Source: Kineosporia mesophila
GTDB taxonomy: Bacteria > Actinomycetota > Actinomycetes > Actinomycetales > Kineosporiaceae
NCBI RefSeq assembly: GCF_021129235.1
Contig: NZ_JAJOMA010000019.1
Span: forward strand, 1 to 64,000
Length of the DNA stretch: 64,000 bases
Direction: 5' to 3'
A model generated the notes under the pieces. That model was not told where the DNA came from and did no database searches. It saw only the letters and a program-made list of their open reading frames with translations. Shown piece by piece: positions 1 through 64,000 of this stretch. Made by a program: the position numbers and the translations under genes. The first letter of the stretch is position 1. Each line of letters starts with the position of its first letter.

Positions 1-15
1 ACTCTCCGTAAATAA
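1..15 (-). rRNA. 16S rRNA gene, extreme 5' end (partial)
   Basis: Read on the minus strand, the window ends in TTACGGAGAGT, which is how actinobacterial 16S rRNA begins just before the universal TTTGATCCTGGCTCAG. That diagnostic core lies outside the window, so the call rests on these few bases together with the leader and promoter behind them. Confidence 0.6.
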
Positions 16-183
16 TCTTCTAGAAGAAGAATCACTGCGAAGATAGTCTTGCAAATCCTGACCAATAAAAACCAGACCCATAACCAGACACACCGACGGG
101 GGCCGGTCATGCCTGAAGCCTGATCCATCAGCCAAGGACCAACCACAATGGTTGATCAATTGGCATCGGTTGTTCAGATGCGC

Positions 184-200
184 TGTTGAGTTCTCAAGGA
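184..200 (-). promoter_or_regulatory. rRNA leader boxA-like antitermination element
   Basis: The minus strand reads TCCTTGAGAACTCAACA. This matches the conserved TTGAGAACTCAACA block of actinobacterial rRNA leaders, associated with boxA antitermination and 16S processing. It lies between the promoter at 254-283 and the 16S start at the window edge, as expected for a pre-rRNA leader of about 240 bases. Confidence 0.7.
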
Positions 201-253
201 GCGGACGCTCAGAACTTCCTGCCTTTCGGCGTTCCGTCCTGGCGACGTTGTAA

Positions 254-283
254 ACAGTAGACCCTGTGTTGCTCGCCGGTCAA
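254..283 (-). promoter_or_regulatory. Predicted rRNA operon promoter
   Basis: On the minus strand, TTGACC (283-278) and TACTGT (259-254) are separated by 18 bases, a sigma70/HrdB-type -35/-10 pair. Transcription would start near 247 and run through the boxA-like leader into 16S. The sequence from 288 to 580 probably holds further rRNA upstream sequence; I see no gene in it and no second promoter I would defend. Confidence 0.6.
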
Positions 284-580
284 ATCCGTGTTTCGCGGTT
301 TTAAACGACGATGGAGCTTTCCCGGAACAGCAATAGCCATAAAGAGTGAAGCCCATCCCGGAGGACGCGCAACGACTCTCAGCTTTTACTGTGGAGGGAA
401 GGTTTTATATCACCCCGGAACCGGCCACTTGCATGTCCGTTGCTTCCGTGGAGTCGACGTCCGCCGAAGCGACCCGCCGAAGAACCTTGAAGAACATTAC
501 CAGGGCTTTCGGGCCTCAGTTGCCTACCCCAGGGCGACCCCCGTCACAACCGGATATCGATGCCAGGCGCGGGTACGTCG

Positions 581-1990
581 CTACGCATCCCTGGGGGCAA
601 CGCGGTCGTTGGCCAGGAAGCGGAAGCGACCGTCGTCCCCCTGCTCGAGGAACGTGAAGGTGCCGGCCACTCCCCCGTCCTCACTCATGGCCACGAAGGT
701 GTCGTGCTCGAGAGGCCGGATCTCCCTCCGGTCGACCATCGTTGCGATGCCGGCCCGGCGATCCATCGTCACCGTCTCGTTCCGGGCCTCTCTGGTGAGC
801 CAACAACGTCCTTCATCGTCGCTCGTGACCTCGAACCGGAACTGCCGGGTCGAGTACCGGCCCAGGAATCGGTCCGGATGGCCTACCCGGGCCGCGACAG
901 CGGGCGCCGTCACGGCGACGGGCGGTGCGATCCCGGCCAGATCGGCGAACAGCGGGTCCAGCAGTTGCTGCGTGAGCTGCCCACCCGCGTCCGCATTGGT
1001 CAGCACGACTGCCGCCAGGCCCTGCTCGGGGACGATCCGGAGCATCGTCGCCACCCCCGGAGCCCCGCCACCGTGCTCGGCGACGCCCGGCCTCGGCAGG
1101 CGCCAGCCGAGTCCCTGATGTGAATCCGCCACGCCGCGGTGCCGCAACCAGGGATGAAGCATGAGCGCGGCCGAGGCCTCACCGAGCAGTCGGGTGCCGT
1201 TCGACGCCCGTCCCCCGGAGAGGAAGAGACGCCCCAGCTCCAGGAGCCCACCGGCCGACAACGCCAGCTGATTGCCGGCGGCCGGGTTCGACGGGGGCAT
1301 GAGCGCCCACTCCCGGGTCGGGCGCAAGGGGGCCGAGGCTGTGGCCCGCACATGACCGATCGCCGTCCGGAACGCCAGAGCCTGATCCGCCGAGAACGCA
1401 AGCTCCGTAATGCCCAGCGGTTCCGCCAGGTGACGTCGGAGAGCCTGCTCGTACGTCGCGTCGCGCAGCACCTCGACGATCCGGCCGAGCGTGCCGAAGC
1501 CGGAGTTGCAGTACGAGAAGCGTTGCCCCGGCCGACTGTGCTGCGATGCCTGGGCCACGAGATCGCGGACGAACCGGTCGAGCGCGTCCGGACCTGACGT
1601 CGTCGGCTGCCACAGGTCGCCCTCGAATCCGCCCGTGTGTGTCAGGAGATGTCGCACCGTGATCTGTTCTCCCGCTGACGCATCGGCCGTCCGGAACTCG
1701 GGCAGGTAGTCCCGCGCCGGCCGATCGAGCTGAACGAGCCCTTCATCGACGAGCTGCAGGACGAGCGTGGCCGTGAAGATCTTGGTGATCGACTGGATCT
1801 GGAACAGGCAGTCGGTCGTGACCGGGACGCGCGTGCGGGTGTTGACCACCCCGAAGGCCGCCTCGACCACGTGGGGGCCGAACGCCAGGGCCACGGAAGC
1901 GCCCGGAACTCCTACCGCCGAGCCGAGCCGGAACAGGTCCGTCTCCAGCCGCTCCTGCAGATCTCTCGCCGTCCCGGCTGAAGCCGTCAT
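581..1990 (-). CDS. Serine hydrolase, class C beta-lactamase family
   Basis: A 469-residue protein of the beta-lactamase/D-aminopeptidase superfamily. The nucleophile motif SxxK is SITK near residues 67-70, the YxN motif is YCN near residue 159, and a KTG-like HGGG lies near residue 303. Family members hydrolyse beta-lactams, esters or D-amino acid peptides; the substrate cannot be told from sequence. There is no clear signal peptide, so it may be cytoplasmic. The last 150 residues are an extra C-terminal domain. It is transcribed divergently from an ArsR-type regulator with only 28 bases between the start codons, and that gap is a perfect inverted repeat, so the regulator probably controls it. 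Confidence 0.85.
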   Translation of the reverse strand: MTASAGTARDLQERLETDLFRLGSAVGVPGASVALAFGPHVVEAAFGVVNTRTRVPVTTDCLFQIQSITKIFTATLVLQLVDEGLVQLDRPARDYLPEFRTADASAGEQITVRHLLTHTGGFEGDLWQPTTSGPDALDRFVRDLVAQASQHSRPGQRFSYCNSGFGTLGRIVEVLRDATYEQALRRHLAEPLGITELAFSADQALAFRTAIGHVRATASAPLRPTREWALMPPSNPAAGNQLALSAGGLLELGRLFLSGGRASNGTRLLGEASAALMLHPWLRHRGVADSHQGLGWRLPRPGVAEHGGGAPGVATMLRIVPEQGLAAVVLTNADAGGQLTQQLLDPLFADLAGIAPPVAVTAPAVAARVGHPDRFLGRYSTRQFRFEVTSDDEGRCWLTREARNETVTMDRRAGIATMVDRREIRPLEHDTFVAMSEDGGVAGTFTFLEQGDDGRFRFLANDRVAPRDA

Positions 1991-2017
1991 ATGTGTGAAG
2001 CTACTCCTTCACACATA
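1990..2017. promoter_or_regulatory. Operator: 11-bp inverted repeat between divergent starts
   Basis: TATGTGTGAAG (1990-2000) and CTTCACACATA (2007-2017) form perfect arms around 6 bases. A third half-site, CTTCACATATG, follows at 2033-2043. The repeat fills the gap between the serine hydrolase start and the regulator start. This is the layout of an autoregulated winged-helix repressor binding its own divergent promoter. Confidence 0.7.
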
Positions 2018-2018
2018 A

Positions 2019-2675
2019 ATGTCAAGGAACGCCTTCACATATGCTGACGCGATGGCTCCCCCGGAACGGACGCCCGGCGTTCGGCTCACCGACCCTTCGG
2101 TCCTGCGAGCGCTGGCCCACCCCGCGCGGCTGCGCATGCTCGATGTCCTGCAGGAACGCGGGGGCGCGACGGCTACTCAGTGCGCCGAGGTCGTTGATCT
2201 CAGTGCCAGTGCGTGTTCGTGGCACCTGCGTCAGCTGGCCGCGACGGGACTGGTGCGAGACGCCGGCCGCCGCGGTGACGGCCGGGAACGCGTTTGGGAG
2301 GCGGTGGTACCCGCGTGGAACGTGGACATGGCCACCATCGACGCCGAGCCGGCGGAGGCTCAGGGGCTGGACCTGGCGGTGACCCAGGCGATGCTGCAGG
2401 CATCCACCGCGACGGTCGAGGAATTCGTCGTGCGAATGGCGCAGGATCAGGAACCCCCGCAATGGCGGGATGCCGGTCTGGTCAGCAACTCCACCCTGCG
2501 TCTGTCGGCGGATGAGCTGCGTGATCTGACCGCCGAGGTGATGCAGCTGCTCGCCCCTTACCGACTGAGCGCCCGACCCGAAGCCCGGCCGGGCGATCGC
2601 ACGGTTCACGCCGCGGTGCGGTTCGTTCCCGTCTCAGCTCCTGACGGATCCAGCCCACCTACCGACGAGCAGTAG
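2019..2675 (+). CDS. ArsR-family winged-helix transcriptional regulator
   Basis: A 218-residue regulator. The DNA-binding domain runs over about residues 28-95: LRALAHPARLRMLDVL, then a recognition helix around SASACSWHLRQL and the wing. This is the ArsR pattern, but no Cys-rich metal motif is present, so it is probably not a metal sensor. The C-terminal half looks like a ligand or dimerisation region and I do not recognise it. ATG at 2019 is immediately downstream of the inverted repeat and has no ribosome binding site, so it would be leaderless; ATG at 2052 is an alternative that keeps the whole domain. Its likely target is the divergent serine hydrolase. Confidence 0.8.
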   Translation: MSRNAFTYADAMAPPERTPGVRLTDPSVLRALAHPARLRMLDVLQERGGATATQCAEVVDLSASACSWHLRQLAATGLVRDAGRRGDGRERVWEAVVPAWNVDMATIDAEPAEAQGLDLAVTQAMLQASTATVEEFVVRMAQDQEPPQWRDAGLVSNSTLRLSADELRDLTAEVMQLLAPYRLSARPEARPGDRTVHAAVRFVPVSAPDGSSPPTDEQ

Positions 2676-2707
2676 GACATGCGTCCACGGGTACGGGTTG
2701 TTCCTGA

Positions 2708-4111
2708 TCAGCGACTCCCCGTTCCCGCGCTCCCGATCCCCGCATCCCGGAGATCGACCTCGTCCACGTAGTCGGCCTCACCTGGTTCACCCGGCACACC
2801 TCCGCCGACTTCGATGAGGCGCGGGTACTTGACGTTCGGATCGGGTACGAACGCGTCTTCTGACTCGATCGTGACCAGCCAGGGGTTTCTGTCGCCGTAG
2901 AGGTAGGCGATGGACGTGCCCGGCCGACGTAGGAGTGAGCCGAGCCGGGTGTAGGAGAGGCGGGCGCCGGGCACCGGATCCGGGTCGTCGTCCTCCATCT
3001 CATGGGCCGCGAACGAGTAGAGGTCCACGTTCTGCCATTCGAAGGCCCATTGAACGATTTCGTGCAGCTTCAGCAGCGTCACGTCGTTGCCGAGCGCGAT
3101 CCGGCGCCAGGTTTGCGGCCGGCTTCCCTCCAGCGTGAGGCGTATCCGGTACCCGGTCGGCGCCGGAGCGGGAATCGCATGCTCACCGCGCTCGATGCTG
3201 TCGGCCAGGATCAGGTCGTAGGACGCCTCCACGTCAGGCTCGCCCAGGGCTGCGGCCAGCTGACGCGCCCGCAGGTGGAGAAGGTAGGTACGCACCCGGA
3301 AGTCGGGCCGGCCCTCGGTCGATGCCTCCGGCCCGGTCTCCAGCACCTCCCGGAGCCGGTCCAGAACGTTCGTGTCGTCCAGCTCTTCGTGATAGTTGAC
3401 CGACCGCAACCTCGGGAGCTCCCGGACGGCGGCCCGCGACTGGTCGACGAGTTCGGGCGTCTGGACCCACACCTGCTTCAGCCGCTGAAAACCGAGGTCG
3501 TCACCCGCGAAAGGGACGACGAAGCCGTGTTCGCGATGACCGTAGGAGAACACGACTCCCAGACTGTGCTCATCCGGAACGCGATCACCGTGGCCCCAGG
3601 CCCGCAGCATCTTCAACGGCGCGGCGTGAGCCCACCGCGGCGGCTGCACCCCGGCCGCCTTCAGCTGCCGGGCAGCCTCCGCCGCCATCCGGCGACTGGG
3701 AACCGGCCCGAGGTCAGCCGCGACCATCAGCAGGCCCAGCACCGACGGGCTGGGCGTCTGCACCAGATGCTCGATCACCAGCATCAGGATGTTGGCGGTG
3801 TTGAGATCGGCTGACGCGCTGGTGAACTCGGTCGGCATGTTCTCGTCGAGCGACTCACAGAGCGCAAGCAGACTCAGCTCGGCCTCGTACCGGTGCCGGC
3901 TCCGGCCGATCCGGTCGAGCTGCTCGGCCGCCACGTCGGGAACCATGGCCACCATCCCCGGCGACAGCCGGGCCGCAGGCATCAGCGGTGGCACCTGCGA
4001 AAGATCCACCTCCAGATCCACAGGCGGAGCAACGGACGCGGGGCCAGCGGGCGCGGGTGGGTTGCGCCGGGTAGCCGCACGATTCGGTGTCCGTTTTCTA
4101 CCGTTTCCCAT
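2708..4111 (-). CDS. Plasmid pRiA4b ORF-3-like protein
   Basis: A 467-residue protein. The C-terminal 175 residues carry the pRiA4b ORF-3 (IS1096 TnpR-like) signature: YRIRLTLEGSRPQTWRRI, then LLKLHEIVQWAFEW, then the acidic tail around YPRLIEVGGGVPGEPG. The N-terminal part is an all-alpha region often found fused to this domain. The biochemical role of the family is unknown. The gene is convergent with the ArsR gene, with about 30 bases between stops. Confidence 0.8.
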   Translation of the reverse strand: MGNGRKRTPNRAATRRNPPAPAGPASVAPPVDLEVDLSQVPPLMPAARLSPGMVAMVPDVAAEQLDRIGRSRHRYEAELSLLALCESLDENMPTEFTSASADLNTANILMLVIEHLVQTPSPSVLGLLMVAADLGPVPSRRMAAEAARQLKAAGVQPPRWAHAAPLKMLRAWGHGDRVPDEHSLGVVFSYGHREHGFVVPFAGDDLGFQRLKQVWVQTPELVDQSRAAVRELPRLRSVNYHEELDDTNVLDRLREVLETGPEASTEGRPDFRVRTYLLHLRARQLAAALGEPDVEASYDLILADSIERGEHAIPAPAPTGYRIRLTLEGSRPQTWRRIALGNDVTLLKLHEIVQWAFEWQNVDLYSFAAHEMEDDDPDPVPGARLSYTRLGSLLRRPGTSIAYLYGDRNPWLVTIESEDAFVPDPNVKYPRLIEVGGGVPGEPGEADYVDEVDLRDAGIGSAGTGSR

Positions 4112-4257
4112 AGGGAAATAGTCGCACGCAGGGGCCCTGAATCGGATTCTGCACAGGAGTTTCAGGTTTCCCGGTGGACACCGCCGAATTGCCCCCAGCT
4201 ACCGAAGTCCGGTGGAACGGAACGTGAATCAGACCGTCCCGTCCCACCTGCGCACGG

Positions 4258-4593
4258 TCAGGCGGCCTCGCAGGCCACGCCGTCCTTGTCGCGGTCCATC
4301 GTGATGTTCGCCTTGTACAGCGGGGTGCGGACCGGGATCAGGCGGGTGGCCACCGGCGTGCTCGAACCGCGCACCTTGTCCTTGGCGCCCTTCTTGCGGA
4401 TGCCGTGCTGGTAGTCCTTGTGCAGAGCGGTGCAGTTCTTGTACTTCTTCGCCTTGGCCGCGGCCGTGAAGTGCGACTCGGCGGCGATGGTGTGAACCGA
4501 ACCGGCCGAGGCGGCCGAAGCCGTCGTGACTCCGGTCAGGCTGACCAGGGCCAGGCCCAGCACCGTGACACCGATTGTTGCAATGCGTCTCAT
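4258..4593 (-). CDS. Secreted excalibur calcium-binding domain protein
   Basis: A 111-residue exported protein. Residues 1-28 form a signal peptide with an Ala/Leu/Val-rich core and an ASA-type cleavage site. The C-terminus is an excalibur domain: YKNCTALHKDY followed by DRDKDGVACE, an EF-hand-like DxDxDG loop with paired cysteines. Such domains bind calcium outside the cell and are often attached to nucleases or wall proteins; here the domain stands alone. The gene is monocistronic. Confidence 0.85.
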   Translation of the reverse strand: MRRIATIGVTVLGLALVSLTGVTTASAASAGSVHTIAAESHFTAAAKAKKYKNCTALHKDYQHGIRKKGAKDKVRGSSTPVATRLIPVRTPLYKANITMDRDKDGVACEAA

Positions 4594-4752
4594 GGCGGTG
4601 ACCCTAGGGTAGATCCACGTGATGCGTGGGCCGATCGGGAAGATTCAGGACCTCTGGGCCGGACGCACGACGAACGGTCGCACCAGTCACATCCGGGTCG
4701 GCAAGCCCCTCGTCGATTCAGGTCCTCCGCATCCGGCACCGCCGCGACGCCT

Positions 4753-4787
4753 GCCGGCCAAGCTGAGCCGGCCAAGCTGAGCCGGCC
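4753..4787. repeat. Short tandem repeat, 14-bp unit, 2.5 copies
   Basis: GCCGGCCAAGCTGA is repeated head to tail at 4753 and 4767 and followed by GCCGGCC. It lies in the 262-base gap between the excalibur gene and the 3' end of helD. Otherwise that gap shows nothing I recognise. Confidence 0.7.
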
Positions 4788-4855
4788 CACGACACGGCTG
4801 GGCTCCAGTGTTGCCGGACGGTCTGCCGTTCTCTGCCACGGGAGGCCAGGACCGA

Positions 4856-7120
4856 TCACTTGTCACGCCGCCGCTCCAGTTCGTCGGCAAGAGCGGTAAC
4901 GATGGCCGTCCACAACCGCGGTTGCGCCGTAGCGGCAACGTTCTCGGCCAGGCTGACGCCCATGGCCGTGGCGAAGTCGGCGCTGAACTTGTCGAGCCCC
5001 GTATCGGGAGCCTTGGGCGACCGACCAGCTTTCGAGGCCCGGGAGCGCTGGTGCCCCGGTGCGTCCTCTTGTAGAGACGTCACCTCGACCGCCTGTGACC
5101 GCTCCGGGGAATCTCGGCCCGGGATTGGCAGAACCTCGCCAGAATGCACCACCGTCAAGAATTTCGTGGTCCGGGTCAACGCCACGTAGAGCAGCCGGAG
5201 GCCATGGGTGCCCTGGGCCGCGATCGCTTCCGGTTCGACCACGACGACGGCCTCGAACTCCAGGCCCTTCGCGTCCACCGCCCCGACCAGGTTGATGCTC
5301 GTACCCAGGGAACCTCCGCGCGTGTCCTGGAACTGAACGCCCTCAGCGTTCAGCACCTCGACGACGGCGGCACGATGCTCGTCGGCGCAGATGATGCCGA
5401 CGAACAATCCCCGGGCCGCGTAATCGCGCGCGGCCCGGACTGCCTCCGGACCCAGATCCCCGGCACCGACCGGCCGCAGGTCAGGATCGGCCGGGCCCAC
5501 CCGCACCACCGACGGTGCCTCGACCGACGGAGCAGAATACGGAAGTAGTTGTGCCGCGAGCGCGTAGACCTGTTGCGGCACGCGGTATCCGAGCCTGAGG
5601 GGCACGATCGACGCCGGATGCCGGAACTCCAGGGCGGCGACGAGGTCTTCCCAGCCGTCCCGGGCCCAGGGTCCTGTGGATTGCGCGAGATCGCCCAGCA
5701 CGGTGTAAGAACCGGTTCTGCTGCGGCGACGTACCGATTGCAACTGCATCGGTGACAGGTCCTGGGCCTCGTCCAGAACGATGTGCCCGAACAGCGCGCC
5801 GCTACCGTTCAGGAGCGTGTCGACCTCGTCGAGAAGGGCGACGTCGGTCAGGCTCCAGTGTTCGTCGGAGACCCGGTCGGACGCCGGCCGGAACAGCATC
5901 CTCACCTCGGCCGCGGTGAATTGCTCTCCCGCAGCGGCCAGAAGACGATCCCGCGAACCGAAGAGGTCGCGCAGGAACGTCTGTGAGGTGAGCGATGGCC
6001 ATACCCGTTCGAGGGCGGCCTCCACCGGAGCGGCCGGCGCCTGCGATCCCCAGGGCATCCGCGACGTCACGGTCGCGGTGATCCAGCTGCGCATGGCCGC
6101 GCGACCGCCCAGGTAGCTACGCGCCTGATTGATGGACCGACCCAGTGCCTCCTCGACCTCGGAACGGGTCAGGGAAGCCACCGGTTCGGCAGCCGTACCG
6201 ACGTCCAGCCGATCGGCCCGCTCAGGGAAACGCACCCGCTGCACGAGACCCCGGTTGATCAGGTGCGTCATACGCAACTCGCCCTTGATCCGGGCCACGG
6301 TCGGGTGCTCGTCCCGGCCGGTGCTCGTCTGCGGTCCGAGAGTGCGCAGGTCGCGATGCTCGATCTGGTGGTCGCCCAGCCCCGGCAGCACCTGACGGAT
6401 GTAGCGCGTGAACGTCGGGTTCGGGCCGACCACCAGCACGTCCGAAGGGGCCAGCTCAGCAGCGTGGTTGAACAGGAGCCAGGACACCCGGTGCAGACCG
6501 ACCACCGTCTTGCCCGTACCCGGCCCTCCCTGCACGACCAGGAGCTGCTCGAGCGGAGAACGAACGAGCTCGTACTGCATCGAATGAATGGTCTGGACGA
6601 TGTCCCGCATCTCGCCCGTCCGCGACGCGTCCAGATCACGCAGAACGGCGTCGTCGATGCCCTCGTACTCGAGGGCCGTGAGCTCACTGACCCGGGCAGC
6701 CAGATCCGCGAACACGACGTCGTCAAACCCGAGGATGCGGTTCCGGTCCACCTCGAACGTGCGCTTGCGGGCCACACCCTGAGGATCGTCATAACTCGCC
6801 GTGAAGTACGGAGCCGCCCCCGGCGCCTTCCAGCTGATGACCAGCAGTTCACCGTCGGCGTCAGTGATGACTCGCTTGCCGACGTAAAGCGCCTCACCGT
6901 CGCTCGGGTCGAACCGCCCGATCGCCACTGCCTCGTCCGGGTCGCCGAGCTGCTCGATGTGCCCCCGGGCAGCCTTCCCGACAGCAACGGACGCCTTACC
7001 CGCCACGGCGGCCGCCGCCGCTCCCAGGGATTGACGACTACGCTCGCGGGCCTCCCACGCCAGGTCGAAGTACTGCTGCTCCCGGGCAATCTCGGTCTCG
7101 TCGGCGGGTCCGGCAGTCAT
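4856..7120 (-). CDS. helD: HelD-like superfamily 1 (UvrD/Rep) helicase
   Basis: A 754-residue SF1 ATPase. The N-terminal arm (1-80) is helical. Walker A is GGPGTGKT near residue 200, Walker B is DEAQD, and motif V/VI is represented by DAKGLEFEAVVV and the ALTRT stretch. The architecture, with a long N-terminal arm before the split helicase core, is that of actinobacterial HelD, which binds RNA polymerase, frees it from DNA and, in some species, confers rifampicin resistance. The start is supported by AAGGGG about 8 bases upstream of ATG at 7120. The basic C-terminal tail before residue 754 is variable in the family. Confidence 0.85.
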   Translation of the reverse strand: MTAGPADETEIAREQQYFDLAWEARERSRQSLGAAAAAVAGKASVAVGKAARGHIEQLGDPDEAVAIGRFDPSDGEALYVGKRVITDADGELLVISWKAPGAAPYFTASYDDPQGVARKRTFEVDRNRILGFDDVVFADLAARVSELTALEYEGIDDAVLRDLDASRTGEMRDIVQTIHSMQYELVRSPLEQLLVVQGGPGTGKTVVGLHRVSWLLFNHAAELAPSDVLVVGPNPTFTRYIRQVLPGLGDHQIEHRDLRTLGPQTSTGRDEHPTVARIKGELRMTHLINRGLVQRVRFPERADRLDVGTAAEPVASLTRSEVEEALGRSINQARSYLGGRAAMRSWITATVTSRMPWGSQAPAAPVEAALERVWPSLTSQTFLRDLFGSRDRLLAAAGEQFTAAEVRMLFRPASDRVSDEHWSLTDVALLDEVDTLLNGSGALFGHIVLDEAQDLSPMQLQSVRRRSRTGSYTVLGDLAQSTGPWARDGWEDLVAALEFRHPASIVPLRLGYRVPQQVYALAAQLLPYSAPSVEAPSVVRVGPADPDLRPVGAGDLGPEAVRAARDYAARGLFVGIICADEHRAAVVEVLNAEGVQFQDTRGGSLGTSINLVGAVDAKGLEFEAVVVVEPEAIAAQGTHGLRLLYVALTRTTKFLTVVHSGEVLPIPGRDSPERSQAVEVTSLQEDAPGHQRSRASKAGRSPKAPDTGLDKFSADFATAMGVSLAENVAATAQPRLWTAIVTALADELERRRDK

Positions 7121-7272
7121 TCGTTCCCCTTCGCGGGCAGGGCCTCGGACAAGGGCGGACAGGACCCTCCCGTCACGCAGGCCTACTCATCATTCACCCA
7201 GAGCAAGCACCGCGAAGGCAGACTTTGTCACGAATTGACCACGTTCCCCCGGACTACCCGGCGCACGTCACC

Positions 7273-8238
7273 TCAGACGTCGATACCCGTACCGGTCAGC
7301 CCTGCCGAAAGCCCCCAAAGCCGTTCAGCAGAAGCCGGATCGATGGCATGCGGGTTGACCCCGCGGGCCTGCCCTTCCTCCGTACCGAGGTCAGAGATGA
7401 CAGCCACGTCAGCGTCCTCGCAGTAGACCCCACCCATCCCCGCGAGCTGGGCCGAGGTAGCCGCCCAGACCGTGGTGGCGGCGCCCTGGTCCGGCGTCTT
7501 CCACGGATAGATCTCTTTGCCCTCCTCGTCCATCCACCCGAGGGCCACCATCTCGTCCATCGTGATGTACCTCTGCAACGGCGTCCGAATACCCCCCGGG
7601 AAAACCGAGAAGGCCCTCACCCCAACAGCTTCACCGAGACGATCCAGATGCCGGGCGAACAGCACGTTGGCGGTCTTGGCCTGCCCGTACGCACGCCACT
7701 TCTCGTAGCTGTTGTGGAACTGAAGATCGTCCCACCGAATGTCGGAACCCTTGTGTCCCACCGAGCTCAAACTGATGACGCGAGCACCCCCGTCCCGGAC
7801 CAGCGCCGGCCAGAGGCGGCTGGTCAGCGCGAAGTGACCGAGATGGTTGGTCGCGAACTGCGCCTCCCAGCCCGGCCCCACGCGTGTCAGCGGCATCGCC
7901 ATCACGGCGGCATTGTTGATCAAGAGATCGAGCCCACGGTCACCGGCAAGGAACGAATCCGCGAATGCCCGCACGCTCGCGAGATCGGCCAGGTCGAGTT
8001 CGGCAATCTCGACACCTTTCACCCCCTTCAACTGCGCAGCGGCGGCATCCGGCCGGCGGGCAGGTACAACGACGGTGGCCCCCGCCCCGGCCAGGGCCAG
8101 CGTCGTGGGAATACCGATACCGGAATATCCACCCGTCACGACGGCGACCTGGCCGGCCAGGTCAACACCGGCAAGTATCTCTGCAGTAGTCGTTTTCGGA
8201 CCGAAGCCGGATCCGATCGGGCGCTGATAAGAAACCAT
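7273..8238 (-). CDS. Short-chain dehydrogenase/reductase (SDR) family oxidoreductase
   Basis: A 321-residue NAD(P)-dependent oxidoreductase. The nucleotide-binding glycine motif is TGGYSGIG near residue 36, NNAAVM follows in the Rossmann fold, and the catalytic YxxxK is YGQAK near residue 184. The length and the YSGIG variant are typical of the retinol-dehydrogenase-like or light-dependent protochlorophyllide-reductase-like extended group used on diverse lipophilic substrates. The substrate is unknown. It sits alone, about 150 bases downstream of the helD start and on the same strand. Confidence 0.85.
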   Translation of the reverse strand: MVSYQRPIGSGFGPKTTTAEILAGVDLAGQVAVVTGGYSGIGIPTTLALAGAGATVVVPARRPDAAAAQLKGVKGVEIAELDLADLASVRAFADSFLAGDRGLDLLINNAAVMAMPLTRVGPGWEAQFATNHLGHFALTSRLWPALVRDGGARVISLSSVGHKGSDIRWDDLQFHNSYEKWRAYGQAKTANVLFARHLDRLGEAVGVRAFSVFPGGIRTPLQRYITMDEMVALGWMDEEGKEIYPWKTPDQGAATTVWAATSAQLAGMGGVYCEDADVAVISDLGTEEGQARGVNPHAIDPASAERLWGLSAGLTGTGIDV

Positions 8239-8946
8239 GGCCCCACGCTAAGAAGGCCGAGCCCATCGTTCCAGGCAGAGCTGCACCCACCCAGCGCGGC
8301 TGGCTTCGGGCAAGGGCACCAATTGAGGACGACACGTCACCATCGACTTCCGTCTCCCCCAGCAGTCGGCTGGCTTCCAGAAGGAACCGGCCGGCCCCGC
8401 ATGACCAGGCAGCGGCGTGTGGTCCGACAGCTTTTTCAGGAGCGCCTGACGAGTGCGACCAGCGTCTCGTGGTCGAGAAGCAATCTGGCCTCGTGCATCG
8501 GCCCCCCATGACGCCGGAGATCAACAATGAGCCAACACAACCAGGGAATGTCCCACGCCGGCCCCGGAAACGCGGCACCCGGAGCGGAGGGCGGCTGTTG
8601 TGTACACCTGGTACATCCGGTACCGGATGTACCAGGTGTACACAGCGCTCGAAAGCCCTCGGGAACCCTCAGCCATCCTGGGTAAGGCCCCCTCCGGCGG
8701 GTCGGGCGCCGAGACCCCGGGCGGTCGCCGCACTGCTACTCACGACGAAGATCTGCGGCACGGCCCTGGCTCCGCGGTCGGCGGTCCGTCAGACAAGCGG
8801 CAGACCGGACCCGGAGAACCGCTGCCCCCGTGCAGCAGCTCCCCTGCACCCCGAACAGCACCATTCGTCGCATCCGCCCCATCCGTGGCAGGCTCGTCGC
8901 CGATACCGGGCGAAAGTCCCGGTACACGACATCTCGGGAGCTACAC
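8239..8946. other. 708-base stretch without a credible gene
   Basis: Open frames exist on both strands, but they are arginine/proline-rich, overlap each other and have no ribosome binding sites. The only structured element is the 46-bp palindrome at 8599-8644. The segment before 8947 is the leader of the next gene. Confidence 0.6.
8599..8644. repeat. 46-bp perfect palindrome without spacer
   Basis: The sequence from 8599 to 8644 is identical to its reverse complement, centred on GGTACC at 8619-8624. Sub-elements include TGTACACC, GGTACATCC and their mirror images. It could be a double operator for a dimeric regulator or an unusual cruciform or hairpin. No T-tract follows, so it is not a classical terminator for either flanking gene. 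Confidence 0.85.
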
Positions 8947-9171
8947 ATGGCCGTTGCGATTGACCTCACCAAGGCGCTGGACAAGGGCTTCGAGAGCAGC
9001 AGCATCACGGAGATCCTCGACGCCCCGGTCTCCGCGCTGTCCGGTGTGACGAAGGCTCACGCCGAGCACCTGGCCGCCGACTTCAACATCAAGACGGTCC
9101 GCGACCTGGGCACGAACAAGTTCTACGCGCTCGCCGCGTCGCTGGTGACGCTGGAAGCCCACCAGGGCTGA
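8947..9171 (+). CDS. Small conserved protein with helix-hairpin-helix-like segment
   Basis: A 74-residue protein. ATG at 8947 is preceded by GGGAG 7 bases upstream, which decides this start over an upstream in-frame codon. Residues 25-50 (LDAPVSALSGVTKAHAEHLA) resemble a short helix-hairpin-helix in which a turn SGV links two helices, and FNIKTVRDLG follows. Such segments mediate non-specific DNA binding or protein contacts. The function is unknown. A strong hairpin terminator follows directly. Confidence 0.75.
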   Translation: MAVAIDLTKALDKGFESSSITEILDAPVSALSGVTKAHAEHLAADFNIKTVRDLGTNKFYALAASLVTLEAHQG

Positions 9172-9181
9172 GGCTCTGCCG

Positions 9182-9210
9182 GGCGCTGAGCCGGTCTCCG
9201 GCTCAGCGCC
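9182..9210 (+). terminator. Hairpin terminator
   Basis: GGCGCTGAGCCGG (9182-9194) and CCGGCTCAGCGCC (9198-9210) form a perfect 13-bp stem with a 3-base loop, 10 bases after the small gene's stop. There is no U-tract, as is common for high-GC actinobacterial terminators. Confidence 0.8.
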
Positions 9211-9329
9211 GCCCGTCACACCCTCATCACCGGATCGGCGAGATTTAGAGCAGCCGGGGACTAAGTCCTTCAGGAGGCGGGCCACCAGCTGCTCCAGCCG
9301 AGGTGGCCCGGTACGGCAGACTGACCGCC

Positions 9330-9671
9330 ATGACGATCCTGCCGGAGACCGATGTGGCGCGGATTCAAGAGTGGTGCAGCGCCAGAGTTCCCGAGCACGC
9401 GCGCGACCAGGTGCGGGTCGAGGCGGACATCGCCGAGCGACATGTGACCATCGTGGAATGCCGCCCACCCTGGCGCCCGGAGGCCGGGCCCGAGTGGACC
9501 AGGCTTCCCGTCGCCCGGCTCCGCTACACGAAGTCGACGAAGAAGTGGTCGCTGTACTGGCGCGACCGTAACCTCAAGTTTCACATCTACGATCGCCTCC
9601 CGGCCGATACCGACGTAGACGTGCTGCTCACCGAGATCAACCAGGATCCGACGGCCATTTTCTGGGGCTGA
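9330..9671 (+). CDS. DUF3024 domain protein
   Basis: A 113-residue protein that matches DUF3024 almost end to end. It has CRPPW near residue 40, then RLRYTKSTKKWSLYWRDRNLKFHIYD and the terminal LLTEINQDPTAIFWG. The family is common in actinobacteria, often single-copy and solitary, and has no assigned function. ATG at 9330 is preferred over an upstream GTG at 9303 because family members start near the MTILPE position. It is convergent with the ABC exporter operon. Confidence 0.85.
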   Translation: MTILPETDVARIQEWCSARVPEHARDQVRVEADIAERHVTIVECRPPWRPEAGPEWTRLPVARLRYTKSTKKWSLYWRDRNLKFHIYDRLPADTDVDVLLTEINQDPTAIFWG

Positions 9672-9694
9672 AGCATTGCTGCGGTGGAACGACC

Positions 9695-10651
9695 TCAACG
9701 CCCCCGGCTCACGTACACCCGTCGCACCACATCCTCGACATCCGGTTCCTCCACCGACAGATCCCGCACCGCTGCCTGTTCGGAAACCGCAGCGAGCAGA
9801 GCCGCGGCAGTCGTGACCTCCGGGTCGAAGGCCAACCGCTGCCGAAGACCGTCAGCCTCACTCCCGAGATGCTCGGCGTGCGGCAGGTCGTGCAGGTCGG
9901 GGGTCGGCTCGGCGAGGTCCACCACCAGCACCCGGCGCATCGCCACCGTCCGCGACAGCCCGGCCAGGCTCCCGTCGTAGGCCAGGCGGCCCTGGTCGAC
10001 CAGCAGGATGCGCTCGCACAACCGACTGACGTCACCCATGTCGTGCGTCGTCAGGAGCAGGGTCGTTCCGTGCGCGGCTCGTTCCGCGAGAAGGAACTCG
10101 CGCAGACGCTGCTTGCTCACCACGTCCAGACCGATCGTCGGCTCGTCCAGCACCAGCAGTTCCGGCGAGTGCAGCAGGGCAACCGCGACCTCTCCCCGCA
10201 TCCGCTGACCGAGGGAGAGCTGACGCACCGGAGTCGCGAGAAACTCTTCCAGCTCCATGTTCTCGACCAGTTCGGCGGTGCGCTCACGTTCCCGGTCCCG
10301 GCTCAGGTCGTGGATGGCGGCCAGGATCCGGAACGATTCGGCCAGGGGCAGGTCCCACCAGAGCTGAGACCGCTGGCCGAAGACCACTCCCAGCCGGCGA
10401 GCCAACTGCCGGCGCTGCGAGACCGGTTGGAGTCCGCAGGTCAGGGCTGTACCGGACGAGGGCACGAGAATGCCGGCCAGCATCTTGATCGTGGTCGATT
10501 TCCCCGCCCCGTTGGCACCGATGTAGCCCACCGACTCGCCGGCCTCGATGCTGATCGTCAGGTCGTCGATCGCCGTGATCTCCCGGCTCCTGAAACCCTT
10601 GGTGCGCAGGCGAAACCGTCGCGTGAGCGCCTCCGTCTGGATGATGGGCAT
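9695..10651 (-). CDS. ABC-2 exporter ATP-binding protein
   Basis: A 318-residue ABC ATPase of the COG4586 type. Walker A is GANGAGKST, the signature is LSLGQRM, Walker B is LLVLDEPTIGLD, and the switch histidine is in TTHDMG. About 90 extra C-terminal residues follow the nucleotide-binding domain. The start at 10651 overlaps the upstream permease stop by one base (TGATG), showing translational coupling. With the two permeases it forms a three-gene exporter of unknown cargo. Confidence 0.9.
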   Translation of the reverse strand: MPIIQTEALTRRFRLRTKGFRSREITAIDDLTISIEAGESVGYIGANGAGKSTTIKMLAGILVPSSGTALTCGLQPVSQRRQLARRLGVVFGQRSQLWWDLPLAESFRILAAIHDLSRDRERERTAELVENMELEEFLATPVRQLSLGQRMRGEVAVALLHSPELLVLDEPTIGLDVVSKQRLREFLLAERAAHGTTLLLTTHDMGDVSRLCERILLVDQGRLAYDGSLAGLSRTVAMRRVLVVDLAEPTPDLHDLPHAEHLGSEADGLRQRLAFDPEVTTAAALLAAVSEQAAVRDLSVEEPDVEDVVRRVYVSRGR

Positions 10652-11454
10652 CAACCGCCGCCTCCTTGGTAGTGCCGGGTACCGGTGCGCCAGGACAGCC
10701 CGGCCAGACCCCACATCCAGATCGCCGCCAGGGGCGCCAGCCATCCCGCCCAGTCCGGCAGATTCCACGGTACGGGCAGGTCGAGCAGGGTCAGGGTCGG
10801 CAGATAGCCGGTGAAGGCCATGGGCACGCCGAAACCGAAAACGGCGATCAGGGGCCTGCTCCACACCGATCCCGGCTGGTTGGCCGCGTAACGCCCGCCG
10901 TACACCACGCTGTTCGTCATTTCCGCCGCGTCGATCAGGAAGAACTGCGCCCCCGCGGCCGCGACGAAGATGCCGGTACAGATGGCCGTACCGGTCAGGA
11001 GGCTGAGAAGGACAAGAAGGACACTGCTCGGCGTGAGCGTCACGTCGTTGGCGATCAGACCCACGATCAGCACGGCAAACCCAACCCCCACCCGAGTCAG
11101 ACGCCGCAAGCTGATGTCACTGGTGATCAGCTGCGCCAGAAGAGGCTGGGGCCGCAGACAGAAGACGTCAAAGGTTCCGGCCCGCAGATAGTCCGGCAGC
11201 CGGTCGACGTGCCCGACCAGAAGATCGGCGATGCTGAAAGCGGTATCGGCCAGACCGAACACCACGAGTGCAGCCGTCAGATCCAGGCCACCGATCTCGT
11301 CCACCGCCCGGTACAGCACCCAGACCTCCGCAAGCTCCACCAGCCCGATCAGCAGCGAGCTGACCAGGTCCAGGCCGAAGCTGGCCCGATAGCTGCTCTG
11401 AGCGCGCATGCGGGCCCCCAGCAGCGCCCGGTAGGGACGGGTCCGACTACCCAC
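10651..11454 (-). CDS. ABC-2 type permease (COG3694-like)
   Basis: A 267-residue membrane protein with about six hydrophobic helices, for instance around residues 20-45, 95-150 and 215-245. GTG at 11454 overlaps the preceding permease by 8 bases and starts just before the conserved RALLGARMRAQSSYRASF amphipathic helix. An earlier in-frame codon at 11484 lies inside the upstream gene and is less likely. It pairs with the neighbouring permease to form the heterodimeric channel of the exporter. Confidence 0.85.
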   Translation of the reverse strand: MGSRTRPYRALLGARMRAQSSYRASFGLDLVSSLLIGLVELAEVWVLYRAVDEIGGLDLTAALVVFGLADTAFSIADLLVGHVDRLPDYLRAGTFDVFCLRPQPLLAQLITSDISLRRLTRVGVGFAVLIVGLIANDVTLTPSSVLLVLLSLLTGTAICTGIFVAAAGAQFFLIDAAEMTNSVVYGGRYAANQPGSVWSRPLIAVFGFGVPMAFTGYLPTLTLLDLPVPWNLPDWAGWLAPLAAIWMWGLAGLSWRTGTRHYQGGGG

Positions 11455-12259
11455 CCTGCACCTCCAGACGACGCCGCCCAGCATGGGTGATCAACCGTCC
11501 CACCAGCAGCACTCCCGCGATCCAGGCCAACTGCACGATCACCGCCTGCCCCGCCGAGAACCCCGTGACCCGACCGGACAGCACATCGATCGGGGTCTGC
11601 AGCATGCACGGGAACGGTGTCGCCCGGGCCACCGCGAGCAACCAGCCGGGAAACAACGTCACCGGCACGAAAAGGCCCGCCAGAAAACCCGAGAGAATCA
11701 TGTACGCCGTCTGGATCCCCCGCGTCTCCACGCTCCAGAACCCGGCAACGGCCACGAGATAGACCGTCAGGAAAGACAGCGTCGTGCCCGCGACGATGCT
11801 GACCGCGCTCAACGCCACGGTCACCGGTTCCAGAGGAAGACGCATTCCCCCGACCAGCACACCGAGCGCCACCAGCGGCACACCGCGCGGCAGCAGCGCG
11901 AACAGCGCCCTGCCCACCTCCTGAGCGGTACTGGCGGTCTGCAGATCCACCGGACGCAGAAGGTCGACGGCAATACTGCCGTCCTTGATCCGCACCGCGA
12001 GATCGCTACGCCCCGAGAGATTCACCGACCCCAGCAGCGCCTGCGACAACCAGGTGTACGCAGTGATCGACGCGGCATCGTAGCCCCCGATCTCCCCACC
12101 CCCGGCCCGCACCGCAGCCACCAGAATGCTGGCCTTGAGAAAACCGAACGTAGCGTTGGCGACCAGCCCACCCAGAGCGGCTGCCCGGTATCGGGATCCC
12201 CTCCGCCAGCCGGCGACGAACATCCGCCAGTGGATCCGGAACCACACCCGAGTGCGCAT
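11447..12259 (-). CDS. ABC-2 type permease (COG4587-like)
   Basis: A 270-residue membrane protein and the first gene of the exporter operon. It begins with a basic amphipathic helix (MRTRVWFRIHWRMFVAGWRR) that precedes six predicted transmembrane helices, the standard pattern of this permease family. It is transcribed ahead of the second permease and the ATPase with overlapping junctions. No linked regulator is seen upstream. Confidence 0.85.
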   Translation of the reverse strand: MRTRVWFRIHWRMFVAGWRRGSRYRAAALGGLVANATFGFLKASILVAAVRAGGGEIGGYDAASITAYTWLSQALLGSVNLSGRSDLAVRIKDGSIAVDLLRPVDLQTASTAQEVGRALFALLPRGVPLVALGVLVGGMRLPLEPVTVALSAVSIVAGTTLSFLTVYLVAVAGFWSVETRGIQTAYMILSGFLAGLFVPVTLFPGWLLAVARATPFPCMLQTPIDVLSGRVTGFSAGQAVIVQLAWIAGVLLVGRLITHAGRRRLEVQGG

Positions 12260-12301
12260 TGATCTGGATCTTAGCGGCCGTTTTGCGTCTCAGTTCGGGA
12301 T

Positions 12302-12346
12302 CACCAATGGTGGACGCCGATGGGCGTCAGTTCCAGCGATGACGTC
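12302..12346 (-). pseudogene. 3'-end relic of the 15.5-kb hypothetical gene
   Basis: These 45 bases match 15491-15535 with only three or four differences. On the minus strand they encode DVIAGTDAHRRPPLV followed shortly by a stop at 12290, matching the C-terminus DVIAGTEAQRRPPLVARR of the gene at 15479-15811. Nothing upstream aligns, so only the tail of a third family member survives here. Confidence 0.7.
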
Positions 12347-12426
12347 CTAGCTCACAGGAGCCTTCACAGCAAGGAATCGCGATGCTCTGGTCGGCACCGA
12401 GCCGGACGCCTTGGTGATCTCTTCGA

Positions 12427-13089
12427 TCAGCGCGGAATTTCCCAGGTGGTGACGGTTAGATTCACGGCGTTGTCCTTCGACACGGAATTGACCACGATAC
12501 GTGCCATCTTCGTGCGGGCCGGCTCGTTGACGGCCCCGAGTCCGTTGGTCACCGCACAGAGCACGAGGTCCTGGCTCACTTCGACTTCGGCGTCGACGGG
12601 AGAGAGCTGGATTTCCTGAGCGCACTCATCGGGAGTGACGGTCGGCGACTTTCCCACTGCCACATCGGCCGACTTGAACCTCAACGTCGGCTGCGCGAAT
12701 CCTGCCCTGAACGACAGGTCATAGGCGGCACTTTCGGCGTTGACGAGCGGCTGGTCCAGATCGACGTAGCGTGTGTCTCCAGTAACCAATCGCATTTGCA
12801 CGTCTTCCCGGACCGGCGCGTACGAGGCTCCTGGAGACGGCAGCTTGGTGACGAGCGGCTCATCTGTTCCGGTGGGTTCCGCTTCAGTACTGGTGGGAGT
12901 AGCCGGATCCGGCGCCGCAGTGGTCGGTGCCGCCGTGCCGGCGCCCGCCCTGGTCTGCTCGGGCGAAGCCGCCTGCACCGATACCGATCCGGTTCGCTCA
13001 AGGGCGAGGACCGCGACCACCAGAGAAACCCCCGACAGCACCGTGGCCACAAACGCCCACATGAGTGGACTGCGAATCCTGAACAACAC
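12427..13089 (-). CDS. Membrane-anchored protein with Pro/Thr linker, unknown
   Basis: A 220-residue protein. GTG at 13089 is supported by AGGGGGA 8 bases upstream; an open frame continues further but crosses the shared promoter and the divergent gene. Residues 8-30 (PLMWAFVATVLSGVSLVVAV) are a single transmembrane helix, residues 35-80 are a Pro/Thr/Ala linker, and the rest is a compact extracytoplasmic domain with two cysteines. I do not recognise the domain. It is divergent from 13229-13861, which has the same anchor-linker-domain plan. Confidence 0.7.
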   Translation of the reverse strand: MLFRIRSPLMWAFVATVLSGVSLVVAVLALERTGSVSVQAASPEQTRAGAGTAAPTTAAPDPATPTSTEAEPTGTDEPLVTKLPSPGASYAPVREDVQMRLVTGDTRYVDLDQPLVNAESAAYDLSFRAGFAQPTLRFKSADVAVGKSPTVTPDECAQEIQLSPVDAEVEVSQDLVLCAVTNGLGAVNEPARTKMARIVVNSVSKDNAVNLTVTTWEIPR

Positions 13090-13228
13090 CGAGTTTCCCC
13101 CTAGCAGCGTTTCAACATCCGTGAATTCGACATCTACCGGCAAGGGGAACGATAGAACGCCAGCTGTGTTCGCGCAGGGATTCTTGGATTCTGCAATTTC
13201 GAAGCCCAAGACGTGAGAACTTGGAGAG

Positions 13229-13861
13229 ATGTCGATATCGGGTTTCGGTCTGCGCGGCCGGTCGGCCGAGTTCTGGGTAGCCTGCGTCGGCACCTTGGCA
13301 GGCATCATCGGAGCCGCCGCGGCCGTTGCCGTCTTCGTCGTCCCGGCCAAGACCGGTGATGCATCGGCAGACCCGCAGACCAGTGTGTCAGGCGCCCCGC
13401 CCACCGCTGGGTCGAGCCAGACCACCAGTTCGCCGCCGGAAACCACTGCCGTCACAGCTTCCGACATTCGCTACCTGACCGACCTGTCACCGAAAGCAGG
13501 CGCTGGTTTTCTCGAGACCGAGGGCCGAAACCTTGGCCTGTCCTGCCCGACGAACCAGTCCGACGACGTCCAGCATGAAGTGACCTACCCTCTGCCGGCC
13601 GCCTACAGCCAGTTCTCCGCGGAAATGACGGTTGGGGGCGAGGCCGATCCGGAAGCAACAGCATCAGTTCAGGTGTTCATTCAGCGTCGCTCTGATCGGA
13701 ATGATGTCCGGGTGCAGGTGGGTGACCCGATAGTCCTGAAACAGCAGGCTCGTACGGCTTTTACCCGTCCACTCGGCGAAGCAGTTCAGCTGGTTCTCCG
13801 CGTTCGGTGCACCTCGAGTACCCAGATCGTTGAGCTGAATTCTCCTCAGCTCACCCGCTGA
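13229..13861 (+). CDS. Membrane-anchored protein, unknown extracytoplasmic domain
   Basis: A 210-residue protein. GGAGAG lies 5-6 bases upstream of ATG at 13229. Residues 14-38 form one transmembrane helix (VACVGTLAGIIGAAAAVAVF), residues 40-75 a Ser/Thr/Pro linker, and the C-terminal 130 residues a beta-rich domain with two cysteines (SCPTNQ and RVRCTS), possibly disulphide-bonded. It resembles the NPCBM-like or jelly-roll domains on actinobacterial surface proteins, but I cannot assign it. The start region of 139 bases is shared with the divergent gene. Confidence 0.75.
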   Translation: MSISGFGLRGRSAEFWVACVGTLAGIIGAAAAVAVFVVPAKTGDASADPQTSVSGAPPTAGSSQTTSSPPETTAVTASDIRYLTDLSPKAGAGFLETEGRNLGLSCPTNQSDDVQHEVTYPLPAAYSQFSAEMTVGGEADPEATASVQVFIQRRSDRNDVRVQVGDPIVLKQQARTAFTRPLGEAVQLVLRVRCTSSTQIVELNSPQLTR

Positions 13862-13910
13862 AGGGCACTGCGGGGTCGATCTTGTTACGACGTAGGTGAT
13901 CTCGCGTCTG

Positions 13911-14477
13911 CTACAAAGAGACACTGGCCTCGCGGAATTCGCTCAGCGCCTCAAGAGCATGCGCAGCGAAGTCCAACCGGTCGTTCTCGACCCAGGCGGC
14001 GTACCCCCGCTTGAAAGCCAGAACGCCGATCTCACCGGCCAGGGCCGCAGTCGTCTCGGGCACGGCCCGGTCGACCAGGGCCGTCGTCATCGCGGCAGCG
14101 AGACCGACGCTCTTGAGCGCATCCCGTTCCTGGAGTTCGGTACTGGCTGCAATGGCCACCTTGAGCCGGGGACCGATCTCGCGAACCACCGGACCCATCG
14201 CCTCGGACGCACGCACGAGGCCGTCGGCAACCGCGTCGAGCGGGCCGGCGGTGTCCGGCGCTTCGGCAATCCCCTCTGCCAGCAGACGACTCAGCGCCTC
14301 CTGACCGACCACGAGTAGCTCGCGCTTGTCGGGGAAGTGCCGGAAGAAGGTGCTCTTGGTCAGCCCGGCCCGCTCGGTGATCTGCGCGACGGTGGTGGCG
14401 TCGTAGCCCTGCTCGACGAAGAGGTCGAGCGCAGCCAGGACGAGGCGCTCACGAGCATCCGGTTCCCATCGCGCCAT
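13911..14477 (-). CDS. TetR-family transcriptional repressor
   Basis: A 188-residue TetR-type regulator. The N-terminal helix-turn-helix covers residues 8-55, with VAQITERAGLTKSTFFRHFPDKREL as the recognition region. The C-terminal ligand domain is all-alpha. It is divergent from an epimerase-like gene, and the intergenic region holds two copies of a GGGAC-N4-GTCCC palindrome. It most likely represses both genes until a small ligand binds. Confidence 0.9.
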   Translation of the reverse strand: MARWEPDARERLVLAALDLFVEQGYDATTVAQITERAGLTKSTFFRHFPDKRELLVVGQEALSRLLAEGIAEAPDTAGPLDAVADGLVRASEAMGPVVREIGPRLKVAIAASTELQERDALKSVGLAAAMTTALVDRAVPETTAALAGEIGVLAFKRGYAAWVENDRLDFAAHALEALSEFREASVSL

Positions 14478-14491
14478 GCGCTCATCATAGT

Positions 14492-14547
14492 TGATGGGAC
14501 CTTTGTCCCGTCACAGGTGCTACGGTGACGGGACAAAGGTCCCATCA
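14492..14547. promoter_or_regulatory. Twin TetR operators in inverted orientation
   Basis: Two 23-base segments, 14492-14514 and 14525-14547, are exact reverse complements. Each contains a palindromic core, GGGACCTTTGTCCC at 14496-14509 and GGGACAAAGGTCCC at 14530-14543. The cores are 34 bases apart centre to centre and flank the likely divergent promoters. Confidence 0.85.
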
Positions 14548-14563
14548 CTCGCAGGAGCATGAC

Positions 14564-15448
14564 ATGCGCGTCCTTCTCACCGGCGGCACCGGCCTCATCG
14601 GTTCTGCCGTCGTGACCGAGCTACTCGACCACGGCCACACCGTCCTCGCCCTCGCCCGCTCCGATGCGTCCGCAACAGCGGTCGGGAGGGCCGGGGCCGA
14701 ACCGCTGCGCGGCGGCCTGGCTGACCTGGACGTTCTGCGGGCCGGCGCCGACCAGGTCGACGGAGTGATCCACACAGCGTTCGGTAAGGACTACAGCAGC
14801 GTCGAAGCGGTGACCGCGTCGATCGCCGAGGAGACAGCGGCCCTGGAAACCCTGGGTTCGGTGCTGAAGGGCAGCGACCGCCCGTTGGTCATCGCCGCGG
14901 GCACACCCGTGGTGCCGGGACGCCCCGCCACCGAGGCCGACCCGACGTCCACCGACGGACCGGGCGGCGACCGCGTCCGGGCCAGCATCGCGGTGCTGGA
15001 ACTGGCCACCCGAGGGGTGCGCAGCTCGTCCATTCGCCTCCCCCGCACCGTCCACAACCACGGAACCGGCGGATTCGCCGGCGCATTGACCCAGATCGCC
15101 TGCCAGAGCGGCGTTGTCGGCTACCCCGGCGACGGCACTCAGCGCTGGCCAGCCGTCCACGCGCTCGACGCCGCGCAGCTCTTCCGGCTGGCCCTGGAGC
15201 AGGCGCCGGCCGGAACCGCCTGGCACGCCGTGAACGACGAGGGCGACCAAGTGCGGGACATCGCGACGGTCATCGGCCGTCGCCTCGGCCTGTCGGTGCA
15301 GCCGCTGCCGACCGAAACCTTCGGCCCCATCATGGGTCCGAGCTTCGCCGCCGATCAGCCCGCGACCAGCGCGCACACCCGCCAGGCCCTTGGCTGGAAG
15401 CCGCAGCACCCGCGTCTCCTCGACGACCTGGAAAACATCGAACCCTGA
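14564..15448 (+). CDS. NAD-dependent epimerase/dehydratase-like oxidoreductase
   Basis: A 294-residue extended-SDR protein. MRVLLTGGTGLIGSAV at the N-terminus is the Rossmann GxxGxxG motif. The classical YxxxK is not evident, so it belongs to the atypical NmrA/epimerase group that may bind NAD(P) without classical catalysis. GGAG lies 8 bases upstream of ATG at 14564. It is controlled, by inference, by the adjacent TetR repressor, a common arrangement for stress-inducible oxidoreductases. Confidence 0.85.
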   Translation: MRVLLTGGTGLIGSAVVTELLDHGHTVLALARSDASATAVGRAGAEPLRGGLADLDVLRAGADQVDGVIHTAFGKDYSSVEAVTASIAEETAALETLGSVLKGSDRPLVIAAGTPVVPGRPATEADPTSTDGPGGDRVRASIAVLELATRGVRSSSIRLPRTVHNHGTGGFAGALTQIACQSGVVGYPGDGTQRWPAVHALDAAQLFRLALEQAPAGTAWHAVNDEGDQVRDIATVIGRRLGLSVQPLPTETFGPIMGPSFAADQPATSAHTRQALGWKPQHPRLLDDLENIEP

Positions 15449-15478
15449 GCCCCACCTGCACCCGACGAGGTCACATCC

Positions 15479-15811
15479 TCACCTTCGAGCCACCAATGGT
15501 GGACGCCGCTGGGCTTCAGTCCCAGCGATGACGTCAAAGAAGTCGGCCGCAGCCAGCAAATGACCCGCGATCGCCCGGGCCTGCCTGCTGTCCAGCTCGA
15601 ACAACTCCCCCAGCGCGTTCCGCGGCCGGTGCACGTTCTTGCTGACCGGTACGCCGAGCAGATCGAAGTCAACGCGCTGAGCCACCCGGACCAAGACGTA
15701 ATCGTCGGCCAGCTGCGTGCGTCCGATGACGCGTTCACGATCGATGGCCTCGGTATCGACCAGCGAGATCTTGGCCCACGGCTGATCGTTCTGCGGCTGA
15801 ATCTGTCCCAT
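15479..15811 (-). CDS. Small hypothetical protein of a locally repeated family
   Basis: A 110-residue protein beginning MGQIQPQNDQPWAKISLVDT, with GAAGGG upstream of ATG at 15811. The middle holds a FDLLGVPVSKNVHRPRNALG block followed by an ARAIAGHLLAAADFF helix. I do not recognise it. A decayed relative lies at 23030-23250 and only a tail remains at 12302-12346. In both longer copies it sits upstream of, and divergent from, an XRE-DUF5753 gene, so it may be part of that module. Confidence 0.6.
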   Translation of the reverse strand: MGQIQPQNDQPWAKISLVDTEAIDRERVIGRTQLADDYVLVRVAQRVDFDLLGVPVSKNVHRPRNALGELFELDSRQARAIAGHLLAAADFFDVIAGTEAQRRPPLVARR

Positions 15812-15833
15812 GAGCAAGGCCCTTCAGATGCAG

Positions 15834-15877
15834 GCCCGCGCGTGCCTCCCCCGTTTTCACATGAGGCACGCGCGGGC
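15834..15877. terminator. Long GC-rich hairpin between divergent genes
   Basis: GCCCGCGCGTGCCTC (15834-15848) and GAGGCACGCGCGGGC (15863-15877) make a perfect 15-bp stem around a 14-base loop. The element is repeated at 23268-23311 with a 12-bp perfect core. It lies in a divergent region rather than after a gene, so it may be a cis-regulatory or recombination element rather than a terminator. Confidence 0.7.
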
Positions 15878-16144
15878 GGTCCAGGCCAGGCGGGTGGCAT
15901 GAAATCATTGAGGACGCCGTTGTCCAGTGGGCAGCAATGGTGAACGTCCCGTGGCGGAGGGCCCGTTCGCGGCTGTGTCATGATGGTCTCTCCGTAAGAC
16001 GTTTCGCAGTAGCAGTTGTCGACCGGCTGCGCTCACGGCTTACGGTTCACCGCAATGCCATCTGGGGCAAGGCTCGGATTCCGAGCGGGGGCAACCTGCA
16101 ACGTCCGAAATCGTCGATTGCACTGTCACGGGGGTGGCAGCACC
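15834..16144. repeat. Direct repeat copy A: hairpin plus XRE leader
   Basis: This 311-base leader is closely similar to 23268-23578. Conserved blocks include the hairpin, GTGTCATGATGGTCTCTCCG near 15976, and CACGGGGGTG just before the XRE start. The similarity continues into the coding region and fades within the DUF5753 part. Apart from the hairpin and the XRE ribosome binding site, this stretch holds no gene. Confidence 0.85.
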
Positions 16145-16954
16145 ATGCCAGGATCACAGTTGGCCCGCAGCGAGCTGGGGCTTCGCCTCGAAGCCGCCCG
16201 CAAGAAGGCCGGGAAAACACAGAGCGACATCGCCGAGGCCAAGATTTTCGGCCTGACGAAATTGCGGGAGATCGAGACCGGGGTTCGGGCCGAGCCCGGT
16301 GATGTGTGGACGTTGTGCCGGTTCTACGAGGTGGAACCGGACGAGGCCAAAGAGCTGATTCACCTTGCGGACATGGCCAAGTTGGAGGCGTTCTGGGAAG
16401 ACAGCCGGGATGCGGTGCCGGGGTGGTTCGAGCTCTACCTGGCTTGCGAGAGGCAGTGCTCGAAGCTGAGCTACTGGCATCCGGAGCTCGCGCCCGGCGT
16501 GTTCCAGACCGCCGCCTACGCAGAGTCCGTCGTCGGTACCGATGGCACCCGCGACCCCGGGGCGATCAGAACGCGCCTCCGACTACGTGACGAACGCCAA
16601 CGCGCAATGCTCGAGCGTGACGACCGCGTCGTTCAGGTCGTGCTCGGTCCGGGCGCCTTTGAGCTGGAACTCGGCTCCAGCAAGACCATGGCCGCACAGC
16701 ATCAGGCGCTCTGCGAGCTCAATCAACGTCCCGGAATCGACATCCGGGTACTTCCCCGTCGGTCGCCGGCACACCCAGGCATGTCAGCCCGATTCTCGTT
16801 GCTGGACTTCCACGGAGATCGACGTCCCTCAGTGGTCTACCTCGAAGCGCTGACCGGAGCGCGCTACCTCGAAGGCCAGCGGCACGTCTCGGCCTATCGT
16901 GAAGCGTTCTCCAACCTCTGCAGGCTCAGCATCCCCATCGAGGAGTTCGCATGA
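16145..16954 (+). CDS. XRE-family regulator with DUF5753 domain (copy A)
   Basis: A 269-residue protein. The N-terminal XRE helix-turn-helix spans residues 5-65, with LRLEAARKKAGKTQSDIAEA. The rest is DUF5753, marked by the YWHPELAPGVFQTAAYAE block near residue 110 and the RPSVVYLEALTGARYLE block near the end. Such proteins pair with a small DUF397 gene directly downstream, as here with an ATGA overlap. The pair is abundant in filamentous actinomycetes and is thought to act in developmental regulation, with some resemblance to toxin-antitoxin layouts. GGGGTGG precedes ATG at 16145. Confidence 0.9.
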   Translation: MPGSQLARSELGLRLEAARKKAGKTQSDIAEAKIFGLTKLREIETGVRAEPGDVWTLCRFYEVEPDEAKELIHLADMAKLEAFWEDSRDAVPGWFELYLACERQCSKLSYWHPELAPGVFQTAAYAESVVGTDGTRDPGAIRTRLRLRDERQRAMLERDDRVVQVVLGPGAFELELGSSKTMAAQHQALCELNQRPGIDIRVLPRRSPAHPGMSARFSLLDFHGDRRPSVVYLEALTGARYLEGQRHVSAYREAFSNLCRLSIPIEEFA

Positions 16955-17157
16955 AAGACCAGGACGACGACTGGATCAAAGCGACTGCCAGCAACGGCGG
17001 CGGCGACTGCGTCCAGATGCGCCGGGCCAGCGAGACCGTGCAGGTCAGAGACAGCAAGCTCGGCAGCAGCAGCCCTGTCCACTCTCTGAACCGAGCCGGG
17101 TTCGCCACCTGGCTCGCGAGCGCCAAGTCGGGCGAGTTCGATCTGCTGTCCCGCTGA
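16951..17157 (+). CDS. DUF397 domain protein (copy A)
   Basis: A 68-residue DUF397 protein: WIKATASNGGGDCVQMRR, then VQVRDSKLGSSSPV and FATWLASAKSGEFD, the three diagnostic blocks. ATG overlaps the XRE stop by four bases, so it is translated with its partner. DUF397 proteins are proposed partners or antagonists of the XRE-DUF5753 regulator. Confidence 0.9.
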   Translation: MKDQDDDWIKATASNGGGDCVQMRRASETVQVRDSKLGSSSPVHSLNRAGFATWLASAKSGEFDLLSR

Positions 17158-17350
17158 GACAGCGCCTCGGTCGTCCTTCTTCTCCAACAGGGACGACCGG
17201 GGCAGTCAGCACGCCGCTCGATCAAGCGCAGATCACCCCAGGTGCCTCGCTTCCCTAAAGGTCACGGTTTCCTCTACCCGTGGTCACCATCTGGCGGATT
17301 GTGTAGGTTTCACTACTTACAGACATCGTCAGCACTGGAGGCCACGGCAG

Positions 17351-17611
17351 ATGTCGAAGATCGACGAGCTCGCAGAAGCCATCAGCGCTGTAGCCAGCAA
17401 GATCGACGAAGCCACGAACGAGGTCGTCGCCGTCTCTCAGAATGCCGAAGAGACCTCCGCGAACGCCATGGAGCTCGGAGCGGAGTCCGTTGCCGAGGGA
17501 TTGGGCCTGGTCAAGGAGGAACTCGATGCGCTGGCGGACCTTCTCAAGGCAGCGTCGGAGAAGGCTGAAGAACTCCAAACACTGACATTGAGCGTCGCTG
17601 CCGGCACTTGA
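17351..17611 (+). CDS. Small helical protein preceding an in-frame TGA (locus A)
   Basis: An 86-residue, almost entirely alpha-helical acidic protein with heptad-like spacing (ISAVASKIDEATNEVVAVS, then GLVKEELDALADLLKAASEK). There is no membrane segment. It resembles WXG100 or DUF6244-like small actinobacterial proteins, but I cannot assign it. It ends at TGA 17609-17611, yet the same frame stays open for another 149 codons to 18058. A similar layout exists at 25106-25771. GGAGGCC lies about 10-16 bases upstream of ATG at 17351. Confidence 0.75.
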   Translation: MSKIDELAEAISAVASKIDEATNEVVAVSQNAEETSANAMELGAESVAEGLGLVKEELDALADLLKAASEKAEELQTLTLSVAAGT

Positions 17612-18058
17612 AGAGGTGGCGCCGGCATCACGCCCGCCGGTCCCGCAGAAGTAGCACCTGCGCCGAAGCCCGCGAGAGCCCGGAAGTCGGCTCGGGGCCA
17701 GGCACGCCGACGATTCGAGCAGGTATCGCAACAAGCCGGAGACGCCGGCGACGTAGTCGGTCACTTCGAGAAGATGACCAAGGGTGCGCTGGAGACCTTC
17801 AAGAAGCTGCCAGACCCGCCAACGTCGACATCGACGGCGACTCGCACTCCGGGCGACCCACCCATGGCCTCGCCCGGATCAACTTCCAGCCCAGATCTCC
17901 CCACGGTGACCAGTGCCGGACTGGTGCTTGGCTTGGTCCTTTTCAGGGGGAAGTACGCTTGGCAACATATCCGTCGAGGAGCCCGAACCCCAGAGCAGGA
18001 AGCAGAACCTCCACAGCCGCCAACCCGTCCCAGTTATCCATGGGAGAACGAGCCGTGA
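17612..18058 (+). CDS. Membrane module in frame with the upstream gene (locus A)
   Basis: This 149-codon open frame directly follows the TGA at 17609 in the same frame. The first 54 codons have coding-like GC-rich third positions and encode a Pro/Ala- and Arg-rich linker (PAGPAEVAPAPKPARARKSA) but contain no usable start codon; the first ATG is at 17774. Near the C-terminus a hydrophobic segment (SAGLVLGLVLFRGKYAW) is followed by a charged, Pro-rich tail ending YPWENEP. The best explanations are stop-codon readthrough, a nonsense mutation in a once longer gene, or a separate protein from ATG 17774 of 94 residues. Confidence 0.5.
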   Translation, partial: RGGAGITPAGPAEVAPAPKPARARKSARGQARRRFEQVSQQAGDAGDVVGHFEKMTKGALETFKKLPDPPTSTSTATRTPGDPPMASPGSTSSPDLPTVTSAGLVLGLVLFRGKYAWQHIRRGARTPEQEAEPPQPPTRPSYPWENEP

Positions 18059-18127
18059 CCTGGCTCCTGGTACTCGACCTTTCAGCAGGGCAATCCTTTT
18101 CAGCTTCAATCACGAAACGAGGTTTCG

Positions 18128-18547
18128 GTGTCGGACGCAGTGAAGCAGTACCTCCGGTGGGTCCTCGGAGTGGAAGGGGCCCCCGAGGTAGCGCTCGCTG
18201 ACATCGGCCTCAAGACGTCGATGCAGGCGGGAGTAGCCGCGTTCTCTATCGCCCTGGATCGCGTCTTCCCCGACGAGCCCAGCCCTACCCAGGCCGCTGA
18301 TCTCATCGCCCGGATCAGGAACGAGTGGGTCAAGCCGGAAGGGCTCAACCCGGTACTCGCCGAGCGAGTCATCCTGAACGCCTACGGCGAGGAAGACTTG
18401 GTCAACGATGTACCACCGGCCGAGATCTCACGTGTCGAGACCGTGATCACCTACGGTATCCGTCGCGAACTCGGCATCGACGGGGCGGCATTCGAATCGT
18501 TCCTGGATGAGGTCGTCGAGTTCATGAACGAGCAGCTGAACGACTGA
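18128..18547 (+). CDS. Hypothetical acidic protein, locus A
   Basis: A 139-residue protein starting at GTG 18128 (MSDAVKQYLRWVLGVEG). It is mostly alpha-helical and acidic, with no membrane segment and no motif I recognise. It is the third gene of an apparent operon from 17351 to 19002, followed after 2 bases by the next gene. Its N-terminal coding sequence recurs as a relic at 25957-26088 beside the second locus, which links the gene to the small helical protein module. Confidence 0.7.
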   Translation: MSDAVKQYLRWVLGVEGAPEVALADIGLKTSMQAGVAAFSIALDRVFPDEPSPTQAADLIARIRNEWVKPEGLNPVLAERVILNAYGEEDLVNDVPPAEISRVETVITYGIRRELGIDGAAFESFLDEVVEFMNEQLND

Positions 18548-18549
18548 GC

Positions 18550-19002
18550 ATGGCAGCCAACGAGCGTGACATCGCCGATCTGGTGGGCATCTTCCTGCCG
18601 CTGGACGCCGATGCCGTCGACTCGGCCTTCGAGAACTCCCCCGGCATCGAGCTCCTGGCCGCGTCGCTGGCCTCGTTCTCCGTGGCCGCCGATCGCACCG
18701 TCCGTCCGATGAACCGTGATGAGCAGCTCGAATTCTGCCGTCAGGTGGCGGCCAAGTCGGCGGGCGAGGTTCAGGCTTGGATGGTCGAGGCCGCCCTCCG
18801 CAGTGTCGAGGGCGATCAGGATGCTCTGGCGGGGACTGACTCCGCCTCCATGGTTACGGTTCATCTCTATGGAATCGTGCTGCTGAGTGACTCGTACTTG
18901 ACGGCTGCAGACTGCGGATTCCTTCGCCCGTCGGCGATCAAACTCGCACATGAGCTGCTTCCTCGACTGGCCGCGCTGCCTGCCGATGGCGGTTGCGTAT
19001 GA
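18550..19002 (+). CDS. Hypothetical acidic protein, end of locus A operon
   Basis: A 150-residue soluble acidic helical protein that starts 2 bases after the previous stop, so the two are likely co-translated. No domain is recognised. In overall character (about 150 residues, acidic, helical, last in the module) it parallels 24648-25106 at locus B, though similarity is not evident by eye. Confidence 0.65.
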   Translation: MAANERDIADLVGIFLPLDADAVDSAFENSPGIELLAASLASFSVAADRTVRPMNRDEQLEFCRQVAAKSAGEVQAWMVEAALRSVEGDQDALAGTDSASMVTVHLYGIVLLSDSYLTAADCGFLRPSAIKLAHELLPRLAALPADGGCV

Positions 19003-19051
19003 ACCGCTTTGAATGATGGTTGCTCAAGATGGGCTCCCACAGCCTGGGGAA

Positions 19052-19312
19052 TCACGTGATCGCTGACGCCTTGACGTTCTGATCCGGATCCAGCGGTCCA
19101 GCACTTTCAGCTCTGCCTGCTCGTGGCTTGCGCACAGCGGAGCGACGCTTGGTCGGCTTCAACCCACGGGGCAAGGGCTTGCTGTGCACCACTCCGAGTT
19201 CGTGGTTCGCCCTGGTGAGACTCGTGTATAGCTGCCCTTTGAGACCACTTCGCTTCTCAGCGAAGTCTTCAGGCTTGAGTACCACCACGACGTCGAATTC
19301 CAGCCCCCGCAT
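19052..19312 (-). pseudogene. C-terminal fragment of a UvrD/HelD-like helicase
   Basis: An 86-residue fragment opening with MRGLEFDVVVVLKPEDF and continuing with GQLYTSLTRANHELGVVHS. These are motif V and motif VI of an SF1 helicase, followed by a basic tail. Walker A and all earlier motifs are missing, and no matching sequence is seen upstream. It is a truncated relic next to the solitary methylase locus. Confidence 0.7.
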
Positions 19313-19440
19313 CGCGCCGCTGACCCTGCGGCTGGTTGCTTACGTGAAGAAGCACCGATGGGCTAATCGACTCAACCGGGCGAAGGCGTAGGTGCGAGGG
19401 CTTTCATGTAGAAATGAGCGGCGCTCCCCATGGCGCCGGA

Positions 19441-20067
19441 TCAACGGCCTGCCAGCATCGATCGTGCTACCTCGTCCCGAAGCCGCCGGGCCACGTCGGC
19501 AGCCTCCTCGTGCACGCGGATCTTGCGCTCCAGGAGCCGGCCGATCTCGGCCATCCGCGACTGCTCCGGTAATGCCGGCAACGGGATCGGCAACGATGCG
19601 AGCTCGGCCATTCGCCGATGGCGGACGACTCCGGACGAGTCACGCCGGCCCATCCACTCCTGAACCGCAGGCCGGTTCAGGTACCAGCTCAGATACTCCG
19701 GCAGGAGATCGTCCGAGATCACCCGGATCCGGAAACACGACCCACCGGCGATCGGCGCCTGAACCGCCGCATCACCCGTGAGCAGAGCATGTTCAAGACG
19801 GTCTCCGGTACGGATCATGACAATGTCGTTCAGTCTCAAGCGGTGTCGCTCGAGTCTCTTCGCCTTGTCGAGAGGGATACGCTGAGCCAGTAGTAGGTCG
19901 ATCTGACCGTTGCCGATCTGCGCGGGCGAAATCACGGGAACGCCCTCATGAAAGGCAATGTCAGCCTCCAGAGATTTCGGGCTGCTCTTCATCTCGCACA
20001 GGTTGCCAAGAGTGGCGATCTCCCAACCGGATGGGTGCGGCCCGGTCACCGATTCGAGCGGTGTCAT
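19441..20067 (-). CDS. Type I restriction specificity (HsdS)-like protein, single half
   Basis: A 208-residue protein with one target-recognition domain (GWEIATLGNLCEMK at the start, VPVISPAQIGNGQI, LSWYLNRPAVQEWM) and a conserved helix (LPALPEQSRMAEIGRLLERK). Complete HsdS proteins carry two such halves over about 400 residues, so this half-size form would act as a dimer or serve the adjacent methylase alone. Its start overlaps the methylase stop by four bases (ATGA). No HsdR gene is nearby. Confidence 0.8.
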   Translation of the reverse strand: MTPLESVTGPHPSGWEIATLGNLCEMKSSPKSLEADIAFHEGVPVISPAQIGNGQIDLLLAQRIPLDKAKRLERHRLRLNDIVMIRTGDRLEHALLTGDAAVQAPIAGGSCFRIRVISDDLLPEYLSWYLNRPAVQEWMGRRDSSGVVRHRRMAELASLPIPLPALPEQSRMAEIGRLLERKIRVHEEAADVARRLRDEVARSMLAGR

Positions 20068-21863
20068 CGTTCATCCTCCCAGGCATCGAGAAACTGATCG
20101 AGCCGTTCCGCCAGAGCTGCTGCCTCATCTTCGAGCTCGTGCAGGGTACGGCGGAGGTCAATAGTCGAAACCGATACTTCCTCGAGAGTAGGTATTTTCA
20201 TCGGTGCCGACACCAGGGGCGGACGATGACGGGAGAAAGCGAGGACTCCCCCACGAGATCTGATGTCGTCGAAAGACACTCCAACAGCAACGGACGCGTT
20301 GGCGGCGTCCACCATTTGGTCGCCTTCCCATCGACTCCAGATGCTGAGGATCTCGTCTCTGCTCCGTGACGTGATCACCCGATGGTTGCGCTGACCGCCG
20401 ATCAGCTTTTCAGCATCAAGGATCAGCACCCGGCGGTCGCCCTGTCGCGGAGGTCCGAAAATCCAGACGGACATGGCAGCCGACGTCTCGCGGAACAGAT
20501 GAGAGGGCAGCTCGATCACCGCACGGATTACGCCGGCCTCCAGCAGATTGCCGAGGATCTCCTGTCCCTGCTGGTGATGCGGATGGGTGGCCCGGATCGG
20601 CAGGACCAAGGCGGCCCGGCCTTCGCTGGTCAATGGCGCCAGAACCTTTTGCAACCAAGCGAATTCGATCCCGTGATCGGCCGGCGTCCCGTAGGCCCAG
20701 CCGCCCGTCGGCGTCAGATCCGCAATCTGCCAGCGGCCCAGGTCGAAGGGTGGGTTGCTGACCACTACGTCCGCCGGCTCCAGACCCCAGCCACTCGGTT
20801 CCGGAAGTTCGCCGTCCAGGCGACCGACGCGTCCTTCAATTTGAGCGCTGAAGCTTTGCATCGCCAAGTGAGTCAGAGTAGTTCGCTGAGAACGCTCGTT
20901 TGCAGCCGTTCCGGACACCCGAACCGTCGAGCCGCCTCGGAGCACAACCCGCCTGGCTGCGGCAGCCAGCAGTTCCCCAGAGCCACAGCACGGGTCGAAC
21001 ACCTGGTCACCTGCCGTCGGCGCCACCATGTCGATCATGACTTCCGTCAGCCCGACCGGTGTGAAGTACCAGCCCATCTGGCCGAGTTCCTCGTGGTCGC
21101 GGACCTTCTGGCGCGACTGGGCGAGGCGATCGAGCAAGACCTCGAAGGACCGTGCTCGACCCACGGCGGAGCTGGCCTCGTCGGCCCGGTCTTCCGTTTC
21201 AACAACACTGAGCGCCGCGTTCAGTGCACGAGCCAGGTAGAAGAGGTTGCTCCGGCTGTCTCGACCGTTCGACTCCTTCGGGGGTCGAAACAGCCCGGGA
21301 CGAAGCTTGGGCAACGCCAGCCCCAGCTGTGCGGACTCTGGCCATCGGGGATCGAGCGCGCGCAAGGCACCCGAGTCCGCGGCCAAAGGCATCGACGCTG
21401 GTCGCCCGACAAGAAGCCCACTCTGGATCAGCTGGCTCCATGGCTGAGGGCAAGTGGCTCGCAGCCACGCGAGGAACACCCCGGCATCGTGCGCTCCCAA
21501 GCTGTTCATCCCGGGGAACGGCCGAGTCACCGAAGACCAGGAATCCGCCGGCAGACGGTTCGACGCTTTTCGAGGAGCTTTGGCCATGGGTGCGTCGGCC
21601 GGCCGCGGCGGCAGCTTCAGCGACCGCCGGAAGCGATCGCCGTACGTACGGTCACCTTCTGATGACGCCTGGTAAATCGGTTGCTGGTCGAGCCAATCAG
21701 CCATCGTCGTGACGTCGTAGAGCTTGGTACGACCCCGACGGTTCGTTGACAACGGAAAGTTCGAATGCCGGATCGGCCAGTTGGTGACGGCCTGCACCTT
21801 CACACCCAGAGCCTGAGCGATCTCGGCCGCCGCAATTTCCTGCTGCTCAGCCACGTCGGTCAC
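20064..21863 (-). CDS. N6-adenine DNA methyltransferase with N-terminal HTH
   Basis: A 599-residue type I-like methylase. Residues 1-65 form a MerR-like helix-turn-helix (AAAEIAQALGVKVQAVTNW). The SAM-binding motif is FDPCCGSGELLAAA and the catalytic motif is NPPF. The first in-frame codon at 21887 is TTG, and GTG at 21863 fits better. It is coupled to an S-like subunit but lacks a restriction subunit, suggesting a solitary modification enzyme or a remnant. Its architecture matches the gene at 34472-36385. Confidence 0.8.
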   Translation of the reverse strand: MTDVAEQQEIAAAEIAQALGVKVQAVTNWPIRHSNFPLSTNRRGRTKLYDVTTMADWLDQQPIYQASSEGDRTYGDRFRRSLKLPPRPADAPMAKAPRKASNRLPADSWSSVTRPFPGMNSLGAHDAGVFLAWLRATCPQPWSQLIQSGLLVGRPASMPLAADSGALRALDPRWPESAQLGLALPKLRPGLFRPPKESNGRDSRSNLFYLARALNAALSVVETEDRADEASSAVGRARSFEVLLDRLAQSRQKVRDHEELGQMGWYFTPVGLTEVMIDMVAPTAGDQVFDPCCGSGELLAAAARRVVLRGGSTVRVSGTAANERSQRTTLTHLAMQSFSAQIEGRVGRLDGELPEPSGWGLEPADVVVSNPPFDLGRWQIADLTPTGGWAYGTPADHGIEFAWLQKVLAPLTSEGRAALVLPIRATHPHHQQGQEILGNLLEAGVIRAVIELPSHLFRETSAAMSVWIFGPPRQGDRRVLILDAEKLIGGQRNHRVITSRSRDEILSIWSRWEGDQMVDAANASVAVGVSFDDIRSRGGVLAFSRHRPPLVSAPMKIPTLEEVSVSTIDLRRTLHELEDEAAALAERLDQFLDAWEDER

Positions 21864-22038
21864 CGCTCCGCGAGCTCGGCTGCCCAAGGTCTCGCGGCGC
21901 CGTTCGCCTGATTCGGATGAACCTACTCGTCCTGTTCTCGCTGGTCATCGCGTGCTTCAACAACTCACGCTCCTGCGAGCGATCCGCCAGGTGCAGGTAG
22001 GCGATGATCACCGAGCGGCCACCCCAGATCACAGCCAT

Positions 22039-22243
22039 CCCCCATCCCGCTTCGTGCGCCAGCTATTGCCACATGGTCCATGCCTCCCGATTCATCCTTC
22101 ATGTCCGTTCGAAGGAGTGACATCAGGCTAGGAGTACCCGTGGACCACGCAAAGTCCGGAGCGTGTTTCGTTAGCCCTCATTGTTTCGTTACACAGATGG
22201 CTTTCAGACCGGGCCTACTCCGTGTCCCCGCTCACGTAATTCC
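22039..22243. other. Gap between methylase and SprT-like genes, with a possible relic upstream
   Basis: I see no gene here. Just upstream, the minus strand at 21907-22038 can encode a 40-residue peptide beginning MAVIWGGRSVIIAYLHLADR, which could be the start of a lost gene, but it has no continuation. Confidence 0.4.
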
Positions 22244-23002
22244 TCAGGCCCTATCAGGTCGCGCAACCACAAGGGCTGGCGGCACCTGCAGAACGGTCTC
22301 ACCGCACTGAACCTCGTAGCGGGTCCTCAGCCAGCGGATCACCACACCCTCGCGGCCTGCATACTTTCCCGCAGCCGAGCTCAGACGGACCTGGGTTCCC
22401 GGCCTGATCTGCTGCTGCCGAGCAATGACAGCCTTCTGGTGGCGCCCTCCGCCCAGCGCCTCGTCCATCTCCAGCTGCTCCTCGGCCACCGCCGAACCAG
22501 TGGTTTCCACAAGCCTCACCAGGGCGGCCACGTAAGTGGGCAACATCCGGATCGACAGGTCGCCCATCGTCCAGGTGAACAGCTTTTCCGCATCGAACCT
22601 GGACGAGCAGGTCGGGCAGCTCGCCGGCTTGGTCGGTCGCCGGTGCCGCTCGGCCTGGTGACCCTCGGGGCAGGTTCCGGTGAACTTGCCGGGGAGCTTC
22701 GGCAGGTCATCCGACAAGGATCGCTCGGGTGCCGCACCGATCTCGACCGCCTGAGCGCGCCAGACATCATCATGACCATGATCCGGGCCGACCAAGGCGT
22801 GCGCAATCTCGTGCAGCACGGTGTCCCGGACCTCGTCCTGCGGGTGAAGCACCGTCAGCGGAATGCTCAGGCTGATCACTTTCAGATCGAAGTGGCAACA
22901 GCCGGCCCGCCGCTTGGCCCGATCAAAGCCGAGTTCCCAGTCATCGAGACCGTGCTGCCGAAGCAAATCACGCGCCATGACGGCCGCCGCACCGAGATCC
23001 AC
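22244..23002 (-). CDS. SprT-like domain zinc metallopeptidase
   Basis: A 252-residue protein. Residues 15-75 carry the SprT-like signature, with zinc motif HEIAHALVGPDHGH (HExxH plus a downstream His). Four cysteines (one in TCPEGH, a CPTC pair and CHF upstream) may bind a second zinc. The C-terminus has a KOW-like segment (RPGTQVRLSSAAGKYAGREG). SprT/Spartan relatives cleave DNA-protein crosslinks, but bacterial functions are little known. GTG at 23002 with GGAG close upstream is chosen; ATG at 22978 is possible. The upstream DNA is a relic of the 15.5-kb family. Confidence 0.8.
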   Translation of the reverse strand: MDLGAAAVMARDLLRQHGLDDWELGFDRAKRRAGCCHFDLKVISLSIPLTVLHPQDEVRDTVLHEIAHALVGPDHGHDDVWRAQAVEIGAAPERSLSDDLPKLPGKFTGTCPEGHQAERHRRPTKPASCPTCSSRFDAEKLFTWTMGDLSIRMLPTYVAALVRLVETTGSAVAEEQLEMDEALGGGRHQKAVIARQQQIRPGTQVRLSSAAGKYAGREGVVIRWLRTRYEVQCGETVLQVPPALVVARPDRA

Positions 23003-23029
23003 TACTCCATTATGGACGACCGGCCCCGG

Positions 23030-23250
23030 CGATCGCGCGAGCCTCCCGGCTGTCCAGATCAAACAACTCCCCCAGCGCGATCCGCGGCCGATGCACCCGG
23101 CCGGCGACCGGTTCAGCCAGTAAGCCGAAATCAATGCGCTGGGTTAGCTGATCCCGTCCGACGAAGCGTTCACGTTCGATGGCTTCGGCATCGACCAGCG
23201 AGCTCTTCGTCCGTTGCTGATGGCTCTTCCGCTGAATCTATTCGTGGGCA
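23030..23250 (-). pseudogene. Decayed copy of the 15.5-kb hypothetical gene
   Basis: The minus strand matches 15579-15811 in blocks such as CTCCCCCAGCGCG and GATGGC-TCGG-ATCGACCAGCGAG, but the frame is broken and the 3' end is replaced by the SprT gene. It is placed relative to the downstream XRE copy exactly as the intact gene is, so it was duplicated with that module and then truncated. Confidence 0.7.
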
Positions 23251-23267
23251 GGGCCTTTCAGATGCGG

Positions 23268-23578
23268 GCCCGCGCGTGCCTCCCCCGTATTCGCATGAAG
23301 CACGCGCGGGCGGTCCAGGTCAGGCGGGTGGCCTGAGATCATTGAAGACGCCGTTGTCCAGTTGGCAGCAACGGCGAAGGTCCGGTGGCGGAAGGCACGT
23401 TCGCGGCTGTGTCATGATGGTCTCTCCGTAAGACGTTTCACAGTGCGACTTGTCGACCCACTGCGCTCACGGCATACGGTTCACCAAAATGCCGCCTGGG
23501 GGCAAGGCTCGGATTCCGAGTAGGGCAACCTGCAAGGTCCGCAATCGTCGAACGCACTGTCACGGGGGTGACAGCACC
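23268..23578. repeat. Direct repeat copy B: hairpin plus XRE leader
   Basis: A 311-base counterpart of 15834-16144 with the same length. It includes the hairpin arms GCCCGCGCGTGC (23268-23279) and GCACGCGCGGGC (23300-23311), and the same GTGTCATGATGGTCTCTCCG block. It is the leader of the second XRE-DUF5753 gene and encodes nothing itself. Confidence 0.85.
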
Positions 23579-24388
23579 ATGCCAGGATCACAGTTGGCCC
23601 GCAGCGAGCTCGGGCTTCGTCTCGAAGCCGCCCGCAAGAAGGCCGGAAAAACACAGAGCGACATTGCCGAGGCCAAGGTTTTCGGCCTGACGAAACTACG
23701 GGAGATCGAGACCGGGGTTCGGGCCGAGCCCGGTGACGTGTGGACGTTGTGCCGGTTCTACGAAATGGATCCGGAGGAGGCCAAAGAGCTGATTCACCTT
23801 GCTGACATGGCCAAGTCGGAGGCGTTCTGGGAAGACAGCCGGGATGCTGTGCCGGGGTGGCTGGATCTCTACCTGGCCTGTGAACGGCGATGCTCGGGTC
23901 TCACCTACTGGCATCCGGAACTGGTACCGGGAGTACTCCAGACGAGCGCCTACGCCGAAGCTGTGGTCGACACTCTTGGTATCGCAAGCCCTTCTACGGT
24001 TCGAACGCGCCTCCAACTGCGCGAAGACCGGCAGAGGGCGATGCTCGACCGCAGTGATCGGATCATCCGCGTCGTCCTCGGGCCTGGTGCCTTCGAATTC
24101 GAGATCGGTTCAGCCCATGTGATGGATGAACAGCGTCGAGCGCTGACGGAGCTCAGCGAGCGCCCGGGCATTGACGTACGCGTGATTCCTCGTCGATCGA
24201 GGGCCCACCCGGGCATGGCAGCCAGGTTCTCGCTGCTCGATTTCCCCGATGCTCAACGCCCATCAGTGGTCTATCTGGAAGCGCTGACCGGGGCTCGATA
24301 CTTAGAGGGACAGCGACACGTGCAGGCTTATCGTGAAGCGTTCGAGGTCGTACACCGGTTGAGCGTCCCCATCAAGGAGTTCGAGTGA
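23579..24388 (+). CDS. XRE-family regulator with DUF5753 domain (copy B)
   Basis: A 269-residue paralogue of 16145-16954 with identical length. The helix-turn-helix half is nearly identical (MPGSQLARSELGLRLEAARK), while the DUF5753 half has diverged (YWHPELVPGVLQTSAYAEAV versus YWHPELAPGVFQTAAYAESV). Uneven divergence suggests a recent duplication with selection for a new ligand or partner, or a conversion event limited to the DNA-binding end. The GTGA overlap with DUF397 is kept. Confidence 0.9.
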   Translation: MPGSQLARSELGLRLEAARKKAGKTQSDIAEAKVFGLTKLREIETGVRAEPGDVWTLCRFYEMDPEEAKELIHLADMAKSEAFWEDSRDAVPGWLDLYLACERRCSGLTYWHPELVPGVLQTSAYAEAVVDTLGIASPSTVRTRLQLREDRQRAMLDRSDRIIRVVLGPGAFEFEIGSAHVMDEQRRALTELSERPGIDVRVIPRRSRAHPGMAARFSLLDFPDAQRPSVVYLEALTGARYLEGQRHVQAYREAFEVVHRLSVPIKEFE

Positions 24389-24597
24389 CAGACCACCCCG
24401 ACAACAACCACTGGATCAAGGCCTCCGCCAGCAGCGACGCCGGCGAGTGCGTGGAGATGCGCCGAGCAGGCCGCGCCGTCCAGATCCGCGACAGCAAGCT
24501 CGGTTCGATGAGCCCCGTCCACAACCTTTCGCAGCACGACTTCAGGGCTTGGCTCGAGGGTGCCAAGACCGGTGAATTCGACGGCCTGAGCGGCTGA
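24385..24597 (+). CDS. DUF397 domain protein (copy B)
   Basis: A 70-residue paralogue of 16951-17157 with the same three blocks: HWIKASASSDAGECVEMRR, VQIRDSKLGSMSPV and FRAWLEGAKTGEFDGL. The GTG start overlaps the regulator stop. It is presumably the cognate partner of copy B. Confidence 0.9.
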   Translation: MTDHPDNNHWIKASASSDAGECVEMRRAGRAVQIRDSKLGSMSPVHNLSQHDFRAWLEGAKTGEFDGLSG

Positions 24598-24647
24598 CTG
24601 ACGCTGGCTGTTCCCAGGTGCAGGCTTGGGAACAGCCACGTACAGAC

Positions 24648-25106
24648 TCACTGGTCGCGAGCCTCCAGCCCGTTGAGCACTCCGTCCAGAAAGTCGACCC
24701 ACCGCAGACCTTCTCCGCGCGGGAACGCTGAGAGGAGCCATCCTCCGAGAGCGTGCGCCGTGTAGGCGGCGTCCCCGGCGGTCATGACTTCGAGGGGATC
24801 CTGTCCGCTCGTGACCGCCCGTAGGAAGCTCAGGGCAGCAGCCTGGTCGACCCCTGACCATGAGGACTGGGTCTTGGAGAACGCTTCCGCAAAATAGGTG
24901 AGCCGCTCCTCGGTGGGCGCGAGCCCTCCGTCGATGGCGAAAGCAGCAGCCGCCACCACGTTGAACGCCAGCTCCAGCGCCCGACGAAGATCGTCGTCGT
25001 TGTCGCCCAGAGCACGGATCGCTTCGTCAAAACGTTCGGGCTGCTCAGCCACCGAAGCAGCGAAAGCCTCCCGCACCCGCGGCTCGATTGCTGGATCGAT
25101 GCGCAC
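24648..25106 (-). CDS. Hypothetical helical protein, end of locus B operon
   Basis: A 152-residue acidic helical protein, not recognised. GTG at 25106 overlaps the upstream stop by one base (TAGTG), so it is coupled to the membrane module before it. It sits in the same position in its module as the last gene of locus A and converges with the DUF397 copy B gene. Confidence 0.65.
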   Translation of the reverse strand: MRIDPAIEPRVREAFAASVAEQPERFDEAIRALGDNDDDLRRALELAFNVVAAAAFAIDGGLAPTEERLTYFAEAFSKTQSSWSGVDQAAALSFLRAVTSGQDPLEVMTAGDAAYTAHALGGWLLSAFPRGEGLRWVDFLDGVLNGLEARDQ

Positions 25107-25492
25107 TATCGCCCCTTACCCTTTCGACGTTCGCGGACATCTTCGATCTTGGCAGTTACGACCTGCCACATGTTCATCGCACTGGTCGCGGCCGTGCCGG
25201 CCAGGATGTATTCAATTGGCATGTGGGTGACCACACCCACGAACGCCCAGGCCGCACCCGCCGAGTTCGCGACAACGTCAAGATTGACGGAGGAGGCGAT
25301 GCGGGGCCTCGCTGGCTCGTCGTGCTGCTCGGCCTTCTCAACGGCTTTGGCCGAGTCGTTGGCCATGGGCCGGACCGCCGAGCTGCCCCAGGGAGACATC
25401 TCAAATTTGGGACGCACGCCGTTGCCCGTCGAGGCGCGGGGCATCCCGTCCTTGGAGTTAGGCGCGATGCCAGACGTCCCTTGCGCCTTGCT
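25106..25492 (-). CDS. Membrane module in frame with the upstream gene (locus B)
   Basis: On the minus strand the frame of the gene at 25493-25771 stays open past its TGA for 128 codons to the TAG at 25106. The first 16 codons (SKAQGTSGIAPNSKDG) lead to ATG at 25444, which could start an independent 112-residue protein. A hydrophobic stretch (NSAGAAWAFVGVVTHMPIEYILAGTAATSAM) is followed by a basic tail (RRKGKGR). The plan matches locus A: linker, membrane segment, charged end. Confidence 0.55.
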   Translation of the reverse strand, partial: SKAQGTSGIAPNSKDGMPRASTGNGVRPKFEMSPWGSSAVRPMANDSAKAVEKAEQHDEPARPRIASSVNLDVVANSAGAAWAFVGVVTHMPIEYILAGTAATSAMNMWQVVTAKIEDVRERRKGKGR

Positions 25493-25771
25493 TCAAGGTG
25501 ACCCCTTGGCTGCGAGCGCCTCCTGGATCGCCTCATCGATCGCGGACACCACCGCACCGAACTGAGCGATCGAATCCTCGATTTTACTCTTACAGGCTTC
25601 CATGTGTCCGGCGCTTTCTTCGACGCCCAGCATGGCGAGAGCCTCGTGGGTTTCGCCAGCCTCCGATGCGACACCGGTCAGCTCGTTTGACGTGCTGTCC
25701 AGCGAACTCTTCATCGCTTCCAAGGCGGCGACAACATCATCAATCGAAGCCACGAAGCCCTCCGCTCCCAT
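25493..25771 (-). CDS. Small helical protein preceding an in-frame TGA (locus B)
   Basis: A 92-residue helical acidic protein (MGAEGFVASIDDVVAALEAM, then SNELTGVASEAGETHEAL), a distant analogue of 17351-17611. Both share an ETxEALAMLG/ETSANAMELG-like segment and a C-terminal helix. The stop at 25493-25495 is followed by the same open frame. It is transcribed away from a relic of the locus A third gene. Confidence 0.7.
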   Translation of the reverse strand: MGAEGFVASIDDVVAALEAMKSSLDSTSNELTGVASEAGETHEALAMLGVEESAGHMEACKSKIEDSIAQFGAVVSAIDEAIQEALAAKGSP

Positions 25772-25956
25772 TCGATACTTGCTTTCCGTAGAGAGCCAGT
25801 GACGCTAGCGCATGCACTCACATGGATCAATGAGACATAGCGGAACTTTCCCGTCTCGGCCCGAAGGAGCAAAGATGAGGCGGCTTGGTCCCTACGCTCG
25901 ATCTGGCTCGCGATGGCGGCCTCAGAATTGGCCCAACCGTCGAAATGAGGTTCCGG

Positions 25957-26088
25957 ATGTCGGGTGCAGTGAAGCAGTACCTCCGGTGGATCCTCGGAGT
26001 TGAAGGGGTCCCCGATGCCGAGACCGTCCGCACAATCCTGAAGCGCTTGGACATCGCCAGACAAGATCCTCAAGGCCTTCGTCGCTGA
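25957..26088 (+). pseudogene. N-terminal relic of the locus A third gene
   Basis: From ATG 25957, MSGAVKQYLRWILGVEGVPD closely matches the start of 18128-18547, and DNA identity is high for about 70 bases. The frame then diverges and stops at 26088. It is a truncated duplicate left between locus B and the kinase gene. Confidence 0.7.
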
Positions 26089-26381
26089 GCGCCAGCTGCG
26101 TCTAGAGACCGGCGTCCTGGAAAGTACGCCTCCATCTTCGGTTCCAAAGTCGTGGAACAGCATTCTGCTCGGGTTGGGGGTAAGAATGCACGTCGTGCCG
26201 AGATTTGACATCCCGATCACCTTGACTCCGCCGCCACACACCGGCCCCGTGCTTCTTGTGGTGCTGTCCCATGTCTGTACGAGATCGTAATGGACCTCGA
26301 CCTGGATTCGACACAGCTTCAAATGCTGCATCACCAGGTTGATCTCACCCGGGCTGGGGAAACTCAGTGCCCATCCTCCTT
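26089..26381. other. Relic-rich gap upstream of locus B
   Basis: The minus strand from 26334 encodes about 70 residues starting MMQHLKLCRIQVEVHYDLVQ before losing coding character. This could be the beginning of a lost gene. I recognise nothing in it. Confidence 0.35.
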
Positions 26382-27986
26382 TTACCCGCCGTGGCCAGTT
26401 GCCCGCAACCGGGCTCCGTGAGCCCGTACTTCCTCAAGCACCGCGCTATCCGGTGCAATGATTTCTAGGTCGTCACTCAACGAGTCGAGCGCTTGCAAGG
26501 CCTCATCGGTGGAACCTTCCGTGATCAGGAGAACCCCGATGATCAGACGGACCTCCACGGCGTCGTCGCTGACGTCGGACTCGGCCGCGAGAACATCGAG
26601 CACTTCCCGAAAAACGACCAGGGCCTCGCTGGTGCGCCCCAGCGCGGCGAGGCACTCGGCTGCAGCCATGAGGCAACCCCGTACGAAATCGTCCTCAGAA
26701 CCACGGCGCCGACCGTATCGATCAGCCAGCTCCACCAACTCGGGAAGTGCTCGGCCGTAGTCCTCACCCAGCATCAGATAGCCAGCCCTGCTCCTACGCA
26801 GTTCAGCGACCACGAAGCTACCGGCGTTCAAGATCGTCGTCGCCCGCCTGATCAGGCCGTCCAGCACTTGGGCAGCCTGCTCAATTCTGCCGGCCTCGGC
26901 CAGCTTCAGAGCTTGAGTCTCGCCGAGGCGCAGCTCTTCTGCCAGGGGATCCGGCACGCTCCCAGGCGCAGTGGGGAGTCCGGGCGTGAGCGGGGCGATA
27001 CCCGTCGTTGGCTCGACCACCGACGTTGGTCTCTGCGGGGCATTCGGACGACGGAAGAGCAGCGTAGGGTCGGGCATCCTCGTCAGGCCACCACTGCCCG
27101 CGGTCGGCTGGACCATCTCGGCGTTCGTGCCAGGTTGAGGCAAGAACGGCAAGAGCTCCTCGTAGACGTCGAAGGCGCTTTCAGGACGGGCATCGGGGTC
27201 TTTGGCGAGCAGCCGCAACACCAAGTCCTCGATCTCGGCCGGCACGTCGTTCCGAAGAGACCGCAAAGGCGGAGGCGCCTCGTCCACGTGCTTCTGCATG
27301 CGCTCGAAGTCGTTGGTTGCCTGGAACACGTAGCCGCCAGAGAGCAGTTCGTGGGTGAGGCAGCCGAGCGCGTACAGGTCCGAGTACGGAGCGATCTTTC
27401 CGCCCTTGACCTGCTCAGGCGGCATGTAATGACTGGTGCCGAGGGGCTGGCCGCTCGAGGTGATCCGGGTGACGCCGGTCTCCAGCAGCGCGGCGATGCC
27501 GAAATCGAGCAGCTTGATCCCCCCGTCCGCGCCCACCATGACGTTCTCTGGCTTGAGATCGCGATGCACGACCGGAATCGCGTGCGCGTGGGAAAGGGAC
27601 GTGCAGATTTGAGCCACCACCGCGGTAACCCAACTCAGAGGGAGCGGCCTCGACGGATCGATAAACCGGCGGAGCGGCACACCAGTGACCAGCTCCATCA
27701 CCAGGTAGACGTCGCCCCCAGACGGGTCGAGGAGTGCGTCGTAGACCTGCGGGATACCGTGGTGTCTGATCCTCGCGGTGACTCGGGCTTCTCGCTGGAA
27801 GCGGTGATGGAAGTCGGCAATCTGCTCAGGCCCAGCAATCACGTCCTTCCGGATCAGCTTGATCGCAACCTCGCGGTCAAGAACTGCGTCGAATCCTCGC
27901 CACACCTGCCCCATACCGCCGGCCCCGATCATCTCGACCAGTTCGTACCGGCCTCCCGCAAGGGCATGCGGAATCTGCTGTGCCAC
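26382..27986 (-). CDS. Soluble Ser/Thr protein kinase with TPR-like C-terminus
   Basis: A 534-residue Hanks-type kinase. The glycine loop is GAGGMGQVW, the catalytic Lys is in VAIKLI, the catalytic loop is HRDLKPENVM and the Mg-binding motif is DFGIA, all intact. Residues about 285-345 form a Pro-rich linker, and residues 350-530 form helical repeats resembling TPRs. No transmembrane helix is present, unlike PknA/PknB. It lies 38 bases downstream of hsdR on the same strand and is the last gene of the type I restriction operon. By inference it may phosphorylate restriction subunits or signal phage infection, as kinases do in Pgl/BREX and Stk2-type defence. Confidence 0.9.
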   Translation of the reverse strand: MAQQIPHALAGGRYELVEMIGAGGMGQVWRGFDAVLDREVAIKLIRKDVIAGPEQIADFHHRFQREARVTARIRHHGIPQVYDALLDPSGGDVYLVMELVTGVPLRRFIDPSRPLPLSWVTAVVAQICTSLSHAHAIPVVHRDLKPENVMVGADGGIKLLDFGIAALLETGVTRITSSGQPLGTSHYMPPEQVKGGKIAPYSDLYALGCLTHELLSGGYVFQATNDFERMQKHVDEAPPPLRSLRNDVPAEIEDLVLRLLAKDPDARPESAFDVYEELLPFLPQPGTNAEMVQPTAGSGGLTRMPDPTLLFRRPNAPQRPTSVVEPTTGIAPLTPGLPTAPGSVPDPLAEELRLGETQALKLAEAGRIEQAAQVLDGLIRRATTILNAGSFVVAELRRSRAGYLMLGEDYGRALPELVELADRYGRRRGSEDDFVRGCLMAAAECLAALGRTSEALVVFREVLDVLAAESDVSDDAVEVRLIIGVLLITEGSTDEALQALDSLSDDLEIIAPDSAVLEEVRAHGARLRATGHGG

Positions 27987-28024
27987 TGCTCCCCGTCCTC
28001 CGTTCCGGTTCGCCGTCGTACGTG

Positions 28025-31000
28025 TCAGGCCACGTCGTCCAACCCGTTCTGTTTCCGGATCAACCGCCAGGCCGCCCTGCGAGCAGAGCGGTTAAGGGTG
28101 TTACGAACATCGGGCTGGTCCCCGAAGTAGAGCTTGCCCAGGTTCGCCACACTGTCCACGTGATTCATGATCTTTTCTTCGAAGACCGGCTCGAACTTCA
28201 GGCCGAAGTTCTCTTCGTCGTTCACGAGGGCGGCCTGCTGGACCTCCGGATCGGCCATCGCCTCCTCGAACGGCTGGAGCAGGTCCGCCTCGGAGAACTC
28301 CGTCCCGAATCGCTCGTTGAAGCGTTCGACCAGCTCAGACAAGAGCGTCTTCTCGTCCTTGCTGCCAGGCGTACCGTCCCCGAACCCTTTCAGGGTCTGG
28401 CTACCCTCCGAGGTCAAGCTGACGTCGTACTCACCGGTCTTCTCGATCCGGAGATGGCTGAGATCGATCTGACCGATATCAACGCCCCCGTCAGGACGAC
28501 GAGCCAGTCGGGTGAGCAGATAACGGCCGAAGACGTACAGTCGTTCAAGTTCGCTGTCTTCATAGGGCACGATCCGCGAGAGGAACGCGTACTTGCGCAC
28601 CAAGTCGTTCAGGGCTGAGCGGAAGCCCTCGGCCTGCTCCTCCTGCTCGTCGTCACTGCTGTTCAGCAGGTCAGCGAAGTGCGTCTGCGCCGGCACGAGG
28701 TGGGTGTACAGCGTCTCCTGGAGCTTCACCCAGGCAGCGTTGTCGCCATCAGCCTTTTCACGGGCCAAGAGGAACGCCTCGGCGAACGCCGTCATCTCCG
28801 ACTCGACCAGGATCGGCGCGCTCATCACCGCGCTCGCCGCGTTGTAGAGGAGATTCGGGTCAGTAGGCAAAGTGTCTGCCTCTTCGTAGTACGGCTTGAA
28901 CGCCTCCCGGATGTCCTCGGCCTCGTTCACGAAGTCGAGAATGGCCAGGTCTTCCTGTCCCTTGCGCTCGGCTGTCCGGTTCAGGCGCGAGAGTGTCTGG
29001 ACGGCAGCGATTCCCTTCAGGGTCTTGTTCACGTACATCGTCGTGAGGAGGGGCTGATCGAACCCGGTCTGGTACTTCTCGGCGACGACCAGGATACGGA
29101 ACTCGGGACGCTCTTTCCCAGGCACGTAGGCAGTCTTGTCATCGGCTCGCGTGTACCCAAACGCCTCGGGCAGAGCGCTCTTTGCGAGGCCTCCATTCTC
29201 CCGGACCTCGGTGGTCTCCTCACCGTCGTACTTCAGCGCGCCGGAGAAGGCGACCAGTACCCCAAGCCCGGAGTATCCCTGCACGTCGATGTAGGACCTC
29301 ATGTATCGGGCCATCTGCACCGCGCTCATCCGTGACGCCGTCACCACCATCGCCTTCGAACGACCACCCAGGCGTCCTGCAGTGTGAGCCCGGAAGTGCT
29401 CGACGACGATCTCGGCCTGCTGAGTGACCGTTGACTGATGGGTGTACGCGAACCGGGCCAGGAGCGCCTTGGTCTTACGCGGATCAACCTCGCGGTCATC
29501 CGGGTTCTCGTTCATCAGCTTCCAGTACGTCTTGTACGTGACGTAGTTGCGCAGCGGATCGAGGATGAACCCCTCCTCGATCGCCTGACGCATCGAGTAG
29601 GTGTGGAAGGGATGGTACTTGCCATCTTCTTCCAGAGTCCCAAAGTCTTCCAGCGTCTTGGCTTTTGGAGTCGCGGTGAAGGCAAAGTAGGAGATGTTGC
29701 CGCTTCCCTTACGCTTTCGCGCCTCGGCTTTCAACTTCTCGCCAACGGACGAAGGTGCCGCCTCGGTCGCACCCATGTCTTCGGAGTCACCGTCGAGTCC
29801 GAACTCGCCCAGCACTTCGCGAACCTTGCCGGCAGCCTCGCCGGACTGCGACGAGTGAGCTTCGTCCACGATCACCGCGAAGCGACGGCCCTTGATCTCG
29901 GTCGGCTCACGCCGCAGGTAATCCACCAGCGCCGGGAACGTCTGCAGCGTAACTGTCACGATCGAGCCGCTCTCGCTGGACAGAGCCTGCGCGAGCTGCT
30001 TGGACTTGGAGCCGCGGTTCTCGTCAACCGAGACCACCAGGCCAGCCGTCTGCTCGAAGCTACCCACCGTCTCACGCAACTGACCATCAAGGTTCCGACG
30101 GTCGGTGATCACGATGACCTTGTCGAACACCGGTTTCCCAGGCTCGAGGCCCTTTTCCACAGCGTCTGGATCCAGCTCAGCGACGTCCGTGGGCGAGTGC
30201 AACGACGACAACCGGTGCGCAAGCCAGGCGATCGTGTTCGACTTGCCTGAGCCAGCCGACGCCATAATCAGGTAGTCCCGGCCGGCTCCACACCGGGCTG
30301 CGTGCTGCGTCAGCCTCCGAACCGCGTGCCACTGGTGGTACCGAGGGAAGATCAGCGACTTGCGTATGCGGCCGTCGGCACCCTTCTCCTTGTGCAGGTG
30401 CACGTACCGCTCGAGCAGATCGAGCCAGGTATCCGGCTGCCAGATCTCTTTCCACAGGTACGAGGTCGCGTACCCCTCCCCGACCGCGTTTCCCTTACCG
30501 CCGGAGTTCCCGGGGCCGTTCGAACCGGTGTTGAAGGGCAGGAACCGCGTGCGCTCGCCACGCAACTGCGAGGTGACGAATACCAAGTCCTGATCGACGG
30601 CGAAGTGTGCCACCGTCCGGTGCGCGAAGATCAACTCGGTCGGATCCCGATCGGTCCGATACTGCTTCTTCGCGTCGTCTGCGTTCTGCTTCGTGAAACC
30701 GTTCTTGAGTTCCGCCGTCGCAATAGGAATACCATTCAAGAACAGGGTCAGATCGAGTCGTTTTCCCTTCCCTGAAGGCTTCGACGCATACGATAGCTCT
30801 CGCACCACAGTGAGACGATTGGCGCGGTATTTATCCAAGATCGCCTGCTCGAGAACAAGGTCCGGACGAAAGTAGGCGAGCCGGATCAAGACTCCTCGAT
30901 CTTTCACCCCTTTACGCAGTACATCCAGCAAGCCATCTGTTCGAATGACTTGATCAACTCTCCTCGCAAAACCTCGCTGGGCTTCATTGACCTCACCGCC

Positions 31001-31183
31001 ATAAAGATCAACTAACTTCAGCCATTCTTCGTTCTGCGTATTTCCAATGAACGTGTACAGTTCACCGGCGTCAAGCCCCAGCTCCGTATTATAGGATGAA
31101 GCCGTCCCCTCCCTCCATCCGTGCTCGAAGAGATCGGCGACAATAGCGTCGCCGAAAACTGATTCATGGCCAACGCTTTCCAT
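28025..31183 (-). CDS. hsdR: Type I restriction enzyme, R subunit
   Basis: A 1052-residue HsdR. The N-terminal PD-(D/E)xK nuclease is marked by LDLTLFLNGIPIATAELKN. The SF2 motor has Walker A GSGKSNT, DEAH in VIVDEAHSSQ, and the FTATPK motif III. The C-terminal helical region binds the methylase core. ATG at 31183 overlaps the reconstructed hsdS stop by one base (TGATG); a GTG directly before it is also possible. This frame is intact, in contrast to hsdM and hsdS. Confidence 0.9.
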   Translation of the reverse strand: MESVGHESVFGDAIVADLFEHGWREGTASSYNTELGLDAGELYTFIGNTQNEEWLKLVDLYGGEVNEAQRGFARRVDQVIRTDGLLDVLRKGVKDRGVLIRLAYFRPDLVLEQAILDKYRANRLTVVRELSYASKPSGKGKRLDLTLFLNGIPIATAELKNGFTKQNADDAKKQYRTDRDPTELIFAHRTVAHFAVDQDLVFVTSQLRGERTRFLPFNTGSNGPGNSGGKGNAVGEGYATSYLWKEIWQPDTWLDLLERYVHLHKEKGADGRIRKSLIFPRYHQWHAVRRLTQHAARCGAGRDYLIMASAGSGKSNTIAWLAHRLSSLHSPTDVAELDPDAVEKGLEPGKPVFDKVIVITDRRNLDGQLRETVGSFEQTAGLVVSVDENRGSKSKQLAQALSSESGSIVTVTLQTFPALVDYLRREPTEIKGRRFAVIVDEAHSSQSGEAAGKVREVLGEFGLDGDSEDMGATEAAPSSVGEKLKAEARKRKGSGNISYFAFTATPKAKTLEDFGTLEEDGKYHPFHTYSMRQAIEEGFILDPLRNYVTYKTYWKLMNENPDDREVDPRKTKALLARFAYTHQSTVTQQAEIVVEHFRAHTAGRLGGRSKAMVVTASRMSAVQMARYMRSYIDVQGYSGLGVLVAFSGALKYDGEETTEVRENGGLAKSALPEAFGYTRADDKTAYVPGKERPEFRILVVAEKYQTGFDQPLLTTMYVNKTLKGIAAVQTLSRLNRTAERKGQEDLAILDFVNEAEDIREAFKPYYEEADTLPTDPNLLYNAASAVMSAPILVESEMTAFAEAFLLAREKADGDNAAWVKLQETLYTHLVPAQTHFADLLNSSDDEQEEQAEGFRSALNDLVRKYAFLSRIVPYEDSELERLYVFGRYLLTRLARRPDGGVDIGQIDLSHLRIEKTGEYDVSLTSEGSQTLKGFGDGTPGSKDEKTLLSELVERFNERFGTEFSEADLLQPFEEAMADPEVQQAALVNDEENFGLKFEPVFEEKIMNHVDSVANLGKLYFGDQPDVRNTLNRSARRAAWRLIRKQNGLDDVA

Positions 31184-32419
31184 CACAGGCCCCTTTCTAA
31201 GCCGCGCCCACTCGCGGTTCTAACATCGAGGCGCCCGGAGAGAGTCGCGTCAATCAATGCGTTCTTTCTCTCCATCGCCAAAACTCGCGAGCGCTCAACT
31301 GCGTCTTGCATTGGCCCGAGTAGACGGATTTTTCACCGATCTCACGCTGCGCAGCAAGAGGTACATCGGGTATCGAAATCGAACCAATAGTTGCCAGTTC
31401 CGGAAGTCCACAGCTCGCTCCCGCGTACTTACGGCATACAATGCAAGGTAGCCCGAGACTGCGAGCACTCGAAGCAGACGCCCAACAAACCGAGGGTCAG
31501 CGCCGGCTACCGGAACGCAGACATGATAGACAGGACTGCCGTTCCCGACCGATTCAGACGCTCCAATCGAACCCGCAAATCCATCTAAGCCATGGATTAC
31601 CACATCATCGATGCCTATACCTTGAACAACGGCTGTTTCGGACGCGGCATTCGTGAAGCCCTCTGTACGCCGGAGGGAGCGCGCCATAACTCGACCATTT
31701 CGAAAGGCTGTCACAAGTTCGCCCTCGATCACTGGCGGCCTGGAGACTTTCCGCAGGATCCGCTTTATCGGACGCTCCGCGACTGAGGGATTCATGGAAA
31801 CGAGCGGACTCGATCCGACGTGCTCAAGAATCCGTGAATCAATACTTTCCGACATCAAATCGATGAGGCGTTGCTTCTTTCGGAGGACCTCATCGATGCG
31901 ATGCGTCTCGCCGTGAAGAAAATCCGATATACGCCTTTGCTCTTCGATCTCCGGCAGACGAATGGGAAGTACTCTCAGATCATTGTTATCAACCTCGAGC
32001 TGCCCAGGTCGCACCCCCCGCGAGATTCGCGAATACTCCAGCGTGTAGCGATTTGACCGAAGGAGCCAGTTGAGGAACCCCGAGTCTTCGTGATGCCTGG
32101 GCTTGAAGCAAATGTAGTGCCCGGAAACGATGCCACGCATTGTAGATATTCCGACTGCTCCCTGCCAAGCCTTCATTCGGTTCACAATAAACCAACCACT
32201 GTCAACGAGCTGGTAAATGTTTCGATCCTCAGCTGTCGCGTTGAAGTTGTCCCCCCTCTCCTCCTTTCTGACAACCCCGTGATCCCGATAGACGCTCAAC
32301 ATCTCTTCGCGTGGGTGCCCTACGTCTTTCACCCGCTCAAACAAAGACCATAGTGGCGCAGTTCGCCAGTCCTCGGGCCACTTTAGGCCTTGCCCACAAT
32401 CCGTGCTCAGTGAGCCCAC
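31183..32419 (-). pseudogene. hsdS: Type I specificity subunit, broken by two single-base deletions
   Basis: GTG at 32419 opens a frame running to 31295 with two target-recognition domains and the central LPEIEEQRRISDFLHGETHR conserved region. After RYP the expected continuation DVPLAAQREIGEK is found one base out of frame (near 31370). After a run of five A residues near 31340 a second shift gives IRLLGPMQDAVERSRVLAME and then a stop at 31183 overlapping hsdR. Both breaks would be repaired by one extra base in a homopolymer. Unrepaired, the protein has 374 residues and lacks the distal conserved helix needed for complex assembly. Confidence 0.8.
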
Positions 32420-32421
32420 TG

Positions 32422-34475
32422 TTATTCCTCCGTCACCTTCGATAGCAGCGAAGTAATGTCCGCCTCGACCGATTTGAGATCGGCGTCAATCTCCCGAAAA
32501 GAGTGCGGTGGAATGTACGAATAAAAAATGGCGGGCAAAGTTTATGGAGTAGCCGACCTTCGTTTTGTCTGAGTCGATCCAAGCATCTGACGCATACGGA
32601 AGTACCTCGCGCTTCATGTAAGCATCTTGGTCTTGCGCGATTGGAATATTTTCGAAATCGCGCAACTCCGGATCCGGCTCAGGCAAATCCTTCTTCATTT
32701 GGATTTCACCGTTCGGATCTCGAACACCGAGGACATCCCTCATTCCAGCGAGAAAAGCAGCCTTACTCGACCATTCGAGTCCAGCCTGCCCCATCGCCTC
32801 CCTCACATGAGCGAACGCGACATTCTTCGTCTCCCACTTCTGGCCGAATAGCGTCTTGAGAACCTCAGTGAGCTTTCTTAAATCTATGTGGTTAGATATT
32901 GCCCGAGATTCCTCGGCAATGAGAATACTGGCCTCACTCACTTCAAATCTGAGCTTCAATGGTCGTTCTACAGTGACTCGATTGAACCCGAAGTCATCAT
33001 TAGCAAATATTTTGACTCGCCGATGCATCGGATGGCTGGGATCCTCAGCTATATGCAGTGCATCCGAATATAGAAAAACTACTTCATCGACTTGGCGACC
33101 GCTGATGTATTTACGCTTATCACCAAGCGACTTTCGCATTTTTGATCAATAGCCACGGGCATCGAGCAGTACAACATTTCCCTTGTTGTCGGGGCGTTTA
33201 CGATTGGTAATGATCCAGAAGTAGGTGGATATCCCGGTGTTATAGAAGAGTTGATCCGGTAGGGCCACGATGGCCTCAAGCCAATCATTTTCGATTACCC
33301 ACCGCCGAATATTTGATTCACCTGAACCGGCAGAACCAGTGAACAGAGGAGATCCATTGAAAACAATGGCGATTCGACTGCCACCGTTGCCGCTAGAGTC
33401 CACCGGCTTCATTTTAAAAATCATGTGTTGAAGGAAGAGAAAGGAGCCATCGTTGATCCGCGGGAGACCTGCCCCAAAGCGCCCGCTCTCGCCAAGTTTC
33501 TCATGCTCAGCCTCGATCGTTTCCCGAACCTTCTTCCATTCACACCGAATGGTGGATTAGCCAACAAGTAGTCGAACCGCTTGCCAGCGTGCCCGTCTTG
33601 GGTGAAGGAGTTTCCAAATGCGATGTTGGAAGCGTTCTGGCCTTTGATCATCAGGTCAGAACGACAGATCGCCCAGGACTCAGGATTCAACTCCTGTCCG
33701 TACGCGGTCACGGTGGCGTTGTCAGTGCGCTTACGGATGTGCTCTTCCATCGCGGTGAGCATCCCGCCAGTGCCGCAGGCCGGGTCGAGCACGGTACGCG
33801 ACACACCTTTAGTGCTCAGGAGATCGTTATCAGGAGCGATCAACAACTCAACCATCAGCTCGATGACCTCGCGAGGAGTGAAATGCTCACCAGCGGTCTC
33901 GTTTGACTGCTCGGAGAACCTCCTGATGAGGTCCTCGAACACATAGCCCATCTGGTGGTTCGAAACGTTCTCCGGACTCAGGTCCATGCTCGCGAACCTC
34001 GCGGTGACCTGATAAAGCAGGTCCGCGCTTTCCAGCCGACGGATCTGCTGGGCGAAGTCGTACTTCTCCAGCACCTCCTGCGCGTTCTTTGAGAAGGCTC
34101 CGACGTAGGCGGTCAGATGCTCGGCGATGTGGGCGTGGTCCTTGACCAGCTGCGCCAGGGTGTACTTGCTCGTGTTGTAGAAGGTCTGCTGGCCGCGCGC
34201 TCGAGGAACTTCGTTGGGTCCATCCCGGAGTCCTTGCGCTGCTCGTAGACGTCGAGCACCTGGTCACGGGTGGGCTGGAGAACGCACTCCAGGCGGCGCA
34301 GCACGGTGAAGGGCAGGATGACCTTGCCGTAGTCGGATTGCTTGTAGTCCCCACGCAGCAGGTCGGCGACGGACCAGGCGAAGTTGGCCAGTTCGCTCTG
34401 CTTGCTGATGTCGTTCAATGTCAACCTTTCATCAGGCGGTGCAACGTTCGATGGTCCCGCATTCAGCACCGTCAA
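32422..34475 (-). pseudogene. hsdM: Type I methylase subunit, broken in four places
   Basis: A complete HsdM can be traced: N-terminal helices (NDISKQSELANFAWSVADLL), SAM motif VLDPACGTGGM, catalytic NPPF, and a C-terminus ending 2 bases before hsdS. The frame is broken near 34192 (one G missing), near 33549 (one base missing just after NPPFGV), at TGA 33146-33148 where family members have Trp (ARGY-stop-SKMRKSLGDKRK), and in a run of six A on the plus strand near 32524 (one base extra). Each repair restores family-like sequence. Either the enzyme is dead or the assembly has errors here. Confidence 0.85.
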
Positions 34476-36385
34476 GGTGTGGACATGGGAGATTCCGGCG
34501 GCACGAGGGCGCCGGCGATGGTGGCGGACATCAGGTCGGCGGCAGTCTGTTCGGCCCTGGCGGCTGTCTCTCGGGCGGCACGCCGTAGCTCGGCCAGATG
34601 TCGAAACGCCTGGCCAAAGCGCTGCTGGTCGGCCAACGGCATGAGTGGGACCTTGAGCTTGCGGACGTCGAGCTTGATCATTGACGACCCCGTGCTGGCG
34701 GCAGAAATGTTGTCATCGGCCCCCATGAATCCTGCGAGGAACCAGGAGTCCAGACGGTCTGGGTCAGGCCGGACCACATGCAATCCTCGAAGCGAGTCGG
34801 CAGTGGCCTCGTCATCGTTCTCAACGACCCTCGCCTGGGAAGCTCGGGAGCGAACGAGAGCCGGCAGGAGGACGTCCCCCGGTTCCGGTTCTTCGACGAG
34901 AGAGACGGCTCCACCTCGGAGGAGGTCCGCGACGGTCGCTGTGCGCCACCGTTTGGGCTCGTCCCCGGCAAGCGACCATTTGTCGAGCAAGGGCAGTAGT
35001 CGAAGGAGCTCGTCAGCGCTGGAGCGGAGTTGATCGCGAGCTGCTGCCGATGATTGGGCCGCATGCGCCGGGGTCAGCTCGGGCGAGCTGGTCCGTACGT
35101 GTCGGGTGGGAGAAAGATCGGCTTCTTCGTCGAGAAGTTCCACGACGGGAACGGACCGGGCGACACCTGGGATCGACTCGAAAGTATCTGGAGTGCTGAC
35201 GAAACGAGTCCAGATCGCGGGTACGTCGGTGAGCTCGAGGTCAGCGGCTTGGATGAAGAGCACTGGGGACGTGGCCGAGGCACCGATAGGACGCTTCTGC
35301 AAGATCCAGACATGCAGGGGGACATGGAGAGGGGCGGCGACCCCTTGCCGAAGTGCGACGACCGCACGTACTGAACCCGACCGCAGTAGGGATTGCCGGA
35401 TGCGCCGGCCTGAGTTCCTGTGCGCTACGGAGGGGGGCAACAAGAGAACGGCGAGGCCTTCAGCTTCCAGATGCGCCAGAGAGTGCTGGACCCAGGCCAA
35501 CTCAGACTCAGTCCGAGCAGGAAGTCCGTGTACCCAGCGCTCGTCGTAAGCAAGCTCGTCGTGTCCCCACCGGCGGACGTTGTACGGCGGGTTGCACAGG
35601 ACGCCATCGACTGCCGTCCCTCGGAAGGCATCGTGGAGAAGGCTGTCCCCTACCCGCAGAACTGCGTCTTGAGCAGCGACGGCTGGTTCGTGTAGGACCG
35701 CCGCAGCAAGCTCGATCTGCAGCTCAGCGATGTCCTGGCCGAGCACTCGGTTGCTTCCGTGGTCAAGTGCCTGAATCAGAAAAGCGCCTGTGCCACAAGC
35801 CGGATCTAAAATGCTTTCGGGGTATGACTTTTCTGGAATCGCCAGTAGGTCGGCCATGAGTTTCGCGACCACGCCTGGCGTCCGGACGGCTCCGGCCCCA
35901 GCCGCTCCTTGATCGAGAACGGCTTCGATCACGGCGGCAGATCCCACTGCCCGCACAGCCGCCAGCGCGGCCAGCAGAACTATTTCCTCCGCCGGACCGC
36001 TCAGCCACGGACCTTCTGCCTCTCGAAGTCGTTCCGTGAGCCACGAGTACAGCCGTCCCTCTTCGTCCGGCGGTTCGGGACCACTCGCGACCTCTAAAGC
36101 GAACCGCACCACAGCTGGCTCCTGCCCTGGCCGCGCTTCTCTGAGGCGTGCCAGCAGGTCGGCTAGCGGAGCGGCTGCTGACCGCCCCTCTCTGTGTCCC
36201 AACCAGCTGCGCACAGCCTCAACGTCGTACGCAGGACTGCTTTCAGTGCCCCCAACCGGCTCGGGAAAGTCCTCGTGACGGCGGCGCCAGTTGCTCACCG
36301 TCGCTCGAGTCACTCCCGCCAGTCGGGCGATATCCGCGGCCGTGACCTGGGCCTTCTCCATCTCTGACACGTCGTCAGCCCTCAC
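34472..36385 (-). CDS. N6-adenine DNA methyltransferase with N-terminal HTH
   Basis: A 637-residue methylase. Residues 12-60 are a MerR/XRE-like helix-turn-helix (AADIARLAGVTRATVSNWRR). SAM motif: LDPACGTGAFLIQAL; catalytic motif: NPPY. The C-terminal 200 residues contain an S-like recognition segment rather than a separate subunit. It is the first gene of the operon, and its stop overlaps the hsdM start (TTGA). The fused DNA-binding domain and the repeated operator upstream suggest that the protein also controls its own transcription. GTG at 36385 is used; ATG at 36361 is an alternative. Confidence 0.85.
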   Translation of the reverse strand: MRADDVSEMEKAQVTAADIARLAGVTRATVSNWRRRHEDFPEPVGGTESSPAYDVEAVRSWLGHREGRSAAAPLADLLARLREARPGQEPAVVRFALEVASGPEPPDEEGRLYSWLTERLREAEGPWLSGPAEEIVLLAALAAVRAVGSAAVIEAVLDQGAAGAGAVRTPGVVAKLMADLLAIPEKSYPESILDPACGTGAFLIQALDHGSNRVLGQDIAELQIELAAAVLHEPAVAAQDAVLRVGDSLLHDAFRGTAVDGVLCNPPYNVRRWGHDELAYDERWVHGLPARTESELAWVQHSLAHLEAEGLAVLLLPPSVAHRNSGRRIRQSLLRSGSVRAVVALRQGVAAPLHVPLHVWILQKRPIGASATSPVLFIQAADLELTDVPAIWTRFVSTPDTFESIPGVARSVPVVELLDEEADLSPTRHVRTSSPELTPAHAAQSSAAARDQLRSSADELLRLLPLLDKWSLAGDEPKRWRTATVADLLRGGAVSLVEEPEPGDVLLPALVRSRASQARVVENDDEATADSLRGLHVVRPDPDRLDSWFLAGFMGADDNISAASTGSSMIKLDVRKLKVPLMPLADQQRFGQAFRHLAELRRAARETAARAEQTAADLMSATIAGALVPPESPMSTP

Positions 36386-36395
36386 TTCCGCCCGG

Positions 36396-36474
36396 GTGCT
36401 TCACGCGGAAGAACCTACACGTGAAAGCACCGTCAATCCATACGTGCGGTGGAACTGTTTGACAGTGCTTTCAC
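36396..36474. promoter_or_regulatory. Inverted GTGAAAGCAC sites in the divergent promoter
   Basis: GTGAAAGCAC (36421-36430) and GTGCTTTCAC (36465-36474) are exact reverse complements, centres 44 bases apart. A shorter variant GTGCTTCAC lies at 36396-36404. The last perfect site sits inside the spacer of the predicted plus-strand promoter. These are likely operators for the HTH-methylase. Confidence 0.65.
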
Positions 36475-36488
36475 TCTATTGATCTAAT
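36459..36488 (+). promoter_or_regulatory. Predicted sigma70-type promoter for the DUF6119 gene
   Basis: TTGACA at 36459-36464 is a perfect -35 box, and TCTAAT at 36483-36488 follows after 18 bases. Transcription would start near 36495, giving a leader of about 75 bases. The GTGCTTTCAC site directly after the -35 box would block polymerase when bound. Confidence 0.6.
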
Positions 36489-36569
36489 CGAGATGCTTCC
36501 AGAGCGCTTCACAGGTGGAGGCCGCCGCCGGCGCGGCGAACAGGGTCGAGTCGAACCAAGGGAAGAGTC

Positions 36570-38261
36570 ATGACGAACACGAACAGCACCGGGCTGCCTC
36601 GTCAGCGGCGCCCTCGCGACACCCGCAACATGACGCTGCACCGCCTCATCGAGGGCATCTCGATCGACGAGGTGCTCGATTACCTGACCAAGGGTTGTCA
36701 GGACCTAAACCCGGCGGTGGATACCCCGGGCCTCGCTGGTTCCAGGGCGGTGCTCGTCTCGGCGAGCTATGCCATGAAGCCCTCGGACTTGGTCGGCGAC
36801 CTGCTCACCCTCACCGGTGTTCAGGTGGGTTCCGGGCACCGTCCCGAAGGTCTCGGAGCTGCTCTCTTCGTGGAAGTGGACGGACGGGTCTACCTCGCGA
36901 CGTTCGGCAAGGCGCATACCTGGATCGAGGACTCGGTCAAGGACCGGTCCTTCGGGCTGTCACTCGCGGTGCGGTGCCTCGACCCTGCGGAGATCTCCGA
37001 CGTCGTCCGCCTGGTCCCCGCCATGAACGGCCGCGTTGACAGCACGCTCGTCCCGGGCGGCTCGCCGCTGTGGAATATGCGGATCGACCAGGTCACGCAG
37101 ATGGTGCGCAAAATCAAGGGCGGCACCATCGACCTGCCCCTGACCTTCAGCCGGGGCGGCACCCGCACCCCGAAGCTCGAAACGGCCAGCTCGATCCACA
37201 CCCACCTCGGCATCACACCGGCGGGTTTCATCGCCGACGTCCGCACCTTCGAGAACATCCTGCGGACCCGGGACGTCCACCGCGACCTGCAGTTCATCGA
37301 GAACATCGTCCCGGTGCACTGCCCCACCCTCATCGCCGAACTCGACGACCGGCTGGACTCTCTCCTCGGGGAGATCGAACTGCCCTTCGCCCTAGCCGTG
37401 CCCATCGAGAGGATGAACGCATACAGCACCGCCAGCAGCTTCCAGGTCTGCGCTGGCGGCGCCCGGCTTTCCCGGCTGCACCCCACTGCCGACGACATCG
37501 CGCTGCTCGCCCGGCGCCAGGACCGGGGCAAGCGTCTCAACGCACTTCGCCGCGGTGAGATGCGCCTGTACGCCTCGTACGACACCAGTGATCTGATCAG
37601 CCACAGCTCGCTGCTTAACTGGATTGAGGCATCCGTTTCCATCGGCGCGGAGCGCTTCACGCTGCGCGAGGGCGAGTGGTACCAGTTCGACGCGACATAC
37701 CTGAGTGACCTCGAGCGCGACGTCCACCGGATCTTCGACAACTCCGCCGCCGCCCTGGTTCTGCCGCCCTGGCAGGTCACTGACGGGGACTTCGAGACCG
37801 AACGGCAGTACAACATCCGCGTGGGCGATACCTGCCCGGGCTTCCTCACCCTGGACCGCAGGACCGTCAAGTCCCGCCCCGACCGGCGCTCGGAACTCGA
37901 GATTTGCGATCTCCTGGGCCCTCTCGACGAGCTCGTGCACGTCAAGCTGGCTGAAGGCTCCGATGTGCTGAGCCACCTGTTCTTCCAGGGGCTCACCTCC
38001 GCCGAGAACCTGGCCCGGGCGGACATCCGGGAGAGGTTCTGTGCCGTCGTGGACCGCTACGGCAAGGGCCGCGCAGTTCCGTCCGACTTCGTGCCGAAGA
38101 AGGTGGTGTACGGCATCATGCTCAAGACCGGCCGCACCCTGACCGCCGACACCCTCTTCCCCTTCGCCCAGGTCACCCTGCGCCATGCCGTGTCGAAGCT
38201 GAACAACCGCGGCATTGCTGTCGATGTGGTCGGCATCCCGCAGGAGTTTCGCTCGAGCTGA
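36570..38261 (+). CDS. DUF6119 (TIGR04141) sporadically distributed protein
   Basis: A 563-residue protein of the sporadically distributed TIGR04141/DUF6119 family. Indicators are the MTLHRLIEGIS N-terminus, the RIDQVTQMVRKIKGG and FGKAHTWIED-type blocks, and the C-terminal VPKKVVYGIMLKTGRTLTADTLFPFAQVTLRHAV segment. The family is known mainly from defence islands and mobile elements and has no established biochemistry. It is transcribed divergently from the restriction operon through a shared, operator-containing promoter, suggesting that the two respond together. Confidence 0.75.
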   Translation: MTNTNSTGLPRQRRPRDTRNMTLHRLIEGISIDEVLDYLTKGCQDLNPAVDTPGLAGSRAVLVSASYAMKPSDLVGDLLTLTGVQVGSGHRPEGLGAALFVEVDGRVYLATFGKAHTWIEDSVKDRSFGLSLAVRCLDPAEISDVVRLVPAMNGRVDSTLVPGGSPLWNMRIDQVTQMVRKIKGGTIDLPLTFSRGGTRTPKLETASSIHTHLGITPAGFIADVRTFENILRTRDVHRDLQFIENIVPVHCPTLIAELDDRLDSLLGEIELPFALAVPIERMNAYSTASSFQVCAGGARLSRLHPTADDIALLARRQDRGKRLNALRRGEMRLYASYDTSDLISHSSLLNWIEASVSIGAERFTLREGEWYQFDATYLSDLERDVHRIFDNSAAALVLPPWQVTDGDFETERQYNIRVGDTCPGFLTLDRRTVKSRPDRRSELEICDLLGPLDELVHVKLAEGSDVLSHLFFQGLTSAENLARADIRERFCAVVDRYGKGRAVPSDFVPKKVVYGIMLKTGRTLTADTLFPFAQVTLRHAVSKLNNRGIAVDVVGIPQEFRSS

Positions 38262-38367
38262 TCCCCGCCCCGCTGCGGCGCTCACCTGACCCGCGCTGCT
38301 CGAGCATTAGCTCAAGGAGCGCGGAGCAAGCTCCCAGGAAGGCCCAGGTGTGGACCTCCGATACCTG

Positions 38368-38597
38368 CTATCCCTGGGGTGGGTATGGATCGTTGCCGTA
38401 GCTGTTCCGCTGCCCGATCGCGCCGTCACGCTTGTGGATCAGATGCTCCGTGCCCTCTCGCTGGGCCGTGGCACGCCCGGCAGCAGTCGCTTCGGCTTTC
38501 GTCGGGAAGGCCTTCAAGGCGCGGCTGGCGCCTTCCCGACGGTTCGCCCAACCCCCTCTTCGGACGGGACGGTATGGACCAGCGGCATTTTCGGCAT
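38368..38597 (-). pseudogene. DUF2188-like small protein with a one-base frameshift
   Basis: ATG at 38597 follows AAGGAGA by 8 bases and opens MPKMPLVHTVPSEEG. After a run of five C on the plus strand (38552-38556) the frame is lost, while the shifted frame continues GWANRREGASRALKAFPTKA and ends RDGAIGQRNSYGNDPYPPQG with TAG at 38368. This is the full DUF2188 pattern (about 76 residues). A single added base in the homopolymer repairs it. Confidence 0.7.
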
Positions 38598-38754
38598 ACG
38601 TCGTTCTCCTTTTCGTTCTTAAATCATTCCTCTTGCGTGACTTTCACACAAGGAAGCTTGGAGGTCAATTACGCAGAACGGCAGTCGCATCCAAAAGGCG
38701 TTCCGCGTAGCGGAGACTGGCTGCTTCCGCCCTTCGCTCGCTTGGGACCTTCCA

Positions 38755-39093
38755 TCACCAAACGCCGGAGCCGATACACGCGGCGAACAGGAGGCAGGAA
38801 GGAAGCAACTGAAGATCGCTTCCCAGTAATAGCCCAAGGGACAAAGGGATCATGGCGAGTGAAGCGAGAGCAACACCGATGGGTCGCAACCCGAGCAGGT
38901 TACGTTCGTGTCCATACGTTTTCAGCTCAGACCAGACCACCGGAAACTTTGCATGGTCCCGGGTGTTCTCGAATACCCACCGAACCGCCTTCGAGTAGAC
39001 CTCCTCGTCGGCATCGTTCAAGGCCTTTTCGGTGGGCAAAGCCATGCCGGTGAGACTCGACTCTGTGGCGATGCTCGCTGCAAGCCGCTCCAC
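38755..39093 (-). CDS. Possible C-terminal part of a membrane protein
   Basis: A 112-residue frame with good codon use. It has a polar N-terminal half (DADEEVYSKAVRWVFENTRD) and two hydrophobic helices at the end (PIGVALASLAMIPLSLGLLL and LLPSCLLFAACIG). No ribosome binding site precedes the first ATG/GTG, and in-frame sequence upstream is interrupted, so this may be the surviving end of a longer gene. It lies beside a truncated EcsC-like fragment. Confidence 0.4.
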   Translation of the reverse strand: MERLAASIATESSLTGMALPTEKALNDADEEVYSKAVRWVFENTRDHAKFPVVWSELKTYGHERNLLGLRPIGVALASLAMIPLSLGLLLGSDLQLLPSCLLFAACIGSGVW

Positions 39094-39199
39094 CCCCTTC
39101 GCCCGCGGGCAGCAGAAGTTTTACGGTGTGCCGACCACCCCACTTCCGAATGAGACTAGCCTCCAAGATAAGACCTCGCGTTGCGACCAACCGCGAGAC

Positions 39200-39586
39200 G
39201 GGGATGGGAAACCCGAGAGCGACGGCAACGCCTACGGTGATCACGATCGCAGGGTCGTCGTCGAAGCCAAGCCCGACGCCGACGAGGACAGGCGCGAGGA
39301 TCACCGACTCGTGGCGGCACTGGAGAAGTTGATGAAGCACCTCGGGCCCAAGGGCGCCAGGGTCCCGGTCCAGAACGTAGCCAAGGTCGTCCCGCTCGTG
39401 GGAATTCTGATCGGGGACGGCATGAACTTCACGGCCCTCGGCAACGTCGCCGCCGACGCCCAGCGCTACTGCCAGACCCGCTGGCTCTGCGAAAAGCACT
39501 CCCTGCCGCTGCCGGCGACGCTCGCTCCCTACCAGGAGGACACCGAGCCGCCGCAGATTTCGCCTTCGCAGGACCCGACACAATAG
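39200..39586 (+). pseudogene. C-terminal fragment resembling EcsC family
   Basis: About 128 codons in one frame encode VAALEKLMKHLGPKGARVPV, then NVAKVVPLVGILIGDGMNF and DAQRYCQTRWLCEKHSLPLP. This resembles the C-terminal hydrophobic hairpin region of EcsC-like proteins. The sequence before it is low-complexity and Asp-rich, with no credible N-terminus. It is probably a truncated gene. Confidence 0.5.
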
Positions 39587-39739
39587 GCAGTGCAGGACAA
39601 GCAGCTCTGGCCAAGGGTCTGGGCTTCAGACTGACAGGCCGCCAGCGACACCGTTGGGTTCCAAAGTGAAGCCTTTGGCGTACAAATCGCGCCGAAATGA
39701 ATAGTCTGATGACTCCGATCGCCTCTTCAGGGAGCCCCG

Positions 39740-42262
39740 TTGGTCCACGCTGCCGAAACCTCCCTGAAAGTGCTGCTGGAAGGCACCAAGCAGTATCTGG
39801 TGCCCCTCTACCAGCGCACCTACTCCTGGTCGCGTCAGCAGCACGTTCGCCTCTGGGAAGACGTGCTCAAGCTGGCGGAAGACCGCTCCGTCGATCACCA
39901 GACCACCCATTTCATCGGTTCCCTGGTCCTGGCTCCCGCCGCCGCGAACGGCCCGGCCGGGGTGCAGCAGTTCCTCGTGGTCGACGGTCAGCAGCGCCTC
40001 ACCACGCTGAGCCTGCTGCTGTGCGCCATCCGCGACCATCGGGGCGAGTCCGAGGGCGCGAACCACCGCGAGCGCCTGAACGAGCAATATCTGATCAATA
40101 AGTGGGAGAAGGAATCGCTGCGCTCGAAGCTCCTGCCCACTCAGGTTGACCGGGCCTCGTACCAGTCATGTCTGGAGAGCACCCCGCATGCGGGAGCCGG
40201 CGATCCGATCGGCAAGGCGTACAACTACTTCCGGTCCCAGTTGCGTCAGCCGGACGAGGCCGGGAACCCGATCGACCTGGCCGCCGTGGAAGACGCGGTC
40301 ATCCAGGGACTGTCGCTGGTGTGCGTGACCGCGCAGGCCGGGGACAACGTCCATCGGATTTTCGAGTCGCTCAACAACACCGGGCTGCAACTCACCCAGG
40401 GCGACCTGCTGCGCAACTACCTCTTCATGCGGCTGCCCTCACGCGGTGACAAGGTCTACAGCAACCTGTGGCTGCCTCTTCAGAAGACGCTGAGCAGCGA
40501 CGAGCTCGAGACGCTCTTCTGGCTCGACCTGGTGCGTGACGACGCGCGGGTCAAGCGCACCGACACCTACAACCGCCAGCAGGTGCGTCTGAACCGTCTG
40601 TCCGGTGAGGACGCGATCGAGGCCGCGGTGAAGCGCTTCGCCCGGCTCGGAACCCTCTTCGCGGTGATTCTCCATCCCGAGCAGGAGACCGACGCCGATG
40701 TTCGGCGAGGACTGCAGCGGCTCTACTCGTGGGACACGACCACGGTGTACCCCTTGCTCCTGCACCTGCTCGACCAGCGGGACACCGGAGCCGCGGACAG
40801 CGCAACGGTGGCCCGCACGCTGACGATCATCGAGTCCTTTCTGGTGCGCCGGCTTCTGATGGGCCGGGCCACCAACAACGTCAATCGGGTGCTTCTGGGC
40901 GCGGTCGCCGAGCTGCGGGCGAACCGCCCCCTCGACGAAGCCGTACGCGACTATCTCTCCACCGGCCGGAAGTACTACGCGACCGATCGTGAGCTCCTCG
41001 AAGGCATCGAGCACCAGTCGTTCTACTTCAACGGTGCGCCCCATCAGCGGGCACTGGTGCTGCGCTGGCTCGAGGAGCACCTCGGCTCGAAGGAGCCGGT
41101 CAACCTCTCCAATCTCACCATCGAACATGTCCTGCCGCAGACCCTGACCGCGTTCTGGGAGCAAGCGCTGAGCACCGGTCTAGAGGCCGACGAAACAGTC
41201 GAGGACGTACACAGCCAGGTTCTGCACACCCTGGGAAACCTGACGCTGACCGGTTACAACTCCGAGCTGAGCAACGGGCCGTTCGACAAGAAGCGGACGG
41301 TTCTTGCGACCTCCGGTGTCCGCATGAACCAGGAGATCGCGGAGAACGAGGTCTGGGGTCGTGCCCAGATCCTCGCCCGGGCAGCTGTGCTCGCGCAGCG
41401 GGCGGTTTCCATCTGGCCCGGTCCGAGCTCGCAATCTCCCTCGGGCGCTTCCGAGCTGTGGCAGTTGCTCGACTCGGCACTCACCGAGCTGCCCGCGGGT
41501 TCCTGGACCACGTACGGCGACCTCGCCGCGCTCATCGGAACCCACCCCGTCCCCCTCGGCATGCGCTTGAGTACTCATCCCGCGCCCAACGCCCATCGAG
41601 TGCTGCAGGCCGGCGGAACGGTGTCGCCGGGTTTCCGGTGGCCGAACCCCGATCGGGACGACGATCCCCTGCAGATTCTCCGCTCCGAGGGCGTGACCAT
41701 TGATGACGCGGGTCGCGCCGATCCCGGACAGCGCGTCACGGTGGAAGAGCTCGCCGAGCTCGTCGGTCTGTCCACCGACGGCTTGCAGGTGCTGCCTGAC
41801 CTGGCTCCCGGCCAGGACCGTGCCCGGCGCGACCGGTTCCTCGGCCAGCTCACCACCGCGAACGACATCAGCGTTGTGAACGGAGTGCTCAGGCTCCTCG
41901 ACCGATGGACGGCCGATGGTGGCGAGCTGGTGTACGGGAACAACGCACAGACGTCGTGCTTCCCCGTCGTCCGAACTCCGCTCAACAGGGAGAACGCGCC
42001 ATGGCCCGTCGCCATCTACCCGGCGGGCAAGGTCGAGGTGGTGTTCAAGCACATGGCCTCCCGCCCGCCGTTCAACGACCTGGCGATGCGCGAAGAATTC
42101 CGGCTTCGCCTCAACGCGATCGACGGAATCGATCTGTCGGCCAGCAAGATTCAGCTGCGGCCGTCGTTCCCGCTCGATGTTCTGAGCGATGAGAAGGCAG
42201 TGGAGCAGCTTGCTGATGCCTTCTCATGGTTCTTGCAGGTGACCTGGCAGGCAAACTCCTGA
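39740..42262 (+). CDS. GmrSD-type (DUF262-DUF1524) protein fused to an ATL/MGMT-like domain
   Basis: An 840-residue protein. The DUF262 (GmrS/ParB-like) domain has VPLYQRTYSW, HFIGSLV, and the nucleotide-binding DGQQRLTTL with FESLNNTGLQL. DUF1524 (GmrD HNH-like) has NLTIEHVLPQ and LGNLTLTGYNSELSN. Residues about 590-670 are related to alkyltransferase-like flippase (ATL/MGMT C-terminal) domains: SWTTYGDLAALIGTHPVPLG and HRVLQAGG. ATL domains flip modified bases without methyl transfer. GmrSD enzymes cut glucosylated hydroxymethylcytosine phage DNA, so this fusion may sense bulky base modifications. TTG start with AGGGAG upstream. Confidence 0.85.
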   Translation: MVHAAETSLKVLLEGTKQYLVPLYQRTYSWSRQQHVRLWEDVLKLAEDRSVDHQTTHFIGSLVLAPAAANGPAGVQQFLVVDGQQRLTTLSLLLCAIRDHRGESEGANHRERLNEQYLINKWEKESLRSKLLPTQVDRASYQSCLESTPHAGAGDPIGKAYNYFRSQLRQPDEAGNPIDLAAVEDAVIQGLSLVCVTAQAGDNVHRIFESLNNTGLQLTQGDLLRNYLFMRLPSRGDKVYSNLWLPLQKTLSSDELETLFWLDLVRDDARVKRTDTYNRQQVRLNRLSGEDAIEAAVKRFARLGTLFAVILHPEQETDADVRRGLQRLYSWDTTTVYPLLLHLLDQRDTGAADSATVARTLTIIESFLVRRLLMGRATNNVNRVLLGAVAELRANRPLDEAVRDYLSTGRKYYATDRELLEGIEHQSFYFNGAPHQRALVLRWLEEHLGSKEPVNLSNLTIEHVLPQTLTAFWEQALSTGLEADETVEDVHSQVLHTLGNLTLTGYNSELSNGPFDKKRTVLATSGVRMNQEIAENEVWGRAQILARAAVLAQRAVSIWPGPSSQSPSGASELWQLLDSALTELPAGSWTTYGDLAALIGTHPVPLGMRLSTHPAPNAHRVLQAGGTVSPGFRWPNPDRDDDPLQILRSEGVTIDDAGRADPGQRVTVEELAELVGLSTDGLQVLPDLAPGQDRARRDRFLGQLTTANDISVVNGVLRLLDRWTADGGELVYGNNAQTSCFPVVRTPLNRENAPWPVAIYPAGKVEVVFKHMASRPPFNDLAMREEFRLRLNAIDGIDLSASKIQLRPSFPLDVLSDEKAVEQLADAFSWFLQVTWQANS

Positions 42263-42296
42263 CGATGGGCGAGTCCACCAACAAGGACAGCTGACA

Positions 42297-42419
42297 ATGC
42301 CAACGGTCGGCGACCTCATCGAGCTCGCGGTCGACAGGCCGGTGAGGACGGCTGAAGAACCTGCCGCGATCTCCGACAGGATTCACGGGTCAGAACCCCG
42401 ACGGGAGACAATCGCCTGA
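42297..42419 (+). CDS. Possible 40-residue peptide after the GmrSD gene
   Basis: ATG at 42297 has AAGGA about 10 bases upstream and encodes MPTVGDLIELAVDRPVRTAE before a short charged tail. It lies 34 bases after the GmrSD stop and just ahead of the next gene. It could be a small accessory protein or a chance frame. Confidence 0.35.
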   Translation: MPTVGDLIELAVDRPVRTAEEPAAISDRIHGSEPRRETIA

Positions 42420-42444
42420 CACTCAAGACACCAGGGAGCTCCGA

Positions 42445-42795
42445 ATGGCACGATCGAACCGTCTGGCCGCGCGTGGACGGCAGACCACTGGCCATGAGAG
42501 CACCGACTCACCAGTGCCCGAAGCGCCTGCATCAACGCAGCCCGGCCCGGGAGAACGCGGCCTTCGGATGAGCCAGATGGTCGACACCGAGTACCGCCTG
42601 CTCGGCGCCCAACTGCGCGCCGGCCGTTTGCCGGAGGCCGTGAGGACCTCGCGCCGGCTCACCGAACTGGTGGAGTCGCTGCGGAACATTCAGCCCCCGG
42701 CCGGAACCCGCACCCCGACAACACGGGCAGATACCAAGGCGCCCAAGACCGCCCGGCCCCGCAAAGACGGCGGTCGGACGAACCTGACCACGTAG
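42445..42795 (+). CDS. Hypothetical small basic protein
   Basis: A 116-residue protein from ATG 42445 with AGGGAG upstream. The ends are disordered (Pro/Thr/Arg-rich), and the centre is one amphipathic helical region (VDTEYRLLGAQLRAGRLPEA, then SRRLTELVESLRN). It is not recognised. It is probably co-transcribed with the GmrSD gene and ends just before a strong terminator. Confidence 0.6.
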   Translation: MARSNRLAARGRQTTGHESTDSPVPEAPASTQPGPGERGLRMSQMVDTEYRLLGAQLRAGRLPEAVRTSRRLTELVESLRNIQPPAGTRTPTTRADTKAPKTARPRKDGGRTNLTT

Positions 42796-42804
42796 TAGTG
42801 CGCT

Positions 42805-42832
42805 GCCCGCCCGTAAACCACCACGGGCGGGC
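42805..42832 (+). terminator. Hairpin terminator
   Basis: GCCCGCCCGT (42805-42814) and ACGGGCGGGC (42823-42832) form a perfect 10-bp stem with an 8-base loop, followed by GTTCTGCT. It closes the GmrSD transcription unit. Confidence 0.8.
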
Positions 42833-42862
42833 GTTCTGCTCCGGAAAGAATTCGCTCATGCC

Positions 42863-43006
42863 GTGCTCAGATTCGAAGTGACCGACGCCGTGGGTGTGCC
42901 GGGCCGGGAACTTCTGGAGTTTCTGGACGCGGTGAGCCGGGCCACCGCGATGCTTGCCGGGAATGATGTGAGTACGGATGACCCACTGGTGATGCCGTTC
43001 GGCTGA
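42863..43006 (+). CDS. Possible 47-residue protein
   Basis: GTG at 42863 encodes MLRFEVTDAVGVPGRELLEF, then LDAVSRATAMLAGNDVSTDD, ending VMPFG. Codon use is good and the composition protein-like, but the ribosome binding site is weak. No family is recognised. Confidence 0.4.
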   Translation: MLRFEVTDAVGVPGRELLEFLDAVSRATAMLAGNDVSTDDPLVMPFG

Positions 43007-43491
43007 CCGGCCTGCCGGAGGAGAATGTGCGCACCTCGTGGGTGCCCACCGACACGGAGGTGCCCCGGGGGTGAGCGCGGCGGTGGGCGAGATCCGTCGA
43101 CGCCGGCATTCTCGGACCGCGATATCGAAGTAGGGGCGGGCGGGATCGCCGGTGTCCATCTGCGACTACGGCGAGGACCGGACGGGCGCTGGTACCCCTT
43201 CCCTCTCATCCGCGAGCAGTGGGTGCCCACCGTCGGCGCGAATGCTTCCGCAGGCCTTGCCTACCATTCCGCGGCGCACGCGAAATCGCACCGTGCAGAG
43301 ATTAACTGGCGATTTGGCCGGGCAACCAGAGGGTTAAATCTGCCTCCTCAAAGCGAGCCGGGTACGAGGCTGTCAACGGTGGAGCCACCCAACCGTGGTT
43401 GGTGGCCTGCTGAAGGGCGCCGCTGAACGGAGCGAAGTTTGTCGGTGGTGGCTGCTTCAATCGACATCACCACAAACCAGGGAGATTCGCC
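43007..43491. other. 485-base stretch without a credible gene
   Basis: Frames on both strands are short or Arg/Pro-rich. The sequence GTGGGTGCCCACCG occurs at about 43039 and again at about 43220. Part of 43200-43330 can encode EQWVPTVGANASAGLAYHSA, perhaps a relic. The last 30 bases hold the ribosome binding site of the next gene. Confidence 0.4.
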
Positions 43492-44070
43492 GTGAGCCTG
43501 ATCTTGATGCCCGAGACCCGCCAGGCCACCTTCTGTGTGATCGAGGCCGTTCTCGGCCAGCAGACGAAGCCGTACGCCGCGGCGCTGATGAGCATGCCGA
43601 ACGTCGTCGAGGCCGAGAAGTCCGCGGTCTGGACCCGAGCTCTCGTGGCCGCGTTCTGCAAGGCCGCATACGGCGAAACGCCTACGCAGAAAGACCTGGG
43701 CGACGTGGGCAGGAGGGCCGCAACCAGGCACCATCAGCTAAGTGGTCTCTCGGCAACAACATTCGAGATCCTTCTCAACGAGATCTACTTCGGCGGTCAG
43801 CACACGATCGAGCTTTCAGCGTCGCGTCTCCTGGCGCCGTACTTTTTGCTGGCAACTCTTCTCCCACCGGCGTCCCACGACGACATGTCCCGGCGGAGCC
43901 AGATCGAACGGGCCTGGAGCGCCTTGGAGCAGACCTGGCCGACTACTGCGCACTACCGGAGCCTCGAGACGGAGTTCGACCAAGCGAATCTGAGCAGGCT
44001 GCCTGAAGCGGCTACGGCCAGGCTTCACCTTGAGCTCTCAGAATGCAGCTGCGGATGTGAATCCACTTAG
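43492..44070 (+). CDS. Hypothetical soluble protein
   Basis: A 192-residue protein from GTG 43492 with AGGGAG about 8 bases upstream. It is mainly helical with no transmembrane segment and ends in a cysteine pair (CSCGCE) that could bind metal. I do not recognise it. It is convergent with the second GmrSD operon. Confidence 0.65.
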   Translation: MSLILMPETRQATFCVIEAVLGQQTKPYAAALMSMPNVVEAEKSAVWTRALVAAFCKAAYGETPTQKDLGDVGRRAATRHHQLSGLSATTFEILLNEIYFGGQHTIELSASRLLAPYFLLATLLPPASHDDMSRRSQIERAWSALEQTWPTTAHYRSLETEFDQANLSRLPEAATARLHLELSECSCGCEST

Positions 44071-44395
44071 GCACGAGCTAAGTTCGCGAACCGACTGACG
44101 GGTATGCGGGGGCCACGCCAAGGTCCCTTCATATCCAGCTGCCACCTCGGTGCCGGCGGCCAGCAGCCTCCTGACGCTGATCAGTCCACAACAGGTCATC
44201 GCGACAAACGTGCGCGCCGTTTCTTTTTATCTGTTTCGTTACGGCTTGATCAATACTGGATCGATGGAACTGGGCCCAGCTGGCCGGATGGCGTGCAAGC
44301 TACTTCTGGAGCATCGTCTTGCACGAGATAACCCAATGCGCTGGCCGGACCGGACCACGGTCAAAACAACGTCTGGCGAGCTCAGACGGCCGCTT
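44071..44395. other. 325-base gap, no gene seen
   Basis: This lower-GC stretch separates two convergent genes. I find no convincing frame, RNA gene or repeat. Confidence 0.5.
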
Positions 44396-46582
44396 TCAAC
44401 CGGCGCGCTGCCCCTCCTGCAACGCCCGATACCGACTGCGAAGGGCATCAAGCGTCTCACCGCTCTCCGTGACCTGCCAGAATGTCCATCCGTTCTCTGA
44501 TTTCACGTTCCTGACGTCGATCGCGGCATGATTCGGGGACTCGAAACACCCCCCGGTCTCGGTGCGGATGCGCCCGTCGCCCAGCAAAGTACCCCTGTAT
44601 TGTCGGCGGCGGCGCTCCCCTGTCAGCCGCTCATCGGGCATCACCAGACCTGCCCGCAAGAGATCTGCCAGCTTCACCCGCTTGCCTCCCACCTGTCTGG
44701 GTGACGGCACGGGGTCAGCCACGGATGGGAGCTTCAGGCCGAGTTCGGCTGCTGACCAGGCTTGTTCAGCCATCTCACGGTATAGAGCGCCACGTTCACG
44801 GATGAGATCAGCCAAGCGGACCTGGGGATCGTAGGGGTGGAACCTGTCTTTCCAACCGTACTTGTTCAAGAACTTGTTGAAGGCGACCTTCCCGTGTCCG
44901 GTATAGACGCTGGGAGCCAGCGACGCAGCCAGCCAGTTGTAGAGCTTGTAGGTCTCGATCTTGTTGTCAAGCAGGTCTCCGCCGAAGCTGGCGTTTTCCG
45001 AGCCGGGCAGAAGTACCAGGCCGCCGACCTTTCCGCGGAGTTGTCGGATCTCGTTCTTGGACAGTCCTTCTGCAGCGTAGGCATCGGTTCTTTTGGTGAA
45101 CAGGTGCTCGATCTCGTACGGTCGGCCCTCATCGGGGCGCTCCAGGTACTTCTGCACATCGACGTCATGGCCGATCTCCCGATGCATCCAGCCTGTCAGC
45201 CGGGCCAGGAAGTAAGCGACGAACGAACGGTTGCTGCCCTCTTTGTACTGCAACTCTGCGACTGAGGAGAAGGCAGCATACTTCCCGACTGCTGCCCGCC
45301 CGAGCACATCACTGAGACCATCGATGGTGTGCGATTCACGCACCGCCGGCATCAGGTCTCTGACCTCCTCATCAAGCTCGGCCTGCGTGTATGGACGCCC
45401 CATGACCCCCTGGGTGACGACGAAGAGGTCGATGTAGTTGGCCACGAGCCGGGCCTTACGCAGAACAGTCGGTGGCGAGTCATCGATACGAACGGCAGCG
45501 ATGACCAGGTCGAACTGTCTCGACAGACCGTTGTACTCGTTGAACCAGACAGTCGAAAGGTGCTCATCGAGGGTCGTCGCGGCCCGCAAGAGGTTGGTGT
45601 ACGAGTCGTAGCGGGGCTCCAGCCATTGGGTGAAAAGCTCCGTGTGGCTAGCTCTTCTGCTACCGAGCAAAATAGCCCGATGCCGGTACAGCCATTCGTG
45701 CGGCGCGTCTTCGATGGAGCGCACCGACTCGTCCACGGGCACGAGATGCGCGTACTGGGAACGGAGAACGGTGCGTACGTAGTCGAGAGGCGCGTTCTTG
45801 TCCACGGCGGTGAGGGCCCTGACCATACCCTGCCATTGCCGATCCAGCTTGCCCGAATCATCGGGTGCGCCTGCCAGCAGATAGTCTTTGAGCAGATCGA
45901 GGGCTGTGAGCCGAACGCCTCGATCATTCATCAGAACGTACAGTTCTTGTCCGCGTTCGGGGCCGCCGGCGTCGATTTCCACCAGGGAGACCCGCCGCAG
46001 AAGCCATACGCCGAAGTAGATCAGAGCATCTTCTTGAATCGCGTCGCGGCAGGCCTTGAGCACTTCGTTCGAGGCCTCCCACACCCTGCGCACGTCAGCG
46101 CTGACCCCGTCGACGCTGAATCGCTGGTTGTTCAGGAGACTCTCAAAGCACCGCTCGTAGTCCTCGACGCGCACGGCGAAGCTACGACCCATAGAGGTGT
46201 CACCCCGGATCAGGGTGCGTAACTCGGCGTTGAGGTCGGGTCCGTCTTCGCGGTGCTCGGTCAATCGGTGAAGGCCGATGAGGAGCAGGAGCAGCGTGAT
46301 CATGCGCTGCTGGCCGTCGGCCAGGTAGCGTTGACCGTCTTCTTGATAGGTGATGACCGATCCCAGAAAGTACGGTTCGTAGTTCCGCACCTTGGCCTCG
46401 GTGTGCGACGGATCCCACTGGGCGTTGAACTTAGCCGACAGGTCTTGGACCAGGCGTTCGACCTGCGGCCGTTCCCAGGCGTAGCTCCGCTGAAAATATC
46501 CAACGCCATAGGATTTTCCGCTGAAGACCTTCTCGACCGATATTCCGGTCGCCGACACCAACGGCGTCGTCCTCGCTGCCAT
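44396..46582 (-). CDS. GmrSD-type DUF262-DUF1524 protein with RAMA-like C-terminus
   Basis: A 728-residue protein. The DUF262 domain has YFQRSYAWERPQVERL, YFLGSVITYQ and DGQQRMITLLLLL; LMNDRGVRLTALDLLKDYLL corresponds to the FesLN block. DUF1524 has YEIEHLFTKR and GKVGGLVLLPGSENASFGG. The last 90 residues (KLADLLRAGLVMPDERL, GGCFESPNHAAIDV, NGWTFWQV) match the RAMA domain, which is found in restriction systems and probably reads modified DNA. With the gene upstream it forms a two-gene operon. Sequence similarity to the 39.7-kb GmrSD is low, so they are not recent duplicates. Confidence 0.85.
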   Translation of the reverse strand: MAARTTPLVSATGISVEKVFSGKSYGVGYFQRSYAWERPQVERLVQDLSAKFNAQWDPSHTEAKVRNYEPYFLGSVITYQEDGQRYLADGQQRMITLLLLLIGLHRLTEHREDGPDLNAELRTLIRGDTSMGRSFAVRVEDYERCFESLLNNQRFSVDGVSADVRRVWEASNEVLKACRDAIQEDALIYFGVWLLRRVSLVEIDAGGPERGQELYVLMNDRGVRLTALDLLKDYLLAGAPDDSGKLDRQWQGMVRALTAVDKNAPLDYVRTVLRSQYAHLVPVDESVRSIEDAPHEWLYRHRAILLGSRRASHTELFTQWLEPRYDSYTNLLRAATTLDEHLSTVWFNEYNGLSRQFDLVIAAVRIDDSPPTVLRKARLVANYIDLFVVTQGVMGRPYTQAELDEEVRDLMPAVRESHTIDGLSDVLGRAAVGKYAAFSSVAELQYKEGSNRSFVAYFLARLTGWMHREIGHDVDVQKYLERPDEGRPYEIEHLFTKRTDAYAAEGLSKNEIRQLRGKVGGLVLLPGSENASFGGDLLDNKIETYKLYNWLAASLAPSVYTGHGKVAFNKFLNKYGWKDRFHPYDPQVRLADLIRERGALYREMAEQAWSAAELGLKLPSVADPVPSPRQVGGKRVKLADLLRAGLVMPDERLTGERRRRQYRGTLLGDGRIRTETGGCFESPNHAAIDVRNVKSENGWTFWQVTESGETLDALRSRYRALQEGQRAG

Positions 46583-46624
46583 CCGCCGCCCCCTCGCGTG
46601 ACCGACCGCTGTGATGACCGGGAT

Positions 46625-47308
46625 CTATCGGTGCTCGACCAGTGCCTTGACCACGGTGACGGGGTGTCCGGTGCCGATCCAAGAGAACCCGGGCCGGGTC
46701 ACCCGCATCAGGTCCCCTGCCCGGGGGCGACCGCCTTTGGGTTCGTGCAGATCCTTGTCATAGGTGATTTCTTCCCCGATCCTGCCGATAGGGCTGAGCC
46801 GGTGACGATCAGCTTCCTGCAGAAGCCAGTCCTCGATGTCGGTCGTCGACCGCCCTTCGGCCGCCAGCATGGCGACGGAACTGACCAGGTCGGCGATCAG
46901 GGTCACCTTCTCCAGCTCACGTTGGTCGCTCCACGACCCGTGGGCTCCCGATGACGTGGTCTCGGCTCTGGCCAGGGTGTCTGCCAGGGCGTCCACATAG
47001 GCCTGGACAAGCCAGGCCTGGCCTCGTTTGCCGGCTTGTTCGGCGAGCAGGTACAGGGAATCCCTCGATGGACGTGGCGCAAACGACCATTCGTAGAGAG
47101 TCGGTTTAGGTTTGCTGATGTTGGGATGGGCCTTGAGATGACCGCGCAGCCGCTCCCATTGCCGCTGGACCTGTGCGGAGTCGGCGCCGGCGTCCACAAT
47201 GCCTGCGGTGATGTCGCCCTTGCTGACGGGACGGTCTGCTTTCCTGATCACCTCGACAAACGCGGCGCCGGCGTCTTCGGTGAACTGCTGGAGAACCTGA
47301 TCGCGCAT
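46625..47308 (-). CDS. Partner of the RAMA-type GmrSD, unknown
   Basis: A 227-residue protein from ATG 47308, preceded by AGAGGGG. The N-terminal 75 residues look like a winged-helix domain (FVEVIRKADRPVSKGDITAG, then WERLRGHLKAHPNISKPKPT). The rest is helical and ends in a beta-rich segment (PRAGDLMRVTRPGFSWIGTG). It lies 42 bases upstream of the GmrSD gene on the same strand. A DNA-binding regulator or a recognition partner are both possible. Confidence 0.65.
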   Translation of the reverse strand: MRDQVLQQFTEDAGAAFVEVIRKADRPVSKGDITAGIVDAGADSAQVQRQWERLRGHLKAHPNISKPKPTLYEWSFAPRPSRDSLYLLAEQAGKRGQAWLVQAYVDALADTLARAETTSSGAHGSWSDQRELEKVTLIADLVSSVAMLAAEGRSTTDIEDWLLQEADRHRLSPIGRIGEEITYDKDLHEPKGGRPRAGDLMRVTRPGFSWIGTGHPVTVVKALVEHR

Positions 47309-47775
47309 CTGTACCCCTCTGCCGGAGGCCCGCTGAGCTCGCCACGGCACCATAACCGAGGTCAGCTCTGCATCGGGTGCCCGGAAGGCAGTACCAGGTG
47401 CTTTAACTTTTCGGACGGATGGGGTATGCAATTGAATCGCGGATATGGCCTCCGAACGGCACTACTCAGGTTCCACACCAAGATAATGGCCAGCAGGAAA
47501 CCCATTACGCCGATGACCATCAACCCTGGAACTCCTATCGCATCAACTCCTTTGATTCCCAGCCCGGACCCACCGACGGTATAGGGTCCAGGTTTCCCGG
47601 GTTTAGTTGATCTTGCATTCGTGGGTGGGCAGGAATGACCAGCCGGTCTGCCCGGCCTTTCCACTTTCCGATTCTCCGGTTTGGCTTCTGAGGGCTGGTG
47701 GGTGGAGCAGTCAAGCGGCGGAAGATACTCGGACTGAGATGGTTTCGTGAAGCCTGGTGAATCCTTCACGGTGGG
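47309..47775. other. Gap with a possible membrane-peptide relic
   Basis: On the minus strand near 47440-47600 one frame encodes a hydrophobic segment (AIGVPGLMVIGVMGFLLAII) followed by VWNLSSAVRRPYPR. No start or ribosome binding site is evident. It may be the end of a degraded gene next to the IS relic. Confidence 0.4.
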
Positions 47776-48700
47776 TTAGTTGGTAGGTCCGTGCAGGACG
47801 AGGCGCCGGGATCGCGTGGCGGTCCGGCAGGGACGTGGATCGGGGTGGCCCGGATGGTGGCCGACGGCGAGGCGACCGGCGGCGCGGGTGAGGTTGTGAG
47901 CAACGACCCAGCAGGTTGCCCAGGCGGCGTTGGCCTGGAAGGGAGGGGGCGTGGGCCAGGGCGGTGGCTTTGGCGTCGGTGGTGATTGAGACCTGCGCAC
48001 CGTTACGCAACGCTGCGGCGAAGACCTTCGCGGAGTAAAACTGCGGTTCCCGGCGCAGCACGATCATCCCGGTGGCGCCGCAAGCGCTTGCCTGTCGGAT
48101 AATCTGGGCGGTGAACCGGAGCCCGTGAACCGGTCGGCGCCGCGCACGTCGGCGGCGTTACCGCGACGCATCGCCGATCCCGGTCACGACCTGGGCGGTA
48201 CAGGATGGCGCTGATGGTGACGATCAGCGGGCGCAGGGTCTTCTTGACTTTCAGGCGCCCGTTGACGGCACCCTGCTTGGCATCTCCGTAGGTCTCCAGT
48301 GGACCGAGTCGATGTCCACGAACGCGAATGCGTCTGCTCCGGGCAGCATTGCGGCCAGACTAGGGAGATTCGCGACCTGCCGGAGGACGTGCTCCAACTG
48401 CTGGTTGTGGCCGTGGGTGAACGCCCGCGCAAATGTCCCCGGCTCGAGGGCGCCCGTATTCTGGTCAAGACCTTGCCCGGTGCACCCGCCTGTAGCCGGT
48501 TCATGTCATCGAAACTATCTGCACCGGGGAACATTCCGGCCACGATCGAGGAGATCTTCGTGCCCGGGTTCGCCCCGCCGATCGCCACGCGATCGTCCAC
48601 CAGTTCACCCAGACCAGCATGCTCGGCCAGAGCCATGGCCGGGACCAAGCCGGAGTCCGCATCGGCGGCGAGGAGTCACTCCTTTTGGTTGGAAGCCCCC
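47776..48700 (-). pseudogene. Degenerate IS1380-family transposase
   Basis: Three frames hold consecutive parts of an IS1380-type DDE transposase. The N-terminal part reads SGLVPAMALAEHAGLGELVD and KISSIVAGMFPGADSFDDMN (about 48470-48650). The middle reads QFYSAKVFAAALRNGAQVSI (about 48000-48070), and the C-terminal part reads NAAWATCWVVAHNLTRAAGR (about 47850-47930). Several frameshifts and internal losses make it non-functional. Terminal inverted repeats were not identified. Confidence 0.75.
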
Positions 48701-48978
48701 GACTAAAACGACCTCGCCCTCATGCCAGTGCCCCCAGGCCGAATGCACATCCAGCGCAACATCCTCTTCCGCACCAACGAAACCGCCATTCTGCCGAACG
48801 CCGTCCCGGCCACAACCTGAAACGTTGAAGTAAGCCGACATGGGCCGGTGGCGACAATCGGACACCTTGGCCAAATCTGCAGCCACAAGTCCCCTAAGAT
48901 CATGGAACACTCAGGTTCATTAAAATTTGGCGACTTTCCCCCGACTGTGCAGGCCGTCTGAAGGAGCGATGGGGTTCA

Positions 48979-49416
48979 GTGCAACTGTCAGGCACCCCGG
49001 ATTCGGGATTCGTCGGTGTCGGTGATCGCGGCCCTCAGGTCGACCGACCTCATGATTGGATCGTATGGCATTTCACCCACAAGGCTAATCTCCATGGTAT
49101 TGCTGCCGACGGACGTCTCCGCGCTTCCTGCAACGTTGATCCGGTGCAGAATGTGGCGCTGACCCGTGTGAAGCTGCGGCGCGCTCGCTCCGTTGACCTC
49201 GCTGCTTCCGACCCGGCCAGCAGTGTCAACGATCATGTCCCGTTCTACATTGCTGCGAAGTCACCCATGCTCTACGTCGTGACGAAGGGTCACGACGGAC
49301 CAGGTGACGGCTGCACCAGCGAACCCGGACGACCTCGCTGTCCCGGTCGAGGAGTGGACACCGCAGGACTGGGCTCTTGCCAAGCTCACGTATCTGGCCC
49401 CGCGACGCCCCTCTGA
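48979..49416 (+). pseudogene. Truncated DarT-like (DUF4433) ADP-ribosyltransferase
   Basis: The first 90 residues match DarT: WIVWHFTHKANLHGI, VALTRVKLRRARSVDLAASD and NDHVPFYIAAKSPMLYVVTK. The C-terminal half, with the catalytic glutamate, is replaced by unrelated sequence from about 49290. DarT toxins ADP-ribosylate thymidine in DNA and are neutralised by DarG, which is absent. Part of another lost frame (VPVEEWTPQDWALAKLTYLA) lies at about 49343-49425. Confidence 0.7.
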
Positions 49417-49461
49417 AGATCTCTGACCTGGCGAGCATCGACCGCACGGTCGGCCGGCCTA

Positions 49462-49806
49462 GAACTGATCGACGGAGTGCTCCTCTTGACCCCGAACCCT
49501 GGCTTCGCCCACGGCGCCCTGGCCCGCCGCCTGGCCAATCAACTGGACAGCCTGGTCCCAGCGGGGTAAGCCGCCCATCTGGAACCGAACGTGTTCGAGC
49601 CCGGGTCCAACCGCACGATCACCAACCCGGACGTGGTCGTCTACCGGACCGACCGCACCGTACAGATACCAGGACAAGGCGAAGGGGTGTTTCCCGACGG
49701 CCTGGCTCTGGCGATCGAGATCACCTCGTCCAATCGGGAGACGCACCTGGGCATCAAGCGTCAGCGCTACGAATTCTGGGGCGTGCCCTACCTGGTCATC
49801 GACTGA
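49462..49806 (+). pseudogene. Uma2/DUF820 nuclease relic with internal stop
   Basis: ELIDGVLLLTPNPGFAHGAL and the downstream VFPDGLALAIEITSSNRETH, then LGIKRQRYEFWGVPYLVID, are the two halves of a Uma2 (DUF820) PD-(D/E)xK protein. They are in the same frame but separated by TAA at 49567-49569, where a codon such as TAC is expected. The N-terminal region before 49462 is not recognisable. Confidence 0.7.
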
Positions 49807-50785
49807 TCGACCGATCCGTTCTCGTACCTCACTTTTGGCACATGGCCTTCCTGGGCGGCTGCTGTTCTCCTGGAGTAGGTCCGCAACAACCACGCTCAAC
49901 GATCCACGATCGCCCAGGGTGTCCTGCTGACCGTCAGAACCTGTGCCGGCGACCTACTCAGGAAGCTGCCGCATCGTCCCCTCGTGGAAGCATTCCCCAG
50001 AGGCTACTCAACGCGCAGGCATCGAGCCATGACTCCACGCAGCGTCGCCCCTGACAACTAATACTGAGAGCACCTTGCCGCATCGGCCGAAGGTGCCAGC
50101 CAGCTTTCGATAGCGGGCAGCTTGCGGTGCAGTCGGGCAATGGGCCAGTTCACGCGCGATTCGGTTACTGAGTTCAGTGTCAACATGTCCGGGTCGGCGA
50201 AGATGTTCATATCTTTGGACATCCACAACGAGCCTGGTATTGCGTCCCTCTCCCGGCGCTGGATGGTGGGAAACGATGGACCGCCCACAGCCCCAGCGCT
50301 GTTGGCGAAGTCCTTGAGCTGGACTCATTCATTGATCAGCCCGGCCAGATCGATCTTTCTGGACAGTCCCGCAGCACGGCGCTCGCCACCAGCACCAACG
50401 TCACCCCCGGGTGTCAAAGCACAACCTCGAAGTCGGTCTCTTCATCCGAGGCAGTGACATCCCCGGCATCTCGCTGAGCACTTCCTCGAGCTTTAACGCC
50501 ACAAAGATCTGCGGCGCTGGACCCCATGACCGCAGCAGTTCCCGCAGCCACATCTTGCCCGTGCTGACGCGACAGCGCACGAATCGCCTCGCTGATCGTC
50601 AGGAGACGGGTCATTGCCGTACAACCCAACATGACCCAGATCTGCGTTTTCGTCCCCGCGGGGATCTGAGCTACTGAGGGAGACCTAGATCCCCGCTGAG
50701 ATGAGGGCCCATGTTGCGCCGGAAGTTTCGAACCATTCACATCACCTGGCGTCTGCGGACTCCCCCGGTAAATTCGGAGCACTTG
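49807..50785. other. 979-base stretch of degraded DNA
   Basis: No frame on either strand is convincing. Two minus-strand peptides have protein-like character: MNIFADPDMLTLNSVTESRV near 50210-50060 and MTRLLTISEAIRALSRQHGQ near 50610-50420. They may be remains of small genes. The final 100 bases are the leader of the next gene. Confidence 0.45.
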
Positions 50786-51277
50786 ATGCCTGCTGAGGAG
50801 ATGCAGATCGCCCTGACAATCGCGACCTCTTTCCAGGAAGCCACGTTTCAGGCGGATGAGAAGGCACGTGGTGTAGCCGCCGCCTATCTCGCGCTATCCA
50901 CCGCCGCGGCGACCCAGGCCGGGCAGTTGGTCGAAGCCGACGGCCTCGTTGCAGGGATCATCTGGCCGGCCGCAGCGCTTTTTGTCCTGGCGTTCCTTGC
51001 GGGTGGTTACTGGCTGGTGCAGGCAAACCGGCCGAGGCTGCCGTTGGTCGATTCGGCCAGTCGGTTCTCCTTTCCCGATGTAGCCCGTGCGGCCTCCGTC
51101 GATCAGCACCAGCCGAAGGACATGGTGACGATGACGGAGGACGCTCGACGCTGGGGTGAGGTGCTGGCCCGGATCGCGGTGGCCAAGAACCACAACGTCG
51201 TCCGTGCCCTCCTCGCGGTTTCGTTGATGTTCCTGCTCTCTCTTCTTTACCTGGCCGTCATTTCCGTCTCCAGCTGA
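50786..51277 (+). CDS. Multi-helix membrane protein, PycTM/DUF5706-like layout
   Basis: A 163-residue protein from ATG 50786, with CGGAG 5-9 bases upstream; an earlier in-frame codon at 50711 lacks one. Residues 20-45 (QADEKARGVAAAYLALSTAA) resemble the ADxKAG entry helix of DUF5706/PycTM effectors. One transmembrane helix lies near residues 58-80 and another at the C-terminus (VRALLAVSLMFLLSLLYLAV). PycTM proteins are membrane effectors gated by cyclic pyrimidines. It is convergent with the operon that encodes a cyclase-like protein, so a functional link is possible but unproven. Confidence 0.55.
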   Translation: MPAEEMQIALTIATSFQEATFQADEKARGVAAAYLALSTAAATQAGQLVEADGLVAGIIWPAAALFVLAFLAGGYWLVQANRPRLPLVDSASRFSFPDVARAASVDQHQPKDMVTMTEDARRWGEVLARIAVAKNHNVVRALLAVSLMFLLSLLYLAVISVSS

Positions 51278-51295
51278 AGTGAAACCGGCCACGCA

Positions 51296-52567
51296 TCACG
51301 GTTCTCGAAACGCCGGATGCGTGGCCTGGTTTTCGGCCTCCCGTTGCAGGTCTTCCAGACGCCGGGCCGATTCCTGCCAGGGGCTGCGTTCGAGTGCCTG
51401 CCAGCCGTGCAGGATGGGGCCGAACGCGGGAGGCGGGTCCGGCATGCTCCGGGTCAGAGCCGCCATCGCCCCAGCATCTGCTGAACCTGGGCCTTGGGTT
51501 CCGGGCTGGTCCGGGGTACCGCGGTGGCGCCGGAACCAGTCCTCGCTGGACCAAATGTCGTTCACCGAACTGACCACGCTGGCCAGCGCCTCCCACAGCT
51601 CGCCCCAGCGCAGCTCGTGTGCTTCAGTGGCGGAGCGGGCCGGGCCCAGGACGGCCTGAAGCGTCTGTTCGGAACGTAAGCGTTCTTCGTCCGCCGCAGC
51701 CTGGCTTTCGGCATGTACGTTGTGGTGAGCGACCTTCACTCCGATCGCCAGTACCGTGATCATCGTGAAGAGCCAGATCAAGGCGTCGGAGGAGATGTAA
51801 GACGCACCTGGTGAAGTGCCGCCGGCCAGGACAGCTTCGTCGTTCGCGGCGGCACTGATGAAGGATTCCCGGGCCGACGCGATCAGGAAGACCGTGAAGA
51901 ACAGGGCCGCAGTGAAAATGCCGGGAACGATCCATTCGACCTTGGGGATGGTGTCCGCATCTGCCCAGCCCTGACGACCTTCGCGCCATCGCGCCACTGA
52001 CTCGCCCAGCCATACGCCCGTGGTAATCAGCGCGGCGACCAGCACGGCCCCCGGCAGGTAGGCCAGCGGAAGCTGCCACTTCCCCGCTGCCGTGCTGGCA
52101 TCGATATCGAAGACAGTGGCGAAAACAGTCCCGATGAACCAGGTGTCGAAGACCGCGATCAGGACCACGACGATGTCGATCGGCAGCCACCGAGGCCAGG
52201 CATGGCGGCGGCGACGGTTGTAAGCCCCATCACCGGCGTAACGCCGCTCCGTCTCCTCGGCCTTCTCGACCGCGATCCGCACCTGCTGAGTGCGCAGAAA
52301 CCAAGCCAGGTCGGAGAGGGTAGCGCCGGCTCTTGTCTTGGCCTCGACCAGCGCCCGCGTCTGGTTCTGCAGGTCAGCACGCGCCTTGGCGACGATCTCG
52401 GCGCTGTCCCGGCGGGCCAGGATCTGGGCGGTTCCGAGGACATCGCCCTCCGTCTCCCGGCTCAGGTGGTCGTTCAGAGAGAGGCAGACGCATGCTTCCT
52501 GAACCCCGCACAGAGGTGACGCAGCGCAGTTCGGAGTCAGGCGCGGTTCCAGCGAGAACTGTTCCAT
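51296..52567 (-). CDS. Four-helix membrane protein, last gene of the cyclase operon
   Basis: A 423-residue protein. The N-terminus is Cys-rich (CAASPLCGVQEACVC), a possible metal-binding knuckle. A long helix (residues 50-115, coiled-coil-like) leads to four transmembrane segments at about 140-165, 175-200, 225-245 and 275-295. A cytoplasmic helical tail follows. It begins one base after the VWA-OmpA stop. The pairing of a multi-helix membrane protein with a peptidoglycan-binding OmpA partner recalls MotA/MotB and ZorA/ZorB topologically, but no MotA motif is visible. Confidence 0.6.
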   Translation of the reverse strand: MEQFSLEPRLTPNCAASPLCGVQEACVCLSLNDHLSRETEGDVLGTAQILARRDSAEIVAKARADLQNQTRALVEAKTRAGATLSDLAWFLRTQQVRIAVEKAEETERRYAGDGAYNRRRRHAWPRWLPIDIVVVLIAVFDTWFIGTVFATVFDIDASTAAGKWQLPLAYLPGAVLVAALITTGVWLGESVARWREGRQGWADADTIPKVEWIVPGIFTAALFFTVFLIASARESFISAAANDEAVLAGGTSPGASYISSDALIWLFTMITVLAIGVKVAHHNVHAESQAAADEERLRSEQTLQAVLGPARSATEAHELRWGELWEALASVVSSVNDIWSSEDWFRRHRGTPDQPGTQGPGSADAGAMAALTRSMPDPPPAFGPILHGWQALERSPWQESARRLEDLQREAENQATHPAFREP

Positions 52568-52568
52568 G

Positions 52569-53822
52569 TCAACGTCCCCCCTGCGGCTGGCCGAAGGTGA
52601 TGACCACTTCGACCCGGCGATTGCACGCCTGGCGGGCGGCAAGCTCTTCCTTGGGTGCGTCCTTCTCCAGGCATTCGGGGTCGGGTTCGGTCTCCCCGGC
52701 ACCCCTGATCCGGGTCGCTGGGTAGCCCTGATCCTTCAGGTAGGCAGACACCGATTGGGCTCTGGCCTGAGAGAGAAGTTCGTTGCTGCGCGGCGTTCCC
52801 CGGGAGTCCGTGTGCCCGGTGACCTCGGCCACGGTTCCATCGACTTCGCGCAGGTCGCTGAGCACCTGCCCCAGGGCGTCCTCGGCGGTGGGGCCGAGTT
52901 CGCTGGAACCGGTGAGGAACAGCATCCGATCGTTCAGACTGACCGTGCTAGTGCTTCCCGTCTCGGTCCTGGCGATCTGGGGCAGGGCAACATCGACATC
53001 CGTTGGTGTCGATGGCGGGCGTTCGGCCTGGAAGGACACCTTGTCCTGATCCGTCGCCACCTCCACGCTGCGCGCGCCGGCCGCCGTGAGCAGGCCCTTC
53101 CAGAATTCGATCAGCCACTGCCGGTCCCCGTCCCGGACCACACTCGACTGACCGGCCGGAAGGCCCAGACCCACCAGAAGAACACTGAAACCGTCCAGCT
53201 CCGGAAGCTCCTGCGTAGCCTGGCACCGTGCGGCCACGGTGGCCGGACTTTCGGCCCGGCTGAGCAGGTTGAGGTCAACGCATCCGGTATTGGACAGGCC
53301 GTCGCTGGACAGGATGATCTTCGGGCTGACCCCCGACGCCGTCGTGGAGGCCCAGGCCAGGGCGCCAAGGACGTCGGAGTTCGCCGCCTTGGCCGCGGTC
53401 TGTGCAGATGCCCAGTGCCGCAGGCACTTCAATGCCTCGGCCCGTGCATGGATACGGTTGTTATTGTTGCCGACGACGGCAGTAACCGCCCGATCGGCCT
53501 CGAGTACGGTCGCTGAGGCATCGAAGCCCGCGACCCAGACGGTCCTGCCTTCCATAACGGCACTACGCAGCATCGGATCCACCGCCTTCGCATAGACGGC
53601 ACTGGTCTGGGCCGAGGCACTCCGGTCGATCAGCACGACCGTCTGCCCGGACTCCTGGCTGCCTTGTACGCTCCCGCCCGGATCGGAACACTCTGCGGTC
53701 GCTCCAGACTGTCCGGACGCCGTTTCGGTGGTCTCAGGGCTGCGCCCCAAGGAAATGGCTGTCCAGACCATCGCCATCGCCACGGCGGCCACCACAGCGA
53801 ACCTCAAGGCTTTATTCATCAT
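52569..53822 (-). CDS. VWA-like domain protein with C-terminal OmpA domain
   Basis: A 417-residue exported or membrane-anchored protein. An N-terminal hydrophobic helix (residues 5-27) is followed by a VWA fold: VVLIDRSASAQ supplies the MIDAS DxSxS, and IILSSDGLSNTG a later metal ligand. The C-terminal 110 residues are an OmpA domain (EVTGHTDSRGTPRSNELLSQ, then IRGAGETEPDP and ACNRRVEVVI) that binds peptidoglycan. Its stop precedes the membrane protein start by one base, and its start overlaps the preceding gene by four bases. It probably anchors the system to the cell wall. Confidence 0.8.
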   Translation of the reverse strand: MMNKALRFAVVAAVAMAMVWTAISLGRSPETTETASGQSGATAECSDPGGSVQGSQESGQTVVLIDRSASAQTSAVYAKAVDPMLRSAVMEGRTVWVAGFDASATVLEADRAVTAVVGNNNNRIHARAEALKCLRHWASAQTAAKAANSDVLGALAWASTTASGVSPKIILSSDGLSNTGCVDLNLLSRAESPATVAARCQATQELPELDGFSVLLVGLGLPAGQSSVVRDGDRQWLIEFWKGLLTAAGARSVEVATDQDKVSFQAERPPSTPTDVDVALPQIARTETGSTSTVSLNDRMLFLTGSSELGPTAEDALGQVLSDLREVDGTVAEVTGHTDSRGTPRSNELLSQARAQSVSAYLKDQGYPATRIRGAGETEPDPECLEKDAPKEELAARQACNRRVEVVITFGQPQGGR

Positions 53823-54751
53823 CGCTCACTGCCGTTCCCACTGACCTCGGGCAACGGCGGGACGGGAAGACCGGCCCACGCCATCAGACTTCGCAACGCG
53901 GAGTCGTAGGTCACGTCGTACTCAAGCAGGTTCACGCTGTCCAGACCGTTAACGGCTCCGGTGACAGCCTCCAGAAGGCGTTCGTCACGCTGGTCCCGGT
54001 CCTGGGCCAGTAGGTCGACGACTTCCGCTGCTTTGTGGGGTGATTGGGTGGCCAAGCGGATCAGGTGACGGGCGATGAACGGTGGCGGCGTGTCCATAGC
54101 GGCCAGCTCCTCCTCCGTGCCAATGCCCACATGCTTGAGCAGATCTCGCCAGTTGGTGGTGAGCTCCTTCAGATCCGACACCATCACCAGAGCCAGTTTC
54201 TGCTCGGCGTTCCAGCTCAGGCGATGCGTCCAGCCCTGCTGCTGGATCTGACGGACGTCTTCGTGCGGCGTCACCTCGGCCCGGATGCTCCAGTGCAGGT
54301 CGGTGCCGCTCGGTTGCTTCTGCGCAGTGATCTCGGCAAGTCTGCGGTTCAGCGCCGACTCCGCCTCCGCCGCGGCATCCGGCGGGAAGGTGCGGAGAAT
54401 ACAGCGAACCGCAACCGCAATGTCCTCCCACACCTCCCCTTTGAAACGGTCGACGTCCCTGGCAATGGTCGGACCGTCCCAGGTACCACCCGTCCAGATC
54501 CAGCGCAGCCGAACACTGAAGTCGTAGGCGTCGCCGCGGGAGGGAGAGGAAAAGCTGAGAGCGGGCGAGCGCGGCACATGCCGCTGGGGCTGGGGCGGCA
54601 ACTTCGGCGAGCGGAACCAGGTGCGCACCCGCGTCCACCAGCCCGGCCGCTGCCACTCCTGCGGCTCCACGGGCGCCATCGGCTCAGGATTGAGGACGCG
54701 TCCGGTCACCGGGGTTTCATCGGCCGGACGGTTCGGGGAAGCTTCGGTCAT
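53819..54751 (-). CDS. Unrecognised protein in the cyclase operon
   Basis: A 310-residue protein from ATG 54751, overlapping the NTPase stop by four bases. The first 70 residues are Pro/Arg-rich with two tryptophan clusters (EWQRPGWWTRVRTWF). The core (residues 80-240) is a mixed alpha/beta domain with a SPHKAAEVVDLLAQDRDQRD segment. No family is recognised, and no transmembrane helix is present. Its position between the NTPase and VWA-OmpA suggests an adaptor linking cytoplasmic and membrane components. Confidence 0.65.
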   Translation of the reverse strand: MTEASPNRPADETPVTGRVLNPEPMAPVEPQEWQRPGWWTRVRTWFRSPKLPPQPQRHVPRSPALSFSSPSRGDAYDFSVRLRWIWTGGTWDGPTIARDVDRFKGEVWEDIAVAVRCILRTFPPDAAAEAESALNRRLAEITAQKQPSGTDLHWSIRAEVTPHEDVRQIQQQGWTHRLSWNAEQKLALVMVSDLKELTTNWRDLLKHVGIGTEEELAAMDTPPPFIARHLIRLATQSPHKAAEVVDLLAQDRDQRDERLLEAVTGAVNGLDSVNLLEYDVTYDSALRSLMAWAGLPVPPLPEVSGNGSER

Positions 54752-57192
54752 CGTCGTGATCCTCTCGGTCCTAGTTCCTGGTCCAAAAGCTCTTGGGCAT
54801 GCGGGAAGTCCAATACCCAGGTGTCCCGCCAGAGGCGTTCGTGAAACTTCAGGTGCTCCCGGCAGCCGCGGTCCTGCTGCAGACTGCGCAGCACGCTGCG
54901 GCAGGCCCGATCCAGCAAGGGGTCCTGATCGGAATCCTTGATCCAGTCCGCCAGCAGGTTCAGCGCGAACCGCACGACCCGCTGGTCCCTGATCGCCATC
55001 CGCCAGAGCACCAGGACATGCCGGCGCATCTGTACATCGGTGTCGAACTGGCGCAGCAGTTGCCCCCGGGTCCCGGAAGCCTCCTCGTCCCCGAGGAACA
55101 ACAGGATGAGGACGAGGTGGCCAGGCAATTGGCTCTGCACGACCAGGCGCTCCGAACCGCGCAGTCGCCGGATCGTCCGGACCGACCGCTCGTGCTCCTC
55201 GATCCACTCCTTGAGAAGGTCGTTGACACGATCGGTCAGGTTCAGCTCGTAGATCCGGCAGACCACGCTGGCAACCAGCGCGTACCCGTAGTCCTTCTGG
55301 AACCGGGAGCGATTGACGAGCTCCAGGGCGTCGTCGACGTGCTCGATGTCCAATGCGTAGGCATAGACCGTCAGGGCGGCCAGGCGGCGCGGCAGCCCCC
55401 AGTTGCGCGCCCAGTCCTGCAGGCGTTCCCAGGTCCGCGGTGCGGTCGTGCTGTCCTGGAGCATCAGGTCCATCGCCAGGGCGGTGGCGCGACGACCGGA
55501 GATGCTGCCGCTCTTGGCCCAGGTCTCGACCACCGCCATGATCTGCTCGAAGTCGTAGACGGCCAGACGTCCCACGGCTTGAGCTGCTCTGATCCGAACC
55601 TCCAGCGGAGCAGCGACACGGTCACGTCGCACCACCGCGGTTTCCAGCAGCCACGACAGCACGGCGCTGGAGGCCAGATGGTGCTCGGTCCAGACCACTT
55701 CAAGGACGACGTCGGGCACCGTCGGATTCCTGAACCACATGGGCCGGCGCTCAGAGGTCACTCCCGAGATTCGTCCGTCTGTCTCTGGTTCCTCCTGCAT
55801 GGCCTCGATGCCGGACAAGAGCTGCGGACTTGTCTGACTGAAGGGGGCCGGAACAGAGCGTTGACTTGTGTCCTCCGCCGCCAGAGTAGCTGTGCCGCCG
55901 CGGATCACCCGGGTCAGGGCCGAGGTCTGGTCCAGAACGGTCCGCAGCGGTAGCCCGTTGAAGATCCCGGCCGAGAGCAGGAAACAGCGATGGAAAAGCA
56001 GGAGATCCTCGTTCCTGCTCTCGACTGATGAGCCGGGTTCCTCGTCGGCGCCGGACAATGACTCGTTACGAGTCTGCGGAGTGAGCAGCCTTGCTCGCAC
56101 CCATTGCCGGACCGACGACCGGAGATACGTCTCCGGCTTCTCCCCGTAGGCCACCGCCGCGGCTATCGCTGCGGCGGTAACCGCAACCTGCTCCATGGTG
56201 GCGGAGCCGATCGTCGCCAACGTTTCCTTGGGCAGCATCCTGAGCAGGTAGTCGTCCGTCGGCGGTTGGAACTGACCTTCGGGGGAGACGACGAACCTGG
56301 CCCGGGGGCCGTCGAACTGCAGCCCCAAGCGGTGGCGACGGACGAGTAGCTGGGTGAGAACCGTCAACGGCTTGGGCTTGCGATGCCGCACGAAGCCTGC
56401 AGCCGGAACCTGGACCAGCCGCTCGCCGGGCTCCTCGTCCACCACCAACACCACTCGGGTGGATGGGTCGGACTCCAGCAAGCCGTCCACCCACTCCACC
56501 ACGGCGCGCAGTCCCCGGCGCGCTACCGCTTCCGAAGCTTCCAGCACGAATCCTTCAGCCGAGGAGAAGTCATCCTTCGTCAGCCGAGCAATCGGCACAC
56601 CGCTGTCGAAGCGCGCCAGCGCCGCGTCCAGTGGAAGCAGATTGTGCAGCGCGCAAAGTGCCAGTGCGGTCCGGCCCGAGCCCACGGGCCCCACGAGTAC
56701 GCAGACCCTTGCCGAGAGTGCCTGCACCAGTAGGGTCAGGGACGATTTTCCGTGGTCCGGCCAGGGCACGAACGACTTTGCCAATTCCAGAATCGATTCG
56801 CTGGCGATCAACGAAGCATGGCTGCCGGCCCGGTCCCGCGCCGTGATGATGACGTTGCCGTTGACCGTGCCGAAGGCGGGCGAGCCGTCACCCATCGTCG
56901 TGGTGCCGTGGTTGTCCTGGCTACGTCGGTTCCCGGCCGCCGACGCCGAGAAGTTGCGCCTTCCTTCATCCCGCGCCCGCCGGTCCCGGCGCGACTGCTG
57001 CGGGTTGAATTCCTCTCCCCCGTCAGCATCGCCCCATTGATCCGACGATTCCGGCTTCGGCGCTCTCGACGATTCGGCGCCTTGGGAGGGCGCTTCGGCG
57101 CCGGGCACTGCCAGCGCGCTTCCGCTGCTGGGTGTGGTGACGTCACGGGCCGGAGCCGGGTCTTGCCTATCTGGCAGGGCTTCATTACTCAT
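54748..57192 (-). CDS. Large P-loop NTPase (STAND-like) with GDGSPAFG motif
   Basis: An 814-residue protein. Residues 1-85 are disordered. Residues about 90-118 carry GTTTMGDGSPAFGTVNGNVI, nearly the same as the C-terminus of the upstream cyclase. Walker A is GPVGSGRT near residue 163, and Walker B is VVLVVDEEPG near residue 245. From about residue 330 the protein is all-helical, resembling the superstructure-forming half of STAND signalling NTPases. The start overlaps the cyclase stop by four bases. By inference it is the oligomerising switch of the system. Confidence 0.75.
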   Translation of the reverse strand: MSNEALPDRQDPAPARDVTTPSSGSALAVPGAEAPSQGAESSRAPKPESSDQWGDADGGEEFNPQQSRRDRRARDEGRRNFSASAAGNRRSQDNHGTTTMGDGSPAFGTVNGNVIITARDRAGSHASLIASESILELAKSFVPWPDHGKSSLTLLVQALSARVCVLVGPVGSGRTALALCALHNLLPLDAALARFDSGVPIARLTKDDFSSAEGFVLEASEAVARRGLRAVVEWVDGLLESDPSTRVVLVVDEEPGERLVQVPAAGFVRHRKPKPLTVLTQLLVRRHRLGLQFDGPRARFVVSPEGQFQPPTDDYLLRMLPKETLATIGSATMEQVAVTAAAIAAAVAYGEKPETYLRSSVRQWVRARLLTPQTRNESLSGADEEPGSSVESRNEDLLLFHRCFLLSAGIFNGLPLRTVLDQTSALTRVIRGGTATLAAEDTSQRSVPAPFSQTSPQLLSGIEAMQEEPETDGRISGVTSERRPMWFRNPTVPDVVLEVVWTEHHLASSAVLSWLLETAVVRRDRVAAPLEVRIRAAQAVGRLAVYDFEQIMAVVETWAKSGSISGRRATALAMDLMLQDSTTAPRTWERLQDWARNWGLPRRLAALTVYAYALDIEHVDDALELVNRSRFQKDYGYALVASVVCRIYELNLTDRVNDLLKEWIEEHERSVRTIRRLRGSERLVVQSQLPGHLVLILLFLGDEEASGTRGQLLRQFDTDVQMRRHVLVLWRMAIRDQRVVRFALNLLADWIKDSDQDPLLDRACRSVLRSLQQDRGCREHLKFHERLWRDTWVLDFPHAQELLDQELGPRGSRR

Positions 57193-57965
57193 GACCCGCC
57201 GCCGAAACTGACTTTGCCTGTCACCTGACCGAAGGCCGGACTCCCGTCGCCCATCGAGGTCGTCCCGGAGTTATTGTTAGACACTCGCGCCTCAGGCGTC
57301 TCAGCCTTCTCCACCGTTTCGGGTGTCGCGACGGCGTCCGGATCAGCTGCGCCAGAGACCCCAGAAGCTTTCGGAGCCAACCGGATCCAGGCCGGGAATG
57401 GCGTGCTGCGGTCGTCATGCTGGACGCTGATGGGCTCGAACTGATCCGGCTGCAGCCCTCGAACGCGCTCCTCAACGGTCGCCTGGTAAACCGAGTCGCT
57501 GATCGTCACAGTCAGGACCTGGTGCGGGTGGGACCGAATCTGGCCGGAAGCCGCCGCACAGTTCAGCATCCGGACCAGCTTGATGATCGCATCGCCCTGC
57601 CACGGAAAGGGCTCGCGCCGAACGTATCCCTCGTGGACGGCCATTCTCACACGCAGCCTGCTGCTGGGTTCCCGACGGCGGTTGAACGGCTCCAACGCAG
57701 TGAGCAGTTCTCGGGGCAGATCAGCCACCAGCCGGGCCGGCTCCAGCGGATCCGCGAACAATACGTGCAATCCGTCGCCACGGTCGGCGATGTCCGACTG
57801 GATCGGGCGGAGATCGGCACGCTCGCACGCCTCGCGAAACGTCTGCAGCAGCCCTTGCTGAAGGTCCTGGTGATCGTCCATCGGGCGTTTGCCCGACGGA
57901 CGGTCCCGGCCGCTGAAATCCACGATGTCCAGGGCCGTCATGAGTGCGTGTTCCGGCGTTGCCAT
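57189..57965 (-). CDS. Class III nucleotide-cyclase-like protein with C-terminal GDGSPAFG motif
   Basis: A 258-residue protein from ATG 57965, preceded by GGGAGGAG. The cyclase core is recognisable: LDIVDFSGRD provides the first metal-binding Asp, DRGDGLHVLF the second, and RVRMAVHEGYV with GDAIIKLVRMLN the region that normally contains the transition-state Asn and Arg. The Asn position appears to be Ile, while an Arg is kept, so activity is uncertain. After residue 190 a linker leads to GTTSMGDGSPAFGQVTGKVS at the extreme C-terminus. It probably makes, or once made, a cyclic nucleotide for the adjacent CRP-like protein. Confidence 0.75.
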   Translation of the reverse strand: MATPEHALMTALDIVDFSGRDRPSGKRPMDDHQDLQQGLLQTFREACERADLRPIQSDIADRGDGLHVLFADPLEPARLVADLPRELLTALEPFNRRREPSSRLRVRMAVHEGYVRREPFPWQGDAIIKLVRMLNCAAASGQIRSHPHQVLTVTISDSVYQATVEERVRGLQPDQFEPISVQHDDRSTPFPAWIRLAPKASGVSGAADPDAVATPETVEKAETPEARVSNNNSGTTSMGDGSPAFGQVTGKVSFGGGS

Positions 57966-58061
57966 CAAGGCTCCTCCCGAGTAGTGGTGGTTGAGCCTCA
58001 CTTGCACCCGATCGGACGCACCACACACTTCTGGGGGATTGGCCCGTTCGCCCCGTTTCGT

Positions 58062-58742
58062 TCAGGGATTGCAGTGCGCCTGGAGGCGCGTCTCGTCGAA
58101 GATCACGATCCTCCGGTAGCGGGTGCCGAGGATTGCCGACTCCCGCAGCTCCTTCAGGAAGGCCTGCACCGAGGTCAGCGCGCACTCGGCCGCAGCAGCC
58201 AGTTCCTCCTGGGTCAAACTGAACGCGATTTCGATTCCGTGATCGGTGGGATTCCCGTGGGTTCGGACGAACTCGGAGAGCACCATCGCCACCCGCCCAT
58301 TGGCGGTATGCCCGGCAAAGTCGATTCGCTTGCGCGTCTCGACTCTCAAGCGGTCATTCGTGACCCCGTAGATCGCAGTGAATCCTTCATCAGAGGACCG
58401 CAGGTATTGGCGCCAGACCTGGGCACTGATCACTCGTGCACTCACCGCACCACAGGCCATGACAGTCGCGGTTCGGGGGCGACCGTCGACAGCAGCCATT
58501 TCGCCGACGATGTCGCCACCCAATCGCAATGCAAGCAACACACTTTGACCGCGAATCGTAATTGCGCTCACCTTGACAATTCCAGTCAGCAGGATGAAGA
58601 CGTCTGTTCCGCCGTCCCCCTCCAGGATCAGCCGGTCTCCTTCGGTGAACTGAACAGCGCGACCCAGAGTAATGATCCGGTCGAGACTTTCCGGCTTCAA
58701 CCGCCCCAGAAAGCTCCCCGGATGCCACTCCTCGTGTTCCAT
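58062..58742 (-). CDS. CRP/FNR-family cyclic-nucleotide-binding regulator
   Basis: A 226-residue regulator from ATG 58742 with AGGGGG upstream. The cNMP-binding domain spans residues 15-130; its phosphate-binding cassette is GEMAAVDGRPRTATV, keeping the Glu and Arg that bind cyclic nucleotide phosphate and ribose. The C-terminal winged helix (residues 150-220) has FSLTQEELAAAAECALTSVQ as helix-turn-helix. It lies about 97 bases upstream of the cyclase-like gene on the same strand and is the likely sensor and transcriptional regulator of the operon. Confidence 0.9.
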   Translation of the reverse strand: MEHEEWHPGSFLGRLKPESLDRIITLGRAVQFTEGDRLILEGDGGTDVFILLTGIVKVSAITIRGQSVLLALRLGGDIVGEMAAVDGRPRTATVMACGAVSARVISAQVWRQYLRSSDEGFTAIYGVTNDRLRVETRKRIDFAGHTANGRVAMVLSEFVRTHGNPTDHGIEIAFSLTQEELAAAAECALTSVQAFLKELRESAILGTRYRRIVIFDETRLQAHCNP

Positions 58743-58779
58743 GGGATCCCCCTCGTGATCCTGACCGCCATTCTCTGAG

Positions 58780-59178
58780 TCAGGGTAATCGCCCGGTCGC
58801 ACGAATGGACCGGTTTCGGAAGTTCGCCTCTGGAATGGACGACCACGGTCTTGGGTTTCGGATGCGGCTAACGGTGTCCAGATGTGTTGGAAGGCCTGGG
58901 CCCGCCTGGCCACCTCTGATTTCATCGCCAAGTCGAGCGAGGACACCCTGAAAAAACATGCACTTCACCTGGAAGCTGCGCACCAGCGCTTCCCGCACCG
59001 AGGTCGACAACTCCTGAGCCAAGGCGCTGACCAGCAAAAGTAAGGTAGCGCTGGCTATCTCGAACACCAACGTCGACATCTGGGAGCAAGCTCGCCCGCA
59101 CCGGCGCAGGGTGCTCGGCCCGCGTCGTACGGCCCCCGTGACCGGCGCCGAGGTGGCCAGCTCCGCGCAGTGGGTCAA
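58780..59178 (-). CDS. Possible small membrane protein or relic upstream of CRP
   Basis: A 132-residue frame. Only residues 34-90 look protein-like: MSTLVFEIASATLLLLVSAL (ATG at 59079), then SVREALVRSFQVKCMFFQGV. The flanks are Arg-rich. It may be a short membrane peptide linked to the operon or the start of a broken gene. Nothing else is seen between 58743 and 59248. Confidence 0.35.
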   Translation of the reverse strand: MTHCAELATSAPVTGAVRRGPSTLRRCGRACSQMSTLVFEIASATLLLLVSALAQELSTSVREALVRSFQVKCMFFQGVLARLGDEIRGGQAGPGLPTHLDTVSRIRNPRPWSSIPEANFRNRSIRATGRLP

Positions 59179-59248
59179 ACGTCCTTAATCAGTGAGGTCT
59201 TTCGTCACCGCCACAACGTCGGGTAGAGGTCCTCCGCTGTCCCGGCGC

Positions 59249-61453
59249 TCACCGGCTCCTGATCTGCGCCCGGCCGGTCGGCACCACCTGGAAGCTTCTG
59301 AGGCGCAGGTGATCAGCGAACTCCCGCTGGCTGGAACGCAGCCCGTGCACCAGCATGGTCTGCCGGGGGCCGACCTCCGTGACGATCTGGCCCAGGCCCT
59401 TGCGGTCGGCGTGCGCCGACAAAGCAAACTTAGCCACGTTGGCGCGCACGTCGATGCGCTGCCCACCCAGGTCGAAAGTGGCCGAGTTCTGCTCGGCCAG
59501 CCTGATCAGTTCAGCGCCAGCCGACTCAGCGTCCTGGTACCCGGAGATCAGCAGGGCTGAGCGGGGGTCGGGCAGAATCCACTCCGCCCAGGTCGCGGCC
59601 GGTGAACCGGGAGCCATCATGCCGGAGGTGGCGACGATGACACCGCGGCGCATAGACGCATTCAGCTCGCGACGCTCGCGGGGGGCAACTTCCTGGACGC
59701 CGTCGCCGAAGATGGTCAGGGGATTGTCGCGTCCTACGGTCTGCTGTTCGTAGATCCGTGACACCGAGCGGGCCAGACCGTCGACCAGGATCGGCATCCC
59801 CGGGAACGCGGTGCGTAGGGTAAGGACCACCTCCTGGGCGCGTCCGAGCGCGAACGCTGGGACCAGCACCCGTCCGTCCCCGTTGACCGTGTCGTAGACG
59901 GTGGCGAGGAAGCGCTCGACCTCGAGGGTTCGAGGGCGACCGCCCGGGCGGCAGTAGGTGGACTCGATCAGCAGCAGGTCGCAGCCGCGGGCGGACGCGG
60001 GAATGCTGATCCCGCCAACCGATGCCTGATCCTGGGACGGGTGCGAGACGTCGCCGGTTATGGTGACCCGGGAGGGCCCTGCGGTGACGACCACCCCGGC
60101 CGCGCCGAGGATGTGGCCGGCCGGGAAGAGTTCCGCGCTCACCCCGTCGGTGATTTCCACGACCCGTCCGACGGGTGTCACTTCCAAGCGCTGAACTGCG
60201 GCCTTGACCTGCGCCGACCGGTAAGGGGCGACCTCGTTGAGGGCATCAGCGTCGCCCCGGCGCAGGGCGTCGGTGATCGTGCGCTCGAAGACCTTGACCG
60301 AGTCGTTCCACATCGTCGGCAGGAGCGCAGCGGTCTCGGCGGTGCACAGGATCCTCAGGTGCGGGTACTGGGCAACCAGTGCGGGGACGTAGCCGGCATG
60401 ATCGTTGTGCGCGTGAGTAATGACGACGGCATCGAGGTGTTCGTGGAGGGCAGCCTCGAGGTGGGGCGGCGCGCATCGTGACAGTGGTTGCCCAGGGCGG
60501 CTGCCGCAGTCCACGAGCAGCCTGGCCTGACCGGCCTCGACCAGGATGCAGGAACCGCCGATCTCGGTTCCACCGCCGAGCGGAGTGACCGTGACCTCCC
60601 GTTCATGGGTATCCAGGAGGAGCGGCGCGGTGACCGGAGGGCTCGCGATCGCCTCCACGATCCCAAGGAACTCGGAGATCCCGATTCCCGCCGCCTTAAG
60701 GGCGAGAAGAACCGGTTCCGGAAGGTTTTCGGTGACCTTCGGGTGATCGGCGGTCACCAGCTCCTCAGTGACGGTGGCCATGCGATCCTGCTCGCGCAGA
60801 TCGGTCTCCGGTGCGGGGCCCACCGCCGATCGCAGAGCACCCACCAGAGTCTCGGCCGCCCGGCTGGGATCGTTGTGCAACGTCTGCCAGCGTTCCCGCT
60901 CGGCCACAAGTTCTGTTCTGAGTCCTTCTGATTCGGTTGTAGCCTCGTCGAGATCCTGGGCCAACGAGGTGTGCCGACGTCGCCAGTCGGCGATCTCCTT
61001 GCGGGCATTGTCCAGCCGGCCGTTAGCCTCGTCGCGCTTGGCCCGCATCAGCGCGTTGTCACGACGCAGGCGCACGATGGTTTTCTCCGTCGCCGCGTCG
61101 CCGCGATCAGCAGAGGACGCTTCACCTGATGGGGTGGGGGAAGTTGCCTGATGACGGGGCAGGAGCGCAGAACGATCCTCACCCAGAATGCCTGCGGCCC
61201 GATCCGACGTCGCGGCGTCCGCGTCGAGCAGCTCCTCGAGCAAGCGGTGAGCCGTCGCTACCGCGCCGAACCTGGTAGCCAGGGAAACCCGCACGTCGTG
61301 GCTTCCGGCCACCAGGCGCAGCAGGTTACGTCGGTTTTCCTGGACGAAGGCTTTCCGGTCGACCCGACGGTCACGGTTGGCCTCCGTGTTCAGGACGATG
61401 TCGGCCACCGCCGCGATGATGTCAGTCAGCACCTGACCCGGGGTGGAGGTCAT
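59249..61453 (-). CDS. Metallo-beta-lactamase/beta-CASP nuclease with coiled-coil N-terminus
   Basis: A 734-residue protein. Residues 1-240 are helical, with a strong coiled coil at about 120-200 (KTIVRLRRDNALMRAKRDEA). The MBL domain has motif 2 THAHNDHAG (HxHxDH), motif 3 AGHILG and motif 4 TGDVSH. Beta-CASP motifs are DLLLIESTY (A), VPAFALGRAQE (B region) and ALSAHADRKG (C). All metal ligands are present. Relatives are CPSF73/RNase J-type RNA or DNA nucleases, but the large N-terminal coiled coil is unusual. The start overlaps the ATPase stop (ATGA), so the two are co-translated and probably act together. Confidence 0.85.
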   Translation of the reverse strand: MTSTPGQVLTDIIAAVADIVLNTEANRDRRVDRKAFVQENRRNLLRLVAGSHDVRVSLATRFGAVATAHRLLEELLDADAATSDRAAGILGEDRSALLPRHQATSPTPSGEASSADRGDAATEKTIVRLRRDNALMRAKRDEANGRLDNARKEIADWRRRHTSLAQDLDEATTESEGLRTELVAERERWQTLHNDPSRAAETLVGALRSAVGPAPETDLREQDRMATVTEELVTADHPKVTENLPEPVLLALKAAGIGISEFLGIVEAIASPPVTAPLLLDTHEREVTVTPLGGGTEIGGSCILVEAGQARLLVDCGSRPGQPLSRCAPPHLEAALHEHLDAVVITHAHNDHAGYVPALVAQYPHLRILCTAETAALLPTMWNDSVKVFERTITDALRRGDADALNEVAPYRSAQVKAAVQRLEVTPVGRVVEITDGVSAELFPAGHILGAAGVVVTAGPSRVTITGDVSHPSQDQASVGGISIPASARGCDLLLIESTYCRPGGRPRTLEVERFLATVYDTVNGDGRVLVPAFALGRAQEVVLTLRTAFPGMPILVDGLARSVSRIYEQQTVGRDNPLTIFGDGVQEVAPRERRELNASMRRGVIVATSGMMAPGSPAATWAEWILPDPRSALLISGYQDAESAGAELIRLAEQNSATFDLGGQRIDVRANVAKFALSAHADRKGLGQIVTEVGPRQTMLVHGLRSSQREFADHLRLRSFQVVPTGRAQIRSR

Positions 61454-64000
61454 CTCTGAGCGGCGATCTGGTCCAGCCGCAGCTGCCCGTCACCGTTCGC
61501 CACCAGTACTCCAAGGGCCCGGAACACATCGATCAGCGATGCCAGGTCCGGGTAACCGGCCGCTTGGTACGACGATACGGAAAGAGCATGACCGTCGGGA
61601 TCCCGGACCATTTCCTCGAGGATCTCCACGAGAGTCCCTTGATCAGCAGCGTCATTCGGGCCAAGAACACCGAGGAGCACATTCCACGAGGCGGCGACCA
61701 CCACGTCCGCCTCGACCCCCAAGGACTGCCGGAAGCGTTGCCCGTTGGCCGGCACGGCAAGCCAGTCACGCAGGTCGCTCAGCGGATCGGGGCCCGAGGT
61801 CGCCGACTCGGCAACCCGATTGAGCAGCATCGGCCAGCCACCCGTGACGCTGAGCAATTCGTCACGCGACGCATCGTCCTGGAAGGGCAGCGAGGTCTCG
61901 TTCAGCCACAGCCGAAGTCCGGTGTTCTCATAGCGGTGCAGCGAGGTCACCGACGACGAGGCATCGGACTCCCGCATCGCTTTCGACCACAGAGGTGCCT
62001 GCTGCGGCCCGGCGATCAGAATGATGCCCAGCGTGCCGCCTGACCGCTCCCGGATCGCCTCCCGCGCACTCGTCCATACCTCTTCGGCCGCAGCCGGAGT
62101 CGTCTCGCGCAGGTCGCACATGATCAGTGCGTGGCGCCCTGCGGCCCACATGCTAGCCGCAGAGCTGGTGGCCACCAGCGCCGAGGTGCTCACGTCGTCC
62201 CGCAGCTTGATCCGATCGCCGTAGACCGCGTTGTCGTTCTCGTCCCGCAGCACCCGGACGCAGCGTTCCAGGGTCAGCGCCTCCGAGCCGATGATCAGCC
62301 GCACTTGGTTGCGGGGCCGCAGGAGGTCGGCGATCTGCGCAGATGTCAGCGGTCCTCGGGTGAGGGTGTCGGCGTACCGAGGTCGCAGCAACGTTCCGTC
62401 GAAGCTGTCCGGCAGCGGGAAGGACGCGGCGTTATCGAGCACGGAGCTCACTTCTTCGCCGGTGCCCAGTAGCGTCAGGATGTTCGGGGTACGCAGCCGG
62501 TACTGCCCGGTGGCCGATGTGGAAAGGACTCCTAAGTCGACACATTCGTCCAGCAGGGCGCGGAACTCACCGGTCAGCACGTCCTCGGAGGCGAAGCCCT
62601 GCGGCCACCACTGCTCGCAGTCGCTGCGCAGTTCAGTGGCCGAGAGTGCGGAACCGATACCCTCGTCATAGGCGTGGAACGCCACCGCATAGGCGATCGT
62701 CTTGTACCGGTGGTCGAGGTTCAGTGTCCAGTCGAAGCGCTTGCGAATGGCCTCCCGAAGGACTCGGTCCGACCAGATCTCCTCCACGTCGTCAGCGGTG
62801 ACCAACTGGGGCAGCCTGAGCGACACCGGGCGCCGCTGCAGGTGGGTCAGCATCCGGGCACCGAAGAGCTGGATCAGCGAAGGCTGGTTATTGGTCAGGG
62901 CCAGCACCCGGGCCGCCACGTTGTCGTTCGCGAACCGGTAGCCCAGCGCACCCAGCGGCTGAGTGAGCAAGTCGAAGGCCTTCTGCGAGTTGAGCGGCCC
63001 AACGCAGACAGGGCTGCCGAAGTGTGCCAGGGGGTGGTTGGCCAGCCGCTCGAACCGGGCGGTCTGGTGCAGGCCGGCGAACACAACCTTGACGGCTCGT
63101 TCCGTGTTGTCCATCAGCCTGCGGAACGCGTCCACATGCGTGAACCGCCCCTTCGCGTCGGCATCCAGGAACAGGTCGGACTCGTCGAGCAGCAACAGCA
63201 GCTGACGGCCAGGTTCGGCCTGGATCCAGCGGGTGATGCCGTCGATCACCGCGTGCGCCACGTCGCCGCCGGGCTGCTCGCCCTGCACGATGGCCTTGGC
63301 CACCAGTTGCGGCCACAGAGTGGGCCAGATCCGGTCCGCCCCGATCGCGCCCTGCCCGATCTGGTAGATCGACAGATAGGCGGCCCTGCGATGGTGGTCG
63401 TCCTCGAACTCACGGGCTGCCGCCCGCAGCAACGCGGATTTGCCCAGTTGCCGACCGCCGTAGACGAAGCAGGGGCCGTCCATACTCATGACGTCGCCCA
63501 GCTCTTTCTCACGACCGTAGAACATCTCGACGGCGACGCCGCCGGCCACATCCGGGGTGAACGGTTCCGACATCGTGAACGGCAGGAGGATCTCCATCGT
63601 GGTGTCCAGCCGCGGTGTCGGCTGCGCAGCCAGGTAGGCGAAGGCCGCCTCGTCGACCACGATCGTGGCCGGGAGCCGGGAATGTGAACGCATCAGACCG
63701 GCCAGCTCACGCCGCTGTTCGGGGCTCAGCACACCGAAATAGAGCACCAGAACCGCGTGCTCAGCAGGCTCCGGGCGCAGCAACTGGATCAGCTGACCCG
63801 GCGTCGGCGACTTCCACACCTGGAGCACCCGCAGTGTGTCACCGGCAGGACTGATCTTCGAGCCGAAGGCCGGGATCAGTGCTTCCCCCTCAGTACTGCG
63901 CACGCCGATCAGATGCATCCAGTGACTGGCTCCGGGCTTTTGACCCGAACGACCTCGCGGGGTGTTCTGGTCGGAGAAGATGAAGCCGATCTGCTCGAGC
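61450..64000 (-). CDS. AAA/STAND-type ATPase paired with beta-CASP nuclease (5' end outside window)
   Basis: At least 849 residues; the frame is open to the window edge, so ATG at 63918 is probably not the true start (upstream residues read LEQIGFIFSDQNTPRG). Walker A is GGRQLGKSALL, Walker B is LLLLLDESDLFLD, and KVVFAGLHQTARF and CVGPLNSQKAFDLLTQPLG are the sensor and lid features of the ORC/AAA_16-STAND group. A winged-helix-like region and a large C-terminal helical part follow. It is translationally coupled to the nuclease and likely controls it by NTP-driven assembly. Confidence 0.8.
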   Translation of the reverse strand, partial: LEQIGFIFSDQNTPRGRSGQKPGASHWMHLIGVRSTEGEALIPAFGSKISPAGDTLRVLQVWKSPTPGQLIQLLRPEPAEHAVLVLYFGVLSPEQRRELAGLMRSHSRLPATIVVDEAAFAYLAAQPTPRLDTTMEILLPFTMSEPFTPDVAGGVAVEMFYGREKELGDVMSMDGPCFVYGGRQLGKSALLRAAAREFEDDHHRRAAYLSIYQIGQGAIGADRIWPTLWPQLVAKAIVQGEQPGGDVAHAVIDGITRWIQAEPGRQLLLLLDESDLFLDADAKGRFTHVDAFRRLMDNTERAVKVVFAGLHQTARFERLANHPLAHFGSPVCVGPLNSQKAFDLLTQPLGALGYRFANDNVAARVLALTNNQPSLIQLFGARMLTHLQRRPVSLRLPQLVTADDVEEIWSDRVLREAIRKRFDWTLNLDHRYKTIAYAVAFHAYDEGIGSALSATELRSDCEQWWPQGFASEDVLTGEFRALLDECVDLGVLSTSATGQYRLRTPNILTLLGTGEEVSSVLDNAASFPLPDSFDGTLLRPRYADTLTRGPLTSAQIADLLRPRNQVRLIIGSEALTLERCVRVLRDENDNAVYGDRIKLRDDVSTSALVATSSAASMWAAGRHALIMCDLRETTPAAAEEVWTSAREAIRERSGGTLGIILIAGPQQAPLWSKAMRESDASSSVTSLHRYENTGLRLWLNETSLPFQDDASRDELLSVTGGWPMLLNRVAESATSGPDPLSDLRDWLAVPANGQRFRQSLGVEADVVVAASWNVLLGVLGPNDAADQGTLVEILEEMVRDPDGHALSVSSYQAAGYPDLASLIDVFRALGVLVANGDGQLRLDQIAAQR

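What the first reader, a model, noticed from the sequence alone, without database searches (positions are those of the whole stretch)
51296..58742. Candidate new system: CRP, cyclase, STAND-like NTPase, adaptor, VWA-OmpA and membrane protein
Six genes on one strand are joined by ATGA or near-zero gaps: a cyclic nucleotide sensor, a class III cyclase-like enzyme, a large NTPase, an unknown protein, a wall-binding VWA-OmpA protein and a four-helix membrane protein. The layout suggests a signal from the envelope or an invader being turned into a nucleotide message and a membrane-wall response. It does not match Pycsar, CBASS or Zorya as I know them, although it echoes each.
Basis: partly seen in the sequence, partly recalled or inferred. 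Interest (0 to 1): 0.75.

Follow-up and report, generated by a model that had tools for sequence, protein, structure and literature searches.

The report
Envelope-linked cyclic-nucleotide signalling operon in actinobacteria
A six-gene cluster, with a seventh gene beside it, is a real conserved system of filamentous bacteria that probably turns a signal at the cell envelope into a small-molecule alarm, and its two central proteins carry matching short tags that look like a plug and socket.

Summary
In detail: at 51296-58742 (-) lie CRP, class III cyclase-like, P-loop/helical-repeat, SPFH-like, VWA-OmpA and 3-4 TM genes, tightly joined except before the cyclase (96 nt). A seventh, PycTM-like gene is convergent at 50711-51277. 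The set is conserved: in 14 of 14 loci found with VWA-OmpA plus 4TM the order is NTPase > SPFH > VWA-OmpA > 4TM. Ten carry the cyclase (CRP labelled in 9, PycTM in 8, two of them weakly); four carry XRE + SARP-type regulators and no labelled CRP or PycTM. Cyclase C-tail and NTPase N-terminus share a short motif that differs between loci but matches within a locus (21 of 32 rank first, one by a tie; 0 of 10,000 permutations), the layout reported for bacterial amyloid-signalling (BASS) pairs; for SARP tails only one locus is clear. Best reading: a constant envelope/NTPase module feeding a swappable output. It is not Pycsar, CBASS or Zorya. A wider CRP-cyclase-NTPase-SPFH family includes a copy between rpoC and rpsL in Streptomyces. 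Defence is plausible (the window is an RM/GmrSD island) but unproven; amyloid nature, product and trigger are untested.

The parts
58062..58742 (-). CRP-family transcription factor with cNMP-binding domain and HTH
   Evidence: Pfam PF00027 1.3e-16, PF13545 6.8e-09; pocket motif GEMAAVDGRPRTATV; 41% identity to the L005 gene
57189..57965 (-). class III cyclase-like enzyme
   Evidence: No Pfam/NCBIfam/PADLOC hit; best Foldseek matches are class III cyclases, from a low-confidence model; both metal Asp in 36 of 36 and Arg in 35 of 36 family members
57210..57287 (-). cyclase C-tail motif RVSNNNSGTTSMGDGSPAFGQVTGKV
   Evidence: Local score 92 with its own NTPase N-terminus; best of 31 other NTPases 65; position
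54748..57192 (-). P-loop plus C-terminal helical-repeat protein (degenerate NTPase, NLR-like)
   Evidence: Walker A GPVGSGRT, Arg for Lys; repeat-protein hits 6.8e-06 with the family profile
56851..56928 (-). NTPase N-terminal motif RRSQDNHGTTTMGDGSPAFGTVNGNV, partner of the cyclase tail
53819..54751 (-). SPFH/band-7 (prohibitin-like) protein
   Evidence: Best Foldseek matches prohibitin, HflK/C, vault, QmcA, stomatin; one match at E<=0.001; confident core about residues 70-170 only
52569..53822 (-). VWA-OmpA protein with N-terminal TM/signal segment
   Evidence: OmpA 5.8e-15; DRSAS, SDG, GHTDS and NRRVE stretches, of which the D/S/G and NRRVE residues are conserved; lipobox pattern in 8 of 10 members, not in the window copy
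51296..52567 (-). 3-4 TM membrane protein of no known family
   Evidence: Hydropathy; no family at E<=1; 28% identity to the L005 gene
50711..51277 (+). PycTM-like small membrane protein, convergent with the 4TM gene
   Evidence: PADLOC PycTM 4.8e-06 but no Pfam hit at E<=1; 33% identity to the L005 gene; the L006 relative hits PF18967 at 2.1e-17

Best explanation
An envelope-surveillance signalling system. Step 1 (inferred): a wall-binding VWA-OmpA protein outside the membrane, a 3-4 TM protein and a cytoplasmic SPFH scaffold report a change at the wall or membrane (phage entry or envelope damage) to the NTPase/helical-repeat protein. Step 2 (pairing shown by sequence, contact inferred): the NTPase N-terminal motif binds or nucleates the matching motif on the cyclase C-tail, as proposed for NLR-effector amyloid (BASS) pairs. 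Step 3 (inferred from kept metal Asp residues): the cyclase makes a cyclic mononucleotide. Step 4 (inferred): the nucleotide is read by the neighbouring CRP regulator and probably by the PycTM-like membrane protein. In a second subtype the same NTPase-SPFH-VWA-OmpA-4TM core probably drives a SARP-type transcription factor instead.
For: Order NTPase > SPFH > VWA-OmpA > 4TM in 14 of 14 loci. Output genes change as a block: cyclase in 10 (CRP labelled in 9, PycTM in 8 of these), XRE+SARP in 4 (CRP and PycTM labelled in 0 of 4). Motif pairing: 21 of 32 non-redundant loci rank their own NTPase first (L079 by a tie), sum 1905 against permutation mean 977, 0 of 10,000 reach it; L101 scores 96 with its own and at most 47 with others. 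Silent sites in the paired motifs are largely diverged (119 of 314 identical residues use different codons, 0.38 against about 0.5 if independent; window 10 of 17), against a recent DNA duplication. Metal Asp pair 36 of 36. SPFH and class III folds. Partner C-tail plus receptor N-terminus in adjacent genes is the layout reported for BASS pairs in filamentous bacteria (passages of PMC7889193).
Against: No direct evidence of signal direction, amyloid formation, nucleotide product or ligands of CRP/PycTM. Both structure models are weak (mean pLDDT 61 and 44). The Asn of the usual N-x3-R motif is missing in the window and in many members. Eleven of 32 loci do not rank first (worst L092, rank 23). 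In the first test of 10 loci two SARP tails (L017, L018) did not beat all shuffles (27 and 23 of 500 reached them). One control, tail against NTPase C-terminus, shows a slight excess (157 of 10,000 reach it). PycTM is not labelled in 2 of 10 cyclase-type loci, is weak in L069 (22 bits) and L073 (33 bits), and the five Streptomyces loci are close relatives, so 14 loci are not 14 independent events.
Confidence: 0.45

Rival explanations
1. Abortive-infection phage defence: the NTPase senses phage inside the cell, the cyclase makes the messenger, and PycTM plus the membrane proteins kill or arrest the cell.
For: The window is a defence island: type I RM genes, two GmrSD-type genes, DUF6119. PycTM-like gene. 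Patchy distribution: full-length VWA-OmpA in 2 of 6 genomes of the window's genus; strong 4TM hits in 2 of 249 Streptomycetaceae, a third being weak and partial.
Against: Relatives of the core sit between rpoC and rpsL in Streptomyces, a core-genome place. Defence neighbours were not scored at the other loci. PycTM is not labelled in the SARP subtype.
Confidence: 0.3
2. Housekeeping or developmental regulator of the cell envelope: cyclic nucleotide and CRP tune gene expression, without killing.
For: Core-locus relative with CRP, cyclase, NTPase, SPFH, often PycTM, and an M48 protease gene in Streptomyces; transcription-factor gene in place of the cyclase in the SARP subtype; OmpA part.
Against: Patchy distribution of the VWA-OmpA variant and its defence-island setting here.
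Confidence: 0.2
3. The shared motif is only a linker or docking repeat of biased composition, not a specific signalling motif.
For: Motifs are often Gly/Asn/Asp-rich and vary between loci; 11 of 32 loci do not rank first; two SARP tails do not beat shuffles.
Against: Permutation among loci keeps composition and still gives 0 of 10,000; the cyclase-body control is flat, 7286 of 10,000.
Confidence: 0.15

Closest known systems
[quoted passage not shown]
   Same: class III cyclase-like enzyme with the metal Asp pair; PycTM-like gene nearby; a cNMP-binding protein (the CRP hits PADLOC PycTIR at 1.2e-15 and one PycC-labelled model at 5.6e-08 through its cNMP-binding domain)
   Different: the cyclases themselves hit no PycC model; extra NTPase, SPFH, VWA-OmpA, 4TM and a CRP transcription factor; motif pairing
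BASS amyloid NLR signalosomes (Dyrka et al. 2020, not read; seen as cited in PMC7889193, PMC8086366, PMC12261475)
   Same: adjacent or overlapping genes; motif at the C-tail of the partner and N-terminus of an NLR-like protein; filamentous actinobacteria
   Different: partner is a cyclase or SARP factor, where the passages seen name Bell, CHAT and TIR; receptor P-loop degenerate; amyloid not tested
Zorya
   Same: OmpA-domain protein beside a multi-TM protein; the VWA-OmpA protein hits a ZorB model at 1.7e-08 through its OmpA part
   Different: no ZorA hit for the 4TM protein; VWA domain; lipobox pattern in 8 of 10 members; no ZorC/D/E hit among the nine proteins scanned
VMAP/iSTAND ternary conflict systems (Kaur et al. 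2020, PMC7159879)
   Same: actinobacterial systems in which passages mention cNMP cyclases, OmpA wall domains, Band 7 domains and, in some, a CRP-like factor
   Different: no MoxR or VMAP among the Pfam hits of the nine proteins; the passages found describe no matching set

Membership tests
Pycsar | PycC-type pyrimidine cyclase | tested here: not met
   no PycC model hit for 5 cyclases (window, L005, L006, L065, L101) at E<=1; one PycC-labelled model hits the CRP protein instead, 5.6e-08
Pycsar | PycTM or PycTIR effector gene beside the cyclase | tested here: inconclusive
   PycTM-like gene in the locus but on the other strand and five genes beyond the cyclase; PADLOC 4.8e-06, no Pfam hit for the window copy; the L006 relative passes the PF18967 cut-off
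Pycsar | cCMP or cUMP product | not testable with these tools
   needs an enzyme assay
class III nucleotide cyclase | two metal-binding Asp | tested here: met
   36 of 36 labelled family members, redundant ones included
class III nucleotide cyclase | class III catalytic fold | tested here: inconclusive
   best Foldseek matches are class III cyclases (best E 6.5e-04; an Anabaena uridylate cyclase is rank 23), but mean pLDDT is 44
BASS amyloid signalosome | cognate motif at partner C-tail and receptor N-terminus | tested here: met
   21 of 32 first rank, one by a tie; 0 of 10,000 permutations
BASS amyloid signalosome | motif belongs to BASS1-10 or forms amyloid | not testable with these tools
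   no BASS models or amyloid predictor at hand
BASS amyloid signalosome | NLR-type receptor with NB-ARC/NACHT domain (recalled) | tested here: not met
   no such Pfam hit in the window protein (AAA_22 0.072 only); Walker A Lys replaced by Arg
SPFH superfamily | SPFH fold | tested here: inconclusive
   leading Foldseek matches are SPFH proteins or vault protein, best E 3.7e-04, only one at E<=0.001, low TM; no Pfam Band_7 hit
Zorya | ZorA MotA-like plus ZorB plus ZorC/D or E (recalled) | tested here: not met
   only the OmpA part hits ZorB; the 4TM protein has 0 PADLOC families
CBASS | CD-NTase (recalled) | tested here: not met
   no CD-NTase among the PADLOC hits of the nine proteins

The most novel reading that the evidence does not exclude
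A bacterial immune or envelope-alarm signalosome not described in the papers seen, in which an NLR-like protein switches on a cyclic-nucleotide cyclase, or in a sister subtype a transcription factor, by prion-like templating of a locus-specific motif, with a wall-anchored VWA-OmpA/SPFH complex as sensor.
Probability: 0.3. Interest if true: 0.9.

Novelty: new variant of a known kind. Interest (0 to 1): 0.7.

Why it matters
If right, it joins two signalling styles usually treated apart, cyclic-nucleotide second messengers and motif-templated NLR assemblies, and ties them to a wall sensor. Its swappable outputs (cyclase or transcription factor) and locus-specific motifs make partner specificity directly testable by swaps, and it adds a class III cyclase subfamily that Pfam and PADLOC did not recognise here.

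Tried and rejected
Upstream MBL/beta-CASP and STAND-like ATPase genes (59249-63918) as part of the system: rejected, since their profiles were found near the NTPase in 1 of 51 loci, the window itself. Viral contigs and plasmids with the NTPase as query: no relatives. NTPase as single query: few hits; the profile was needed. CBASS and Zorya: rejected. Inverted repeats as CRP operators: nothing convincing. L019 and L021-L024 matched only residues 334-408 or 289-408 of the query, the OmpA part; their neighbourhoods were not examined. Three regions of G007 and one of G002 (L102-L105) had VWA-OmpA labels (L103 also an XRE label) and none of the other core labels; L102 and L103 stop at contig ends. 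They were not counted. L009 (G712) scored the same as L012 for both genes and was taken as the same locus.

Literature: seven papers were seen by passages only (PMC8195603, PMC7159879, PMC8086366, PMC7889193, PMC12261475, PMC4886424, PMC11224242; of PMC4886424 also abstract and outline). No paper was read whole. Dyrka et al. 2020 (BASS) and Tal et al. 2021 (Pycsar, recalled) were not seen. Nine text searches showed no listed paper that, by title and start of abstract, describes this gene set; several lists were capped at 20 or fewer of many more, and only that library was searched.

Rows dropped: 52 loci were examined; L087 had no NTPase label, leaving 51; 41 had a labelled CYC or SARP partner in range (not L059, L067, L068, L070, L075, L076, L077, L083, L088, L091); 9 were removed as redundant, leaving 32. 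Of 58 match rows, 40 new stretches were fetched.
Full report
The cluster. On the minus strand at 51296-58742 the window holds CRP (58062-58742), cyclase-like (57189-57965), NTPase-like (54748-57192), SPFH-like (53819-54751), VWA-OmpA (52569-53822) and a membrane protein (51296-52567). Three joints overlap by four bases, one gap is 1 nt and the CRP-cyclase gap is 96 nt. A PycTM-like gene runs towards the cluster at 50711-51277 (PADLOC 4.8e-06; no Pfam hit). Upstream lie an MBL/beta-CASP gene and an ATPase gene (59249-63918); their profiles were found near the NTPase in 1 of 51 loci, the window itself, so I leave them out.

Conservation. A single NTPase query hit only the window's own genome among 98 relatives and 3 of 396 phylum genomes, one of them its own. 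One hit, L005, carries all seven genes at 24-41% identity; its contig length equals that of L013, Streptomyces thermodiastaticus, so L005 and L013 count once, and the genus labelled g51 is taken to be Streptomyces. A scan of genome contigs with VWA-OmpA gave 14 loci: 9 carry the system and 5 match only in the OmpA part. With L065, L069 and L073, L101 from the window's own genus among different neighbours and the window, 14 loci carry VWA-OmpA plus 4TM. All 14 keep NTPase > SPFH > VWA-OmpA > 4TM. Ten have the cyclase: CRP is labelled in 9 of 10 (not L069; divergent in L101) and PycTM in 8 of 10 (not L065 or L101; weak in L069, 22 bits, and L073, 33 bits; split over three overlapping frames in L011). 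The other four (Glycomyces, Sphaerisporangium, Mangrovihabitans, Herbidospora) have an XRE gene and a SARP-type gene instead, with no CRP or PycTM label; their Pfam domains (HTH + DUF5753; Trans_reg_C + BTAD) were tested in L016 only. The five Streptomyces loci are close relatives, so these are not 14 independent events. The variant is patchy: a full-length VWA-OmpA match in 2 of 6 genomes of the window's genus, strong 4TM matches in 2 of 249 Streptomycetaceae (a third, E=1.6e-4, is partial).

Wider family. With an 11-member NTPase profile, 52 of 394 class genomes (21 of 138 genera) match at E<=1e-10. Of 51 examined loci with an NTPase label, the cyclase label lies within 6 kb in 40, CRP in 37, SPFH in 35, PycTM in 25, VWA-OmpA and 4TM in 13 each and an M48 protease in 7 (L101 was fetched later). 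In L006, L007, L055-L057 and L060 both rpoC and rpsL are found in the fetched stretch around the module; L058 shows only the rpsL side and L059 only rpoC, both on contigs that end there.

The proteins. The cyclase has no cyclase-family Pfam hit in the window or in 9 homologues scanned, a weak profile match to Ma1120 (0.011) and class III cyclases as best fold matches from a model of mean pLDDT 44. Both metal Asp are kept in 36 of 36 and the Arg in 35 of 36; the Asn of N-x3-R is kept in part of the family and not in the window. Walker A of the NTPase has Arg in 36, Lys in 11 and another residue in 4 of 51, and Walker B is poorly kept; the C-terminal half matches designed helical repeats (6.8e-06). 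The 'adaptor' gives prohibitin, HflK/C, vault, QmcA and stomatin as best folds (only one match at E<=0.001) from a model confident only in its core. VWA-OmpA keeps DxS, DG, GHTDS and NRRVE stretches and several Cys (their meaning is recalled); a lipobox pattern is found in 8 of 10 members, not in the window or L020. The CRP protein hits PADLOC PycTIR (1.2e-15) and one PycC-labelled model (5.6e-08) through its cNMP-binding part.

The motif pair. The cyclase tail RVSNNNSGTTSMGDGSPAFGQVTGKV and the NTPase N-terminal RRSQDNHGTTTMGDGSPAFGTVNGNV are nearly the same. Across 32 non-redundant loci the locus's own NTPase ranks first in 21 (ties count as first; L079 is a tie, L007 leads by one point), mean rank 2.25; the sum is 1905 against a permutation mean of 977, and 0 of 10,000 reach it. 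Adding L101 gives 21 of 33. Against the reading: 11 of 32 do not rank first and L092 ranks 23rd; in a first test of 10 loci, 8 beat 500 of 500 shuffles but L017 and L018 did not (27 and 23 of 500); the control of tail against NTPase C-terminus is slightly high (157 of 10,000). The controls cyclase body (7286 of 10,000) and SPFH (1283 of 10,000, 20 loci) are flat. In pairs scoring 50 or more, 119 of 314 identical residues use different codons (0.38; about 0.5 if independent; window 10 of 17), so most of the match is kept at the protein level. For SARP tails only L016 is clear; L079 ties, L017 is second and L018 third. C-tail of partner plus N-terminus of NLR in adjacent genes is the layout reported for BASS amyloid pairs in filamentous bacteria (passages of PMC7889193).

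Mechanism. Because the envelope genes are constant and the output genes change as a block, I read the flow as envelope to NTPase to cyclase (or SARP), then CRP and PycTM. Gene order, swap and motif pairing are shown; direction, contact, product and effect are inferred. PycTM as a pore-forming receptor is taken from passages of PMC11224242.

Context. The window is a defence island (type I RM genes, two GmrSD-type genes, DUF6119), which favours defence; the rpoC-rpsL relatives favour a housekeeping role. I did not score defence neighbours at the other loci.

Known systems. It is not Pycsar (no PycC hit for 5 cyclases), not Zorya (only the OmpA part matches) and not CBASS. Passages of PMC7159879 describe related actinobacterial conflict systems with cyclases and OmpA domains, but not this set. 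Nine library searches, listed under Tried and rejected, showed no listed paper describing it.

Noticed in passing
59249-63918 (-): MBL/beta-CASP nuclease-like gene (arCOG00543 2.7e-54 and type VII Cas14 model 1.8e-53, both below their cut-offs) overlapping a large AAA/nSTAND-like ATPase gene by 4 nt; looks like a separate two-gene unit.
   Followed up: partly
28025-36385 (-): Type I RM genes (helicase-like R part, specificity and N6 methylase parts) around a stretch where GC falls to 0.52 at 32-34 kb; whether the set is intact was not tested.
   Followed up: no
36570-38261 (+): DUF6119 protein (1.9e-92) among the defence genes.
   Followed up: no
39740-42262 (+) and 44396-46582 (-): Two GmrSD-type genes; the second has GmrSD_N joined to a RAMA domain.
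   Followed up: no
26382-27986 (-): Ser/Thr kinase with weak TPR hits and strong hits to PADLOC kinase models.
   Followed up: no
L006, L007, L055-L060: Related CRP-cyclase-NTPase-SPFH operon, often with PycTM and an M48 protease gene, beside rpoC and/or rpsL in Streptomyces genomes.
   Followed up: partly
N-terminus of 4TM homologues, e.g. L017:11085 (+): Cys-rich start such as CPSGCVCGVRELV or CHHGCGCDIR, conserved in the homologues aligned; role unknown.
   Followed up: no
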